Shown: piece by piece, positions 1 to 41,527 of the stretch
Layout of the letters: each line of letters starts with the position of its first letter
How positions within the stretch are numbered: position 1 is the stretch's first letter
Virus record (IMG/VR): IMGVR_UViG_3300043567_000596
Coordinates: 1-41,527 of that record
Source: a virus
Length of the DNA: 41,527 nt
Direction: 5' to 3' (one strand)
Translations under genes and position numbers: made by a program
Notes under the pieces: generated by a model
The model's database searches: none
Seen by the model: the letters and a program-made list of their open reading frames with translations, nothing else
Told to the model about the DNA's origin: nothing

Positions 1-1
1 C

Positions 2-841
2 TTTGAGAGATTATTAGGTGTAGAGGATTTCTTCTATGAGATATTCAAATTTGATAAGAGATTTAAATTCATACGAAACATTTTTAATTCTAGATTTGCA
101 TTTACAAAAATTAATGCTGAGTTTGGATTCGGATGTTTTCCATTTCAATTGATTCACAACTTTAAACAAACAGAGGATGTGGATTACAATGTAGAGAAAA
201 AGTTTCATATGTTCTCCGCAAATTGTAATGTGAAGGAAGACCGATTACATTTATATTCTATGTTAGAAAGGGGAAGCTATTGGGATAAATGTAATACATC
301 ATTCTTTTTACCTTTGTTTGGGTATGGTAATAAAAAGTTTAGACCGATTGAATATATGGCTAACTTTGGAGCAATGGATATTGAAACGAACTATGTTCCA
401 AAGAAATTAAAATATGATAATGAACTAAATGTAAAGAATCTGGCATTACAGGATAGCTTAGAATGTTCGTTTCAGGTGATATTTGAAACCCGCTATCATT
501 CTCATTGTGGAATTGTATTAAGTGAAAAGTTATTCAAAGGATTCTTATACAAAACTCCATTCATTACATTTGCACAACATGGTACTTTAAAAACTCTTAG
601 GGAGTTGGGATTCTCTACATTTGATTGGTTAATAGATGAGAGTTATGATGAAGAAATAAATGATAAGAACAGATTGAAGATGGTGTTGGGAGAAATAGAA
701 AGATTGCTGAATACCCCAATTGGTGAGATAGAGGAAAAGATAAAAGAACACCAATACGAATTAGATTGGAATAGAGAGCGAGTTAGAATATTTGCACAAC
801 TCGAAATTGATAAAATTATAAATCTATTTGATGCCGAATAA
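2..841 (+). CDS. Glycosyltransferase-like protein, 5' end outside window
   Basis: The frame is open from base 2, so the start lies upstream and at least 279 residues are visible; the TTG at 149 is only an internal codon. The C-terminal part carries the block LSEKLFKGFLYKTPFI, then a Leu-Gly-Phe segment and an acidic DESYDEE stretch. The same layout (SEKTFKPF..KKPF, LGFKSYEY, DETYDE) occurs in the protein at 5408-6649, so the two are paralogues. A Ser/Thr-Glu-Lys block before a Gly/Lys-Lys-Pro-Phe strand resembles the donor-site end of GT10 fucosyltransferase-like GT-B enzymes. That assignment is inference. The stop overlaps the next gene's ATG at 831. Confidence 0.5.
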   Translation, partial: FERLLGVEDFFYEIFKFDKRFKFIRNIFNSRFAFTKINAEFGFGCFPFQLIHNFKQTEDVDYNVEKKFHMFSANCNVKEDRLHLYSMLERGSYWDKCNTSFFLPLFGYGNKKFRPIEYMANFGAMDIETNYVPKKLKYDNELNVKNLALQDSLECSFQVIFETRYHSHCGIVLSEKLFKGFLYKTPFITFAQHGTLKTLRELGFSTFDWLIDESYDEEINDKNRLKMVLGEIERLLNTPIGEIEEKIKEHQYELDWNRERVRIFAQLEIDKIINLFDAE

Positions 842-2015
842 AGATACTATATGCGTTCTACCATTTATGCACCTTTCCGTTTTTCAAGATGGAAAGCTGA
901 AACCATGTTGTATATCCGATTCATTCTTTGATGAGAACTATAATGATTTCAAAAACTTTGATGAGTTGTTTAATAATCCATCTTATCAAAAATTAAGAGA
1001 GGATTTAAAGAGTGGAGTTAAGAATAAGATGTGTGATATATGCTGGAAGAAAGAGGAATACGGTGGTAGAAGTTTTAGACAAGAAAAGAACGCACATTTT
1101 AGTAAACAATATGATGAGTTAATAAGTGGAGAGGAGAAAAAAGATTTAGTATTTTTAGATATTAGATTCTCTAATCAATGTAATTTTAAATGTAGGATGT
1201 GTAGTGAAAGAGATTCTACGAGTTGGTATGATGAAAGAAAAGAGTGGAATGAAAAGAATGGGATACCATTTGATAGTAAGAAATTACATATATTAAACAA
1301 TGATTTCAGTAAAGAAGATTTAGAGCATTTAGAATATGTTTATATAGCAGGAGGTGAGCCATTATATACAAAGAAGGCATGGGATTTTATAGAAACTATA
1401 CCACATCCTCAGAATGTTGATTTACAATTCCAAACAAACCTGTCAATACTAAACTATAAAGACAAGAACATATTTGAATTGACTAAAGGATTTAAGAAAG
1501 TAATCTATTCCATTTCATTGGATGGGTTATTCGAAGTGGGTGAATTCGGTAGAACAAACTTTAAGACAGATGTATTTCTGGCAAATCTAAATAAGTTAAA
1601 TGATGTAAGAAAAGAATATAATAACATAGTTTATGACTTTACATACACATCATCTATATTAAATGTATTTTCATTTTTTGAAACATTTGATTACTTAATT
1701 GATAATGGCTATATAACCGATTATTCGAATATAAGATTTCAATTTGTAAGGTATCCTGATATATTGGATACAAAGAACTTTAATGTTTTGAGTAAAGCTA
1801 AAGAATATTACGAAAGAACATATACTCTAAAAGGAATAGAAAATTCTCCTTTCTTATTGGGTGATATTGAAAATCTATTAATATATTTGCAAAAGGAAAA
1901 CAATACAAATACAAAAGAATACTTGGAAAAGTTAAAAAATTATCTTATCTTTTCACAGAATTATAATAATATAAAAATACCATCAACACTTAACCAATAC
2001 ATTTCATTAATATGA
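831..2015 (+). CDS. Radical SAM protein with twitch/SPASM-like cysteines
   Basis: 394 residues from ATG 831; a TTG at 828 is also in frame but less likely. The centre has CNFKCRMC, the Cys-x3-Cys-x2-Cys motif that binds the catalytic 4Fe-4S cluster and S-adenosylmethionine, followed by IAGGEPLY, the usual GGEP motif. An N-terminal CVLPF..LKPCC segment and a C-x2-C (MCDICW) look like auxiliary cluster ligands, here placed before the core rather than after it. The family includes peptide- and sugar-modifying enzymes; the substrate cannot be read from sequence. It overlaps both neighbours and sits among glycosyltransferase- and SGNH-like genes, so a role in modifying a phage or host surface molecule is possible. 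Confidence 0.85.
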   Translation: MPNKDTICVLPFMHLSVFQDGKLKPCCISDSFFDENYNDFKNFDELFNNPSYQKLREDLKSGVKNKMCDICWKKEEYGGRSFRQEKNAHFSKQYDELISGEEKKDLVFLDIRFSNQCNFKCRMCSERDSTSWYDERKEWNEKNGIPFDSKKLHILNNDFSKEDLEHLEYVYIAGGEPLYTKKAWDFIETIPHPQNVDLQFQTNLSILNYKDKNIFELTKGFKKVIYSISLDGLFEVGEFGRTNFKTDVFLANLNKLNDVRKEYNNIVYDFTYTSSILNVFSFFETFDYLIDNGYITDYSNIRFQFVRYPDILDTKNFNVLSKAKEYYERTYTLKGIENSPFLLGDIENLLIYLQKENNTNTKEYLEKLKNYLIFSQNYNNIKIPSTLNQYISLI

Positions 2016-2416
2016 GCGAACGAAAGTATTTACCCACATTAGCAGAATTAATTGATAGATTAAGTATCATTCAATTAAAAGAAGTATTCATTACAGAGCA
2101 TAAAGAAGAGTATGCTAAAGAGATTGCGGACATTCAACATGATATACAATTAATATTGGAAGAAGGTAAAGAGCCTATAACCGCTGAAACCATTAGAGCA
2201 ATCATAGTATTATCTCAAATGAACTTACATATATGGCAAAATGAAACCAATGTAAGAAACGGTTCAGAGGGGCCAAATATGTTAGCATTAACACATGGGT
2301 TGAATGGCATCCGTAACACCGCTAAGAATCGAATACAAGAAGTTGTAGGAGGTAGAAAAGATTATAAGATTGATTGTTTAGCGGCAGAGTTTAAAGATTG
2401 GGAAATCAGTTGGTAA
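2012..2416 (+). CDS. Conserved-looking phage protein of unknown function
   Basis: 134 residues, starting in an ATGA overlap with the radical SAM gene. The sequence is mostly helical. It has distinctive short blocks (PTLAELIDRLS at the N terminus, THGLNGIRN near residue 95, and CLAAEFKDW at the C terminus) of a kind I recall from phage hypothetical proteins. No catalytic motif is visible. The tight coupling to the upstream radical SAM gene and the downstream sugar-kinase-like gene suggests a shared role, but none can be named. Confidence 0.75.
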   Translation: MSERKYLPTLAELIDRLSIIQLKEVFITEHKEEYAKEIADIQHDIQLILEEGKEPITAETIRAIIVLSQMNLHIWQNETNVRNGSEGPNMLALTHGLNGIRNTAKNRIQEVVGGRKDYKIDCLAAEFKDWEISW

Positions 2417-2437
2417 CATATATATCAGAAAAGGTTT

Positions 2438-3172
2438 ATGAAGATATTAGTTATAGGAGATAGTTGTACAGATGTATTCATTTATGGTCATTCAAATAGA
2501 ATGTGTCCAGAAGCACCCGTACCTATATTTGAACCATCTAGAACTGTCACCAACGATGGGATGGCAGGTAATGTAAGAGCCAACTTAGAATCATTGGGGG
2601 CTAGTGTGAATCTAATCACAAACAAAGAACAGATAACAAAGACACGATATGTAGATGTTAAATCAAATCAGATGTTTCTAAGAGTAGATTCAATTGATAG
2701 AGTTAGACCTGCATTTGATATCAATAGAGTTGATTGGGATGTTGATGCGGTGATTGTATCCGATTATGATAAAGGATTCTTAACCGAAGCTGATATACAT
2801 GAAATTAGTAAGAGACACGAATTGACATTCATTGATACTAAGAAGCCTATAAACTTACAAACATTTTCCGATTACACATTTATTAAGATGAATGAATATG
2901 AGTGGGAGTTATGTGAAAAAGCTGGTGCGAAATACGAAGAGTGGGCGGATAAACTTATTATTACAATGAGTGAGAAAGGATGTTTATATAAAGATGTAGT
3001 ATTTCCTGTTAATAATGATATTGAAGTAAGAGATTTGAGTGGAGCAGGTGATACGTTTATGGCATCGTTAGTATATAAATTTGTAGATACGGAAAGTATA
3101 TCGGATTCAATTAAATTTGCTAATCAATGTGCCACTAAAGTGGTTCAGAAAAGAGGTGTTACGACAATATGA
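2438..3172 (+). CDS. HldE/RfaE N-domain-like PfkB-family sugar kinase
   Basis: 244 residues. It opens with a ribokinase-fold strand (ILVIGDSCTDVFIYG), has a Gly/Asn-rich substrate loop (DGMAGNVRANLESLGA) and the family signature DLSGAGDTF, whose Asp is the catalytic base and whose GAGD forms the anion hole. The best match I recall is the kinase half of HldE (D-glycero-D-manno-heptose-7-phosphate kinase). It is shorter than that domain (about 310-330 residues) and lacks the nucleotidyltransferase half. It probably phosphorylates a sugar for an ADP- or NDP-activated precursor; the exact substrate is uncertain. It overlaps the next gene by ATGA. Confidence 0.8.
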   Translation: MKILVIGDSCTDVFIYGHSNRMCPEAPVPIFEPSRTVTNDGMAGNVRANLESLGASVNLITNKEQITKTRYVDVKSNQMFLRVDSIDRVRPAFDINRVDWDVDAVIVSDYDKGFLTEADIHEISKRHELTFIDTKKPINLQTFSDYTFIKMNEYEWELCEKAGAKYEEWADKLIITMSEKGCLYKDVVFPVNNDIEVRDLSGAGDTFMASLVYKFVDTESISDSIKFANQCATKVVQKRGVTTI

Positions 3173-4161
3173 CAAATATAGATTTTTTTGGATGCAGTTT
3201 TACAGAGTTTCTTGAATACCCATATGAAATTCCAAAAGGTGTAATAGATTTACAATTATATTCTATGCATTCTCATAATACAAAAACATTGAGTTCATTC
3301 TTAGAATTTGATTTAGCATATAATAATAACTCTAATTATGTAGTTAATAATTATGGTAAAGGTAGTTTCGGCAATTTTACAATATGTAATGTAATAGAAA
3401 ACAAAGTAAATAAATTAGATAAAACTAACGATAACATCGCGATAGTTCAATTATCAGCTATACTAAGAAGTGAGCATAGTTGGCAATCAATTAAAAATGC
3501 AATTCGATATTATGATGATAAAGATATTTTTGATATAGATTTTGAAAGAGTTAAACCTGATTATATAGTGGAAGAATCATCTATGGATGAATTTTATGAA
3601 AATCATATAAATAACATTAACAGAATCATTAATACATTAAAATCTAACTATAATAAATTTTTTATATTTTTTGGTTGGGATGTTTTAACGAATGATTTTT
3701 ATAAGTTTTTTAAATCAACTGAATTAGATAAAATAATTCCACTTTACCCATACAAATATAGGTTGAAAGAATTTCAATATTTTGAAAATTCGGACAACTA
3801 CGATTATCAACTAAAAACATATGTAGGAAAAACAGGCGGAATGTTAGAATATTCATCTAATTTAATAGAAAATGAAATTTTGCGTTATGTAGGTGGCAAA
3901 GTTAATGACCATCACCCTTCATATTTTTCAAACAAGATTTTTTATTTTGATGTAATAAGACAATTTATAAAAGATAATACTAATTTTGATTTTAATAAAA
4001 ATTATTTATTGGAAGAAGATGTAATTAAATTTGAAACATTTTTGGAAACATTGTTAATAAAAAAATCAAAAGGCGGAGAATGGGAGGATTATCAGTATTC
4101 TGATTTACAAAAGGAAACTGTTATGTACATCAGAAATAATATTTTAAATAAAATAATATAA
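3169..4161 (+). CDS. SGNH-hydrolase-like protein
   Basis: 330 residues from an ATGA overlap. The N terminus IDFFGCSFTE matches block I of SGNH/GDSL hydrolases with Cys in place of Asp before the nucleophile Ser. A Gly-Lys-Gly-Ser-Phe-Gly-Asn stretch fits block III, and DHHPSYFSNK near the C terminus fits the Asp-x-x-His block V. Such enzymes remove acyl or acetyl groups from glycans and other esters. Three further SGNH-like proteins occur in the window (6642, 7318, 12381), but this one is more divergent. Base composition is especially AT-rich compared with its neighbours. Confidence 0.55.
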   Translation: MTNIDFFGCSFTEFLEYPYEIPKGVIDLQLYSMHSHNTKTLSSFLEFDLAYNNNSNYVVNNYGKGSFGNFTICNVIENKVNKLDKTNDNIAIVQLSAILRSEHSWQSIKNAIRYYDDKDIFDIDFERVKPDYIVEESSMDEFYENHINNINRIINTLKSNYNKFFIFFGWDVLTNDFYKFFKSTELDKIIPLYPYKYRLKEFQYFENSDNYDYQLKTYVGKTGGMLEYSSNLIENEILRYVGGKVNDHHPSYFSNKIFYFDVIRQFIKDNTNFDFNKNYLLEEDVIKFETFLETLLIKKSKGGEWEDYQYSDLQKETVMYIRNNILNKII

Positions 4162-4164
4162 TAT

Positions 4165-4785
4165 ATGGGATTAAAAGAAGCAACCGCAGACTTGCATAGT
4201 AAAGCGGAAAAGACACAATTCAGTCAATTAATATTTTCAGGTACAATTCCTGAACAAGAGTATGCATATTACTTATTCAATATGTATCATATTCATAACG
4301 CATTAGAAAATAAGTATCAATTACCACATCCTTCTTTGAATAGATGTAAAGCTATAGAAAAGGATTTAGATGTGTTAATCAAACTTAAAATGAATTTAAC
4401 TGAATCTACCAAAAAATACATAGATTATATAAATGCATTAACAGAGGAGCAATGGAAGGCACATATCTATGTTAATTACCTAGCTATTGTATATGGTGGA
4501 CAGATGATTAAATCAAAAGTACCTGGTGTAGGAACATATTATGTAATAGAAGATATGCAAGAATGTGTTGGTGCAATTAGAGCATTCTTAAATGATGATA
4601 TGATTGATGAAGCAAATAAAGGATTCCAATTTAACATTGATGTATTAGATGATATATGGAATACATTAAGACCTAATGGAGTATGGGAATTAGGAAATTA
4701 CGAATCAATTGCGGAAACCGCGACGGCAATTAATATTAACCCAATGGGTGGCAACAAAGCACCAATAAATTTAGGAAGATTATAA
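4165..4785 (+). CDS. ho: Heme oxygenase
   Basis: 206 residues, the usual single-domain length. It starts with LKEATADLHSKAE, matching the proximal helix of heme oxygenases, where the His (residue 11 here) ligates heme iron. This is followed by YYLFNMYHIHNALE, equivalent to the conserved Tyr-rich helix. The distal helix reads VYGGQMI where cellular enzymes have DLSGGQ; the Gly-Gly pair that bends over heme is kept. The enzyme opens heme to biliverdin IX-alpha, CO and Fe2+ using reducing equivalents such as ferredoxin. The bilin reductase follows at once (TAATG overlap), so biliverdin is presumably handed on. Confidence 0.9.
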   Translation: MGLKEATADLHSKAEKTQFSQLIFSGTIPEQEYAYYLFNMYHIHNALENKYQLPHPSLNRCKAIEKDLDVLIKLKMNLTESTKKYIDYINALTEEQWKAHIYVNYLAIVYGGQMIKSKVPGVGTYYVIEDMQECVGAIRAFLNDDMIDEANKGFQFNIDVLDDIWNTLRPNGVWELGNYESIAETATAININPMGGNKAPINLGRL

Positions 4786-5411
4786 TGAATTACAGAGAAC
4801 AATTAGATATAGTAGCAGGTCAGTTCTTAGAGTTGATTAAGAAAGCACCTAATTGTGAAGAGGTATATACAGAGGATTTCGGATGGGAGAATTATAGGTA
4901 CAAATCAGACTTATTTAGATTGGCGCATGTAGAGAGATACGGAGATGATAAAATTCAAGTACTGCATGTGACCACCTTTCCACATAAAGATTCACCCGAA
5001 CCTATCTATGGATTTGATTGCATAACAATTGATAAGATGGTGATAGGGTGTTATATGGATTTGAGTCCAGGTATAAATCAATATCTTTTCCACCAGCATA
5101 AAAAGTGGGGTGATAAGAAACCAATTCCAGAATGGGCTAGTGTATTTAGTGATAACTTTATTGTAATGAAGCCTGTATCAAATGAGGAGTTTGTTGAATT
5201 TTGTGATTGGAGTGTGGATAGATACGATTGGTATGCGTATAGTATATTAGATAGGAGAACAAAGGGAGTGGAAGAAGATATCATAAAAGTACAAAATAAT
5301 TATTGTGATATACAATCTAAAAATCCTAGAACATATAATGTGTTGAAGGCAAAGATAGGAGAGGAAAGAGCAAAGTATTTTATGGAACAAATATTATTTC
5401 CACAAATATGA
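4785..5411 (+). CDS. Ferredoxin-dependent bilin reductase (PcyA/PebS/PcyX family)
   Basis: 208 residues. Blocks in order match the family: an FRLAHVER segment; LHVTTFPH; IYGFDCI; the hallmark DLSP (92-95); IPEWASVFSDNFIVMKP; and a C-terminal block from the Gln-rich helix to GEERAKYFMEQILF. Glu50, His61 and Asp78 align by eye with the catalytic Glu76, His88 and Asp105 of Synechocystis PcyA. The family reduces biliverdin to phycocyanobilin, phycoerythrobilin or related pigments with electrons from ferredoxin. Which product is made cannot be told from sequence alone. It is shorter than PcyA (about 250). Cyanophages carry pcyA and pebS; this copy sits among Bacteroidota-type signals. Confidence 0.88.
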   Translation: MNYREQLDIVAGQFLELIKKAPNCEEVYTEDFGWENYRYKSDLFRLAHVERYGDDKIQVLHVTTFPHKDSPEPIYGFDCITIDKMVIGCYMDLSPGINQYLFHQHKKWGDKKPIPEWASVFSDNFIVMKPVSNEEFVEFCDWSVDRYDWYAYSILDRRTKGVEEDIIKVQNNYCDIQSKNPRTYNVLKAKIGEERAKYFMEQILFPQI

Positions 5412-6649
5412 ACAATGTAGTATTTTATCGTTATTTGGTCAATCATAAAGATGAATTAGAATTTGAGGATTTCAGAACTGATTCTAAGTATGATGCTGAA
5501 GTTCAATTTTTTACATTAAGAAGAAACTATTTCTTTTCTGTATTAAAAGATTTCAATATTATAACTAATGAAAATGATATCGGAGGATTATCTGATTTCA
5601 CTTTAGTGATTGGGTTTGACCCATCGTTTAAAGAATTATTTCATCTGATAGAAAGAGAAGACTTCAACTCAATAGTTGATACTCATAAAGATAGAATAAA
5701 GAAGATAGTATTTTGGGAAATGGATACAGGGTGGACTAATTATGGCCAATCTGAATACGATGAGAAGAAAACTGAATTTAAAAAGTGGTTTGAAGAAAAG
5801 GGTATAGAATATGAAATATTTTCAACTGCTATAAAATTCAGATATGATGATGAGGTGAAATACTTTCCTGCTCATAACGCAATGGTAATAGAAAGATTGG
5901 TTAAAGAATTAACTGATAACGGATACTATGATTATGTACAAGGTCATAACCCACAGAAGTATTTTTACTGTACATCTAATTCATTAAATGTAGATAGAGC
6001 ACACTTCTACAAATACATAACGGATAATAAATTATGGGATTCTAATAACGTTGCATTATTTTCAACATATAGAAATGTATTTACAGACCATCAGTATGAT
6101 GAGTTGGGCTGGGGGTTTAATTACTCATATATAGTTGCACTAAGAGGTGGTGGAAACTTACAACATATAGATGATACATTTAAGTTTTATGCTAAACCAT
6201 TTGAAGATGAAGATTTTCACACTATGAATTATTCCGTTCTATCCAACTATGATAGAGTTAGAGATACATTATTTGAAATGGTATTCGAAACGATATATGA
6301 GGCAAATGAAGATTTAATTGTGCAAACATCGGAAAAAACATTTAAACCATTTGTACACAAAAAACCATTTCTTATATTCTCATATACAGGAATATGGAAA
6401 GAATTAAAAAACTTAGGATTTAAATCGTATGAATATATGTTTGATGAAACATATGATGAAATGCCTCACGCAAATGATAGATTATATGATGTGATGGATG
6501 AGTTTAAAAGAATATGCGATAAACCAATTGGTGAATTAAATGAAATAGTTAAGGAAAACATTAAAACACAGGATTACAATTTTGATATTATAAATGTTTG
6601 GTTCAAAAAATGGAGAAAAGGATTCACCGATGCAATAACATATGAATAA
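5408..6649 (+). CDS. Glycosyltransferase-like protein (SEKTFKP family)
   Basis: 413 residues, ATGA overlap with the bilin reductase. The C-terminal third has VQTSEKTFKPFVHKKPFLIF, then a Leu-Gly-Phe turn and an acidic DETYDE stretch, mirroring the partial gene at the window start (about the last 150 residues comparable). The Ser/Thr-Glu-Lys plus Lys-Pro-Phe pattern resembles nucleotide-sugar sites of GT10/GT-B enzymes, which is why I propose glycosyl transfer. The N-terminal half is unfamiliar (a DDxGG..TLVIGFDPS region). It lies between bilin and SGNH genes in one overlapping chain. Confidence 0.5.
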   Translation: MNNVVFYRYLVNHKDELEFEDFRTDSKYDAEVQFFTLRRNYFFSVLKDFNIITNENDIGGLSDFTLVIGFDPSFKELFHLIEREDFNSIVDTHKDRIKKIVFWEMDTGWTNYGQSEYDEKKTEFKKWFEEKGIEYEIFSTAIKFRYDDEVKYFPAHNAMVIERLVKELTDNGYYDYVQGHNPQKYFYCTSNSLNVDRAHFYKYITDNKLWDSNNVALFSTYRNVFTDHQYDELGWGFNYSYIVALRGGGNLQHIDDTFKFYAKPFEDEDFHTMNYSVLSNYDRVRDTLFEMVFETIYEANEDLIVQTSEKTFKPFVHKKPFLIFSYTGIWKELKNLGFKSYEYMFDETYDEMPHANDRLYDVMDEFKRICDKPIGELNEIVKENIKTQDYNFDIINVWFKKWRKGFTDAITYE

Positions 6650-7328
6650 GATACTTTTTATAGGTGATAGTTTTACTTGGGGACAAGGATTGTACTTTTA
6701 TAAATGGTTAGAAGATAAAAGGGAATTGCCTGATTCGGTGGGTGGTATGTATCCATCCCATTCTCATTTAGTGACACCCGCGGATATAAAATATAAAGAT
6801 GAATACTCTTTTACAGGTTTAGTTTCCAAATATTATGGATTGGAGCCAGCTAAAAGACTGACAAACGGAGGTAGTAATACTGAGATAATTTTGGATATGA
6901 TTCCTATGCTAGATAAATTAGGGAATCAAATAGATAAAGTTGTATTTCAATTTACTTCTATATCAAGATATCAATTCAGAGATTTGAATATGGGTAGTAT
7001 TGATAATTGTAATGGAACGTTTGAGGAGATATATGCTAAAAGAGTTGGTAACTTATTTAAGTATATTGATAATACATTACGATACTTTTCTGAGTTGTAT
7101 AACTTTGAGTATTGTTATTTGGATTGGTTGGGCGATTTTTATAAAGAATCTCCATCTCAATTTGTAACATATAGTGTAGGTGGAATTCGTTGTCAATATT
7201 TCAATCAGTTTTTAAATGAATACAAAATCGATTTGATGGTGGATAGTAAACCAATAATAGATTTACATTTAAATAAAGAAGGTCAGAAAATATTGAGTAA
7301 CTCTATAATATCTCACTTTGGAAAATAA
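6642..7328 (+). CDS. SGNH/GDSL hydrolase-like protein
   Basis: 228 residues, overlapping the previous gene by 8 bases. Block I is IGDSFTWGQG with nucleophile Ser10. Block III is NGGSNTE, supplying oxyanion-hole Gly and Asn. Block V is DLHLNKEGQ, supplying Asp and His. The three blocks are in the correct order for the SGNH fold. No signal peptide is visible, so it would act in the cytoplasm or on virions, for instance as a glycan deacetylase or esterase. It is a tandem paralogue of the next gene, which shares GDSFTWGQGLY almost exactly. Confidence 0.75.
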   Translation: MNKILFIGDSFTWGQGLYFYKWLEDKRELPDSVGGMYPSHSHLVTPADIKYKDEYSFTGLVSKYYGLEPAKRLTNGGSNTEIILDMIPMLDKLGNQIDKVVFQFTSISRYQFRDLNMGSIDNCNGTFEEIYAKRVGNLFKYIDNTLRYFSELYNFEYCYLDWLGDFYKESPSQFVTYSVGGIRCQYFNQFLNEYKIDLMVDSKPIIDLHLNKEGQKILSNSIISHFGK

Positions 7329-8097
7329 AAAATACATAGCATTCATAGGAGATAGTTTTACTTGGGGGCAAGGATTGTATTTACCTAGTTGGGTGGAAAG
7401 AAAGCCCGAAGTATTAAGAACTTTACCTATTGGAGTTCAATGGATAGAGCATCAGAAATTTGTAGATGAAACTGATTTAAAAATAAAAGATGAATTATCA
7501 TTCACTTCAATAGTTGCCAATGAATTAGGCAGAATATGTGTAAAGAAAATTGATAACGGTGGAGATAATTTAGATAATCTAACCATACTTAAAACGATAG
7601 ATAGACTTAACGTAGATGGAAAACAATTAGATTTTTCGTTTAAAGATAACGATGTAATCTTAATCTTTCAGCTAACTCATTTTGGTAGAAACCAGATATT
7701 TGAATATATGACGGAATCGGAGAAAGATAATATATTGGAATATAATATGGTTGATAGCACGGAAGCGATTAATAAGTATTTTAAAGATAAGGTTAGGCAA
7801 TATTTTGATTACATTGATACTACTTTAGAAACCATAACAAAAGAATATGATATTGAATATTGGTATTTAGATTGGGATGGGGAATATTGGGAGTTCAGAC
7901 CCGATAAATTTATTGATATTAAACTAGGTAAAAATAAAGGTAAGTACTTTTCCCCTCTAACACACACTATGGCAATTGATGTAAATTTTGAGGGTAGGGT
8001 TATAAGAGATGGGCATCTCAATAAAGAGGGTAATAAAGTAATAGCAAAATCGATTTTAGAGTGGTTACGGGATAAATCGAGGGGGGCTGGGGGGTAA
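7318..8097 (+). CDS. SGNH/GDSL hydrolase-like protein (tandem paralogue)
   Basis: 259 residues. The only start that keeps block I (FIGDSFTWGQG) near the N terminus is TTG 7318, which overlaps the upstream stop by 11 bases; no ATG lies nearby. NGGDNLDN and DGHLNKEGN provide the remaining SGNH blocks. Compared with the gene before it, the middle carries an extra stretch around residues 90-130. It closes the 1-8097 cassette. The last codons run into a G-rich tract encoding DKSRGAGG, which is part of a repeated G-rich/C-rich element. Confidence 0.72.
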   Translation: MENKKYIAFIGDSFTWGQGLYLPSWVERKPEVLRTLPIGVQWIEHQKFVDETDLKIKDELSFTSIVANELGRICVKKIDNGGDNLDNLTILKTIDRLNVDGKQLDFSFKDNDVILIFQLTHFGRNQIFEYMTESEKDNILEYNMVDSTEAINKYFKDKVRQYFDYIDTTLETITKEYDIEYWYLDWDGEYWEFRPDKFIDIKLGKNKGKYFSPLTHTMAIDVNFEGRVIRDGHLNKEGNKVIAKSILEWLRDKSRGAGG

Positions 8098-8154
8098 TCC
8101 TTCCCTTTTCCCCTATGTCCTTCGAAAACCCTAAAATTTTTGATAGTTTTACCC
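8074..8154 (+). repeat. G-rich/C-rich element at cassette end, copy 1
   Basis: AAATCGA is followed by two G runs (GGGGGGCTGGGGGG), then C-rich CCTTCCC and TTCCCC, then TGTCCTTCG and an AAAATTTTTGATAG tail. The G and C tracts can pair into a strong helix, so it could slow or end transcription or shield mRNA ends. A related order of blocks recurs at 38858-38942, also at the end of a gene block. Confidence 0.5.
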
Positions 8155-8164
8155 CTAAAAAGAC

Positions 8165-8195
8165 TTGTTAGTTTCAATAATTATTCGTATATTTA
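8165..8195 (+). promoter_or_regulatory. Bacteroidota-type promoter
   Basis: TTG (8165-8167), 20 nt, then TATATTTA (8188-8195), preceded by TTCG. It restarts transcription before the gene at 8215 after a 117-nt gap. Confidence 0.7.
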
Positions 8196-8214
8196 CACTA
8201 TCTAAACAAAGAAT

Positions 8215-8532
8215 ATGAAAGAATTTATACAAAAGTACCAAAAAGCCATTACCGGAACAGGAGCAATTGCTGTGTTAGTGATATGTTATTTCCAACAAAG
8301 AGAATTAGTTAAGTTAAGAGAAGAGGCAAAGGTAGAGATTATGGTAAATAATACCGTTTATACCGCTAACACAATGGATTCTCTTATGAATGTAATCGAT
8401 TCAATCCGAGCTGAAAACATACCTCTACAAGTTGAAAATGGTAGATACTATATGGCATTGGAATTATTGAGAGAGGAAGATAAAAAAGCAGCTGATTTAT
8501 TTCAATCCATTTTAGAAACACAAACGGAATAA
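8215..8532 (+). CDS. Small membrane-anchored protein, unknown
   Basis: 105 residues. Residues about 10-27 (ITGTGAIAVLVICYF) form one probable transmembrane helix after a Lys-rich start, followed by a long charged helical region likely to form coiled coil. This is the first gene after a clear promoter and heads a run of small genes. Overall shape (short N-in anchor, helical tail) would suit a phage holin accessory or membrane-associated factor, but no family is recognised. Confidence 0.75.
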   Translation: MKEFIQKYQKAITGTGAIAVLVICYFQQRELVKLREEAKVEIMVNNTVYTANTMDSLMNVIDSIRAENIPLQVENGRYYMALELLREEDKKAADLFQSILETQTE

Positions 8533-8534
8533 CT

Positions 8535-8798
8535 ATGGCGGAATTTAGTAAACAATATTGTGAGATTTACGATTGGGATTTCCCTTGGGATTTTGATATA
8601 GAAGAGGTAGCAGAAACAATCCCTAAAGGACACTACAAACCAATTATATGTGAGGGGTTTGGGTTTAGTGGGATTGGTGTGAGATTGGATGGTACTATTG
8701 AGATTTTGGTAAGAGATAACACCGATGAAGATAATTTAATTCAGATAGATTATAAAAAATATATCTCATTACATAAATCAAAAGCACAAATGGAATAA
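8535..8798 (+). CDS. Hypothetical protein
   Basis: 87 residues starting two bases after the previous stop. The N-terminal half is rich in Trp, Asp and Phe (DWDFPWDFD), giving an acidic aromatic patch; the middle has a Gly-rich turn. No domain is recognised. Close spacing implies co-transcription with 8215. Confidence 0.7.
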   Translation: MAEFSKQYCEIYDWDFPWDFDIEEVAETIPKGHYKPIICEGFGFSGIGVRLDGTIEILVRDNTDEDNLIQIDYKKYISLHKSKAQME

Positions 8799-8799
8799 T

Positions 8800-8970
8800 A
8801 TGGGAAAATTCTATGAGGATTTGGATACTCTTAATGAGTTAATTAAAAAGATTGATAAGAAAAATCAATTGAGTGAATTCATCATCAGAGCGGTTAGAAG
8901 AGCTAAAGAAAACCCTAATAAATCAGTATCAGATGTCATTAAAGAAACCAAAAAAGAATTCCATAAATGA
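8800..8970 (+). CDS. Small helical protein, unknown
   Basis: 56 residues from ATG 8800 to TGA 8968-8970. The whole sequence is charged and helical (begins MGKFYEDLDTL, ends KKEFHK). Spacing to the upstream stop is one base, supporting a real gene. It overlaps an open frame on the same strand that has no good start before 8987. Confidence 0.6.
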   Translation: MGKFYEDLDTLNELIKKIDKKNQLSEFIIRAVRRAKENPNKSVSDVIKETKKEFHK

Positions 8971-8989
8971 TGGGCACTATTTAGAGTTG

Positions 8990-9145
8990 ATGGATAGGAT
9001 TCATATTGTAATGATGAATATTCAGGACCATCTAATAGACCATCCATTGGCGGAAAACGAAAAGGATATACAAAAAATAATAGAAAAAGCTCAACACAAT
9101 TTGTGGAAGGCTTATCAATTAGTAGGAAATAAATCACCGGAATAG
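8990..9145 (+). CDS. Small phage protein, unknown
   Basis: 51 residues from ATG 8990 (TTG 8987 is the alternative). The frame is open further upstream to GTG 8873, but that would overlap the 56-residue gene almost entirely, so the short form is preferred. The sequence MDRIHIVMMNIQDHLIDHPL followed by a Tyr-Gln-Leu-Val end resembles small conserved phage proteins of unknown role that I recall from other phages. Confidence 0.6.
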   Translation: MDRIHIVMMNIQDHLIDHPLAENEKDIQKIIEKAQHNLWKAYQLVGNKSPE

Positions 9146-9155
9146 ATAAAAAATA

Positions 9156-9338
9156 ATGAAACGAAAATTATATAGAAGTTCAACTGATAAACAAATTGGT
9201 GGAGTATGTGGTGGAATCGCCGAATATACAGATAGTGACCCTACCGTATGGAGGTTGATTTTTTTGGCACTTATATGTGCACCATTTCCTATTATTTTTA
9301 TGTATTTAATGGCTTGTATTGTAGTACCTAAAAAATAA
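9156..9338 (+). CDS. pspC: PspC-domain membrane protein
   Basis: 60 residues, a bare PspC domain. It has the typical [21 protein letters not shown] start, then DPTVWRLIF and one hydrophobic segment ending in VVPKK. In cells PspC is an inner-membrane sensor of the phage-shock envelope-stress system that binds PspA/PspB. A phage-encoded stub might damp or mimic that response; this role is inference. Confidence 0.85.
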
Positions 9339-9348
9339 AATAAAAGTT

Positions 9349-9939
9349 ATGAATAATTTAAACAAAACAACAAAATTTAGTGTTACCTCTTACGATAGAA
9401 CCACAACGGTAGAAGTTGACCATTGTGATGTGGATATGGAGGAGTTTTTGGATATCGTTAAGGTATTGGCAATCGGTATGACATTTCACGAAGATACATT
9501 CAAAAGAGGTATCATTGAATTGGCGGCTCAATACGAAGAGGAGATGAGAGAAGAAGATGTGTATCGACCAGACCCAACATTAGAAAAATCGGTTGATGAT
9601 TATTTCCGTAACTTATCTGATAAAGAATTAGATGAAGCATTTGCAGAACATAACGCAGATGAAGAAGCGGATTGGGATATAACTGTGAATGATGGGTTGG
9701 AAGAAGACGAGTGGACTGACGAGTTGGAAACCCAATTTTGGAATGAACAACCACCAGAACCATTTGCTACTCCAGAAGAACTAGCGGCATTACCTACTGA
9801 ATGTTGGTGTGGCGATAGAGATAGATGTGATTGTGTGAGTGAACCTAATGATAATGATGAATTCAATGATTATGGTGAGAGGGTTAAGGAGGTAAAGAAG
9901 GTAGAAAAGAAAAAGAAAAAAAATGCAAAGAGAAAATAA
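9349..9939 (+). CDS. Acidic hypothetical protein with Lys-rich tail
   Basis: 196 residues. The N-terminal 65 residues look like a small alpha/beta domain. The middle is very acidic with Trp and Pro, includes a Cys cluster (ECWCGDRDRCDC), and the last 15 residues are almost all Lys and Arg. The Cys cluster could bind a metal. The 3' end overlaps the following gene by 17 bases. No family was recognised. Confidence 0.75.
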   Translation: MNNLNKTTKFSVTSYDRTTTVEVDHCDVDMEEFLDIVKVLAIGMTFHEDTFKRGIIELAAQYEEEMREEDVYRPDPTLEKSVDDYFRNLSDKELDEAFAEHNADEEADWDITVNDGLEEDEWTDELETQFWNEQPPEPFATPEELAALPTECWCGDRDRCDCVSEPNDNDEFNDYGERVKEVKKVEKKKKKNAKRK

Positions 9940-10408
9940 AATATATCTGTATTTGGATGATGTAAGAACTCCAACTGATGATAGGTGGCAAGTGGTACGA
10001 AATTACGAAGAGTTTGTGGCACATATCCGAATGAGAGGTTTAGAGAATTACGAAGTGATTTCTTTGGACCACGATTTAGGTGATACTGCTATGCAAGAAT
10101 ATTATAATAATGTAAGGGATAACTATACAATTGATTACAAAAACATAACCGAAAAAACGGGTATGGATTGTGCTAAATGGTTGGTGGCGGAAAGTATGAC
10201 TAAGAAAATACCTTTACCACAAATCTATGTTCATTCAGCTAATCCAATTGGTAGTGCAAATATGATGGGGTATATCAACAACTATTTTATGAATAGTAGA
10301 TTACCACAAACTTGCATTAGAGCAAAAGTTGACCATACATATGAAGAGGTATTAAGTGAAGAGGAAAGAATTAAGAGATTTAAAATACTTAGAGATTCAA
10401 ATAAATAA
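9923..10408 (+). CDS. Cyclic-phosphate-processing receiver (cREC)-like protein
   Basis: 161 residues. YLYLDDVRTP at the N terminus and VISLDHDLGD near residue 45 match the acidic strands of receiver-like domains proposed to process cyclic phosphates at RNA ends (cREC family). A conserved IYVHSANPIG strand follows. The family is linked by comparative genomics to RNA repair. In this phage, RNA ligase, kinases and a HAD RNA-repair-like protein support such a role. The activity itself is a family-level prediction. Confidence 0.7.
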   Translation: MQRENKIYLYLDDVRTPTDDRWQVVRNYEEFVAHIRMRGLENYEVISLDHDLGDTAMQEYYNNVRDNYTIDYKNITEKTGMDCAKWLVAESMTKKIPLPQIYVHSANPIGSANMMGYINNYFMNSRLPQTCIRAKVDHTYEEVLSEEERIKRFKILRDSNK

Positions 10409-10411
10409 GTT

Positions 10412-10717
10412 ATGACTCAGAAAAAAATAGATGATATATTTCACATCGGAGATGGTAGTCATTTAACGGTAAAGAGTTCAACCGTTGTAGAGATGCACGA
10501 CCATTTAAAGTTAATGACAGGTGATGGTGAATCAACGTCATTAGATGTGAAAATATTAGCAGATTTTGATAATATACCACCTAAGTATCATCAACTATTT
10601 TGTCAAATGATGAGTGTGAGATATGGAGGAATAGTAAATATTTGGGATAACACTCAACCATTTGCTAAGCCAGAAGTACAACAGAAGAAGTGGTATCAAT
10701 TTTGGAAAAGTAAATAA
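10412..10717 (+). CDS. Hypothetical protein
   Basis: 101 residues, starting three bases after the cREC-like gene. It has a beta-rich N-terminal half and a C-terminal basic aromatic tail (KKWYQFWKSK) that could contact membrane or nucleic acid. No domain is recognised. Confidence 0.7.
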   Translation: MTQKKIDDIFHIGDGSHLTVKSSTVVEMHDHLKLMTGDGESTSLDVKILADFDNIPPKYHQLFCQMMSVRYGGIVNIWDNTQPFAKPEVQQKKWYQFWKSK

Positions 10718-10747
10718 TTTTATTAACAATAAACATGGAGATTAACT

Positions 10748-10987
10748 ATGAAGTGTATTAAATGTATCAAAGTAGCCAAAGGTTACGAATTGGATGAAAT
10801 CCGTAGAGTATCAGACACCGATGCGGATGAAAGAGTAAAGGGTGGGTATTGGAAGTTTATCCCTAAGAGTGAGTGGAAAGCAACATTGAAGAGAGCAGTG
10901 GTAAAAAATGATACCGTTGTTTCTAAAGATGAAGTTGCTGAGTTATCAATTGAGGAAAAGAAATTGAAACGAAAGAAACAAAAATAG
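10748..10987 (+). CDS. Small basic hypothetical protein
   Basis: 79 residues. It starts with MKCIKCIKVAKGYELDEIRR, in which a Cys-x2-Cys is followed by a short beta segment, and ends in a Lys/Arg-rich tail. It resembles small phage proteins that precede structural or DNA-handling genes, but nothing specific can be assigned. The promoter for iscU overlaps its last codons. Confidence 0.7.
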   Translation: MKCIKCIKVAKGYELDEIRRVSDTDADERVKGGYWKFIPKSEWKATLKRAVVKNDTVVSKDEVAELSIEEKKLKRKKQK

Positions 10988-10995
10988 TATATTTA
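10964..10995 (+). promoter_or_regulatory. Bacteroidota-type promoter before iscU
   Basis: TTG (10964-10966), 21 nt, then TATATTTA (10988-10995). It lies across the end of the previous gene, 17 nt upstream of the iscU ATG. Confidence 0.55.
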
Positions 10996-11012
10996 TAACA
11001 AAATAATAGTAT

Positions 11013-11414
11013 ATGGCATATTCAGAAAAGGTATTAGACCATTATTCTAATCCTAAAAATGTGGGAACTTTGGATAAAAGTAAACCAAATGTAGGGACAG
11101 GTTTGGTAGGAGCACCAGAGTGTGGAGATGTTATGAGGTTACAAATCGAAGTAAACAACGGTGTAATAACCGATGCTAAATTCAAAACATTTGGTTGTGG
11201 CAGTGCAATTGCAGCATCCTCATTAGCTACAGAGTGGTTAAAGGGGAAAACGTTGGATGAAGCTGTTACAATCGATAATATGGATTTAGTAGAAGAACTC
11301 AACCTTCCACCTGTTAAGATACATTGTAGTGTATTAGCGGAGGATGCTATAAAATCCGCTATTAACGATTACAGAGTTAAAAATGAAATGGAAGAGTTAG
11401 TGTTCGATAACTAA
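11013..11414 (+). CDS. iscU: Fe-S cluster scaffold IscU
   Basis: 133 residues, full length. The three cluster Cys are present: Cys37 in PECGD, Cys62 in FGCGS and Cys105 in HCSVLAEDA, plus Asp39, which tunes cluster release. The LPPVK motif at 98-102, recognised by the HscA chaperone, is intact. All key residues are kept, so it should accept clusters from the host IscS and HscA/HscB. IscA follows after one gene. Likely clients include the radical SAM protein here and the ferredoxin needed by the bilin reductase; that link is inference. Confidence 0.95.
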   Translation: MAYSEKVLDHYSNPKNVGTLDKSKPNVGTGLVGAPECGDVMRLQIEVNNGVITDAKFKTFGCGSAIAASSLATEWLKGKTLDEAVTIDNMDLVEELNLPPVKIHCSVLAEDAIKSAINDYRVKNEMEELVFDN

Positions 11415-11421
11415 CCTTAAA

Positions 11422-12057
11422 ATGAAAAAATTATTAGGAGTTGTTGCCTTATTATGTGTATTGGTAACAGTAAAGGCTCAAGATGTAGTTGTATTAAAAC
11501 ATACAAACTACACATCACATTTTAGTAAATCAAAGAAGTATCCTGTAATGGTAGAATGGTGGGAAACAAAAGCTAAAGTGGCTTGTGTAAACCCATTAGC
11601 GAGAAAGGATAATTTTAAACCGGACCCATTGTTACCAAATGAAACTAATATTGGGCAGGATTATGTAGGAAGTGGATTCGATAGAGGCCACCTAATGCCA
11701 GCAAAAAGTAATCAATGTCAAACTCAATCGGTGCAAGATGAGTGTTTCTATTATTCAAATATGGTAGCACAATATCATCGATTAAATGCAGGAGATTGGA
11801 AATCTTTAGAAACTCTAACAAGAGATGTTGCAACGATAAGTGATTCCGTTCATATATGGGCAGGTAATATTGGTGAAATTAAAAAAATAGGTAAGGTTTC
11901 AGTACCTAAACAATGTTGGAAGGTGTTTTATGTGGTTAGAAATAAAGAATGGTTTGCATATTTATTTGAAAACGACCAATCTAAACCAGATGGTATCAAC
12001 AACAATAAAGTTGATTTAGCGGATATTGAAAAATTGACAGGATTAAAATTTAAATAA
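11422..12057 (+). CDS. Secreted DNA/RNA non-specific endonuclease
   Basis: 211 residues. A signal peptide is clear (MKKLLGVVALLCVLVTVKA, cut near residue 19). The beta-beta-alpha-metal core has DRGHLMPA with catalytic His90, and YYSNMVAQYHRLN with Asn122 placed to bind Mg2+, as in Serratia-type nucleases. Export means it would act in the periplasm or outside, perhaps degrading host or competitor DNA or freeing nucleotides at lysis. It is placed between iscU and iscA with almost no gaps, an odd neighbour for Fe-S genes. Confidence 0.9.
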   Translation: MKKLLGVVALLCVLVTVKAQDVVVLKHTNYTSHFSKSKKYPVMVEWWETKAKVACVNPLARKDNFKPDPLLPNETNIGQDYVGSGFDRGHLMPAKSNQCQTQSVQDECFYYSNMVAQYHRLNAGDWKSLETLTRDVATISDSVHIWAGNIGEIKKIGKVSVPKQCWKVFYVVRNKEWFAYLFENDQSKPDGINNNKVDLADIEKLTGLKFK

Positions 12058-12381
12058 ATGATTACAGTTACAGAAAATGCAGCAATAAAAGTTAAATCTT
12101 TAATTGAAGAAAGTGGCCATACTACGCCATACTTAAGAGTAGCAGTTAAAGGTGGAGGATGTAGTGGATTGGCATACGATTTATCTTTCGATGATGAAAT
12201 AAAAGGAAGTGATATGCAATTTGAAGATAAAGATGTAAAAATTTTAGTCGATGGAAAATCATTTATGTATTTGTATGGAACAGAATTGGATTTCTCCGAT
12301 GGTTTAAACGGAAAAGGATTTGCATTTAATAACCCAAACGCAAGTAGAAGTTGTGGATGTGGTGAATCATTTGCTGTGTAA
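12058..12381 (+). CDS. iscA: A-type Fe-S carrier IscA/ErpA
   Basis: 107 residues. The three ligand Cys are Cys35 (GGGCSG) and Cys99 and Cys101 in the C-terminal SCGCGESF. The length and the start (MITVTENAAIKVK) match IscA/ErpA/HesB proteins, which carry clusters from IscU to apo-enzymes. It begins directly after the nuclease stop, and its own stop overlaps the next start (TAATG). Whether it is closer to IscA or ErpA cannot be decided by eye. Confidence 0.93.
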   Translation: MITVTENAAIKVKSLIEESGHTTPYLRVAVKGGGCSGLAYDLSFDDEIKGSDMQFEDKDVKILVDGKSFMYLYGTELDFSDGLNGKGFAFNNPNASRSCGCGESFAV

Positions 12382-13238
12382 TGAAACAGATATATGTTAA
12401 TGGAAGTAGCCTGAGTTGTGGTGGTGGATTAGAACCAAACACTCAGGCTTTTTCTATTTATACAGAAAGTGTCAAGAAATGGGACAATTCAAAGAATGTA
12501 TCCTATGGAAATCAATTAGGGGTGTTGCTAGGAGTAGATGTAGTTAATGAATCTAAACAGGGTGGCGGATTAGATAGATTAATTAGAAAAACATATGAGT
12601 ATATAAACTCAAAAACAAATGAAGAGTTAGAGGAAACTCTTTTTTTGTTTGATATACCTATCCAACCAGCTAGATTTGAGGTGTATTCAAAACAATATAA
12701 AGATTGGTTTGTAGTTTCAGTAGCATATAGAGAATCAACTGAGATACCTCATACAATTACAATATCAACCAAAGATGGTGATATAGATTCCAAAATATCA
12801 TTTAGTAGGGATTATATGAATGGTCAACTTAATTTAGAGTTTGAAGACCTTAAGAAACATAATCATTTGTTATCTTCATTTGTAGAAGAGTATCACGATT
12901 ATCAAAAAGAAGCGGAAAGAATGCTAAGAGAACTTACATTCTTTTATTGTTACTTAGATAAAAGAAAGATACACTACATTAGAGACATAACCGAAGGGTT
13001 TTTCGCCGGTTCATTTATGTTTGATGCTAGAAATGACAAAGATTTTTTCGATAAACTTAGTATATTTGATGATAGTAATCCAAATGTAATAAATGTGGAA
13101 ACAATATGGACGCTAGGTAGAAAACAGAAATGGAGAATAAAAGATGAAATTGATATAGAAGATGACCATTTGGGATACTTTGGTAATAAAAAATACGCAC
13201 ACTATCTCTATAACTTATTGACTCCCAATGAGTTATAA
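12381..13238 (+). CDS. Divergent SGNH-hydrolase-like protein
   Basis: 285 residues. The N terminus IYVNGSSLSCGGG fits block I with Gly-Ser-Ser. NESKQGGGLDR lies where the Gly-x-Asn block would be. DDHLGYFGNKKYAHYL near the end fits the Asp-x-x-His block. The match is weaker than for the proteins at 6642 and 7318. A long helical, acidic middle (residues 150-190) separates the blocks. It is translationally coupled to iscA. Confidence 0.5.
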   Translation: MKQIYVNGSSLSCGGGLEPNTQAFSIYTESVKKWDNSKNVSYGNQLGVLLGVDVVNESKQGGGLDRLIRKTYEYINSKTNEELEETLFLFDIPIQPARFEVYSKQYKDWFVVSVAYRESTEIPHTITISTKDGDIDSKISFSRDYMNGQLNLEFEDLKKHNHLLSSFVEEYHDYQKEAERMLRELTFFYCYLDKRKIHYIRDITEGFFAGSFMFDARNDKDFFDKLSIFDDSNPNVINVETIWTLGRKQKWRIKDEIDIEDDHLGYFGNKKYAHYLYNLLTPNEL

Positions 13239-13254
13239 AGTTTATTGGAAATAA

Positions 13255-13286
13255 TTTGGTGGTCTCACCATTTTTTTGTATATTTG
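13255..13286 (+). promoter_or_regulatory. Bacteroidota-type promoter before methyltransferase
   Basis: TTTG (13255-13258), exactly 20 nt, then TATATTTG (13279-13286), which matches the consensus -7 box fully. The gene starts 6 nt downstream, so the leader is very short or absent. Confidence 0.8.
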
Positions 13287-13291
13287 TTCAA

Positions 13292-14509
13292 ATGATAAAA
13301 GAACACTTCAAAAAGTTTTATGGAATGTCTCCCTATATCAGCATTGATAAAGCTGAGTGGAGTTATATACTTAAAACATTCGATAAGGAAGATATTATAC
13401 AAACTCTCTCTGAGGTGTTGCATACATATCCACCTCCAATTCCAATTATAACAGAAGAAGAAACAATTGATGCCTATAAAAAGTTGAAAGGAACTTGGTG
13501 GCCTGATATTTTAGTAGAAGGTGAGTGGTTTCCTCGTAACGAAAGAGAATCTACATACCCACTTACATTTGGTGGTAGTAATTACTATTTTAAAAGAAGT
13601 AATGTTGGTAATAACGCATCCAATCCATTCCATATTGAAAACAGATGGAAAGTAGATTGGTCTAGAACCCCATCGGGTTGGAGAACATGGCAGACCGTAG
13701 ATGGTATCAAAACAATAGTAAGAGCATTCTTTACATTGGAGCAAGTTTTAACCGATGTGAATAAAGAAACCCTAAAGATGGCAACTACATTACGAAAGTA
13801 TGTAGCATCACAATTCAAACCCGTAATCGCAAAAGCATTTTATGATAGATTCCAAAGCGAGAATGTATTAGATTTCTCCGCTGGATGGGGAGATAGATTA
13901 TGTGGATTCTTTGCAAGTGAAACGGGTAAACATTATGTTGGTATAGACCCTAATTTAGATAATCATCCTAACTACATTGACCAAATAGAGTTCTATCAGA
14001 AACACAAAACATTTTTCGAGAATGATAAAACTGCTGAGATGATACCAATGCCAGCTGAAGATGTGGATTATTCAAAGTATGAAAACTTCTTTGATACAAT
14101 CTTTACATCACCACCTTATTTCAATACAGAGAAGTATTCATTGCACGATACACAAAGTTACCTACGATATAAGAAGATAGATGATTGGAATACAAACTTC
14201 CTACACAAAACTATTGATAAACTTATACCTACATTAAAAGTAGGTGGTATATTAGCAGTAAACATAGCAGATGTATATTCGGCACCTGATAAAGGATACG
14301 TTGATATAGTAAACTCTATGAATGATTTTATTAAATCAAAAGGATTGGAGTATATGGGATGTATTGGAATGGAGATGACTAAGAGATTCAATTCAGGTGG
14401 AGCAGGCAATGCTAAATCCGAATACTTTGCAGAAGAACTCAAAGAAAAAACAGAACTCAATAAAAATAATGCATTTGGTGAACCCATTTGGATTTGGAAA
14501 AAACCTTAA
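13292..14509 (+). CDS. DNA methyltransferase (SPPY type)
   Basis: 405 residues from ATG 13292. An upstream GTG at 13256 is in frame but lies inside the promoter. Motif I is VLDFSAGWGDR (S-adenosylmethionine binding), and motif IV is TSPPYFN, the catalytic loop typical of N4-cytosine and some N6-adenine enzymes. The N-terminal 200 residues are a separate, Trp-rich region, possibly for target recognition. It probably protects phage DNA from restriction. The target site cannot be read from sequence. Confidence 0.8.
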   Translation: MIKEHFKKFYGMSPYISIDKAEWSYILKTFDKEDIIQTLSEVLHTYPPPIPIITEEETIDAYKKLKGTWWPDILVEGEWFPRNERESTYPLTFGGSNYYFKRSNVGNNASNPFHIENRWKVDWSRTPSGWRTWQTVDGIKTIVRAFFTLEQVLTDVNKETLKMATTLRKYVASQFKPVIAKAFYDRFQSENVLDFSAGWGDRLCGFFASETGKHYVGIDPNLDNHPNYIDQIEFYQKHKTFFENDKTAEMIPMPAEDVDYSKYENFFDTIFTSPPYFNTEKYSLHDTQSYLRYKKIDDWNTNFLHKTIDKLIPTLKVGGILAVNIADVYSAPDKGYVDIVNSMNDFIKSKGLEYMGCIGMEMTKRFNSGGAGNAKSEYFAEELKEKTELNKNNAFGEPIWIWKKP

Positions 14510-14520
14510 AGATTATATAA

Positions 14521-15261
14521 ATGAAATTATTATTAGGAGATTGTTTAGAAAAATTAAAAGAAATAGAAGATAATAGTGTAGACCATATTATTTCCGATTG
14601 GCCTTTTTTTGGTGTAGTGAAGGAAGATTGGGATAATCAATGGAAAGATTTAGATGAGTATTTAGTTTGGGCAAGGCAGGTAATTATAGAATACAAAAGA
14701 GTAATAAAACAAAATGGCAATTTAGCAATCTTTACTGGAAGGCAGTATAATCGTCATATTTGTACCATATTAGATGAATACTTTACTGAAAAACGAATAA
14801 TCATTTGGAGTAGAAAACGGGCATTTAATTCATCAAGAGGTAATGCATTTGCAAGTGGATATGAACCTATTTGTTATTATACAAATGGTGATAGGGGGAT
14901 TTTTAATACCATAAAGATAAAACCAAATACTACACGAAAAGAATATACCGAAGGAATATTAAAAGATGGTATAAGTTTGAGTGATGTTTGGGATGATATA
15001 TCCGCATTACCACATAATAGTAAGGAACGATTAGACCACCCAACCCAAAAACCATATAAACTGATTGAGAGATTAGTTTTAATCTTATCAAACAAAGGTG
15101 ATACTATATTAGATAATTTTGCAGGTAGTGGGACACTTGGTGAAGTATGTATAAACACAAATAGAAAATGTATCCTTATCGAAAAAGAAAAAGAATACGT
15201 GGATTTGATTAAAAACAGATTGGAAAAGTATAAGTTTCTCAGTTTTGATTTGGAAAAATAA
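14521..15261 (+). CDS. DNA methyltransferase, beta-type, with unusual DWPF motif
   Basis: 246 residues. The catalytic motif comes first (HIISDWPFFG at about residues 21-30), followed by the HPTQKP segment and then the S-adenosylmethionine motif DNFAGSGT near residue 200. This order is that of beta-class amino-methyltransferases. Motif IV normally reads [D/S/N]PP[Y/F]; here the first Pro is Trp, which may alter activity. It follows another methyltransferase gene and lies in the same direction, so both probably belong to one DNA-modification unit. Confidence 0.8.
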   Translation: MKLLLGDCLEKLKEIEDNSVDHIISDWPFFGVVKEDWDNQWKDLDEYLVWARQVIIEYKRVIKQNGNLAIFTGRQYNRHICTILDEYFTEKRIIIWSRKRAFNSSRGNAFASGYEPICYYTNGDRGIFNTIKIKPNTTRKEYTEGILKDGISLSDVWDDISALPHNSKERLDHPTQKPYKLIERLVLILSNKGDTILDNFAGSGTLGEVCINTNRKCILIEKEKEYVDLIKNRLEKYKFLSFDLEK

Positions 15262-15272
15262 AACTAAATAGT

Positions 15273-15530
15273 ATGGCAAAGATAGAACCATCAATGAAAG
15301 ATAAACCTAGGAAATTTCAACACATCTATAAAGATGCTGATGGAGTTGAATCGGTTTGGAAATATGATTTGGATAAATTTCCAAATGGACCAATTTCGGT
15401 AGAGAATAAATTTCCACCTCATTATGAAAAGGCAATGCAAAAGAAACAGAAAGAGGTCAAATTAGAAAGAAGCAAATCTACATTACAATTGGCGAAAGAG
15501 GGTAAATTAAAAGAGAAGAAATTTTGGTAA
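15273..15530 (+). CDS. Small Lys-rich hypothetical protein
   Basis: 85 residues. The first half has short beta segments (FQHIYKDADGVESVWKYD) and the second half is a highly charged Lys/Glu helix. It could bind nucleic acid, but no domain is recognised. The promoter at 15523-15554 overlaps its last codons. Confidence 0.7.
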   Translation: MAKIEPSMKDKPRKFQHIYKDADGVESVWKYDLDKFPNGPISVENKFPPHYEKAMQKKQKEVKLERSKSTLQLAKEGKLKEKKFW

Positions 15531-15554
15531 TACGGAATAAATTTCGTATATTTA
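15523..15554 (+). promoter_or_regulatory. Bacteroidota-type promoter
   Basis: TTTG (15523-15526), 20 nt, TATATTTA (15547-15554). The ATG of the HAD-like gene is at 15559, so the transcript would be nearly leaderless. Confidence 0.75.
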
Positions 15555-15558
15555 ACTT

Positions 15559-16083
15559 ATGAGACGAAAGATAATTTTTATTGATGTTGATGGCCCATTA
15601 GCATGGGGAACATGGGGTGATGGTAGAGTTACTTTAGATGATAGTAGTAAGACCTTCACTATACCATACCCTTGGGTGCAAGAAGATTGTGAAGCATTAG
15701 AAAAGATTTGTAGAGAAACAAATGCATCGTTGGTGGTTAGTTCAGATTGGAAAATGCACTTTTCATTTCTTCAACTAAAACGTATCTTTCGCTACTATGG
15801 AATCACAGCTCCTATTTTAGATATAACCACACATCAAAATTTGTGGAATAAAATGAGTAGAACATCTTTGGAGCATGAGAGAGCATTACAAATTGCTAAA
15901 TGGGCTAAGGATAATAAAATCAGTAATTGGATTTCAATTGATGATATGAGATTGGACCAACAATATAAATGGTTGACACCAAAATTACCAATGTGGAGAC
16001 ATGTGCAAGTTGATGGAGACCACGGCGTTGGTGGAAGATTAAGAGATAAGATTGAAGAATGTATTAATAAACTAAACAGATAA
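15559..16083 (+). CDS. HAD-like protein of the RNA-repair-associated type
   Basis: 174 residues. IFIDVDGPLAW supplies the two catalytic Asp (9 and 11) of a HAD phosphatase. VVSSDWK near residue 55 matches the segment seen in HAD domains of Swiss-army-knife RNA repair proteins. ISIDDMRLD later gives the final acidic motif. The family is predicted to remove phosphates from RNA ends. Its own promoter sits immediately upstream. The RNA role is by association with the ligase and cREC-like genes. Confidence 0.7.
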   Translation: MRRKIIFIDVDGPLAWGTWGDGRVTLDDSSKTFTIPYPWVQEDCEALEKICRETNASLVVSSDWKMHFSFLQLKRIFRYYGITAPILDITTHQNLWNKMSRTSLEHERALQIAKWAKDNKISNWISIDDMRLDQQYKWLTPKLPMWRHVQVDGDHGVGGRLRDKIEECINKLNR

Positions 16084-16086
16084 TAA

Positions 16087-16779
16087 ATGCCAAATTGGTG
16101 TAGCAATTCTTTATATGTTTCGGGAGATTCAGATAAAGTAAAAGAATTTAAAAATTGGGTAATAACAGAAGTAAGTGTTACCGAAATTGTAAGAGATGAA
16201 CAATACAATGCAGTATTAGGCGAAAATGGTGAACCTCTTACTAAAGAAGTAATGAGAGAACGATTTACATTTGAAAAACTATTCCCAACTCCGTTAGAAT
16301 TATTAGCTGATGTTGACCCTATTCCTCATAAAGAAGGAGAGGATGAAGAGGCGTATGAAGCTAGGTTAGAACAATTAAAAGAAAAATATGGTCATAGTGG
16401 TTGGTATAATTGGAGAGTATCTAATTGGGGAACTAAATGGGATGCGTGTGAAAGTGATTGGGATTTAGAAGATGATGGGATGACAATTCATTTTCAAACC
16501 GCATGGGCTCCACCAATTGGATGGTTAGAAAATGTATCGGCTCAATTTCCTGAATTGGTATTTAAAATGACATTTCAGGAAGAAGGATGTGGATTTTGTG
16601 GTAGAGCAGATGGAGTTGATGGTATGGTAGAATGGCAAGATGGAGAAGTTGTATTAGAAGATGAAGATGGATTAGCAGTAGAATGGGATTCTGAATTGGA
16701 TAGATACAAATATGTGGATAGTGGTGTTGTAATCGATGATGAAGATTTTTGGCCTATCGAACATAACCCATTTGCATAG
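16087..16779 (+). CDS. YubB/DUF1281-like protein
   Basis: 230 residues. It opens with MPNWCSNSLYVSGD, a start characteristic of the DUF1281/YubB ferredoxin-like-fold family found on plasmids and phages. Trp-rich blocks follow (VSNWGTKWD near residue 115, FQTAWAPP near 140). The C-terminal third is very acidic, with a CGFCGR cysteine pair. Function of the family is unknown. It begins three bases after the HAD-like gene. Confidence 0.8.
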   Translation: MPNWCSNSLYVSGDSDKVKEFKNWVITEVSVTEIVRDEQYNAVLGENGEPLTKEVMRERFTFEKLFPTPLELLADVDPIPHKEGEDEEAYEARLEQLKEKYGHSGWYNWRVSNWGTKWDACESDWDLEDDGMTIHFQTAWAPPIGWLENVSAQFPELVFKMTFQEEGCGFCGRADGVDGMVEWQDGEVVLEDEDGLAVEWDSELDRYKYVDSGVVIDDEDFWPIEHNPFA

Positions 16780-16793
16780 ATTAAAATATAATT

Positions 16794-16955
16794 ATGAGTG
16801 GTACAACAGCGTTAATAATAGCTTCAATAGTATTTTGGATATGGATTTTCTATGAAGCATGGAGAGCACCTTTGATGAGAGAAAATGAAGATGGTAGTTA
16901 CACTACTATAAGAGGTGAACGAAGATTATCGGATTTATTTAAAAAGAAAAAATGA
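16794..16955 (+). CDS. Small single-pass membrane protein
   Basis: 53 residues from ATG 16794 to TGA 16953-16955, overlapping the next start as ATGA. Residues 5-20 (TALIIASIVFWIWIFY) form a transmembrane helix; the tail is basic (LFKKKK). This gene is short and easily missed. Its perfect coupling to 16952 supports it. Confidence 0.65.
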   Translation: MSGTTALIIASIVFWIWIFYEAWRAPLMRENEDGSYTTIRGERRLSDLFKKKK

Positions 16956-17530
16956 AAGTAGAAGCAGGAGAATCATTCTTTGAAAGTTTAGAGAGATTAG
17001 CTTGGTATGATACTAAGTTATGGAAGGTATGGGAGTTCATCAAAAGAACGCTACCACGATTCTTTAAAAACATTTGGAGATTCAGAAAGGAATTGGCATC
17101 ACACGAATGGTGGGATTATAGATACACATTAGAGATGTTATATCGTTCATTATCTATTATGGTTGTTAAGTTGGAGAAAGATGGTATAGAAGAAGATGGG
17201 AGTAGAATGAAAAAAGTGATTAAGATTAAGAGAGCATTAGAACTACTTAAGCACAAATTGGATGATGATTATGTTGATAGAGCTGAATTGGAATTAGGTG
17301 AACTTAGCTATAAACCAATCAGATTTGAGCCAGTAGAAGGCAAAGAAGGTTTGTTTTCATTGGTAGATGATGATACAGCCGATGAAAAGAGACATGCTAA
17401 GAAAGTATTTAAGAGAGCTAGGGTTATAGAAGAAACAGAATGGAAAGAATTGTGGGATATATTCAAAGGTAAAAAATTTACCACTATCGAAAATTATGAT
17501 GGTAGTGATATGAGAGGTTGGTGGGATTAA
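16952..17530 (+). CDS. Conserved-looking phage protein, unknown
   Basis: 192 residues, rich in Trp and charged helices (HEWWDYRYTLEML near residue 52), with an acidic C terminus ending DMRGWWD. The early part is amphipathic and might lie on membranes. No motif of known activity is present. It is coupled by ATGA to the small membrane protein before it. Confidence 0.7.
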   Translation: MKVEAGESFFESLERLAWYDTKLWKVWEFIKRTLPRFFKNIWRFRKELASHEWWDYRYTLEMLYRSLSIMVVKLEKDGIEEDGSRMKKVIKIKRALELLKHKLDDDYVDRAELELGELSYKPIRFEPVEGKEGLFSLVDDDTADEKRHAKKVFKRARVIEETEWKELWDIFKGKKFTTIENYDGSDMRGWWD

Positions 17531-17540
17531 AACAAATAAT

Positions 17541-17867
17541 ATGAAAAGGCAAACTGCAAAAATACAAAAGATAGTAAAAGAATATAAAGATGCTAGTCCC
17601 TATGAAGTGTGGGAAAATGTCATAGTTAATTTTACATTTGGATTTTTAGGAGCAACTTTAGTTGTATTCATCGCAACTAGAACCGATATAGCAGTTTTGT
17701 TGGGGTATATTACATATTACTTTTTTATGGGGAGAATTGTTAACAGACCAAAATATGTAACAGATTTGGGAAAGTTGATAGTGTTTCCGATTCCATCCGC
17801 ATTAGGAGCATTTACCGGATATAAATTATCATATACATTAATTGAAATTATTAACTCTTTTAAATAA
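17541..17867 (+). CDS. Small multi-pass membrane protein
   Basis: 108 residues. Hydrophobic segments near 30-47, 50-66 and 77-100 indicate three transmembrane helices after a charged N-terminal 25 residues. It could be a holin-like or superinfection-exclusion protein, but size and topology alone do not decide. Confidence 0.65.
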   Translation: MKRQTAKIQKIVKEYKDASPYEVWENVIVNFTFGFLGATLVVFIATRTDIAVLLGYITYYFFMGRIVNRPKYVTDLGKLIVFPIPSALGAFTGYKLSYTLIEIINSFK

Positions 17868-17871
17868 TACT

Positions 17872-18027
17872 ATGGGATACTTAATTGGAATTGGATGCAG
17901 CGTATTTTTATCAGCAATCATTGCCTTCTTTTGGGTAAGAGGAATTGATTATATGAAAGAAAATCATCCTGATTATAAGGGTGAAGATTTATTTGATGAA
18001 TACAAAAGTAACGAAAATAAAAAATAA
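17872..18027 (+). CDS. Small single-pass membrane protein
   Basis: 51 residues from ATG 17872, four bases after the previous stop. An in-frame start at 17842 would overlap the upstream gene and is rejected. Residues 2-22 are hydrophobic (GYLIGIGCSVFLSAIIAFFW); the tail is acidic then Lys-rich. Confidence 0.6.
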   Translation: MGYLIGIGCSVFLSAIIAFFWVRGIDYMKENHPDYKGEDLFDEYKSNENKK

Positions 18028-18032
18028 AACAT

Positions 18033-18347
18033 ATGAAAAAACACATTATTATAGATGATATAGAATACATCTGCTCAGACGAACCTGCTACATTTAGCGA
18101 TGACGATGTTATCTTTGAAATCGTAGATACAAAAGGTAGAATGAGTTATGTAATTGCTGGACCGACTGACTTAATGGGAGAACCTATTAAAAAGATTTGG
18201 TTGATTGAAACTACTAATAAATTAGAACCACATAGTATATTTCCTACTGATATGGTTTACGATGATGAATATTACAAATCAACCTATCATCCTACATTGG
18301 AAGAGGAAGAGCAAGCTAGAAGATTATTTAACGAAAACATAGACTAA
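18033..18347 (+). CDS. Hypothetical protein
   Basis: 104 acidic residues with alternating short beta segments (HIIIDDIEYIC, VIFEIVDTKGR) and a C-terminal helix. No known domain. It lies in the run of small co-directional genes with five bases to the previous stop and two to the next start. Confidence 0.65.
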   Translation: MKKHIIIDDIEYICSDEPATFSDDDVIFEIVDTKGRMSYVIAGPTDLMGEPIKKIWLIETTNKLEPHSIFPTDMVYDDEYYKSTYHPTLEEEEQARRLFNENID

Positions 18348-18349
18348 TT

Positions 18350-18532
18350 ATGAAATTACAGATGGAATACCCATTAGAGGTACTAACAAAGAGTGAATCA
18401 GTATTAATGCAAAGAATCCGTAGAATGAAAGACGGTGAGCCTAAATACGCAGCATCGGATAGATTGAGAGGTATTAGGGAAGCGATTAAGATAATTAAGG
18501 ATGTATCAATAGAAATACCAACGGAAGAATAA
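18350..18532 (+). CDS. Small helical hypothetical protein
   Basis: 60 residues, mainly one Arg-rich amphipathic stretch (MQRIRRMKDGE, DRLRGIREAIKIIK) that could bind nucleic acid. No family recognised. It ends the operon-like run; a 51-nt gap follows. Confidence 0.6.
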   Translation: MKLQMEYPLEVLTKSESVLMQRIRRMKDGEPKYAASDRLRGIREAIKIIKDVSIEIPTEE

Positions 18533-18583
18533 CTCCTTTTAATATATTTTTTATATTTATACCATATAACAAAATGGAATCAA

Positions 18584-19381
18584 ATGAGTTTATTAAACGA
18601 AATTAAGGAATTAAAGAAGCTATTTTTAGAGGTATCTCAGTATGAAAAGGATATCATTGAAGCAGTTATTGAGGAAGGTGTAGATGACCCAGGTATCCTT
18701 AAATGTGTATTTATGGCAGGTGGACCGGGTAGTGGTAAATCCTATAAAGCAGCGGAGTTATTTGGAGTAGGTAAAGGGATGATTACATCATTTTCAGCAG
18801 GAGGTTTAAAGATAGTAAATTCAGATAATGCATTTGAAGTAGCATTGGAAAAAAATGGTATAGATGCAGGTGAAATTGCTAGGATGAAAAAAGAAAATCC
18901 TGAATTATATGGTAAAGTTATTTCAAATCCAGATTCAATTAGAAATAGAGCAAAAGCAATAACTGCTAAAAAATTAAATTTCTATGAGCAAGGTAGATTG
19001 GGATTGTTGATAGATGGCACAGGTGATGATTTCTCAAAGATTAAAATAAAAAAAGACCACGCTGAAGATTTAGGATACGATTGTTATATGGTATTCGTAA
19101 ACACATCTCTTCCTGTTGCATTAGAAAGAAACAGAGCTAGAAAAAGAGTATTACCTGATGATGATGTTAAACAGATATGGAACGATTGCCAAAACAACTT
19201 AGGTAAATTCCAAACTTTATTTGGTTCTCAGAACTTTAGAATTGTAGATAATACGGTTACAGGAAATAAAACACCGGATGATATTCAATCCTCCATTAAC
19301 GCATTTATGAGACGACCTATCATAAACAGAATAGGTGCTGAATGGATTAAGGCGGCGAGAGAATTCAAAAAGAGAAATTAA
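18584..19381 (+). CDS. P-loop kinase, zeta-toxin-like
   Basis: 265 residues from ATG 18584. The Walker A motif is AGGPGSGKS (about residues 46-54). LLIDGTGDD near 150 supplies the Walker B-like Asp, and the Arg-rich ALERNRARKR stretch resembles a lid. Zeta-toxin-like and PNK-like kinases share this pattern. Phage homologues may phosphorylate RNA ends or nucleotide sugars. There is no antitoxin gene next to it, which argues against a classical toxin. It overlaps the next start by one base (TAATG). Confidence 0.7.
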   Translation: MSLLNEIKELKKLFLEVSQYEKDIIEAVIEEGVDDPGILKCVFMAGGPGSGKSYKAAELFGVGKGMITSFSAGGLKIVNSDNAFEVALEKNGIDAGEIARMKKENPELYGKVISNPDSIRNRAKAITAKKLNFYEQGRLGLLIDGTGDDFSKIKIKKDHAEDLGYDCYMVFVNTSLPVALERNRARKRVLPDDDVKQIWNDCQNNLGKFQTLFGSQNFRIVDNTVTGNKTPDDIQSSINAFMRRPIINRIGAEWIKAAREFKKRN

Positions 19382-19698
19382 TGAGATTTAAAAAGATATT
19401 ACAGCTTCTGCACATTCCTTTATGGGTACTAAAAGATTTCTGTTGGATGATGGGAATGAGTTGGTTAAGTTTACTATTGGCATTACCTGCTATATTAGTT
19501 AGTATTCTTGTCATCAACTATACCGCAGGTGTTAAGAAGTTGGAAAACTATATTATATTATGTTGGTTAACCGCTAACACACTATGGTTAATGGATGAGA
19601 AGTTAAACGCTCATACACATTATGTTTCAGTACTATTCTTCCTTATAGGAATAGGAGTATCAGTAAAGTATCTAAGGGAATCGTTGAAAAAAGATTAA
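19381..19698 (+). CDS. Small membrane protein
   Basis: 105 residues with about three hydrophobic segments (residues 22-47, 56-70, 80-96) and a positively charged start. Unknown family. It is coupled to the P-loop kinase and is the last gene before an intrinsic terminator. Confidence 0.65.
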   Translation: MRFKKILQLLHIPLWVLKDFCWMMGMSWLSLLLALPAILVSILVINYTAGVKKLENYIILCWLTANTLWLMDEKLNAHTHYVSVLFFLIGIGVSVKYLRESLKKD

Positions 19699-19723
19699 AA
19701 GATTTAGGATTAGTGAATATGAA

Positions 19724-19750
19724 GGGAGAACGAAAGTTTTCCCTTTTTTT
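19724..19750 (+). terminator. Intrinsic terminator
   Basis: GGGAGAAC (19724-19731), GAAA tetraloop, GTTTTCCC (19736-19743) and seven T. This is an 8-bp stem with one G-U pair. It ends the 18.6-19.7 kb unit just before a new promoter. Confidence 0.85.
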
Positions 19751-19773
19751 ATGAAAAATAATTGATAAAATGC

Positions 19774-19804
19774 TTGGATATTTGGACACTATACCGTACC
19801 TTTA
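19774..19804 (+). promoter_or_regulatory. Extended phage promoter, copy A
   Basis: TTG (19774-19776), 20 nt, TACCTTTA (19797-19804). It is embedded in a longer shared sequence: AATTGATAAAATGCTTGG before it and CTATGTAATAAGAG after it. The same flanks recur at 20395, 24460 and 28693, each before a small unknown gene. Confidence 0.8.
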
Positions 19805-19840
19805 CTATGTAATAAGAGTTCAACCACTAATCCCCTTTAT

Positions 19841-20119
19841 ATGAACGATTTCGATTTCTTCACCGTCAACGCTTCTTCTAACCGAATCACTTCTCTAATG
19901 AAGCTACCAAATGTAAAACGTAGTAATATTGAACATAGAGTACACTACGGTAGTGGTAAGTTCCCTACCCACCTCTACAAAGTGACCTTAGGGTACTACG
20001 ATGTGATGGAGTTTGGGCATTTCGGTGCTAGAGAGAGAGCTAATAAACATATAGAGACTATATTGGCTACAAAGCCTGATAATGTTATAATGAGTTTGAA
20101 ATTTTATCCTAGAGACTAA
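19841..20119 (+). CDS. Small hypothetical protein behind repeated promoter
   Basis: 92 residues, mixed alpha/beta and basic (pattern HLYKVTLGYYDVMEFGHFGAR in the middle). No known family. The leader is 36 nt and the start is preceded by CCCCTTTAT rather than the A-rich leader used elsewhere. As the first gene after copy A of the repeated promoter, it may be expressed early. Confidence 0.65.
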   Translation: MNDFDFFTVNASSNRITSLMKLPNVKRSNIEHRVHYGSGKFPTHLYKVTLGYYDVMEFGHFGARERANKHIETILATKPDNVIMSLKFYPRD

Positions 20120-20131
20120 ATAAATAAAGAT

Positions 20132-20329
20132 ATGAAGAACTATCAAGTTATCCTTACGAGTATCGTTTCCGGTGGAGTATTTTGGGGAATTTTATGGGGA
20201 CCATTACCACAAATGCTTCCTTTTGCTGGACCGGAGAATGAATTAGGGTGTGCGGTTATCGCAGGAAGTATGAGTATCCTATCCCTATTCGGTATTGATT
20301 ATAAAAAACTCATAAAAGGATTTAATTAA
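20132..20329 (+). CDS. Small membrane protein
   Basis: 65 residues with two hydrophobic segments (about 6-24 and 38-54) split by a Pro/Gly-rich loop. Follows 19841 by 12 bases. Function unknown. Confidence 0.6.
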   Translation: MKNYQVILTSIVSGGVFWGILWGPLPQMLPFAGPENELGCAVIAGSMSILSLFGIDYKKLIKGFN

Positions 20330-20394
20330 ATGTGTAAGTCGTTGATAATCAATAAAATTATTTTTACTTTTTTTGAAAATAATTGATAAAATGC

Positions 20395-20425
20395 TTGGAT
20401 ATATCAGCGGGATTTACTACCTTTA
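20395..20425 (+). promoter_or_regulatory. Extended phage promoter, copy B
   Basis: TTG (20395-20397), 20 nt, TACCTTTA (20418-20425), then CTATGTAATAAAAG. The upstream AATAATTGATAAAATGCTTGG is identical to copy A. It precedes the gene at 20447. Confidence 0.82.
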
Positions 20426-20446
20426 CTATGTAATAAAAGATAAGAT

Positions 20447-20713
20447 ATGAACATTGTAAGATTTAACCGACACGAATTATTCGACTCCGAATGGATGGAG
20501 TATCACAGAGAAACATTGAACCAAATGGAGATGTTCTACATCGACCAAAACAAATCTTGGTTCAACGAAGTTTACAATATGTTATGTGGAGTATGGGATG
20601 GATACCTTTACACAGAGATGTTAGAATCCGCTAAACAATTGGGATTACCTACCCACATTCTTCAGAGAATTGCAAACACAATCCAATTTATTGGAACTAG
20701 CGTAAATAAATAA
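20447..20713 (+). CDS. Small hypothetical protein
   Basis: 88 residues, mostly helical with several Trp and Met residues; no recognised domain. It begins the run of seven tiny genes (20447-22165) behind promoter copy B. Its ATG follows AAGAT, the same start context as genes at 24526 and 28745. Confidence 0.65.
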   Translation: MNIVRFNRHELFDSEWMEYHRETLNQMEMFYIDQNKSWFNEVYNMLCGVWDGYLYTEMLESAKQLGLPTHILQRIANTIQFIGTSVNK

Positions 20714-20724
20714 AAATTAAGAAT

Positions 20725-20955
20725 ATGATGAATAGTTTAGATATTACTACATTAAAAAAAATTGAAGCAGAGTTTGGTAATTTTGATATCAAACAGGTTT
20801 GGGGTGGTACTAATGATGTGTTTCTTCGATTTGGTTATTGGAGTAGAGTTAATGTTGGTAAATTGCAAGAAATCATCGGTGCTGGTATTAAGGTAGTTGA
20901 AGATGATGATTATGATGATGATTGTGGTTACTTATTTATGTATCGATTGAAATAA
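20725..20955 (+). CDS. Small acidic hypothetical protein
   Basis: 76 residues with a very acidic patch (EDDDYDDDCG) near residues 58-67. The start has two consecutive ATG; the first is used here. No family recognised. Confidence 0.6.
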   Translation: MMNSLDITTLKKIEAEFGNFDIKQVWGGTNDVFLRFGYWSRVNVGKLQEIIGAGIKVVEDDDYDDDCGYLFMYRLK

Positions 20956-20973
20956 ACTTTAAAATATAAAATT

Positions 20974-21216
20974 ATGAGAGCATCAATTAAAAGAGAACCC
21001 CTATTAAAGAATTCAAAAGGGCAATACCGATACCAATTTAATTGGATAGGTGGTGGATTTAATGATATTTGGGCTAAGAACATTATAGAGTTCATGGCTG
21101 AGGTGAAACGTCAGTTTGGTAATTCAAACTTGAAGGTGGACTACACTACTTTACACAAAGCAACTGCGAGTAGTGCTAAAAGTTGGGATGATGCAGGTAA
21201 TATGATGTGTTGGTAA
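20974..21216 (+). CDS. Small hypothetical protein
   Basis: 80 residues, basic, with aromatic and Gly-rich segment (YQFNWIGGGFNDIWAKN) in the first half. Preceded by the Bacteroidota-style leader TTTAAAATATAAAATT before ATG. Confidence 0.6.
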   Translation: MRASIKREPLLKNSKGQYRYQFNWIGGGFNDIWAKNIIEFMAEVKRQFGNSNLKVDYTTLHKATASSAKSWDDAGNMMCW

Positions 21217-21241
21217 AATTTAAAATATAAAATATAAAGTT

Positions 21242-21487
21242 ATGGTTTACGATGTAGAAGTAAGAGCTGACATATTAGAAATGGAAGCTGAAGTTATTAG
21301 AGAAATGAACGAAATAGATGAGATGAAAGAATTCGAATTCGTTTATTATGGATGGATTCCTGGTTATGGTGATTTTGATATCGATTCAGAATTAATTCGA
21401 GCAAAATCAAAAGAAGAAGCTGAAGATATCTTTTGGTTAACCAAACGATATATTAAAAACGGTCCATCTATTACACAAATTTCTTAA
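21242..21487 (+). CDS. Small acidic hypothetical protein
   Basis: 81 residues, Glu-rich helix first, then a beta segment (FEFVYYGWIPGYGDF). The leader again contains AAAATATAAAATATAAAG. Function unknown. Confidence 0.6.
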   Translation: MVYDVEVRADILEMEAEVIREMNEIDEMKEFEFVYYGWIPGYGDFDIDSELIRAKSKEEAEDIFWLTKRYIKNGPSITQIS

Positions 21488-21497
21488 AATATAAATT

Positions 21498-21710
21498 ATG
21501 ATAAAGAGTAAAAAAAACAAAGGTATTGAAATTGACCTTACAGGTCCACAAGGTAACGTATTTTTCTTAATTGGAACTGCTAGAAATTTAGCCAAACAAT
21601 TGGGATTAGATAGTGCATCAATTCAAAAAGAAATGATGAGTGGTGATTATGAAAATGCAGTAAATGTGTTTGATAGACACTTTGGTTCATTTGTAACATT
21701 ATATAGATAA
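21498..21710 (+). CDS. Small hypothetical protein
   Basis: 70 residues with a Lys-rich start, a short beta pair and helices (ARNLAKQLGLDSASIQKEM). The helical pair could be a minimal DNA-binding unit, but this is only suggestive. Confidence 0.55.
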   Translation: MIKSKKNKGIEIDLTGPQGNVFFLIGTARNLAKQLGLDSASIQKEMMSGDYENAVNVFDRHFGSFVTLYR

Positions 21711-21714
21711 AATT

Positions 21715-21900
21715 ATGTTTAACGAACAAGTATTTTGGAAAGATGGATTTGAAGGAGAATGCCAGGGTGGTATCTTCGTAAGAGCAGTAGACCTTAAAAA
21801 GTTTATGGAGTTAGTTGAATCTAATCCTAACGGTGATGGTGGAGAAGTTGTTGGACTACGATTCGATGACAACAATTTGGAATTGATTATTAAAAAATAA
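21715..21900 (+). CDS. Small acidic hypothetical protein
   Basis: 61 residues; it starts four bases after the preceding stop. It contains a Gly/Asp-rich loop (NPNGDGGEVVG). No family recognised. Confidence 0.55.
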   Translation: MFNEQVFWKDGFEGECQGGIFVRAVDLKKFMELVESNPNGDGGEVVGLRFDDNNLELIIKK

Positions 21901-21910
21901 AATATAAAAT

Positions 21911-22165
21911 ATGGATATCAGAGAACAAAATAGAGAGCGAGCTATTGAATTCGCTAAAGAGTGGGGTTATGAAAATGTAAGTAACCACATCATAGATATT
22001 ATGGTATCAATTATGTGTACCAGAGATAAGAGTTCTTATGCAGGTGGTGGGTTTGTAGAGGCAGTAGTTGCTAATAACTTATACCTAGCAATGAGTAGAG
22101 CGGATACGGATTGTAGAAACAACATCTTCCTATTATCTATGTGTGCTATGAATTGCCATAGTTAA
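21911..22165 (+). CDS. Small hypothetical protein
   Basis: 84 residues, helical, with four Cys including a C-terminal CAMNCHS that might bind metal. It is the last protein gene before the RNA island. Leader is AAAATATAAAAT then ATG. Confidence 0.6.
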   Translation: MDIREQNRERAIEFAKEWGYENVSNHIIDIMVSIMCTRDKSSYAGGGFVEAVVANNLYLAMSRADTDCRNNIFLLSMCAMNCHS

Positions 22166-22181
22166 AAAAAATAAAAATATT

Positions 22182-22213
22182 TTTGGAATTTTGATGTTTT
22201 TATAGTATATTTG
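22182..22213 (+). promoter_or_regulatory. Bacteroidota-type promoter of the RNA island
   Basis: TTTG (22182-22185), 20 nt, TATATTTG (22206-22213), both at consensus. It lies 41 nt upstream of the initiator tRNA and would produce a boxA-containing transcript. Confidence 0.85.
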
Positions 22214-22236
22214 TATATATATAAATACTAACAGAA

Positions 22237-22247
22237 GTTCTTTAAAA
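22237..22247 (+). promoter_or_regulatory. boxA-like antitermination element
   Basis: GTTCTTTAAAA lies between the promoter and the first tRNA. It resembles boxA of bacterial rRNA leaders (about GYTCTTTRAMA), which recruits NusB and S10. Similar elements occur at 22729 and 24012, only in the RNA island. Confidence 0.5.
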
Positions 22248-22253
22248 TTATAT

Positions 22254-22325
22254 CGTGGAGTAGAGCAGTGGTAGCTCGCTAGGCTCATAACCTAGAGGTC
22301 GGTGGTTCGAACCCATCCTCCGCAA
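22254..22325 (+). tRNA. tRNA-fMet (CAT), initiator
   Basis: Cloverleaf with acceptor CGTGGAG/CTCCGCA. The first pair is C1-A72, a mismatch that marks initiator tRNAs and blocks elongation use. The D arm GAGC..GCTC and anticodon loop CTCATAA match E. coli initiator tRNA closely. The anticodon stem has only two of the usual three G-C pairs. CCA is not encoded. Confidence 0.9.
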
Positions 22326-22331
22326 CAAAAA

Positions 22332-22423
22332 CTATCATAGTGGTATCTGATACTGACAGCTCTATGGGAGTGATGGGTGTGAAAGCAGATTGAAAAGGCT
22401 ACAACGTAAACCCACTATGATAG
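22332..22423 (+). ncRNA. Structured RNA closed by a perfect 12-bp stem
   Basis: CTATCATAGTGG (22332-22343) is the exact reverse complement of CCACTATGATAG (22412-22423), enclosing 68 nt. It starts six bases after the initiator tRNA and so should be made from the same promoter. The interior can form CTC-TATGG-GAG, but no tRNA features (T loop or anticodon arm) are seen. No ORF of note is present. Unknown RNA; possibly a processed small RNA. Confidence 0.55.
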
Positions 22424-22447
22424 ATTGAAAAATATTTACAAATAAAC

Positions 22448-22484
22448 TAGGAAATGTGAAAATGTTTTCGTATATTTGTAAAAC
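22448..22484 (+). promoter_or_regulatory. Promoter in 37-bp direct repeat, copy 1
   Basis: The -7 box TATATTTG is at 22471-22478, preceded by TTTTCG. The -33 position reads CTAG instead of TTTG. The whole 37-bp stretch (22448-22484) recurs without change at 22610-22646. The downstream unit is the small RNA at 22489. Confidence 0.75.
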
Positions 22485-22488
22485 AAAA

Positions 22489-22585
22489 TGAGAGAGTGGT
22501 TGAAGCCATCATCTAATAAAACCGAATGAGTGACCACTTCCTTATGGTAAGGGGGTTAATAAAGCCGGATACCCCTCTCACTTTT
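22489..22585 (+). ncRNA. Small four-way-junction RNA with own promoter and terminator
   Basis: The helices tile the RNA almost without gaps: closing stem TGAGAG/CTCTCA (22489-22494 with 22575-22580), arm AGTGGT/ACCACT (22495-22500 with 22533-22538), hairpin CCTTA-TGG-TAAGG (22540-22552), and arm GGGT/ACCC (22553-22556 with 22571-22574). This is a cloverleaf-like junction but has no T loop or anticodon signature. CTTTTT follows the closing stem, so the stem can also act as terminator. Function unknown. Confidence 0.6.
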
Positions 22586-22609
22586 TGTAAAAAAAAGTTT
22601 TAAAAATAA

Positions 22610-22646
22610 TAGGAAATGTGAAAATGTTTTCGTATATTTGTAAAAC
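22610..22646 (+). promoter_or_regulatory. Promoter in 37-bp direct repeat, copy 2
   Basis: Identical to 22448-22484, with TATATTTG at 22633-22640. It is the closest promoter upstream of the large RNA candidate, so it probably drives 22650 onward. Confidence 0.75.
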
Positions 22647-22654
22647 TAAATCGC

Positions 22655-22722
22655 ACTACCGATTCAATGTGAGAGTAGTATAAACAGAGTATCCTTAACC
22701 GGACATAAGTTTGGCTCACATT
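22655..22722 (+). ncRNA. Structured leader RNA, possible pseudoknot
   Basis: AATGTGAG (22666-22673) pairs with CTCACATT (22715-22722), 8 bp perfect. ACTAC (22655-22659) can pair with GTAGT (22675-22679), which interleaves with the first helix and would form a pseudoknot if both coexist. Inside, CTTA/TAAG (22694/22706) forms a small hairpin. It lies between promoter copy 2 and the boxA at 22729. Confidence 0.5.
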
Positions 22723-22728
22723 AAATAA

Positions 22729-22738
22729 GTTCTTTAAA
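22729..22738 (+). promoter_or_regulatory. boxA-like element before large RNA
   Basis: GTTCTTTAAA, as at 22237. Its place directly before about 880 nt of untranslated sequence fits a need to prevent Rho-dependent termination. Confidence 0.5.
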
Positions 22739-22739
22739 T

Positions 22740-23620
22740 TAATGAAATAATTTCTATAAAGTAACCTAGTGTTACACAATAGAGTGGCCGCATATGGTCG
22801 TTAAATAAACTTCGAAAGAAGGATAAAGTGGGTGTACTAAGTGGTACATCTGCGGCTCCTCCCATAAGGGAGATGAGCTCGAGTATGCAAGTGAGATATC
22901 ATTTTGGCTTTGTAGGTGGGGGTAACACTATCATCGAAGAGTTGAAATGACTGAGCAACTGTAGATTGTTCAGTTGAGGTGGGAACACCAATAAGAATAA
23001 CTCATAGAATTTATGTAAGAAGTATGAACTTAATCCCTTCATATCATTGCGTGATTCAATACCAAAGTGGTCTTAACATCAAATTGGGGAAACCCCTTAA
23101 GATAAGACTGTGTACAGGTGGTGCTGTTACTATCCTTTTATAATGTGTACCAACACTTATAAATGAAGATGACTTGAAGTATGGTGGTAGGGATATCACA
23201 TCGAGTAGTATAGTATTCCGTTGTTCAAAAGATAACGGAGCTGGTGGTAAACCACTACTTGAATAATTCTACAAACTAAAACTCAATTTGATTTGGACAT
23301 CAAAATTCAATTAAAATTAAGAAAAAGTGTTTACCAGTTGCAGACGAAAGGTGTCTACATAGTAATGAGTTGTTCATTGCCACAAACCTCCTCAAGGGGA
23401 ATGTGATTCATCTGAAAGGTTTCTAACACCGCGAGGTGCTAATCTGCTCGGCAGGGTAGAAGAAAATAAGTACGATGAGAGTAGTTTGTAACTTTAAGAT
23501 TGATAATCTATAAACATCGACATTGAATTGGTACTTCTCAAAAGGAAGTGGAAACGAAAGGAAACAATAATCTTTCTAAAGCTGGTTCGCAATATGGAGT
23601 ATTCTCATCCTTATTTTTTT
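22740..23620 (+). ncRNA. Large ornate non-coding RNA candidate (GOLLD/ROOL-like in setting)
   Basis: About 880 nt with no convincing reading frame and dense helices: GTAAC/GTTAC (22761/22771), GCCGCA/TGCGGC (22787/22851) enclosing CTTC-GAAA-GAAG and TGTAC/GTACA, CTCCC-ATAA-GGGAG (22859), CTGAGCAA/TTGTTCAG (22951/22966), GGTG-GGAA-CACC (22978), GTCTTA/TAAGAC (23070/23103) around GGGG-AAA-CCCC, TCCGTT/AACGGA (23217/23234), GTGG-TAAA-CCAC (23244), CACC-GCGA-GGTG (23427), CTGC-TCG-GCAG (23444), AGATT/AATCT (23497/23505). GATGAGAGTA (23474) pairs with TATTCTCATC (23600), followed by TTATTTTTTT, a terminator. Several loops are GNRA type. GOLLD and ROOL are long phage RNAs found beside tRNAs; membership is inferred from setting and form only. 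Confidence 0.65.
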
Positions 23621-23660
23621 ATCATAATGGTTAGAGTTGGTTCGATTCCAATAATGATAG
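23620..23660 (+). ncRNA. Minimal tRNA-like hairpin without anticodon arm
   Basis: A T arm is plain: GTTGG, loop TTCGATT, CCAAT (23636-23652). Around it TATCAT (23620-23625) pairs with ATGATA (23654-23659) like an acceptor stem, followed by GCA. Between acceptor and T arm only ATGGTTAGA remains, similar to a D loop; there is no anticodon arm. It could be a tRNA relic or an acceptor/T-arm mimic that tRNA-binding enzymes recognise. Confidence 0.5.
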
Positions 23661-23667
23661 CAGTGAG

Positions 23668-23742
23668 AAGTAATTTATCGAGGCTTATATTAACCGGAGC
23701 ATGACTTGACGTGGCGTATTTTGAAGATGAATTACTTTTTTT
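23668..23742 (+). ncRNA. Hairpin-closed RNA with terminator
   Basis: AAGTAATTTATC (23668-23679) pairs with GATGAATTACTT (23726-23737), 12 bp with one G-U, followed by seven T. The 46-nt interior has no coding potential. The strong stem and U tract make it a terminator; the long loop suggests it is the 3' end of a distinct RNA. Confidence 0.6.
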
Positions 23743-23777
23743 ATTTAAAACAAAAATATTAGATACTTATATTAACA

Positions 23778-23870
23778 ATGAGAACATCTTTAACACATAC
23801 AACTTATAGCCAACCGAATCTAATTTGGGAAGGCCGTTGTGCGCTGTTAGAGGATACTGATGTAGGATAA
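23778..23870 (+). CDS. Possible 30-residue peptide
   Basis: ATG 23778 to TAA 23868-23870, preceded by the A/T leader TATATTAACA. The peptide begins MRTSLTHTTYSQPNLIWEG. It is the only reading frame worth noting in the 1.55-kb gene-poor stretch and is followed by a terminator after 27 nt. It could equally be chance; no promoter of the usual type is visible. Confidence 0.25.
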   Translation: MRTSLTHTTYSQPNLIWEGRCALLEDTDVG

Positions 23871-23897
23871 AATGTAAATAACATTTGAATTATATAA

Positions 23898-23928
23898 ACC
23901 CTCTAACCCAAAAGTTAGGGGGTTTTTT
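23898..23928 (+). terminator. Intrinsic terminator
   Basis: ACCCTCTAAC (23898-23907) and GTTAGGGGGT (23914-23923) form 10 bp with one G-U, followed by six T. It lies only six bases before tRNA-Asn, so the tRNAs beyond need antitermination, read-through or a promoter I do not see. Confidence 0.8.
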
Positions 23929-23933
23929 GTTTT

Positions 23934-24005
23934 GGGGAATTAGCTCAGCGGTAGAGCAATAGACTGTTAATCTATTGGTCGATGGTTCGAATCCATCATT
24001 CCCCT
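23934..24005 (+). tRNA. tRNA-Asn (GTT)
   Basis: Acceptor GGGGAAT/ATTCCCC, D arm GCTC..GAGC, anticodon loop CTGTTAA, T arm GATGG-TTCGAAT-CCATC. A complete cloverleaf without encoded CCA. Confidence 0.95.
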
Positions 24006-24011
24006 CTGTTG

Positions 24012-24022
24012 GTTCTTTGACA
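24012..24022 (+). promoter_or_regulatory. boxA-like element between tRNAs
   Basis: GTTCTTTGACA, the best boxA match in the window and similar to bacterial rRNA leader sequences. It sits between tRNA-Asn and tRNA-Tyr. Confidence 0.5.
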
Positions 24023-24033
24023 TTATGGGAAAT

Positions 24034-24113
24034 GCCTGTATCGCATAGCGGCAATTGCGGCTGACTGTAAATCAGCTCCTTCGGGTTCGGTGGTTCGAGT
24101 CCATCTGCAGGCA
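24034..24113 (+). tRNA. tRNA-Tyr (GTA)
   Basis: Acceptor GCCTGTA/TGCAGGC with one G-U, anticodon loop CTGTAAA, a long variable arm as expected for bacterial tRNA-Tyr, and T loop TTCGAGT. Discriminator A. Confidence 0.9.
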
Positions 24114-24119
24114 CAATAT

Positions 24120-24195
24120 AGGGTAATAGAGGAGTACGGTTTATCTCGCTTCGTTTGGGACGAAGAGTACGCAGGTTCGAATCCTGCTTACCCTA
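24120..24195 (+). tRNA. tRNA-Pro (TGG)
   Basis: Acceptor AGGGTAA/TTACCCT is perfect. The anticodon stem CTTCG/CGAAG encloses TTTGGGA, giving TGG. T arm GCAGG-TTCGAAT-CCTGC. Discriminator A. Confidence 0.9.
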
Positions 24196-24200
24196 CAAAC

Positions 24201-24271
24201 ATCTCTTTGGTGCAATGGTAGCATATCGGTCTCCAAAACCGCAGATAAAGGTTCGAATCCTTTAGGGGGTG
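24201..24271 (+). tRNA. tRNA-Trp (CCA)
   Basis: Acceptor ATCTCTT/AGGGGGT uses three U-G pairs. Anticodon loop CTCCAAA in a CGGT/ACCG stem, T arm AAAGG-TTCGAAT-CCTTT, discriminator G. Confidence 0.85.
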
Positions 24272-24276
24272 CAAAT

Positions 24277-24348
24277 AGTTCTTTGGTGTAACGGATAGCA
24301 CGAAACGCTACGGACGTTTTAGTAAAGGTTCGAATCCTTTAGGAACTA
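24277..24348 (+). tRNA. tRNA-Arg (ACG)
   Basis: Acceptor AGTTCTT/AGGAACT with one U-G pair, anticodon loop CTACGGA in AAACG/CGTTT, T arm AAAGG-TTCGAAT-CCTTT identical to the tRNA-Trp next to it. A34 would need deamination to inosine by host TadA. Confidence 0.9.
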
Positions 24349-24353
24349 CAAAT

Positions 24354-24435
24354 ACCCGAATGGTGGAATTGGTAGACACAGCGGTCTTAGAAGCCGTGGC
24401 CGAAAGGCTTGAGAGTTCGAGTCTCTCTTTGGGTA
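24354..24435 (+). tRNA. tRNA-Leu (TAG)
   Basis: Class II tRNA: acceptor ACCCGAA/TTTGGGT, Leu-type D loop, anticodon loop CTTAGAA in GCGGT/GCCGT, variable arm with GGCCGAAAGGCT, T loop TTCGAGT. Confidence 0.92.
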
Positions 24436-24459
24436 CATTAAAAATAAATAAGAAAATGC

Positions 24460-24490
24460 TTGACTTTTAATGCAAAATGTATTACCTTTA
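24460..24490 (+). promoter_or_regulatory. Extended phage promoter, copy C
   Basis: TTG (24460-24462), 20 nt, TACCTTTA (24483-24490), followed by CTATGTAATAAGAG and then AAAGATAAAAGAT before the ATG. It shares AAAATGCTTG with copies A and B. It starts a protein gene inside the tRNA array. Confidence 0.8.
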
Positions 24491-24525
24491 CTATGTAATA
24501 AGAGTTAAACATAAAGATAAAAGAT

Positions 24526-24747
24526 ATGAATAGTTTACCCAATTTGGCTTTGATGAGTGTTAATGAGTATTGTGACTTCTTAGTGAGTCGTGCGATGCAT
24601 TTGCGTGTTTCTCCATTTGAGTTGAATATGGAGTATTGCTTTGAGATGGGTGCTATTAGTGATGAGAGATATGAGAGGGCGAAGTGGGAGATGAATGCCA
24701 GAAGAAATGATTCATTCTGGTTAGAACGTGGTGAGGTAGTTAGATAA
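24526..24747 (+). CDS. Small hypothetical protein
   Basis: 73 residues, helical, with Trp and Arg near the C terminus (ERAKWEMNARRND). Begins 36 nt after the -7 box of promoter copy C. No family recognised. Confidence 0.65.
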   Translation: MNSLPNLALMSVNEYCDFLVSRAMHLRVSPFELNMEYCFEMGAISDERYERAKWEMNARRNDSFWLERGEVVR

Positions 24748-24777
24748 TTAAATTATAAACCTTAAAATATAAAAGTT

Positions 24778-25044
24778 ATGAACATTACATGGTTAGAAGA
24801 CAAAACGTTAAGTACTTTCATTAGTTGTTTATATGCGGAACCTGGTTATTCAGATGTTGATGTAAACGATTTGAGTGAAGAAATGGGCATCCCAACAAAA
24901 ACAATCAGAGGAGCATTAGGTTCATTAGTTAAGAAAGGAATCATCACCGTAGAAAGAAACGATAGTGGATATGATATTATCTACTTAAACAAAAACTATT
25001 GGGGAATGGTTAATGAGAATTGGGCTGAAGCGGCTAAAGAATAG
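24778..25044 (+). CDS. Winged-helix DNA-binding protein (predicted)
   Basis: 88 residues. The layout helix (DVNDLSEEMGIP), helix (TKTIRGALGSLVKKGII), then a two-strand wing (TVERNDSGYDIIYLN) is that of winged helix-turn-helix regulators such as MarR- or ArsR-like domains. It may control phage or host promoters; the target is unknown. The A/T leader CCTTAAAATATAAAAGTT precedes the start. tRNA-His starts ten bases after its stop. Confidence 0.65.
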   Translation: MNITWLEDKTLSTFISCLYAEPGYSDVDVNDLSEEMGIPTKTIRGALGSLVKKGIITVERNDSGYDIIYLNKNYWGMVNENWAEAAKE

Positions 25045-25053
25045 GATTAAAAC

Positions 25054-25127
25054 GGTGTTTATAGTGTTAATGGTTAGCACATCAGATTGTGGTTCTGCTA
25101 GTATGGGTTCGAATCCCATTAATCACC
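25054..25127 (+). tRNA. tRNA-His (GTG)
   Basis: Has the His hallmark G(-1) opposite C73. Acceptor GTGTTTA/TAATCAC has one U-U mismatch. Anticodon loop TTGTGGT in CAGA/TCTG; T arm ATGGG-TTCGAAT-CCCAT. Confidence 0.88.
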
Positions 25128-25132
25128 CCAAT

Positions 25133-25217
25133 GGAGAGTTGCCTGAGCGGTTAAAGGAGCAGTTTGCTAAACTGTCATCGAGTAATCGGTGCATTGGTTC
25201 GAATCCAATACTCTCCG
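25133..25217 (+). tRNA. tRNA-Ser (GCT)
   Basis: Class II: acceptor GGAGAGT/ACTCTCC perfect, anticodon loop TTGCTAA, long variable arm, T arm ATTGG-TTCGAAT-CCAAT, discriminator G. Confidence 0.93.
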
Positions 25218-25236
25218 CAAAATAAATGAGAAAATA

Positions 25237-25268
25237 TTAGGTTATATCAATGTTTTTTCGTATCTTTG
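25237..25268 (+). promoter_or_regulatory. Bacteroidota-type promoter
   Basis: TATCTTTG (25261-25268) preceded by TTTTTTCG. The -33 site reads TTAG (25237-25240), one base off. The ATG at 25276 is seven bases after the -7 box. Confidence 0.65.
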
Positions 25269-25275
25269 TAAAGTT

Positions 25276-25674
25276 ATGATAATAAAAAATTGGGATAAGT
25301 TAAGGTATAAAAGTGTATTCATTAGTGGAGCAGGTTTATCTATATCCTCTACACATCAGGATAAGGATGATTTCTATGTATTAGAAATGGATGATTCTGA
25401 AAATATCGGAAACACTTTATTGAGGGTAACATTACAGGCAAAGGATACAGAGTTTTGGATGACCGCATATATAGTTCCAACACAGATTACTCCTAATATC
25501 AAAAGGATATTTCGTAGGAAGGATATGTGGGATATGAATCAGTTTCTTAGAAAAGTATGCGAAGAGTTACATAAGAATAGTATGGTTGATAGTTATTTGA
25601 GATTAATAGCGGAAATACAAAAGTTAAAACATAAAGCTACATTTAATAGTAGTTCTATCAGTTTACCTTTTTAA
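25276..25674 (+). CDS. Hypothetical protein within tRNA array
   Basis: 132 residues from ATG 25276; the longer frame from 25189 would run through tRNA-Ser and the promoter and is rejected. The first half is beta-rich (KSVFISGAGLSIS, FYVLEMDDSE) and the second helical. No family recognised. tRNA-Glu starts four bases after the stop. Confidence 0.65.
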   Translation: MIIKNWDKLRYKSVFISGAGLSISSTHQDKDDFYVLEMDDSENIGNTLLRVTLQAKDTEFWMTAYIVPTQITPNIKRIFRRKDMWDMNQFLRKVCEELHKNSMVDSYLRLIAEIQKLKHKATFNSSSISLPF

Positions 25675-25678
25675 AAAC

Positions 25679-25750
25679 GCTCAGTTCGACTAAGGGTTAG
25701 GTCACATCCCTTTCACGGATGTAATACGGGTTCGAATCCCGTACTGAGTA
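25679..25750 (+). tRNA. tRNA-Glu (TTC)
   Basis: Acceptor GCTCAGT/ACTGAGT, anticodon loop CTTTCAC in CATCC/GGATG, T arm ACGGG-TTCGAAT-CCCGT. Discriminator A is less usual for Glu. Confidence 0.88.
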
Positions 25751-25756
25751 CAATAA

Positions 25757-25830
25757 GCCTCCTTAGCTCAGTTGGCCAGAGCTCCTGATTTGTAATCAGG
25801 TGGTCGTTGGTTCGAATCCGACAGGAGGCT
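25757..25830 (+). tRNA. tRNA-Thr (TGT)
   Basis: Acceptor GCCTCCT/AGGAGGC perfect, D arm GCTC..GAGC, anticodon loop TTTGTAA in CCTGA/TCAGG, T loop TTCGAAT. Confidence 0.95.
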
Positions 25831-25835
25831 CATTT

Positions 25836-25909
25836 GGAGTGTTAGTTCAGTTGGTTAGAATGCATCCCTGTCACGGATGAGGTCATGGGTTCGAGTCCCA
25901 TACATTCCG
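25836..25909 (+). tRNA. tRNA-Asp (GTC)
   Basis: Acceptor GGAGTGT/ACATTCC with one G-U, anticodon loop CTGTCAC in CATCC/GGATG, T arm ATGGG-TTCGAGT-CCCAT, discriminator G. Confidence 0.94.
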
Positions 25910-25913
25910 CAAT

Positions 25914-25990
<77 letters not shown>

Positions 25991-26001
25991 AAAAATATGT
26001 T

Positions 26002-26427
26002 ATGAAAATTATGAATATAAGTGCAATTTTATCTTTTATATTATTTATCCTACCAATGGAAATTGATATGATGGAGAAAAAAATAGAAATGGAGATTAAA
26101 GATATAATACCTGATATTGTTACGGTGACAACTTATTCACCTACGATAGAGCAAACAGATAGTACACCTTTAGTTACCGCAAGTGGTTTCAAAATCAATC
26201 CTAATAATCCAAAGAAACAAAGAATAGTTGCGGTTAGTAGAGATTTAAAAAAGAAGTATAAGTTTGGTAAGAAAATAAGAATTACAGGCATCGGTAAACT
26301 TAGTGGTACTTATACTATAAGAGATGTGATGAATAAGAGATATAAAAAAAGAGTTGATATCTTAATTGGTGAGGATGATAAACAAACATCATTTAAGAAC
26401 GCAAAACTTTACGCAGTTGTAAAGTAA
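26002..26427 (+). CDS. 3D-domain (double-psi beta-barrel) protein, exported
   Basis: 141 residues. The start (MKIMNISAILSFILFILPM) is a signal peptide or anchor. The C-terminal 100 residues match the 3D domain found in lytic transglycosylase-like proteins: VTTYSP at the start, IVAVSRDL in the middle, and GTYTIRDVMNKRYKKRVDIL, which carries the Asp residues naming the domain. Such domains bind or cleave peptidoglycan, so a role in lysis or cell-wall entry is likely. It is read from within the tRNA array, 11 bases after tRNA-Arg. Confidence 0.8.
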   Translation: MKIMNISAILSFILFILPMEIDMMEKKIEMEIKDIIPDIVTVTTYSPTIEQTDSTPLVTASGFKINPNNPKKQRIVAVSRDLKKKYKFGKKIRITGIGKLSGTYTIRDVMNKRYKKRVDILIGEDDKQTSFKNAKLYAVVK

Positions 26428-26433
26428 TAAAAT

Positions 26434-26516
26434 GCCGGAGTGATGGAATGGTAGACATGACAGACTTAAAATCTGTTGAGCAATCGCTCGTGTGGGTTCG
26501 ACTCCCATCTCTGGTA
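26434..26516 (+). tRNA. tRNA-Leu (TAA)
   Basis: Class II: acceptor GCCGGAG/CTCTGGT with two wobble pairs, anticodon loop CTTAAAA in CAGA/TCTG, variable arm GAGCAATCGCTC, T arm GTGGG-TTCGACT-CCCAT. Confidence 0.92.
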
Positions 26517-26545
26517 CGTTTCTTTTTTTAATCTTAACAATATAG

Positions 26546-26656
26546 GCCGGAGTGGCGGAAAGAATGGGAAGTACAACCATTAGACGTTCCCGAACTAGGA
26601 AGGGTGGTGAATCCGAAATGGACACCGTGTGGGTAATCAATCCCTCCTCCGGCACC
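26546..26656 (+). tRNA. Aberrant tRNA-like RNA (acceptor intact, interior rearranged)
   Basis: A perfect 7-bp acceptor GCCGGAG/CTCCGGC with discriminator A and CC is present, and the start GCCGGAGTGGCGGAA is that of a Leu tRNA. The interior is not: helices TTCC/GGAA (26587/26598, loop CGAACTA without U33), GGTG/CACC (26606/26623) with inner TCC/GGA, and GGG/CCC (26631/26642) with loop TAATCAAT instead of TTCGAAT. No anticodon can be assigned. It may be a decayed tRNA, one with an insertion, or a tRNA mimic. Confidence 0.5.
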
Positions 26657-26661
26657 TTATT

Positions 26662-26735
26662 GGACTTGTAGCTCAGACGGTTAGAGCGGCGGCCTCATAA
26701 GCCGAAGGTCATAGGTTCGATTCCTATCTGGTCCA
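26662..26735 (+). tRNA. tRNA with CAT anticodon (Met elongator or Ile2)
   Basis: Acceptor GGACTTG/CTGGTCC with one U-U mismatch, anticodon loop CTCATAA in CGGC/GCCG, T arm ATAGG-TTCGATT-CCTAT. It lacks the initiator C1-A72 mismatch. If C34 is modified to lysidine it would read AUA, a frequent codon in this phage. Confidence 0.9.
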
Positions 26736-26747
26736 CAGTGGGCATCC

Positions 26748-26794
26748 GGTGGAGTGCCGAAAGGAAGATAGATGTTTTCTATCCACCATTTTTT
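26748..26794 (+). terminator. Two-tier hairpin with U tract
   Basis: GATAGA-TGTTT-TCTATC (26767-26783) is a 6-bp hairpin followed by CACCATTTTTT. The alternative outer stem GGTGGA/TCCACC (26748/26782) overlaps it, so two folds compete. It lies between tRNA-Met/Ile and tRNA-Gly and could be a terminator or a processing signal. Confidence 0.45.
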
Positions 26795-26796
26795 AA

Positions 26797-26868
26797 GCAG
26801 ATGTCGTATAATGGCCATTACTCCTTCCTTCCAAGTAGGAGACGGAGGTTCGATTCCTCTCATCTGCT
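26797..26868 (+). tRNA. tRNA-Gly (TCC)
   Basis: Acceptor GCAGATG/CATCTGC perfect, anticodon loop CTTCCAA in CCTTC/GTAGG with one mismatch, T arm GGAGG-TTCGATT-CCTCT, discriminator T as usual for Gly. Confidence 0.88.
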
Positions 26869-26873
26869 CAAAT

Positions 26874-26944
26874 TGTTCGGTGGTGTAACGGTAGCACAAC
26901 TGTTTTTGGTGCAGTTAGTTCTGGTTCGAATCCAGCCCGAATAA
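26874..26944 (+). tRNA. tRNA-Gln (TTG)
   Basis: Acceptor TGTTCGG/CCGAATA with weak U1-A72 pair typical of Gln, anticodon loop TTTTGGT in ACTGT/GCAGT, T loop TTCGAAT. Confidence 0.92.
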
Positions 26945-26952
26945 CAAAAAGA

Positions 26953-26984
26953 TTTGATAATATGAAATAATTATCGTATCTTTA
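26953..26984 (+). promoter_or_regulatory. Bacteroidota-type promoter
   Basis: TTTG (26953-26956), 20 nt, TATCTTTA (26977-26984). It drives the small membrane protein gene at 27006 and possibly the tRNAs after it. Confidence 0.75.
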
Positions 26985-27005
26985 CTTAAATTAAAATTAA
27001 AAGTT

Positions 27006-27263
27006 ATGTTTTGGACGTATTATGTTATTTGCGCTATTTATTGTTTCTATCAGTTATTTACAAAATATCAAGAAAGATACAATGATGGTATGATTGGATT
27101 AAATCCTGGTTTGGATGCTATTATGGTTGTTGCTTTAGCTTGGTTATTAGCACCAATTGATTTTGGTATGACTTGGATTCGTTGGTATAAAGATGCAGAG
27201 CAAGCAAGAATAAATCAAAGTAAATTTGATATTAAAATAGATAAAGACGATAATATATTTTAA
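27006..27263 (+). CDS. Small membrane protein
   Basis: 85 residues, two hydrophobic stretches (about 1-19 and 37-55) around an Asn/Gly-rich loop, then a charged C-terminal tail (FDIKIDKDD). No family recognised. It is flanked on both sides by tRNAs. Confidence 0.65.
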
Positions 27264-27270
27264 TATCAAC

Positions 27271-27355
27271 GGAGAAATGGCAGAGTGGTTGAATGCACCG
27301 GTCTTGAAAACCGGCATACTGAAAGGTATCTGGGGTTCGAATCCCTGTTTCTCCG
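27271..27355 (+). tRNA. tRNA-Ser (TGA)
   Basis: Class II: acceptor GGAGAAA/TTTCTCC perfect, anticodon loop CTTGAAA in CCGGT/ACCGG, variable arm, T loop TTCGAAT, discriminator G. Confidence 0.95.
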
Positions 27356-27360
27356 CACAT

Positions 27361-27508
27361 TGTAAGGTGTTGGAACTGGCAGACAAGCCCTCCTGTCTCG
27401 GGGGTGGTGGGCACGAAATAGGTTAGTAATATGGGGTAGACCACCAGCCGGCCGGCGAAGTGTTACTAACTGAATCGCACTATGGTGGTTCGAATCCATC
27501 TCTTACAG
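27361..27508 (+). tRNA. tRNA-like RNA with giant, pseudoknotted variable region
   Basis: The ends are those of a tRNA: acceptor TGTAAGG/TCTTACA, Leu-like D arm, T arm GGTGG-TTCGAAT-CCATC, discriminator G. The anticodon stem CCCTC/GGGGG encloses CTGTCTC, nominally GTC, odd for a class II body and with T37. Between it and the T arm lie about 76 nt instead of 4-20. There TGGTGG (27405) pairs with CCACCA (27441) and GTTAGTAA (27422) pairs with TTACTAAC (27463). The two helices interleave, giving a pseudoknot, with GCCGGCCGGC between. It may be an insertion-bearing tRNA or a tRNA-derived regulatory RNA. Confidence 0.55.
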
Positions 27509-27522
27509 CAAATAAAATAGTT

Positions 27523-28077
27523 ATGGAATACAAAGTAGAGAAAACCAAAATCAAAGATTGTTTCATAGTAAAGCCTGAAATCTATAAAGATGAAAGGGGA
27601 TACTTCTCAACACCGTATGTTAAGGATGTGTTTGAAGATGTATTGAAGATTACATTAGGTCACAACGTTACATTTGTGCAAGACAATGAATCATTTTCTA
27701 ATTATGGGGTTGTAAGAGGAATTCATTTTCAGCAAGGTGAATGGGCACAATCAAAATTAGTTAGATGTTCTTATGGTTTAGTTAGAGATGTAATTGTAGA
27801 TTTAAGACATGATTCCGATACCTATGGTAAACACATTACCGTTGATTTAAGTGATAAGAATGGTAAGATGGTATTTGTGCCGAAAGGATGTGGGCATGGA
27901 TTCTCTGTATTATCAAAAGTAGCGGTATTCAATTACAAAGTAGATAACTATTATAATAAAGAATCAGAGGGTGGTATTGTATATAATGACCCAACACTTA
28001 ATATAGATTGGGGAGTTAGAGAAATAGAAATGAAAGTATCACATAAAGATAAAGTATTACCAACATTCAAATTATAA
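27523..28077 (+). CDS. rmlC: dTDP-4-dehydrorhamnose 3,5-epimerase (RmlC)
   Basis: 184 residues from ATG 27523, 14 bases after the last tRNA-like gene; the longer open frame from 27460 runs inside that RNA. Family motifs are in order: DERGYF, VVRGIHFQ (catalytic His), the DLRHDSDTYG strand, PKGCGHGF, and NDP..NIDWG. RmlC makes the L-rhamnose precursor by double epimerisation of dTDP-4-keto-6-deoxyglucose. No rmlA, B or D is visible here, so the phage probably joins a host pathway to alter surface sugars. Confidence 0.93.
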   Translation: MEYKVEKTKIKDCFIVKPEIYKDERGYFSTPYVKDVFEDVLKITLGHNVTFVQDNESFSNYGVVRGIHFQQGEWAQSKLVRCSYGLVRDVIVDLRHDSDTYGKHITVDLSDKNGKMVFVPKGCGHGFSVLSKVAVFNYKVDNYYNKESEGGIVYNDPTLNIDWGVREIEMKVSHKDKVLPTFKL

Positions 28078-28080
28078 CAA

Positions 28081-28602
28081 ATGCAAATCAATCTAAAGGA
28101 TTACATTAAAGAAGTACAAGATTTTCCAACAAAAGGTGTAGGCTTCAAAGATATAACACCGTTACTATCTAGTCCAAAGGCATTTGGTTATGCTTTAGAT
28201 GAATTATCTATATTAATATCAGAAAGTTTTCCGGAAGTTAATGTGATAGCAGGAATAGAGGCAAGAGGATTCATATTAGGAGCACCTATTGCTGGATTGA
28301 ATAGTTTGGGATTTGTACCTATTCGTAAAGAAGGTAAACTTCCTCATCCTAAAGTTGCAACATATGCTACTAAGGAATATGGAACTGATATCTTAGAAGT
28401 AAAAGAAAATGAGAGAGCATTTGAGGATATTATAATAGTAGATGATGTATTAGCAACCGGTGGAACTATAACCGCAGCAGAACATCTACTAAATGCAGCA
28501 GGATACAATGTAGTAGGAGCAATTGTATTGATTGATTTAACATTTCTACATAGTGATATAAAGATTGGAGGAAAAGACGTAGTATCTTTAATTCAGTATT
28601 AA
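28081..28602 (+). CDS. apt: Adenine phosphoribosyltransferase
   Basis: 173 residues, full length. GIEARGFILG contacts the base side, a flexible loop contains RKEGKLPHP, and IIIVDDVLATGGT is the PRPP-binding signature with its two Asp. The enzyme salvages adenine with PRPP to AMP, useful when host DNA or RNA is being degraded. Starts three bases after rmlC. Confidence 0.95.
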   Translation: MQINLKDYIKEVQDFPTKGVGFKDITPLLSSPKAFGYALDELSILISESFPEVNVIAGIEARGFILGAPIAGLNSLGFVPIRKEGKLPHPKVATYATKEYGTDILEVKENERAFEDIIIVDDVLATGGTITAAEHLLNAAGYNVVGAIVLIDLTFLHSDIKIGGKDVVSLIQY

Positions 28603-28637
28603 TACTTTCCCATAATCTTTTAATTGAATACATAACT

Positions 28638-28652
28638 CATTGATTCTCAATG
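28638..28652 (+). terminator. Weak hairpin after apt
   Basis: CATTGA-TTC-TCAATG is a perfect 6-bp stem; only AAAAATATTT follows at once and a T run comes 14 nt later. It may stop some transcripts before promoter copy D. Confidence 0.3.
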
Positions 28653-28692
28653 AAAAATATTTCACTTTTTTCAAAAATAATTGATAAAAGAC

Positions 28693-28722
28693 TTGCCAGT
28701 TCCACGCTTTTTCGTATCTTTA
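28693..28722 (+). promoter_or_regulatory. Extended phage promoter, copy D
   Basis: TTG (28693-28695), 19 nt, TATCTTTA (28715-28722), then CTATGTAACAAAAGATAAAGAT up to the ATG. AAAAATAATTGATAAAA upstream is shared with copies A and B. Confidence 0.8.
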
Positions 28723-28744
28723 CTATGTAACAAAAGATAAAGAT

Positions 28745-29065
28745 ATGAGTAATAGTAAATGGATTTCTCCTTTGGAGATTTTAGATGAAATTAAAGTAAT
28801 TGGGTCTTTCGTAGGATACTATGATAACCTTAGTGGTACATTGGAATGGTATGATAAGGATAGAGATATCACTATTTACGCCACACCAAACTTTGTAAAT
28901 GATGGTGAAGTTCCGTTTGATATTTGTGAACCAAATGATGGTGAGTATGAACATATTTTTACCATCAAAATGATTGATGATGTTAAGGGTAAACAATACC
29001 TTCATTATATTAATGTGTTGTTACTCGTTATGAATCGTTTTAGTGAATATCCTAAAGTTAAATAA
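28745..29065 (+). CDS. Hypothetical protein behind repeated promoter
   Basis: 106 residues, acidic, beta-rich in the middle (DITIYATPNFVNDGEVPFDI). No recognised domain. It belongs to the set of unknown genes headed by the repeated promoter family. Confidence 0.65.
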   Translation: MSNSKWISPLEILDEIKVIGSFVGYYDNLSGTLEWYDKDRDITIYATPNFVNDGEVPFDICEPNDGEYEHIFTIKMIDDVKGKQYLHYINVLLLVMNRFSEYPKVK

Positions 29066-29077
29066 GTAATATCAATA

Positions 29078-29731
29078 ATGAAAATAAACTTAAATAAAGG
29101 GCAAAAATTGTGGTTCACTAGTGATACACACTATAATCACGGAAACATTTGTAGTTCAACAACACAATGGACTAATCCTGTAACATTAAGGGATTTTAAA
29201 TCATTAGAACATATGAACGCAACATTGGTAGGTAATATCAATGAAGTGGTTGGACAAGATGATATTTTATTTCACTTAGGTGATTGGAGTTTTGGTGGAT
29301 TTGAACAAATAGAATTATTCAGAAACCAAATTGTATGTAAGAATGTTCACATCATTACAGGTAACCACGACCATCACATTGAAAACAATAGAGATGGTTG
29401 TCAATCCTTATTCAGTTCCGTAAACAAATATTTAAACTTAAATGTTAAATGGAATGTAGGAACTCCTTTGATGGGAGAACAGCGATTCGCTCTAATGCAC
29501 TTTCCAATAGCAAGTTGGGATAATATGGCTAGAGGAGCAATTCATTTGCATGGGCATGTTCACTTTGAGCCTGATGTTAGAATTGGTAAAGGTAAGATGA
29601 TGGATGTTGGATGCGAGGGTAACAACTTATACCCAATTGATATGAATGAGGTATTAAGATTAATGGATAAGCAACCAATCAAAGGTATGTTCGAATCCGA
29701 CCATCATGAAATTGTAGAAAATTATAAATAA
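29078..29731 (+). CDS. Calcineurin-like metallophosphoesterase
   Basis: 217 residues. The metal-site motifs are all present: SDTHYNH (DxH), FHLGDWSF (GD), ITGNHDHH (GNHD) and LHGHVH (GHxH). Related phage enzymes hydrolyse phosphomono- or diesters, and some repair RNA 2',3'-cyclic ends. It is coupled by TAATG to a P-loop kinase, followed by a small gene and then RNA ligase, so RNA end processing is a reasonable guess. Confidence 0.9.
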   Translation: MKINLNKGQKLWFTSDTHYNHGNICSSTTQWTNPVTLRDFKSLEHMNATLVGNINEVVGQDDILFHLGDWSFGGFEQIELFRNQIVCKNVHIITGNHDHHIENNRDGCQSLFSSVNKYLNLNVKWNVGTPLMGEQRFALMHFPIASWDNMARGAIHLHGHVHFEPDVRIGKGKMMDVGCEGNNLYPIDMNEVLRLMDKQPIKGMFESDHHEIVENYK

Positions 29732-30129
29732 TGAAAGAGTTATTCTTATTGAGAGGATTACCAGGAAGTGGTAAAAGTACATTAGCTAAATCATTGGATG
29801 GTATCCATGTAGAAGCCGACCAATTCTTTATGGTAGGTGGTGAATATAAATTTGATGCTAGTAAATTAAAGGAGGCACATAATAGCTGCCTGACACGAGT
29901 AAAATCTTATATGTACATTTTCAGCGGTAATCCAAAATCAGAGAGGATTATAGTATCAAATACATTTACACAAGAATGGGAAATGAAACCTTACTTCGAT
30001 ATAGCAAATGAATATGGATACAGAGTATATTCAATCATCGTAGAGAATAGGCATGGTGGAGTAAATGAGCACGGAGTACCTTCTGATAAATTAGAACAAA
30101 TGAAAAACAGATTTAATATAAAATTATGA
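29731..30129 (+). CDS. P-loop kinase, polynucleotide-kinase-like
   Basis: 132 residues. Walker A is RGLPGSGKST at residues 6-15; HVEADQFF follows with the Asp typical of PNK-like kinases. IVSNTFTQEWEM resembles the segment found in N4BP2-type AAA kinases. It has no phosphatase domain and may act with the metallophosphoesterase before it. Ends in an ATGA overlap with a small gene. Confidence 0.8.
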   Translation: MKELFLLRGLPGSGKSTLAKSLDGIHVEADQFFMVGGEYKFDASKLKEAHNSCLTRVKSYMYIFSGNPKSERIIVSNTFTQEWEMKPYFDIANEYGYRVYSIIVENRHGGVNEHGVPSDKLEQMKNRFNIKL

Positions 30130-30278
30130 TAAAAAGAAAATTAGAATCCGATAGTAGGATGCGATTCCTATTAGGTAACAACCCTATGGGTGAGTTAGTT
30201 AGGATATTCAAAGAGATTTGGTTAGGATTTAAAATAGCAGAACAAAATAGAGATAAATCCCAATGGGGTAAATTTTAA
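30126..30278 (+). CDS. Small basic protein between kinase and ligase
   Basis: 50 residues, ATGA overlap with the kinase and only three bases before the ligase start. It begins MIKRKLESDSRMRFLLGNN and contains a hydrophobic-basic helix. The coupling on both sides suggests it belongs to the RNA-repair unit. No known family. Confidence 0.6.
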   Translation: MIKRKLESDSRMRFLLGNNPMGELVRIFKEIWLGFKIAEQNRDKSQWGKF

Positions 30279-30281
30279 TAT

Positions 30282-31487
30282 ATGAAATACGATTTAGGTA
30301 TATTGAATGATTACATAGAAAGGGGATTGGTAATAAAGCAAGTTCACCCAACTTTGCCTTTATCAATCTACAACTATTCACGTTCTTGTCAATATGGACA
30401 GGTGTGGGATGATATTACTTTAAATTGTAGAGGGTTAGTATTAGATAACGAAGGTAATGTAATCGCTAAACCATTCCCTAAATTCTTTAACTACGAAGAA
30501 CATACTGCGGATGAAATTCCAAATGAGTTGTTTGATGTGTATGAGAAGATGGATGGTAGTTTAGGTATATGCTTCTACTATGAAAGAGAATTAACATATA
30601 GTGAAAGGTATAGATTATGGTTCAATGGTAACTATGAAACAGGTATGGAATACTATGAAGGTATTGTTCCTAACTTTGATGACCCATACTTTCATCCTAC
30701 CCCAACAAAAAAGGGTGAGTGGCATATAGCAACGAGAGGTTCATTTGTTTCAGACCAAGCGGTGAAAGGTAAAGAGATGCTGGATAAATTAAATACCAAA
30801 TTCGGATTGATACCTGGATATACTTACTTATTTGAAATCATCTATCCTGAAAATCGAATCGTTGTAGATTATGGTGGAGCTGAAAAATTGGTTGTATTAG
30901 GTTGCTACAATAACGAAACCGGTGAGGAAGGTAATATCGATGAAATGGTTAATGAAGGATTTGAAGTCGTAACTAGATATAATACTTTTGGTGAAGGCTT
31001 TGATGTGTTGAAGAGAGAGATATCAAATTCAAAAGAAGGTTATGTCATTCGTTTCAGAAATGGAATGAGAATGAAAATTAAAGGCGATGAGTATGTTCGA
31101 TTACACAGAATCTTAACTAACTTTTCAACTACTGATATATGGGAGTTGTTAAGCACTAAGGGTAATATGGATGAGTTCTTAGAAAGAGTACCCGATGAGT
31201 TTGATGATTGGGTAAAGAAAGTTACTATGGAGTTGAGATATAGTTTTTTTCATATCAATGAAAGAGCGGGTAAGATACATGATTATTTTAGATATGGAAA
31301 ATACAATGATAGGGAATCCGAACCAACAAAAAAAGAATTTGCTTTACATTTAGAAAAATCTAATGTTGAACCATCCCTTCGTTCAGTATTATTTGCAATG
31401 TGGGATAGTAAGCCTTATGACCATATAATTTGGAAAATGATTAAACCAAAATGGTCAAAACCTTTTAGAAAAGATTTGGATAATTAA
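30282..31487 (+). CDS. T4 Rnl1-like RNA ligase
   Basis: 401 residues. Motif I is YEKMDGSLG with the nucleotidyl-accepting Lys89. An upstream CRGLVLD (Arg50) matches the family. SKEGYVIRF is motif IV and MRMKIKGDEY motif V. T4 RnlA homologues seal 3'-OH to 5'-phosphate RNA ends, classically repairing host tRNA cut by the anticodon nuclease PrrC. With its upstream phosphoesterase and kinase it forms a healing-and-sealing unit. The groES promoter starts within its last codons. Confidence 0.92.
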   Translation: MKYDLGILNDYIERGLVIKQVHPTLPLSIYNYSRSCQYGQVWDDITLNCRGLVLDNEGNVIAKPFPKFFNYEEHTADEIPNELFDVYEKMDGSLGICFYYERELTYSERYRLWFNGNYETGMEYYEGIVPNFDDPYFHPTPTKKGEWHIATRGSFVSDQAVKGKEMLDKLNTKFGLIPGYTYLFEIIYPENRIVVDYGGAEKLVVLGCYNNETGEEGNIDEMVNEGFEVVTRYNTFGEGFDVLKREISNSKEGYVIRFRNGMRMKIKGDEYVRLHRILTNFSTTDIWELLSTKGNMDEFLERVPDEFDDWVKKVTMELRYSFFHINERAGKIHDYFRYGKYNDRESEPTKKEFALHLEKSNVEPSLRSVLFAMWDSKPYDHIIWKMIKPKWSKPFRKDLDN

Positions 31488-31506
31488 AAAACTTTTCGTA
31501 TCTTTG
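31475..31506 (+). promoter_or_regulatory. Bacteroidota-type promoter of groES-groEL
   Basis: TTTG (31475-31478), 20 nt, TATCTTTG (31499-31506). Both boxes are near consensus. The transcript has a leader of about 80 nt with a palindrome. Confidence 0.85.
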
Positions 31507-31513
31507 TACAACT

Positions 31514-31534
31514 ATACTGACAATCTGTCACTAT
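31514..31534 (+). promoter_or_regulatory. Palindromic operator candidate before groES
   Basis: ATACTGACA-ATC-TGTCACTAT: TGACA (31518-31522) and TGTCA (31526-31530) are perfect inverted halves, extended by ATA/TAT with one mismatch. It lies just after the expected start of transcription. It is not a CIRCE element, so HrcA is unlikely. Confidence 0.55.
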
Positions 31535-31590
31535 CGATGGGTTGGTATAGTAATTGAATATAATAGATTAAACAAAAACAAATAAAAATT

Positions 31591-31866
31591 ATGAGCGTAA
31601 AAGTAACACCTTTGCACGACAGAGTTATCGTGAAACCAGCAGAAAAAGCTGAAAAAACTGCAGGTGGAATTATCATTCCTGATACTGCACAAGACAAACC
31701 ACAACAAGGAGAAGTAGTAGCCGTTGGTAGCGGAAGAAAAGATGAACCATTGACTGTTAAAGTTGGTGATGTAGTTCTATTCGGAAAATACGGAGGTACT
31801 GAAATCGAATTAGATGGTGAGAAATTTCTTTTATTAAAAGAAAGTGATATTTTTGCAATTATTTAA
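31591..31866 (+). CDS. groES: Co-chaperonin GroES
   Basis: 91 residues, standard length. It has the start [14 protein letters not shown], the mobile-loop region [20 protein letters not shown] that contacts GroEL, and a C-terminal strand ending DIFAII. It starts the chaperonin operon, 20 bases before groEL. With its own GroEL it can form a matched folding machine instead of using that of the host. Confidence 0.97.
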
Positions 31867-31871
31867 ACTAA

Positions 31872-33524
<1,653 letters not shown>

Positions 33525-33533
33525 CAAATTAAG

Positions 33534-33563
33534 ACCCTCAACCTAAAAATTGAGGGTTTTTTA
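33534..33563 (+). terminator. Intrinsic terminator after groEL
   Basis: ACCCTCAA (33534-33541) and TTGAGGGT (33550-33557) form a perfect 8-bp stem followed by six T. Confidence 0.92.
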
Positions 33564-33595
33564 TTTGGAAATGTGGGTATATTTTCGTATATTTG
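33564..33595 (+). promoter_or_regulatory. Bacteroidota-type promoter of uvsE
   Basis: TTTG (33564-33567), 20 nt, TATATTTG (33588-33595), both perfect, starting right after the groEL terminator. TTTTCG precedes the -7 box as at 22466 and 22628. Confidence 0.88.
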
Positions 33596-33616
33596 TATAT
33601 GAAAAATAGTGAAGAT

Positions 33617-34507
33617 ATGAATTTAGGATACGCTTGTATCAATATGAGTATGGGTAAGAAAGTAACTACTAACCGAGCAATGGTTAAGCGTACTTTTGAA
33701 TCAAAGGGTTTAGATTATGTATCAGAACTTGCTCTATTGAACGCTAAGGATATTATAAAGATATTAGAGTGGAATAGAATGAATGGTATATCCCTTTTTA
33801 GATTATCATCCACTATTGTTCCGTGGGGAGACCATATTGATTTGACTCAATTGAAAGATTACAAAGAGATTAAGAGTGAGTTAAAGAAAGCAGGTGATTT
33901 TGCTAAGTTTTGGAATATGAGGGTTAACTCACATCCTGGTCCTTTTGTTGTATTAACTTCTCCGAATGAGGAAGTGGTTAAGAACGCAATTGCTGATTTA
34001 GAACTGCATGGTAAGATATTCGATATGATGGGGTTATCTAAGACACGATTTAACAATATCAATATTCATTGTAATGGTGTGTATGGAGATAAGCAATCTG
34101 CGATGGATAGATTTATCAAAAACTTTAAAAGATTATCATCATCGGTACGCAATAGATTGACGGTGGAGAATGATGATAAGGCATCTATGTATTCAGTTAA
34201 AGACCTTATGTATATCCATCAGAATACAGGCATACCTATTGTGTTTGATTACCATCACCATCAATTTTGTACCGGTGATTTATCAGAGGAGCAGGCACTT
34301 AAGTTAGCGGCAACTACTTGGCCTGAGGGGATTAAGCAAGAAGTTCATTATTCAGAAAGTAAAGCATTACATGAAAACAACCCAAAAGAAAAACCACAAG
34401 CACATTCCTATCTTATTAATGCCCTCCCCAATACATACGGGTTGGATTTGGACATTATGGTTGAAGCGAAAGGAAAGGAATTAGCGATATTACCTTTTTT
34501 AAATTAA
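33617..34507 (+). CDS. uvsE: UV-damage endonuclease (UvsE/UVDE)
   Basis: 296 residues from ATG 33617, where the family start NLGYACIN lies; earlier in-frame codons at 33593 and 33599 fall at or before the transcription start. Blocks NSHPGPFVVL, NINIHCNGVYGDK, RLTVENDD and IVFDYHHHQF supply the His, Glu and Asp residues that hold metal ions in the TIM barrel. The enzyme nicks DNA 5' of pyrimidine dimers and other UV lesions. Its promoter is strong and separate. Confidence 0.93.
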   Translation: MNLGYACINMSMGKKVTTNRAMVKRTFESKGLDYVSELALLNAKDIIKILEWNRMNGISLFRLSSTIVPWGDHIDLTQLKDYKEIKSELKKAGDFAKFWNMRVNSHPGPFVVLTSPNEEVVKNAIADLELHGKIFDMMGLSKTRFNNINIHCNGVYGDKQSAMDRFIKNFKRLSSSVRNRLTVENDDKASMYSVKDLMYIHQNTGIPIVFDYHHHQFCTGDLSEEQALKLAATTWPEGIKQEVHYSESKALHENNPKEKPQAHSYLINALPNTYGLDLDIMVEAKGKELAILPFLN

Positions 34508-34511
34508 TAAT

Positions 34512-35081
34512 ATGAAAAACCTAATAATAATAGCACATCCGGATAAAAGAAGTTTCTGCTACAATGGTATTCAGAAAACCATTAACGAAACTTTGAAATC
34601 AAATAAAGAAGATGTGCATACGATTGACCTTTACAAAGAAAATATAACATTTGATTTTGGAAAAGATAAAGTAAGGGAATACAAAGATTTAATCACATGG
34701 GCTGATAGAATTTATATTATATCACCTGTATGGTGGTTCAGATGTACTCCTGCAATGGAAGCATTCTTTGACCAAATCTTTACACCAGGATTTGCATATA
34801 AGTTTACACCTGTTACAAAATTGTATGGGTATCCAACACCATTGTTAAGCGATAAGAAAGTTAGAACATATCTTACGCATGGAGCACCTGCACTACCTGT
34901 ATTAACGATGTATTTAAATTCGGTTAAGTTGAGATTGGTGATGGGTGTGTATTCATTTGTATTCGGTTGGTTCAAAACTAAGACGAGGCAGTTTTGGAGT
35001 GTACCATTTGTATCACATAATGAAAGGATGGTTTATTTGGAAAAAGTTAAACAAGATATTAAAAGTGATTTAAAAAAATAA
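34512..35081 (+). CDS. NAD(P)H:quinone oxidoreductase-like flavoprotein
   Basis: 189 residues of the flavodoxin-2 fold. It starts NLIIIAHPDKRSFC, binding FMN/FAD phosphate. SPVWWFRCTPAMEAFFDQIFTPGFAYKF is distributed over residues 71-97 and matches the NQO1/MdaB-type core. Such enzymes reduce quinones or other small acceptors with NAD(P)H. Why a phage carries it is unclear; detoxifying reactive compounds or feeding electrons to other enzymes are possibilities. Confidence 0.85.
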   Translation: MKNLIIIAHPDKRSFCYNGIQKTINETLKSNKEDVHTIDLYKENITFDFGKDKVREYKDLITWADRIYIISPVWWFRCTPAMEAFFDQIFTPGFAYKFTPVTKLYGYPTPLLSDKKVRTYLTHGAPALPVLTMYLNSVKLRLVMGVYSFVFGWFKTKTRQFWSVPFVSHNERMVYLEKVKQDIKSDLKK

Positions 35082-35085
35082 AGTT

Positions 35086-35247
35086 ATGAAAAAGCAAAAG
35101 ACTAAATCTGAGATTACATTTAACGAATGGGCTAAAGAATTAAAAGTATCTACTATGTGGGATGATACTAAGCCTGAGAATAGAAATTTTATTGAAAGAC
35201 TGACTATCGCAAGAGAATATTATTTTTCATCACCATCTAAAGGATAA
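35086..35247 (+). CDS. Small hypothetical protein
   Basis: 53 residues from ATG 35086 to TAA 35245-35247, four bases after the flavoprotein and three before the next start. It has a basic start and an aromatic C-terminal half (REYYFSSPSKG). No family recognised. Confidence 0.6.
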   Translation: MKKQKTKSEITFNEWAKELKVSTMWDDTKPENRNFIERLTIAREYYFSSPSKG

Positions 35248-35250
35248 TAA

Positions 35251-35463
35251 ATGGCTAAAATCGATTACCCTAAAATCTATCAGAAACAAATTATCGAAAT
35301 GGCTACCGAATCAAAGGAAACATTAACAGTCCGTAAAGAGATTATAATAGATACGGAAATTACAGATTCACAATTGGGTAGTATAATTCGACAGATGTAT
35401 AGAGCAAAGTGTGAATCGGCGGATGAGCATATAGAACATATAAACAGAACAAATGCAGACTGA
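35251..35463 (+). CDS. Small hypothetical protein upstream of clpS
   Basis: 70 residues, charged and helical, with a beta segment in the middle (LTVRKEIIIDTEI). Overlaps clpS by 11 bases, implying coupling. Unknown function. Confidence 0.6.
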   Translation: MAKIDYPKIYQKQIIEMATESKETLTVRKEIIIDTEITDSQLGSIIRQMYRAKCESADEHIEHINRTNAD

Positions 35464-35722
35464 TTTAAAAGATAAAACAGAACAGAAAGAAAAGGAAACC
35501 GACATCTCTGTATTAGTATTATACAATGATGATGTTAATTCATTTGAGCATGTGATAGCATGTTTAGTTGGAATCTGTGGTCATTCATCACATCAGGCAG
35601 AACAATGTGCAATGATAGTACATAATAGTGGTAAGTGTAAAGTGAAGAGTGGTGGGTTGGATGAAATGATTAAGATGGCGGAAAGGCTGATAGATAACGA
35701 CCTAACCGTTGAAGTAGTATAA
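35453..35722 (+). CDS. clpS: ClpS-like N-end-rule adaptor
   Basis: 89 residues. VLYNDDVNSFEHVI matches the ClpS signature, whose Asn and Asp bind the N-terminal amino group of substrates. HSSHQAEQCAMIVHNSGK and the final LTVEVV also fit. The N-terminal extension of about 18 residues is charged, as needed to feed substrates to ClpAP/ClpCP. A phage copy could steer host or phage proteins to degradation. Confidence 0.9.
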   Translation: MQTDLKDKTEQKEKETDISVLVLYNDDVNSFEHVIACLVGICGHSSHQAEQCAMIVHNSGKCKVKSGGLDEMIKMAERLIDNDLTVEVV

Positions 35723-35736
35723 AATAAAATAATAAT

Positions 35737-36012
35737 ATGGAAGAGCAACAAAAATGGTTTATACCACATGAATTATCAGAGCAGGATGCAAATGATATCA
35801 TTATGCAAATAGAAAAGTATATAGCAGAACATCCTAATGAGTCTGAGGATTATTGGTTGGTGGACTTTGACGAAAATGATATCTATGCTAAATCTTTTCC
35901 CAAAGAAGAAATTGACAGATTGGCTGAAGAAAACAATATGAAAGTTTTCGATGTAATGATGGATATAATGAGGCATCAAAATGGGGTAACTAATAAAACA
36001 GAAAATAAATAA
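35737..36012 (+). CDS. Acidic hypothetical protein
   Basis: 91 residues, acidic, helical, with several Trp near residue 40 (DYWLVDFDEND). No recognised domain. Follows clpS by 14 bases. Confidence 0.65.
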   Translation: MEEQQKWFIPHELSEQDANDIIMQIEKYIAEHPNESEDYWLVDFDENDIYAKSFPKEEIDRLAEENNMKVFDVMMDIMRHQNGVTNKTENK

Positions 36013-36015
36013 TAT

Positions 36016-36270
36016 ATGGAAATCGTAAGAGAAGAATTGATTGGATTGCTAGTGGCAGGTCCTGTAAGTGTAACATTCACAAAGGCGGACGGTACAGATA
36101 GAGTAATGAAATGCACTAAGTGGATGGATTTAATTCCGGAAGAGAATCATCCTAAGAAAGAATCTACAGGTGATAGTACACCATCTGATAACATCACCGT
36201 ATTCGATTTAGAGAAAGGTGGGTGGAGAAGCTTTAACATCACAAAGGTAAAAGAGTATTCAGTAGTATAG
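36016..36270 (+). CDS. DUF2693-like small protein
   Basis: 84 residues. VSVTFTKADGTDRVMKCT, a central LIPEENHP and the final VFDLEKGGWRSFN follow the pattern of DUF2693 proteins, common small SH3-like phage proteins of unknown role. Starts three bases after the previous stop. Confidence 0.75.
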   Translation: MEIVREELIGLLVAGPVSVTFTKADGTDRVMKCTKWMDLIPEENHPKKESTGDSTPSDNITVFDLEKGGWRSFNITKVKEYSVV

Positions 36271-36271
36271 T

Positions 36272-36631
36272 ATGAATTACAAAACACGCAAACTAATCAA
36301 ATACGAAGACCTTAATGCGAGAGGAACTCTATTTGGCGGACAGGTATTGAAATGGATTGATGAGGAAGCATCTATATTTTGTATATGTCAATTGAACACC
36401 CGAAGTATAGTTACCAAAGCAATGAGTGAAGTAAATTTTGTATCATCTGCTAAGTTAGGAGATGTGGTAGAGATAGGGTGTGAGTTAATCCAATTTGGTA
36501 ATACATCTATAACAATAGCATGTGAAGTGCGGAATAAGGATACAAAGAAAACTATTATCAGAATAGATAAGATAGTATTCGTAGCGGTTGATGAAAATGG
36601 AAAACCGACACAACACGGAATAATTAAATAA
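36272..36631 (+). CDS. Hotdog-fold acyl-CoA thioesterase (YciA-like)
   Basis: 119 residues. NARGTLFGGQVLKWIDEEAS contains the Gly-rich hinge and catalytic Asp of the YciA type; FVSSAKLGDVVEIG follows as the usual second strand. The family hydrolyses acyl-CoA to free fatty acid and CoA. It is a full single domain. The role in a phage is unknown; lipid remodelling is possible. Confidence 0.88.
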   Translation: MNYKTRKLIKYEDLNARGTLFGGQVLKWIDEEASIFCICQLNTRSIVTKAMSEVNFVSSAKLGDVVEIGCELIQFGNTSITIACEVRNKDTKKTIIRIDKIVFVAVDENGKPTQHGIIK

Positions 36632-36637
36632 AACAAT

Positions 36638-37027
36638 ATGACATCAAAAGAATTTGTACTTTGGTTAAAAGGATTTACAGATGGGGTACATGAATTTAAC
36701 ATTACCCCAAAGCAATGGGATACCCTAAAAGACAAGTTGGCAGAGGTTAAAGATGAAGAACCAATAGGATTTCCATTTGGAACACCGAACACACAACCAT
36801 TCCCAACGTGGCAACACCCACACTATATAGACCCATATAACCCATATAAGATAACTTGTGGTAGTGGTTCATCTGGAACAATTACAACAACACCTAATGT
36901 AGGTGGTTCAATTACAATAGCTAATCCACCATTTGGATTTGGAAGTACATCAACCACATACGGATATCCAAGCGGTTCGGCGTGGCATTACACAAATGGC
37001 GGAAAGGAAAACGAAAAGGGTGAATAG
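36638..37027 (+). CDS. Small phage protein with Gly/Thr-rich tail
   Basis: 129 residues. The N terminus TSKEFVLWLKGFTDG is a helix of a kind common in small phage proteins. The C-terminal half is low-complexity (Pro, Gly, Ser, Thr, Tyr) and likely flexible. It overlaps the epimerase gene by 32 bases. Confidence 0.65.
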   Translation: MTSKEFVLWLKGFTDGVHEFNITPKQWDTLKDKLAEVKDEEPIGFPFGTPNTQPFPTWQHPHYIDPYNPYKITCGSGSSGTITTTPNVGGSITIANPPFGFGSTSTTYGYPSGSAWHYTNGGKENEKGE

Positions 37028-37874
37028 AGTATTAGTGACAGGTGGATGTGGGTTCATTGGTCGTGCTCTAACGAACGAACTTCTTAAAAGGGGTTACGAA
37101 GTTGATGTAATAGATAATATCTCAATAGGAAGCGAAGCGGTGATACCTGAGGGGTGTACATTCCTAAGAGGGGATATAAGAGCTATGGATTCAATAGAGG
37201 ATTATCCATACAAATACATTTTTCACTTAGCAGCATTGAGTAGAATCCAACCATCATTTAAAAAACCATCTTTAACACATTCGGTTAATGTAGATGGGAC
37301 GAGGCAGGTAATAGAGTATGCGGAAAGGAATGGGAGTAAATTAATATTTGCTAGTTCATCATCTATTCATAACGGAGGGACAACCTCTCCATATACAATG
37401 AGTAAGTTGATGGGAGAGCAATGGTGTAAGTTGTACGCATTTAACTATGGATTGAATGTACACATTGCCCGTTTATATAATGTGTATGGGGAAGGTGAAT
37501 TAGTTAACTCCCATATGACAGCGGTAATGGGGTTATTCAGAAGAGCAATCTCAAAGGGAGAGCCTATGATAGTGCATGGTAATGGGAAACAAAGAAGAGA
37601 TTTTACGCATATAGAGGATACGATAGATGGATTGATTAGAATCGCGGAATACGATAAGGTAAACTATGAGATATGGGAATTAGGCACAGGTTCTCACTAT
37701 AGTATAAACGATGTATTTGATATGTTTCAGAAAAGATTTCCTCAATTAGAAAAGAAGTTTGTAGCGGATGTTGATGGAAACTATAGGGATTCACTATGTA
37801 CAGATAAGAAAGCGGTAAACATATTAGGATGGGAGCCATTAGATAAATTAAAAGAATACATCAATACACTATGA
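36996..37874 (+). CDS. NAD-dependent sugar epimerase/dehydratase (extended SDR)
   Basis: 292 residues from ATG 36996; the frame runs upstream to 36933 but this ATG puts VLVTGGCGFIG, the NAD-binding Gly motif, near the N terminus. FASSSS and SPYTMSKLMGEQW hold the catalytic Ser, Tyr and Lys. The protein is closest to UDP-glucose 4-epimerase-like enzymes, but the substrate is uncertain. With RmlC and the sulfotransferase-like gene it suggests glycan changes. Confidence 0.9.
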   Translation: MAERKTKRVNRVLVTGGCGFIGRALTNELLKRGYEVDVIDNISIGSEAVIPEGCTFLRGDIRAMDSIEDYPYKYIFHLAALSRIQPSFKKPSLTHSVNVDGTRQVIEYAERNGSKLIFASSSSIHNGGTTSPYTMSKLMGEQWCKLYAFNYGLNVHIARLYNVYGEGELVNSHMTAVMGLFRRAISKGEPMIVHGNGKQRRDFTHIEDTIDGLIRIAEYDKVNYEIWELGTGSHYSINDVFDMFQKRFPQLEKKFVADVDGNYRDSLCTDKKAVNILGWEPLDKLKEYINTL

Positions 37875-38566
37875 AAGTAATATACATACCTGAGTTAAGA
37901 AAGAATTTAATATTTTTTGAGAAGTCAGGGAGTTCCCTAATGGCAGGATTCTTTAAGAGCATATTAGATTGGAAGGGTATTCCGATTACGGGTGATAGAC
38001 ACGAAGGTGAAACCCTTTTATTCGTAAGAAATCCAATGGAGAGATTGGTTAGTATATTTTATCACTTAGGTATAGTAAGGGATATGGAGATACCATTTGC
38101 GGACAAGATAGCGGCATTAGATAAATTCTTAGATGGGTATAAGGATAAGTGTGCTAACTCAAACGACTCACATCTACAACCGCAGAGTTGGGATTTGGAT
38201 AGGGTAGGTAACGAAACGATATATAAGATAGAGGATATAAGAGAAGGGTGGGATAAGTTAGTAGACCGGTACAGACCTTCATCTAACATATCCTTCAGTA
38301 CTACGCAGCCTTTTTTCACTGCGGAGGAGTATATAAAGGATTTTGGTATATTAGATGAGGTAGGGATACCAATGGAGATTAATGATAGATTATATGCGGT
38401 TACACTATATGGATTCATTCTTAATAAGTTAAACGAAGGGCATCACCATAACGAATCACATAGAATGTTAAACATTTTACATAAAGAGGGGCATAGGGAT
38501 ATAATTGAAAAGTTAAAAGAGATAACAAAGGAAGATATGGATACCTTTGGATATACTAACAAATAA
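37871..38566 (+). CDS. Sulfotransferase-like protein
   Basis: 231 residues, ATGA overlap with the epimerase. FFEKSGSSLM resembles the 5'-phosphosulfate loop of PAPS-dependent sulfotransferases, and FVRNPMERLVSIFYH the 3'-phosphate motif (RxPxxR..S) of family-2 carbohydrate sulfotransferases. This implies transfer of sulfate from PAPS to a sugar. Such genes are rare in phages. The downstream region shows increased ATA and AGG codon use. Confidence 0.65.
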   Translation: MKVIYIPELRKNLIFFEKSGSSLMAGFFKSILDWKGIPITGDRHEGETLLFVRNPMERLVSIFYHLGIVRDMEIPFADKIAALDKFLDGYKDKCANSNDSHLQPQSWDLDRVGNETIYKIEDIREGWDKLVDRYRPSSNISFSTTQPFFTAEEYIKDFGILDEVGIPMEINDRLYAVTLYGFILNKLNEGHHHNESHRMLNILHKEGHRDIIEKLKEITKEDMDTFGYTNK

Positions 38567-38571
38567 TTGAT

Positions 38572-38841
38572 ATGATAATAGACATAATAGGATACATTGG
38601 GACAATACTAATACTATATTCCTTTACAATAGAGAATATGTTCAAACTAAGGGTAGTAAACTCTATAGGTAGTATAGTATGGATAGTATATGGTATAGGG
38701 ATATGGGCAGGGCCTACTATATTAGTTAATAGTTGTGTACTATGTATTCACTCCTATTGGTTCTATAAGCATAGAAAGAAAAAGAATAAGGTTAAGATAG
38801 ATAAGGATGAGTATGGTTGGTATCCGGATGAGGGTATATGA
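38572..38841 (+). CDS. YgjV/SemiSWEET-like small membrane protein
   Basis: 89 residues with three hydrophobic helices (about 2-20, 24-45, 48-66) and a charged tail. The pattern GYIGTILILYSFTIENMFKLR and then NSIGSIVWIVYGIGI is that of small three-helix proteins (YgjV, SemiSWEET) that pair to form sugar pores. A transport role is not proven. Confidence 0.65.
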   Translation: MIIDIIGYIGTILILYSFTIENMFKLRVVNSIGSIVWIVYGIGIWAGPTILVNSCVLCIHSYWFYKHRKKKNKVKIDKDEYGWYPDEGI

Positions 38842-38857
38842 TAACTAACCCAATAGA

Positions 38858-38942
38858 GAAATCGAAGGGGCGGGGGTTGGGGGTATATCGTTCTCCCTTT
38901 GTCCTTCGGCCGGAAAAAATTTTGGAGATAAGATTTATTGAT
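38858..38942 (+). repeat. G-rich/C-rich element, copy 2
   Basis: AAATCGAAGGGGCGGGGG, then TCTCCC, TGTCCTTCG and AAAAAATTTTGGAGATA. The order of blocks matches 8074-8154. Both copies occupy the end of a co-directional gene group. Confidence 0.45.
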
Positions 38943-38982
38943 AGCAGCCTTCAATTGAGTTGCCATCACAATATATAAAGGT

Positions 38983-39066
38983 ATGAGTAAATGGGAAAAA
39001 AGAAACTTAATACTATGGGTACTAATAACACTCGCCTCCTTACTATCCATAATTGGGATAAGATAG
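38983..39066 (+). CDS. Possible 27-residue membrane peptide
   Basis: ATG 38983 to TAG 39064-39066 encodes MSKWEKRNLILWVLITLASL plus seven further residues. A single transmembrane helix of this size is typical of tiny phage membrane proteins. AAAGGT precedes the start. It overlaps the next frame's N terminus, so one of the two starts is probably wrong. Confidence 0.35.
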   Translation: MSKWEKRNLILWVLITLASLLSIIGIR

Positions 39067-39314
39067 GAGTAGGAGTAGATAGAGCGAATGTAATGGAGGG
39101 AGAGAGCTTCTATAGTATAAGGATAGGGAGCTTAGGAGCCGTAATAGTACATAGGGAGATTGATGCCGACCATTGTGTTATAGTGGAGGTAAGTAATAAT
39201 GAGGGAGATAAGGAAGAGAGTGGTAAGGTGTGGATAGGGTCTCAAACACTCCAAAACCCCGCAGAGCTGTTGGACAGGTTTATGAACGTACTAACCGAAA
39301 GGGGATGGATATGA
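38991..39314 (+). CDS. Hypothetical protein
   Basis: 107 residues if ATG 38991 is used; later in-frame ATG at 39015 and 39093 are possible and would avoid overlap with the peptide above. The C-terminal 70 residues have alternating strands (FYSIRIGSLGAVIVHREI, HCVIVEVSN) and look like a small beta domain. Its stop overlaps the next gene by ATGA. Confidence 0.6.
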   Translation: MGKKKLNTMGTNNTRLLTIHNWDKIGVGVDRANVMEGESFYSIRIGSLGAVIVHREIDADHCVIVEVSNNEGDKEESGKVWIGSQTLQNPAELLDRFMNVLTERGWI

Positions 39315-39652
39315 TACAAAAATTAGAATTCGAAAGGGAAGAGAGGGAGATAGGAGGACCGTATAGGGCGTGTGGTAGCTTAGATATAGAGGGGAGTGTC
39401 ACCATAACAGGCAATCTAACCGTTCAACAATCCGAATGGGTATATCTTAGAGGCCCAATAACGAGTTCGAGAATCTTAGTAAATGGACCGTTAACTGCTA
39501 GTAGTGTATGGGTTAGAGGAGATATCCATATAGGTGAGAATAGGGAGATATTGGATACGAACCCCTACCAAACCATAAACCTCTTAGAGCAGAGATTAGA
39601 TAGGTTAGAAAGGGCGTTTGAAGAATACATCAATTCCCACCCTACCAAATGA
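39311..39652 (+). CDS. Bactofilin-like beta-helix protein
   Basis: 113 residues from the ATGA start at 39311 (39305 also possible; the longer frame from 39230 overlaps too far). The middle shows short repeating strands separated by Gly (GSLDIEGSVTITGNLTVQQ, then VYLRGPITSSRILVNGPLTA), similar in rhythm to polymer-forming bactofilin or DUF583 proteins. A C-terminal coiled coil (LEQRLDRLERAFEEYI) follows. Confidence 0.6.
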   Translation: MIQKLEFEREEREIGGPYRACGSLDIEGSVTITGNLTVQQSEWVYLRGPITSSRILVNGPLTASSVWVRGDIHIGENREILDTNPYQTINLLEQRLDRLERAFEEYINSHPTK

Positions 39653-39938
39653 TGAGATTGCGGACACTAAAAATAATTCAGTTAAAGCTGAGTATAGTAT
39701 AGACAGTAGTAGTATAGATAGTATAGTGAATAGAGAAGAAGAACTAAACCGTAGATTCCCTTATAAGGATGGTACTACATATATTCAGAGTATAGATAGA
39801 TTTAATAGTATAGGTATAGATAGTACTGATAGTATAGATAGAGTAGATAAGATAGATAGTATAGATGATAGGGATGATAGTATAGGGAGTGGTGAGGGTC
39901 CGACAACCAATCCACCACCGCAACCCACAGCTCCCTAA
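39618..39938 (+). CDS. Low-complexity Ser-Ile-Asp repeat protein (uncertain)
   Basis: 106 residues if read from TTG 39618; no ATG in frame precedes the repeat. Much of it is Ser-Ile-Asp units (SIDSSSIDSIV, SIDRFNSIGIDSTDSIDR), followed by PPPQPTAP. The other frames contain many TAG codons in the AGTATAGATAG tract, while this one stays open for 320 bases. It may be a disordered linker or a repetitive non-coding tract. Confidence 0.4.
   Translation: MKNTSIPTLPNDEIADTKNNSVKAEYSIDSSSIDSIVNREEELNRRFPYKDGTTYIQSIDRFNSIGIDSTDSIDRVDKIDSIDDRDDSIGSGEGPTTNPPPQPTAP
39670..39895 (+). repeat. AGTATAGATAG-type tandem-like repeat
   Basis: Irregular repeats of AGTATAGATAG and shorter ATAGATAG units span about 225 bases. 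They code for Ser-Ile-Asp in the open frame. Expansion and contraction by slippage would be expected. Confidence 0.6.
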
Positions 39939-39992
39939 ATTCTTTTTTTAAACCCAATCGATATATATACGGAGGTTAAACAAACAACGGAT

Positions 39993-40145
39993 ATGGAGCA
40001 AGGATTAAGTTTTTCAATAGTCATATTACTATGTGCATTCGCTATGGTATTACACAATGGGCCTCTCTTTTTAGGGGTATTCACAATAGGGTCCCTCTAC
40101 CTTCTATTAAGGGGTAAGAGAAAGGGATGGAGATGGAATAGATAA
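39993..40145 (+). CDS. Small membrane protein
   Basis: 50 residues from ATG 39993 to TAA 40143-40145. Hydrophobic segments at about 5-20 and 24-39 (LFLGVFTIGSLYLLL), then a basic tail (GKRKGWRWNR). It has the topology of a tiny two-helix holin or spanin partner. It is the last plus-strand gene in the window. Confidence 0.55.
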   Translation: MEQGLSFSIVILLCAFAMVLHNGPLFLGVFTIGSLYLLLRGKRKGWRWNR

Positions 40146-40315
40146 TTTCGGTATAAGCCACAATGAACAGAAAATTATTCGGTGAGGGTACGGATTGAGC
40201 AGAATATATTCCTTTTATACACCTAATATATCGATACTACCTAAGTGGTCTTAGCGTGTAATATTCTGAATTATACACTTTAGTGGTAATTTCTTATTTC
40301 TATAACTTAGGTGAA

Positions 40316-40345
40316 AAAGTGGAGAAAAGTGGGAGAAAGTGGATA
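40316..40345 (+). repeat. Three 10-bp tandem repeats (AAAGTGG core)
   Basis: AAAGTGGAGA, AAAGTGGGAG and AAAGTGGATA follow in exact 10-bp steps, about one helical turn, so a protein could bind the same DNA face three times, as iterons do. Confidence 0.6.
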
Positions 40346-40411
40346 TACACATACACTCGCACATAAACAAATTTTTTTACACACGAGCCCTGTGGAAAAC
40401 CGGTTTACAAA

Positions 40412-40420
40412 TGTGGATAA
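40412..40420 (+). promoter_or_regulatory. DnaA-box match
   Basis: TGTGGATAA is the exact complement of the classic TTATCCACA box; a one-mismatch copy TGTGGAAAA lies at 40391-40399. Confidence 0.45.
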
Positions 40421-40644
40421 ATAGGTAGGGATACTACGGACTTATTAACAAATGTAAACTCCCATAAGCTGCTTTTATGGTAATTTAGAGTTACCTAAAC
40501 TTTTTAAGGGGAACTAAACATTATTCGGTGAGTACAATAAAAGCTGAGAGGAGTACAAAAAGTCTGTTATATAACCTGTATTATGTTAAGTAGGAGTGAC
40601 AAACCAAAGACCGAATTGTACAAAAAATAAATTACACAAGCGGC

Positions 40645-40675
40645 TTGACTTTATGGGAATTATTTTGTAACTTTA
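40645..40675 (+). promoter_or_regulatory. Promoter with no gene downstream
   Basis: TTG (40645-40647), 20 nt, TAACTTTA (40668-40675). The plus-strand transcript would run through 40680-40790 and then antisense into the gene at 40798-41124. No plus-strand ORF follows. Confidence 0.55.
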
Positions 40676-40797
40676 GGGTTGTGGAGGGCGGGTTCTTATT
40701 CTGTATAGTATAGGGAGGGAACTATAGGGCACCGTTATAAAGATACGAAGAATGCCTGATATAAACAAGCTTTTTAAAATATATTTTTTATTTTAAT

Positions 40798-41124
40798 TTA
40801 ATCTACCCAACCACCACCTCTCTTCTTAACCTTAACTCCTAAGTCTACAGGCTTTAAATCCAACTTCTTAACTGCATTGCGGATATTCTCTGCCCGTTCC
40901 CAATCACCTACCTTACCAATCTCTTTAGCTCGTTTCAGTTGCTTAGTGGTTAACTCCTCACCAACTGTCTGAGAGAGGAATTGTTTAGTGTGGTACTCAC
41001 CCAATGGGACGGTAAACTGCTTTAGATATGCTGCTTTACGGTCCAAATAGGCAAAGAACTCCTCTTCGGATAGTAGTTTTAGTTCCTCTTCGGACAACTC
41101 TACAAATTCTTTTTTTGTTTCCAT
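40798..41124 (-). CDS. Hypothetical protein
   Basis: 108 residues on the minus strand. The N-terminal half is very acidic (ELSEEELKLLSEEEFFAYLD) and the C-terminal half basic, ending KVKKRGGGWVD; helical throughout. Such a charge split suits a DNA- or protein-binding adaptor. It is 8 bases downstream of the 76-residue gene on the same strand. No family recognised. Confidence 0.65.
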   Translation of the reverse strand: METKKEFVELSEEELKLLSEEEFFAYLDRKAAYLKQFTVPLGEYHTKQFLSQTVGEELTTKQLKRAKEIGKVGDWERAENIRNAVKKLDLKPVDLGVKVKKRGGGWVD

Positions 41125-41132
41125 ATACTATA

Positions 41133-41363
41133 CTATGCTGTTTTAAATTCAAATGGTACTAAGCCCATATCCATTAATTGTGATTTAGCTTCTTTCGCAC
41201 CACCATTTATTGCCTTCAGAGCAATTTGTTCTTCTATCCATAACTCAGCCTTCTCCGCAGTTACAAACTTCTTAACTACTCCGTTCTTAAGGGTAACTGA
41301 GACCATAGAAGGGAATGTGGGTGAAGGTGCGGCTTCTACCTTATAGTTTCTGTATTTCTTCAT
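41133..41363 (-). CDS. Small hypothetical protein
   Basis: 76 residues on the minus strand. Beta segments (NYKVEAAPSP, MVSVTLKNGVVKKFVTAEKAE) precede a helix and end in VPFEFKTA. It follows the upstream gene without a gap. Unknown role. Confidence 0.65.
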   Translation of the reverse strand: MKKYRNYKVEAAPSPTFPSMVSVTLKNGVVKKFVTAEKAELWIEEQIALKAINGGAKEAKSQLMDMGLVPFEFKTA

Positions 41364-41527
41364 TTATTTGCTTTTAAAAATTGATTCAATAGATGTAGGG
41401 GAGTAATCAGGTAGTTTTAACCAATTAACTAAGTCACATATAGTGGTGTAGCGTAAACTGGTCCAATTGGTTACCTCTCTCATCTCTTTCAACATACTAC
41501 CAATGGTATTTGGGAAAGAGGGCTCGG
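41364..41527 (-). CDS. 3' end of an unknown gene
   Basis: Minus-strand frame open from the window edge to TAA at 41364-41366. About 53 residues are visible, ending LPDYSPTSIESIFKSK, with NTIGSMLKEMREVTNW earlier. It has Trp and Thr but no known motif. Its stop abuts the next start at 41363, so it belongs to one operon with the two genes that follow. Confidence 0.6.
   Translation of the reverse strand, partial: EPSFPNTIGSMLKEMREVTNWTSLRYTTICDLVNWLKLPDYSPTSIESIFKSK

Follow-up and report, generated by a model that had tools for sequence, protein, structure and literature searches.

A heme oxygenase and bilin reductase gene pair in a phage with Bacteroidota host signals

Gene order and relation to known phage cassettes

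The DNA analyzed here (the window, an IMG/VR virus record of 41,527 bases that also encodes a phage-type RNA ligase and 18 tRNA genes) carries a heme oxygenase (HO) gene directly followed by a gene for a ferredoxin-dependent bilin reductase (FDBR). The two genes and their one-base overlap had been recognized at these positions in an initial annotation made from the sequence alone, and both were borne out, the stop and start codons sharing one base in a TAATG junction at position 4785 (Table 1). The two family assignments were also confirmed by Pfam, PDB matches and predicted folds. Specifically, the HO matched Pfam Heme_oxygenase with E 7e-19 (68.9 bits against a cut-off of 23) and HO enzymes in the PDB with E of about 1e-7, and the FDBR matched Fe_bilin_red with E 3.9e-20 and, as its best solved relative, PcyX EBK42635 with E 5e-20, so that a chance open reading frame is ruled out for both. 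The best NCBIfam model for the FDBR was PcyA (E 2.7e-24, below the equivalog cut-off).

Table 1. Positions of the cassette, its key residues and the host-related features in the window.
Feature	Position	Strand	Basis
Heme oxygenase (HO) gene	4165..4785	+	206 aa, Bacteroidota-type HO subfamily; Pfam PF01126, AF2 model, tree
Codon of H11 (His25 of human HO-1, proximal heme ligand)	4195..4197	+	alignments
Distal helix NYLAIVYGGQ	4474..4503	+	gapless alignment to human HO; Gly-Gly-Gln kept
Ferredoxin-dependent bilin reductase (FDBR) gene	4785..5411	+	208 aa, clade sister to phage PcyX; Pfam PF05996, AF2 model, trees
Glu50 codon (PcyA Glu76; Asp in PcyX)	4932..4934	+	alignments
His61 codon (PcyA His88)	4965..4967	+	alignments
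Asp78 codon (PcyA Asp105)	5016..5018	+	alignments
DLSP motif, residues 92-95	5058..5069	+	sequence, alignment
IscU/NifU-N Fe-S scaffold, host marker and possible iron sink	11013..11414	+	Pfam NifU_N E 2e-50
IscA-type Fe-S carrier, possible iron sink	12058..12381	+	Pfam Fe-S_biosyn E 9e-21
Bacteroidota-type promoter (TTG...TAnnTTTG form), upstream of groES	31476..31508	+	pattern scan
groES and groEL, host markers	31591..33524	+	Pfam

Single-protein scans of viral contigs found no relatives, whereas alignment-based scans recovered more than 300 FDBR relatives. Of the 80 viral loci examined whose upstream sequence was long enough, 77 had an HO gene upstream of the FDBR gene on the same strand, mostly overlapping it, and the window shows the same arrangement of a phage hemO-FDBR cassette, with a directly upstream, coupled HO gene in a phage genome. 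Marine and freshwater phages have been reported to carry cassettes of the hemO-pcyA/X type, and for phage CB_2, proposed to infect Methylocystis, the two enzymes were shown to turn heme into biliverdin and then into phycocyanobilin (PMC11480375). Pelagibacter phage Mosig also carries an HO and an FDBR in the order found in the window. The occurrence of the pair in phages of non-photosynthetic hosts is thus already published (Mosig on SAR11; CB_2; PMC11480375), and of the initial interpretation the two families and the Bacteroidota host stand, while this element is not new and the proposed link to phytochrome is weak. What is new in the window is a reductase branch sister to PcyX, an HO subfamily with replaced distal residues and the Bacteroidota setting.

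Within the clade of the window, dN was well below dS for both genes (0.10 vs 1.39 for the FDBR and 0.08 vs 0.59 for the HO), and the cassette genes of the relatives are under purifying selection. The two partners appear to have been exchanged among relatives, as judged from pairwise identities: contigs L090 and L009 share 86% identity in the HO and 58% in the FDBR, and L090 and L091 share 84% in the FDBR and 60% in the HO.

Several proteins of unassigned family are encoded around the cassette (3169-4161, 6642-7328, 7318-8097 and 12381-13238), some beginning with GDSFTWGQGL or FGCSFTEF in a way that resembles SGNH hydrolases; the ones scanned gave no Pfam match. On the T4-like phage contig L089, a TonB-dependent receptor gene (10226-12934; 902 aa, CarboxypepD-reg and Plug domains) lies near the HO-FDBR pair and a carbamoyltransferase gene. 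The baseplate wedge protein of Microcystis phage Mel-JY01 (PP395634.1) is about as similar to that of this Bacteroidota phage contig (40%) as those of Flavobacterium phages are (39%). For the neck-like protein of L091, no isolate relative was found.

Active-site residues and phylogeny of the two enzymes

The AF2 model of the HO (pLDDT 82) matched rat HO-1 with a Z score of 21.0 over 170 residues at 2.2 A, in agreement with an HO fold. The proximal-histidine helix noted in the initial annotation was confirmed, H11 aligning with His25 of human HO-1 and being invariant across all phage and Bacteroidota HOs aligned. The annotation had also remarked on YGGQ in place of SGGQ; this is correct and understates the change, with R136, G139, D140 and S142 (human numbering) replaced by N104, A107, I108 and Y, respectively. 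Canonical HOs and the marine PcyX-associated phage HOs have R(Y/H)(L/M)GDLSGGQ at the distal helix. Because the distal Arg136/Gly139/Asp140 network (R..GD.SGG) of HO-1/HmuO-type enzymes is absent, the window HO was classed as a member of a variant HO subfamily and not as a canonical HO. Loss of heme- and bilin-contact residues in a structural model had been named as a finding that would refute the annotation. The outcome is mixed: the heme-ligand histidine and the bilin triad described below are kept, but the HO has lost some of its distal network.

Four phage relatives and five HOs from Bacteroidota chromosomes carry the same distal replacements (N, A, I or L, Y or F). Together with the window HO these sequences, ten in all, formed one clade in the HO tree (support 96/90) in which phage and chromosomal members were interleaved. 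A phage-only HO clade, and with it a phage-only origin, was rejected by the AU test (p-AU 0.0097). Decay of the HO as the cause of the replaced helix was also rejected, as chromosomal homologues share the replacements and dN is well below dS; their conservation in phages and chromosomes under this constraint indicates a maintained subfamily. In two Bacteroidota genomes the chromosomal HO gene directly follows a siderophore/heme-type TonB-dependent receptor gene, an adjacency that points to a role of the chromosomal HO in iron acquisition.

For the FDBR, the AF2 model (pLDDT 92) gave Z scores of 25.9 to Synechocystis PcyA (207 residues, 2.1 A) and 19.6 to PcyX, consistent with the FDBR fold. 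The Glu50/His61/Asp78 set and the DLSP motif reported initially were both recovered, the triad aligning with Glu76/His88/Asp105 of Synechocystis PcyA, which have been named essential (PMC9800206), and the protein is, as also reported, shorter than PcyA (208 vs about 245 aa). PcyX lacks Glu76 (PMC10151467). At this position the window clade, PcyA, L010 and L107 have Glu, and almost all of the marine PcyX sequences examined have Asp; four PcyX-like phage reductases (L015, L045, L086 and L011) have Ser or Cys there.

In a tree of 50 FDBR sequences, from which alphaproteobacterial PcyA was left out, the window FDBR and those of L089 (58% identical), L090, L091 and L009 formed one all-phage clade (99/98). 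This clade joined the phage PcyX group at 100/100 in a sister position; the PcyX sequences formed a group of their own (90/86 to 100/99) with the window FDBR outside it. Grouping of the window FDBR with cyanobacterial PcyA was rejected by the AU test (p-AU 0.0039). L010 and L107 were uncertain neighbors of the window clade on long branches. L107 (IMGVR_UViG_3300032223_002232, 169,763 bases) carries a very divergent HO-FDBR pair, its FDBR keeping Glu76 and having DFTR in place of the D-x-S-P motif, and its HO having WLKDVYGGQ as distal helix. The phylogenies of HO and FDBR, which had been proposed as a check, placed neither protein outside its family.

Phycoerythrobilin formation has been tied to the PcyX-specific Asp55, and phycocyanobilin formation by the CB_2 enzyme has been attributed to its absence (PMC11480375). 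Since the window FDBR keeps the PcyA-type Glu/His/Asp triad and does not have the PcyX-specific Asp, phycocyanobilin is predicted as its most likely product.

Host of the phage

The phage host is most likely a non-photosynthetic member of the Bacteroidota, and the proposal to this effect in the initial annotation is supported by several lines of sequence evidence. The window GroEL shared 63-76% identity with Bacteroidota (54% for one divergent paralogue) and 52-59% with cyanobacteria, and IscU was 83-84% identical to four Bacteroidota genomes. In a pattern scan, promoters of the form TTG-N-TAnnTTTG numbered ten on the + (coding) strand where 3.6 would be expected, some of them lying immediately ahead of groES, uvdE and the tRNA cluster; SD-like sites were found for only 5 of 60 genes. 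The window HO also groups with Bacteroidota chromosomal HOs in the tree. The PfkB-type kinase of the window resembles cyanophage genes, so that a single gene is insufficient to fix the host; tblastn searches with the RNA ligase and the radical-SAM protein gave no host information. The tRNA genes are clustered at 22254-27356, with Bacteroidota-type promoter sequences before them at 22153 and 22183, and a run of host-like genes at 31591-35722 comprises groES, groEL, uvdE, a flavodoxin-fold quinone reductase gene and clpS.

No FDBR scored above the cut-off in 395 Bacteroidota genomes, save in one cyanophage-contaminated assembly, nor in 295 Bacteroidota genomes of one class, the two partly overlapping samples amounting to about 690 genomes. 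The exception, an apparent FDBR of Nonlabens xiamenensis (L150; NZ_RMVE01000006.1, 188 kb), was rejected, as the contig is that of a T4-like cyanophage. It carries pcyA and genes for a sliding clamp, a clamp loader and a DNA polymerase, and looks like contamination of the Bacteroidota assembly. A contig labelled as a Bifidobacterium breve MAG (L129, CALPNT020000001.1) encodes a Synechococcus-type PcyA, the label being probably wrong.

Proposed function, alternatives and known systems

The explanation that we favor, at about an even chance, is that the pair is a translationally coupled cassette of a Bacteroidota phage in which heme opening would be ferredoxin-driven, biliverdin would be reduced probably to phycocyanobilin, and the main benefit would be the recycling of host heme iron. 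The HO would open heme using O2 and electrons that host ferredoxin probably supplies, yielding biliverdin, Fe2+ and CO, a step that would run on a distal helix without the Arg/Asp proton relay. The FDBR would use ferredoxin electrons to reduce biliverdin, and its removal of biliverdin would pull the HO reaction forward. Recycling of host heme iron would take place during infection, and the phage-encoded IscU and IscA are a plausible sink for the released iron, feeding Fe-S assembly. Against this, the IscU and IscA genes lie 6 kb from the cassette, outside the operon, and for a benefit in iron only an HO alone would suffice, making the reductase surplus. The window ORFs that were scanned yielded no ferredoxin, no phytochrome and no bilin-binding globin. 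A light-harvesting purpose is very unlikely, given that the Bacteroidota genomes sampled have no bilin reductase of their own.

Among the host roles considered in the initial annotation, heme-iron release is better supported than the charging of a bacteriophytochrome. A role in chromophore supply, with the reduced bilin being loaded onto a phytochrome or other bilin-binding protein of the host and so altering host light signaling, is rather improbable: the CB_2 HO and PcyA can charge the phytochrome Cph1 (PMC11480375) and a PHY domain is present in some Bacteroidota, but in only 9 of 118 genomes, the HOs adjacent to these phytochromes belong to a separate HO branch, and the window genes scanned encode no phytochrome. 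Bacteriophytochromes normally take biliverdin itself as chromophore, so that the reductase would work against them. It is also unlikely that the pair serves detoxification, clearing free heme from the dismantled host while the bilin scavenges radicals; this would follow from the reaction, and the pair is conserved, but the cassette has no linked oxidative-stress genes. An otherwise unchanged cassette with phycoerythrobilin as the FDBR product, as with PcyX, has a similarly low probability, the position of the clade beside PcyX in the tree and PcyX EBK42635 as the nearest solved relative favoring it and the Glu at the key position speaking against it.

HO activity itself is not assured. The D140A replacement turns human HO-1 into a peroxidase (PMC5623701), as does G139 replacement according to the title of Liu et al. 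2000 (cited in PMC5542595), and among HOs in the PDB the one nearest to the window distal helix is the G139A mutant of the human enzyme, though the match is weak (E 1.2). Plant HOs are active although they lack Arg and Asp, and have His at position 140 (PMC7948506), where the window HO has Ile. With G139A and D140I, the window HO might no longer make biliverdin and might be a heme-binding protein or peroxidase, leaving the FDBR to act on host or scavenged biliverdin. We regard this loss of activity, described for human G139 and D140 mutants (PMC5623701, PMC5542595), as quite unlikely here: the heme ligand and Gly-Gly are kept, and the motif is under purifying selection and still paired with an FDBR. 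The HO may represent an unrecognized mechanistic class in Bacteroidota and their phages, activating O2 on heme with neither the distal Arg/Asp nor a plant-type His relay and recruited beside a PcyX-sister reductase that keeps an ancestral phycocyanobilin-type active site; this reading is tentative and less likely than not.

In the window, the phage heme-to-bilin cassette reaches a phylum without a bilin reductase of its own in the genomes sampled, and the question of why phages of heterotrophs make bilins becomes testable in culturable Bacteroidota. The natural HO subfamily breaks the textbook rule on catalytic residues, and the PcyX sister group provides a test case for how a Glu-to-Asp change redirects synthesis from phycocyanobilin to phycoerythrobilin.

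Among known systems, the hemO-pcyX pair of marine phages, as in pelagiphage Mosig EXVC030M (MT647606), shares with the window a tailed phage genome and an HO directly upstream of an overlapping FDBR. The reductases are 33% and the HOs 35% identical; however, PcyX has Asp where the window FDBR has Glu, the Mosig HO has the canonical GDLSGGQ, and the Mosig host is SAR11. The vHemO/vPcyA pair of the freshwater phage CB_2 (PMC11480375), compared by description only, is also an HO and FDBR of a non-photosynthetic-host phage without the PcyX Asp55. The CB_2 enzymes have been shown to be active with phycocyanobilin as product, and CB_2 differs in its proposed alphaproteobacterial host and in also carrying alaS. 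Synechocystis PcyA (2d1e, 4qcd) has the same fold and Glu/His/Asp triad as the window FDBR, which shares only 23% identity with it, falls outside the cyanobacterial PcyA group and is about 37 residues shorter. The Bacteroidota HOs encoded next to TonB-dependent receptor genes (L185, L186, L202 and L203) belong to the same HO clade and have the replaced distal helix, but are chromosomal with no adjacent FDBR. Soybean HO-1, a plant-type HO (PMC7948506), is likewise a natural, ferredoxin-driven enzyme without Arg136 and Asp140 and has Ala149-His150 in the distal helix; its sequence similarity to the window HO is low, and it has His at position 140 where the window HO has Ile.

What the first reader, a model, noticed from the sequence alone, without database searches (positions are those of the whole stretch)
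22489..22585. Cloverleaf-like small RNA that is not a tRNA
Four helices abut each other almost without unpaired junction bases: closing 6 bp, 6-bp arm, 5-bp hairpin with triloop, and 4-bp arm. This is the geometry of a four-way junction, yet neither TTCGA nor an anticodon loop is present. It has a dedicated promoter, and its closing stem doubles as terminator. It could mimic tRNA for a nuclease or ribosome factor.
Basis: partly seen in the sequence, partly recalled or inferred. Interest (0 to 1): 0.72.

Follow-up and report, generated by a model that had tools for sequence, protein, structure and literature searches.

The report
New small RNA family in phages
The sequence encodes a small folded RNA, missing from the RNA catalogue, that many uncultured aquatic phages carry as a single copy beside transfer-RNA genes; its helices drift freely while about 30 unpaired bases never change, so it almost certainly does a specific, still unknown job during infection.

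Summary
The RNA at 22489-22585 is real, but its fold is not the one first drawn. It belongs to an RNA family absent from Rfam, with at least 88 distinct members in IMG/VR phage contigs. The supported fold is a long closing helix P1, a 4-bp helix P2 with a 12-13-nt loop, and an optional, very variable hairpin P3. Three strands hardly change: UGAAGCCA, UAAUAAAACCGA and AAAGCCGG. All 12 tested P1/P2 pairs carry two-sided changes: 96.6% paired, covariation 0.816 against 0.204 shuffled. A model built only from other phage lineages finds the window at E = 2.6e-14. Each phage carries one copy, at one of several sites: in the tmRNA/initiator-tRNA/GOLLD island, or in operon gaps where a tRNA gene, another structured RNA or a bare hairpin sits in relatives. 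This favours a trans-acting phage RNA over a leader or tRNA mimic. Its partner is unknown; the company of tmRNA and initiator tRNA suggests translation. It was not found in cultured-phage, plasmid or GTDB collections.

The parts
22254..22326 (+). tRNA-Met with a C1/A72 mismatch (initiator type), first RNA gene of the island
   Evidence: ARAGORN; acceptor ends C...GCAAC in nearly all island tRNA-Met genes read (the exception, L189, has ends that look shifted), whereas internal tRNA-Met genes (window 26662, L147 4279) begin with G
22327..22428 (+). another probable structured RNA closed by a 15-bp inverted repeat (AAACTATCATAGTGG / CCACTATGATAGATT)
   Evidence: inverted repeat; 90-91% identical copies between tRNA-Met and the RNA in L167, L126 and L179
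22450..22478 (+). promoter of the RNA; TATATTTG at 22471-22478
   Evidence: exact second copy at 22612-22640, 0 expected; same kind of motif upstream in 24 members
22484..22587 (+). the RNA: whole core including the extended P1
   Evidence: R2 model (other lineages only) 63.7 bits, E 2.6e-14, single hit in the window
22484..22500 (+). P1 5' strand CAAAATGAGAGAGTGGT (pairs with 22571-22587, three mismatches)
   Evidence: 9 family pairs, all with two-sided changes, 95.5% of cells paired; constrained fold
22501..22508 (+). junction strand UGAAGCCA
   Evidence: TGAAGCC was demanded by the search pattern; A in 88/88; identical in loci chosen by neighbouring protein
22509..22529 (+). P2 (UCAU/AUGA) with loop C+UAAUAAAACCGA (22513-22525)
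   Evidence: 4 bp paired in 88/88 with 12 different helices
22530..22532 (+). GUG linker
   Evidence: GTG in 84, GTA in 4 of 88
22536..22556 (+).
   Evidence: variable region folds as a hairpin in most members, absent in 8 of 88
22561..22570 (+). junction strand AAAGCCGGAU
   Evidence: AAAGCCGG in every member; not demanded by the collection search pattern
22571..22587 (+). P1 3' strand ACCCCTCTCACTTTTTG
22612..22640 (+). second copy of the promoter, driving the next small RNA
22649..22725 (+). second small RNA of another unnamed family (sRNA2)
   Evidence: relatives in several contigs; 17 stretches in IMG/VR; no Rfam match
22740..23640 (+). GOLLD RNA (Rfam model covers 23201-23611; the homologous 5' part begins about 22740)
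   Evidence: 284.3 bits; 5' half aligned to relatives

Best explanation
It is a stand-alone, trans-acting phage RNA of about 65-125 nt. Shown by sequence comparison: P1 ties the ends, P2 presents an invariant 12-nt loop, three invariant single-stranded segments form one core, and P3 is a dispensable, exchangeable ornament. Inferred: the core folds into one compact surface that binds a single conserved partner during infection. Because the RNA sits as a block with tmRNA, initiator tRNA and GOLLD, and takes a tRNA gene's place elsewhere, the partner I think most likely belongs to, or works on, the translation machinery. Identity of the partner and the effect on it are not shown.
For: Covariation in all 12 tested P1/P2 pairs. 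Core identical in 105/105 pairs of 15 loci picked by their gp32 protein, while gp32 third codon positions differ by a median of 37%. One confident copy in each of 32 contigs searched, up to 287 kb. Different sites in different phages, with the neighbouring site filled by something else. Sigma70-type promoter directly after the RNA in L124, L142 and, read by eye, L144, so there it is not the leader of the next gene. Own promoter in 24 members, directly behind a tRNA in 10. tmRNA / tRNA-fMet / RNA block.
Against: No expression data. The translation link is guilt by association only. In about 35-40 members the RNA lies 13-30 nt before a gene with a Shine-Dalgarno site, as a cis element would. Interchange with a bare hairpin at the gp32-uvsX and UBL-E2 sites could mean that only a roadblock is needed there. 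R1 was seeded by an exact-core pattern, so variants with a changed core may be missed.
Confidence: 0.45

Rival explanations
1. Cis-acting mRNA element: a compact knot between genes that blocks exonucleases or directs processing (like exonuclease-resistant RNAs), so that a tRNA, another structured RNA or a plain hairpin can replace it.
For: At the gp32-uvsX gap and the UBL-E2 gap relatives carry a tRNA, other structured RNAs or a simple GC hairpin in its place, closed by a similar outer stem.
Against: One copy per genome although many transcripts would need such an element; a plain hairpin would not need about 30 invariant unpaired bases; the unit also stands alone behind its own promoter, with the next promoter following within about 25 nt.
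Confidence: 0.2
2. RNA sponge or decoy against host defence: the core is an aptamer that binds a signalling nucleotide, a nuclease or a toxin, as phage protein sponges do.
For: Invariant junctions and loop with freely drifting helices look like a ligand-binding aptamer; single copy, no consistent regulated gene; patchy presence between close relatives (19 of 80 gp32 loci) and exchange of P3 between lineages fit an arms race.
Against: No defence or counter-defence gene is known to be consistently adjacent; ligand unknown; nothing tested.
Confidence: 0.2
3. tRNA mimic for an anticodon nuclease or ribosome factor.
For: Swaps with a tRNA gene and follows tRNA genes; the window phage also has a T4-Rnl1-like RNA ligase and a PNK-like ATPase, the known tRNA repair pair.
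Against: No tRNA architecture in any of 89 aligned members; ARAGORN and Rfam tRNA negative.
Confidence: 0.08
4. Small self-cleaving ribozyme of a new class.
For: Compact, long invariant loops, optional peripheral hairpin, varied gene neighbourhoods.
Against: No match to any Rfam ribozyme; sits as a closed unit with few flanking bases to release; the core has more invariant bases than I recall for known small ribozymes (from memory, not tested).
Confidence: 0.05

Closest known systems
GOLLD RNA (RF02032)
   Same: Phage non-coding RNA in the same tRNA island, unknown function, lies next to this RNA in the window and in 12 of the 13 related GOLLD islands read
   Different: About 800 nt, different sequence and fold; this RNA also occurs in contigs where no GOLLD was found (GOLLD in only 10 of 24 contigs that carry it; contigs are fragments)
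tRNA / initiator tRNA (RF00005)
   Same: Short, closed by a terminal helix, same genomic niches, can occupy the same intergenic site
   Different: No D, anticodon or T arm; 8-nt and 10-nt invariant junctions; not recognised as tRNA
Stable 'species 1 and 2' RNAs (RNA C and D) of the T4 tRNA cluster (from memory)
   Same: Small non-tRNA RNAs of unknown role inside a T4-like tRNA cluster
   Different: No sequence comparison made here; the blastn searches of INPHARED found no convincing relative in any cultured phage
manA RNA (RF01745)
   Same: Structured RNA of marine T4-like phages, near this RNA in L213
   Different: Different family, about 190 nt, classed by Rfam as cis-regulatory
Exonuclease-resistant RNAs and metabolite aptamers (from memory)
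   Same: Variable helices around an invariant junction and loop
   Different: No sequence or Rfam relation; no ligand or blocking activity known

Membership tests
tRNA (RF00005) | cloverleaf with D, anticodon and T arms, TTCRA loop | tested here: not met
   ARAGORN, Rfam; comparative fold has P1, P2 and optional P3 only
GOLLD (RF02032) | match to the 416-position covariance model above gathering score | tested here: not met
   GOLLD matches 23201-23611, not this RNA
any Rfam 15 family, including known riboswitches and small self-cleaving ribozymes | score above the curated cut-off | tested here: not met
   window scanned to E 10 over 22320-23960; 14 loci fetched as relatives and 17 further loci, most of the GOLLD-island ones carrying members, at gathering thresholds
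four-way-junction (cloverleaf) RNA as first described | 6-bp arm 22496-22501/22532-22537 and 4-bp arm 22554-22557/22563-22566 kept in relatives | tested here: not met
   55% and 38% of cells paired, covariation at control level
cis-acting leader / riboswitch | consistent downstream gene and expression platform | tested here: inconclusive
   no consistent downstream gene; in some members a promoter follows the RNA directly; but in about 35-40 members a gene with SD starts 13-30 nt after it
intrinsic-terminator-ended small RNA | U-tract right after the closing stem | tested here: not met
   22 of 88 members only; U5 in the window
self-cleaving ribozyme | site-specific cleavage in Mg2+ | not testable with these tools
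   needs an in-vitro transcript
T4 species 1/2 stable RNAs | sequence homology to the T4 RNA C/D genes | not tested
   only indirect: blastn of three members against INPHARED found nothing convincing

The most novel reading that the evidence does not exclude
The RNA is the best-conserved member of a set of interchangeable small structured RNAs (at least this family, sRNA2, sRNA3 and family C) that aquatic phages keep at tRNA-type sites and exchange between lineages; the invariant core is an aptamer that binds a translation factor or a defence signal in trans, and P3 is an exchangeable allele that tunes specificity.
Probability: 0.25. Interest if true: 0.92.

Novelty: categorically new. Interest (0 to 1): 0.78.

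Why it matters
An RNA under such strong selection, present in several phage lineages but missing from Rfam and, as far as searched, from cultured-phage, plasmid and 85,000 prokaryote genome records, points to a widespread RNA-based function in phage infection that has not been described in the sources searched. It also makes the role of GOLLD islands testable: the islands hold tmRNA, initiator tRNA and several small RNAs as a block. 'Categorically new' is meant at the level of the RNA family; no new mechanism is claimed.

Tried and rejected
Single-sequence folding of the window (z -1.6, misleading arms). Intrinsic terminator by P1 as a general feature. Dependence on GOLLD (GOLLD found in only 10 of 24 contigs that carry the RNA). 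Host origin: an exact-core scan of 85,000 prokaryote genomes gave 11 hits, none of which shows AAAGCCGG in the printed sequence, so taken as chance. First exact 17-mer scan: mostly chance hits, one true member (L007). Relatives in cultured phages and plasmids by blastn: none convincing. A pseudoknot CCG/CGG between the P2 loop and AAAGCCGG, a CC/GG pair (RNAalifold) and a run of sheared G.A pairs (UGAA/GGAY) are all possible, but every base involved is invariant or nearly so, so covariation cannot decide. No paper in the held library contains the core string in a phage or RNA context. An E-value of R1 on the window is circular (the window is in A1), hence the separate model R2.

Full report
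1. What was checked. The window is an IMG/VR virus fragment of 41,527 bases. Bases 22254-27356 hold 18 tRNA genes and a GOLLD RNA (284 bits). The finding lies between an initiator-type tRNA-Met (22254-22326) and GOLLD. On its own the sequence is not a remarkable folder: minimum free energy -26.2 against -21.1 +/- 3.2 for shuffles, z -1.6. The promoter claim holds: a 29-base block ending in TATATTTG precedes the RNA and recurs without a mismatch before a second small RNA 162 bases on; none is expected by chance.

2. Finding relatives without assuming the RNA. Relatives were first fetched through a neighbouring 84-aa protein and the GOLLD model, and the DNA upstream of GOLLD was read. A related RNA stands there in 12 of 13 islands; in L094 other small RNAs take its place. 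Most units begin with a promoter of the same kind. The strands TGAAGCCA, TAATAAAACCGA and AAAGCCGG are the same in those read, whereas the helices and the P3 hairpin differ.

3. How widespread it is. A scan of viral contigs for TGAAGCCN{4,7}TAATAAAACCGA hit its limit at 120 stretches. 88 distinct sequences show the whole architecture, including AAAGCCGG, which the collection pattern did not demand. Of these, 24 have a Bacteroidota-type promoter within 40 nt upstream and 10 follow a tRNA 3' end directly; most of the rest lie in gaps between genes of other phages, above all between a gp32-like single-strand binding protein and UvsX of a marine T4-like clade. A cassette ParB / 95-aa protein ('UBL') / 500-aa protein ('E2') / JAB-like protein / 145-aa protein carries it in either of two gaps (the names UBL and E2 are my guesses from sequence motifs, without a Pfam match). 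In the prokaryote genome collection the same pattern gave 11 hits without the AAAGCCGG strand in the printed stretch, taken as chance. Blastn against INPHARED and PLSDB found no convincing relative. No Rfam 15 family covers the RNA.

4. Structure. On 89 aligned members (A2), 12 pairs of P1 and P2 were counted: 96.6% of cells paired, all 12 pairs with two-sided changes, covariation score 0.816 against 0.204 +/- 0.013 shuffled; sliding the partner by 1 to 3 columns drops it to 0.08-0.20. The MAFFT alignment A1, made without a structure, gives the same picture (95.7%, 0.944 against 0.227). P2 is paired over 4 bp in 88 of 88 members with 12 different helices. P3 folds as a hairpin in most members and is absent in 8. 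A second model (R2), made only from 23 members outside the GOLLD-island phages, finds the window at 63.7 bits, E 2.6e-14, as its only hit there.

5. Constraint. The strong conservation of the core is partly built in by the pattern, so it was tested on loci chosen by their gp32 protein alone. Among 15 such loci the core is identical in all 105 pairs while third codon positions of gp32 differ by a median of 37%. Loci without a model hit were read directly (47 of the 80 intergenic regions were printed): those read hold no visible decayed copy but a tRNA-Ala gene, other structured RNAs, a bare hairpin or a short gap.

6. Copy number and site. One confident copy was found in each of 32 contigs that carry it, up to 287 kb. 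The site differs between phages, even between phages that share the same gene cassette. In L124, L142 and L144 a promoter-like sequence follows the RNA directly. GOLLD was found in only 10 of 24 further contigs with the RNA. The larger Bacteroidota-type phages are T4-like by their Gp23 capsid gene. These facts favour a trans-acting RNA. That the partner belongs to translation rests on the company it keeps: tmRNA, initiator tRNA (C1/A72 mismatch in nearly all island genes read, the exception having apparently shifted ends), then this RNA, and on published pull-down of ribosomes with GOLLD as cited in PMC12286853.

7. P3. The hairpin is exchanged: near-identical phages carry unrelated P3 (L259 and L260: gp32 third positions 5% different, P3 41% identical), and the same or nearly the same P3 occurs at different sites with different P1 (L125/L127, L150/L157, L158/L199, L172/L185). 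This is unexplained; it may be neutral recombination or selection for specificity.

8. Limits. All contigs are metagenomic fragments; nothing here shows expression. Hosts are inferred from promoter type only. The pattern and models favour the known core. Calibration of the covariance models was short, so E-values are rough.

Noticed in passing
window 22649-22725: A second unnamed small RNA (sRNA2...GTGAGAGTAGTAT..GTATCCTTAAC..) behind an exact copy of the same promoter; pattern found in 17 IMG/VR stretches, relatives in L018, L026, L040.
   Followed up: partly
L087-L090, L093, L094, L096 upstream of GOLLD: A third small RNA (sRNA3, about 45 nt, core ATAGGTGATGAAAGATACTCGGTA) recurs in the islands; 62 stretches in IMG/VR, two copies in L388.
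   Followed up: partly
window 22327-22428: Another probable RNA closed by a 15-bp inverted repeat directly behind the initiator tRNA; about 90% identical copies in L167, L126, L179.
   Followed up: no
L274, L279, L283; L284, L324, L307, L338 (gp32-uvsX gap): Other structured RNAs (families B and C) sit at the site where this RNA or a tRNA-Ala gene stands in relatives; family C pattern in 13 IMG/VR stretches.
   Followed up: partly
L127:1489-1749, L183:8532-8772, L199:4551-4792, L150:8710-8989: Longer structured RNA with the string GGTTGCTCTGA (GGGCACGGTTGCTCT... in L127, L183, L199) between the JAB-like and 145-aa genes.
   Followed up: no
L103:4101-4229: P3 of this member appears to contain a second hairpin inserted inside the AAAGAGG..TCTGCTTAT hairpin seen in L150 and L157.
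   Followed up: no
L110, L141, L147, L026, L032, L007, L189 and others: Phage tmRNA genes with tag peptides such as DEMSTMTFDSLMDFIGADYAVAA stand upstream of the initiator tRNA, in several cases only a few bases away.
   Followed up: no
L189:4635-4707: ARAGORN reports a tRNA with a four-base anticodon (gtga), a possible frameshift-suppressor tRNA.
   Followed up: no
window 29731-31487: PNK-like ATPase next to a T4-Rnl1-like RNA ligase, the tRNA repair pair of T4.
   Followed up: no

Follow-up and report, generated by a model that had tools for sequence, protein, structure and literature searches.

The stretch of DNA analysed here (hereafter the window) covers all 41,527 nt of the virus record IMGVR_UViG_3300043567_000596 from IMG/VR, which is probably a fragment. 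It encodes a T4-type RNA ligase and GroEL, and the contigs of relatives recognised by the RNA ligase reach 335 kb. ARAGORN detected 18 tRNAs in the window, confirming the tRNA island that a preliminary description of the sequence had noted. A tRNA-Met(CAT) (22254–22326, plus strand), itself preceded by a promoter at 22206 and a boxA at 22237, lies before a long stretch without genes, and a tRNA-Asn at 23934 lies behind it. The largest element of this stretch is an RNA of the GOLLD family. Three further structured elements, here called E1, RNA A and E3, are located between tRNA-Met and GOLLD. The order tRNA-Met, RNA A and GOLLD recurs in relatives.

In a local search with cmscan (Rfam 15), the region 23201–23611 on the plus strand matched the family RF02032 (GOLLD) with 284.3 bits and an E-value of 1.1e-81. 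The match spans positions 1–416 of the 416-position model, which represents the conserved 3' domain of GOLLD only and has a gathering score of 150 bits; a variable linker at approximately 23261–23325 is included. The score is close to those of relatives (269–306 bits). At the gathering score, none of the 4227 Rfam families matched except GOLLD and tRNA. Upstream of the Rfam match, the plus-strand region 22780–23200 is homologous over its full length to the 5' domains at further GOLLD loci (blastn; L011, L055, L065, L087 and others), the part seen by cryo-EM as the cap domain of GOLLD env-38. Homology of the 5' domain together with the match of the 3' domain indicates an RNA of about 833 nt at 22780–23612. 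The preliminary description had proposed a single large RNA at 22655–23620, either of the GOLLD or ROOL kind or an unrelated analogue. The first of these proposals was correct, the RNA being a GOLLD, and GOLLD proper lies within the proposed limits, while 22657–22722 does not belong to it and forms the separate hairpin E3.

The minimum fold of 22780–23612 has an energy of −224 kcal/mol, with a z-score of −5.2 relative to dinucleotide shuffles. The longest stop-free frame on the plus strand of GOLLD comprises 62 codons in the window and 44–78 codons in seven relatives. It differs among the relatives, and no protein frame is conserved across these eight loci, in agreement with the earlier reading of the stretch as structured and gene-free. 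Hairpins with GNRA-type loops were found where they had been placed before, with GAAA at 22811–22820, GGAA at 22978–22989 and GCGA at 23427–23438. A small extra hairpin is present in the 5' domain at approximately 23080–23105, which most relatives do not have. A length of about 800 nt, the lack of a conserved frame, nearby tRNAs and a phage origin, shown by the IMG/VR record and the phage RNA ligase, are all features of the family that are found in the window. We conclude that the RNA is a complete GOLLD with both domains and a member of this family.

A scan of IMG/VR with a pattern from the 3' domain, GTGGAWANGANNGGAAANAATAATC, yielded at least 119 stretches. Among the matches listed, 93 loci had enough sequence, of which 44 were retained after near-duplicates (≥92% identity) had been dropped. 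The alignment of the 5' domains of these 44 dereplicated loci (A1) folds into 107 predicted pairs, and for 84 of these at least one sequence shows compensatory changes on both sides. Such changes occur throughout the 5' domain, indicating that selection acts on the RNA itself; the covariation among homologues that had been anticipated is thus present. Around bridge B8, a loop reads GC in most GOLLD loci and TCGA, with a central CG, in seven. This variation is in line with the GC/CG switch reported for bridge B8 of GOLLD (PMC12286853), the loops being equated according to our reading of the published numbering.

Outside this set, INPHARED contained two GOLLD matches, both in uncultured phages of 635–642 kb, and none of the 84,980 genomes of bacteria and archaea scanned matched the GOLLD pattern. 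With GACGAAAGGTGACTA, a short consensus meant to find GOLLD outside Bacteroidota, five loci were returned, none of which was a GOLLD. A G + C-rich pattern returned 54 loci with one real GOLLD, a divergent member (226.6 bits) on the 372-kb (jumbo) phage L439. Just upstream of the latter, on the minus strand of L439 (11344–11427), is a phage-encoded small SRP RNA (RF00169, 42.3 bits), with the boxA-like sequence GGTTCTTTA nearby.

The promoter in front of GOLLD belongs to a duplicated unit, as was already proposed. The plus-strand copies at 22440–22489 and 22602–22651 are identical in 46 of 50 bases, and each carries the Bacteroidota-type −7 box TATATTTG, at 22471 and 22633–22640, respectively. 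Copy 1, whose −7 box lies 31 nt before the GAAGCC of RNA A, is the presumed promoter of this RNA, and copy 2 the presumed promoter of a transcript comprising E3, boxA and GOLLD. The unit belongs to a family of promoter repeats that is kept in relatives, with copies before small RNAs and GOLLD in L011, L055, L065 and L066. A −7 box of the type TAnnTTTG was found no more than 300 nt upstream of GOLLD in 43 of the 44 loci.

Between copy 2 and GOLLD lies the boxA GTTCTTTAA (22729–22737, plus strand), which presumably serves the GOLLD transcript as its antitermination signal. The boxA suspected in front of the RNA proved to be general. The motif GTTCTT[TA][AG]A is present within 150 nt upstream of GOLLD in all 44 dereplicated loci, where dinucleotide shuffles give an expectation of 0.41, at a variable distance of 20–128 nt. 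It was found neither in the 44 GOLLD bodies nor, for 43 loci, within 150 nt downstream. Since the search pattern for the relatives sat in the 3' domain, the leader boxA was not selected for. The layout kept in relatives is a Bacteroidota promoter followed by boxA and GOLLD. BoxA also precedes the divergent GOLLD of L439 and that of the 635-kb phage L002; none was found in the 330 nt upstream of GOLLD in the 642-kb phage L003.

In 94 stretches, almost exclusively of Bacteroidota, the sequence GTTCTTTGACAT was located at a distance of 70–100 nt upstream of the 16S start, and 16S leaders with boxA were found in Dyadobacter, Spirosoma, Arundinibacter, Flavobacteriia and Haliscomenobacter. The leader in the window resembles them in its GTTCTTTGA core and in the long, structured and untranslated RNA that follows, but differs in driving a phage RNA instead of rRNA. 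Based on this identity, the box in the GOLLD leader is very likely the rRNA boxA of Bacteroidota, and GOLLD is probably made as an antiterminated non-coding transcript in the manner of rRNA. Promoter type and boxA together point to a host among the Bacteroidota. A literature search returned no description of GOLLD together with a boxA leader or a Bacteroidota promoter, and both the leader and the small structured RNAs flanking GOLLD look like unreported additions.

At the 3' end, the preliminary description had placed a terminator made of a 10-bp helix and a U-tract. The U-tract is real (U7, 23614–23620, plus strand), but only 27 of the 44 loci have a U-run behind GOLLD. The helix did not hold up as part of a terminator. 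Its arms, GATGAGAGTA (23474–23483) and TATTCTCATC (23600–23609), form a long-range complement 116 nt apart, which is absent from the Rfam consensus structure of GOLLD, and a terminator scan found none at the GOLLD 3' end. The GOLLD sequences of L055 and L065 lead directly into tRNA-like sequence without a U-run, so that their 3' ends may be formed by processing.

Several elements follow downstream. Just 3' of GOLLD, at 23620–23659, the window contains a mini-tRNA-like element with an acceptor stem and a T-arm (TTCGATT) and no anticodon arm. It has a counterpart in L087 (approximately 2051–2092), and the acceptor stems of the two differ by paired changes. The small RNA F (23666–23742, plus strand), with the core TATTAACCRGAGCATGACTTG and a closing stem with a U-tract, shares 81–86% identity with sequences located downstream of GOLLD in the close relatives L011, L055, L066 and L087 and is present in about 20 further loci. 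A frame of 30 codons, MRTSLTHTTYSQPNLIWEGRCALLEDTDVG, occupies 23778–23870, with short frames similarly placed in L055 and L087, and a strong terminator hairpin lies behind it at 23896–23925.

RNA A (22487–22582, plus strand) consists of two covarying helices and a variable region, with the conserved features GAAGCC, the hairpin loop TAATAAAACCGA, GTGAC and AAAGCCGGA; another member of the family lies at L087:957–1040. A search of IMG/VR with the loop motif gave 39 stretches. In an alignment of 41 sequences (A4), 94.6% of the cells in the two named helices are paired, and two-sided changes affect 12 of the 13 pairs; the structure has a covariation score of 0.775, compared to at most 0.16 when it is slid. 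The RNA model R1 scores 83.6 bits at 22492–22579 of the window, and no Rfam family fits. RNA A is a new family of small structured RNAs and a separate conserved RNA of the GOLLD island. In 46 of the 54 contigs that carry it, GOLLD follows 195–1010 nt downstream on the same strand, the usual order being tmRNA, tRNA-Met, A, (B) and GOLLD, where B denotes the hairpin described below. RNA A was found in only six of about 100 GOLLD stretches, all of this phage group, so that part of its link to GOLLD may reflect common ancestry of the gene order. Base pairing between the loops of RNA A and conserved GOLLD segments, judged by eye, revealed nothing convincing.

Hairpin B, whose cases were selected by the conserved loop core GATGAAAGATACTCGG, occurs at L203:3941–3989, L011:3690–3738 and about 80 other places. 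Among 81 distinct cases, a promoter lies before it in 61 and a boxA after it in 62. Its named stem covaries in 10 of 11 pairs; RNAalifold gave no structure because the 3' arms shift by 1–2 columns. The hairpin is not in Rfam. Hairpin B stands in front of GOLLD and, elsewhere among phages, in front of a tRNA or of an untranslated RNA of about 550 nt, and may be a general leader element of untranslated phage RNAs. Blast searches with RNA A or B found no match among INPHARED phages, and the models of both found none in 80 relatives by RNA ligase, whose stretches may not reach the tRNA island.

The RNA of about 550 nt was observed as an untranslated stretch with a U-rich end behind hairpin B and boxA on the minus strand of L206 (6504–7073), and also in L234, L262, L266, L286, L291 and L298, with 66–82% identity between phages. 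The stretch of L206 has no Rfam match and is possibly a new large phage RNA.

In the window the B model finds nothing, and the E3 hairpin (22657–22722, plus strand; 8-bp closing stem 22666–22673/22715–22722) takes its place in the interval between promoter and boxA. A homologue of E3 with its own promoter is present in L328, while most relatives have none. That E3 might be a divergent hairpin B was ruled out, as the B model misses the window, and a weak match to the reverse complement of B (18/25) was judged to be due to chance. E1 (22333–22425), which contains TGGTATCTGATACTGACAGC and is closed by a long stem, is present in four loci and has 85% identity over 101 nt to L087:719–819. Further hairpin cassettes, C, D and E, were observed upstream of GOLLD in L066 (7340–7770), L055 and L065, several of them behind promoter repeats. 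Phage tmRNA genes lie upstream of the module of tRNA-Met, A and GOLLD in L087 (332–706), L011, L055, L065 and L066; the window has none.

Other explanations of the locus differ widely in how well they agree with these observations. A different giant RNA of similar appearance, either ROOL or an unrelated analogue, had been left open by the preliminary description, and ROOL, too, is a cage-forming RNA located close to tRNAs (PMC12286853). Given the match to the whole GOLLD model and the lack of any ROOL covariance-model match in Rfam even at E-values up to 1, both alternatives can be set aside with near certainty. It is also highly improbable that the window holds a decayed or non-functional copy of GOLLD: the window does lack the tmRNA and the hairpin B that its relatives carry, but the 3' model is matched from end to end with a score inside the range of those relatives. 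Somewhat less remote, and still very improbable, is that GOLLD is the spacer of a long tRNA transcript, without a transcript of its own and with a leader serving the tRNAs. The tRNAs on both sides of GOLLD and its continuation into tRNA-like sequence in L055 and L065 would fit such an arrangement, which is contradicted by the compensatory changes across the 5' domain, by the promoter directly before GOLLD and by the finding that a tRNA was detected within 250 nt downstream in only six of the 44 loci.

The nature of the GTTCTTTRA box deserves more caution. In a further alternative the RNA is a GOLLD, but the box is a promoter-region or processing element instead of a boxA that binds Nus factors. 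The box sits a short way behind the promoter, and copies also occur inside coding regions of the window (4823 and 31175). We consider this alternative unlikely, though far from negligible, since the box is identical to that in 16S leaders of Bacteroidota, stands at a variable distance from GOLLD and also precedes tRNA units of the island, at 22237 before tRNA-Met and at 24012 between tRNA-Asn and tRNA-Tyr. A boxA leader followed by a complete GOLLD remains the preferred reading.

The closest known system is GOLLD env-38, which was first found downstream of a Met-tRNA and forms an empty RNA cage as a homo-14-mer according to cryo-EM (PMC12286853). The RNA of the window is similar in matching the whole 3' model, in the size of its 5' domain, in its variable A/U-rich linker, in its length of 833 nt and in its position in a phage tRNA island with tRNA-Met upstream. 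Compared to env-38, the window features the extra hairpin of the 5' domain, the boxA leader with a Bacteroidota promoter and the small RNAs A, F, E1 and E3. ROOL shares with it the giant size, the phage origin and the location near tRNAs, cage formation being known for ROOL from the literature; the RNA of the window is distinct from ROOL in sequence and secondary structure.

Taken together, we consider it quite probable that the locus as a whole is best explained by a complete GOLLD of a large Bacteroidota phage, in a layout of promoter, boxA and GOLLD, with an antiterminated transcript that assembles into a cage. Transcription would start at the promoter repeat, at about 22650. NusB-S10 of the host would then load on the boxA at 22729 as on the rRNA leaders of the host, which we infer from the occurrence of this box in rRNA leaders and from work on E. 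coli. There, rRNA antitermination needs boxA with NusB/NusE and is proposed to prevent Rho-dependent termination (PMC4807359). The loaded complex would keep Rho and pauses from ending the untranslated 0.8-kb transcript. The RNA is expected to fold co-transcriptionally and, by virtue of its family membership, to self-assemble into an empty cage of 14 copies, as env-38 does.

For the GOLLD cage the structure is solved, while its role is described as unknown in the literature (PMC12286853). GOLLD levels rise during lysis, and a pull-down report ties GOLLD to ribosomes (PMC12286853); a GOLLD of a Lactobacillus brevis prophage was reported to be dispensable for phage production (PMC7567579). As a guess of rather low probability, the cage might hold, or hold off, translation-related RNA late in infection, be it tRNAs, small RNAs of the island or ribosomal parts. 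Equally speculative is the broader idea that these phages possess a dedicated RNA island, rRNA-like and antiterminated, with GOLLD at its core, in which the small RNAs A, B, C, D, E1, E3 and F would work with the cage, e.g. as cargo or as regulators of transcription or assembly.

The presence of boxA before GOLLD in every one of the dereplicated loci suggests that these phages transcribe GOLLD like rRNA, which ties this RNA to the ribosome-making machinery of the host. RNA A, with its strong covariation and its position 0.2–1.0 kb upstream of GOLLD in most contigs that carry it, is a candidate partner or cargo of GOLLD.
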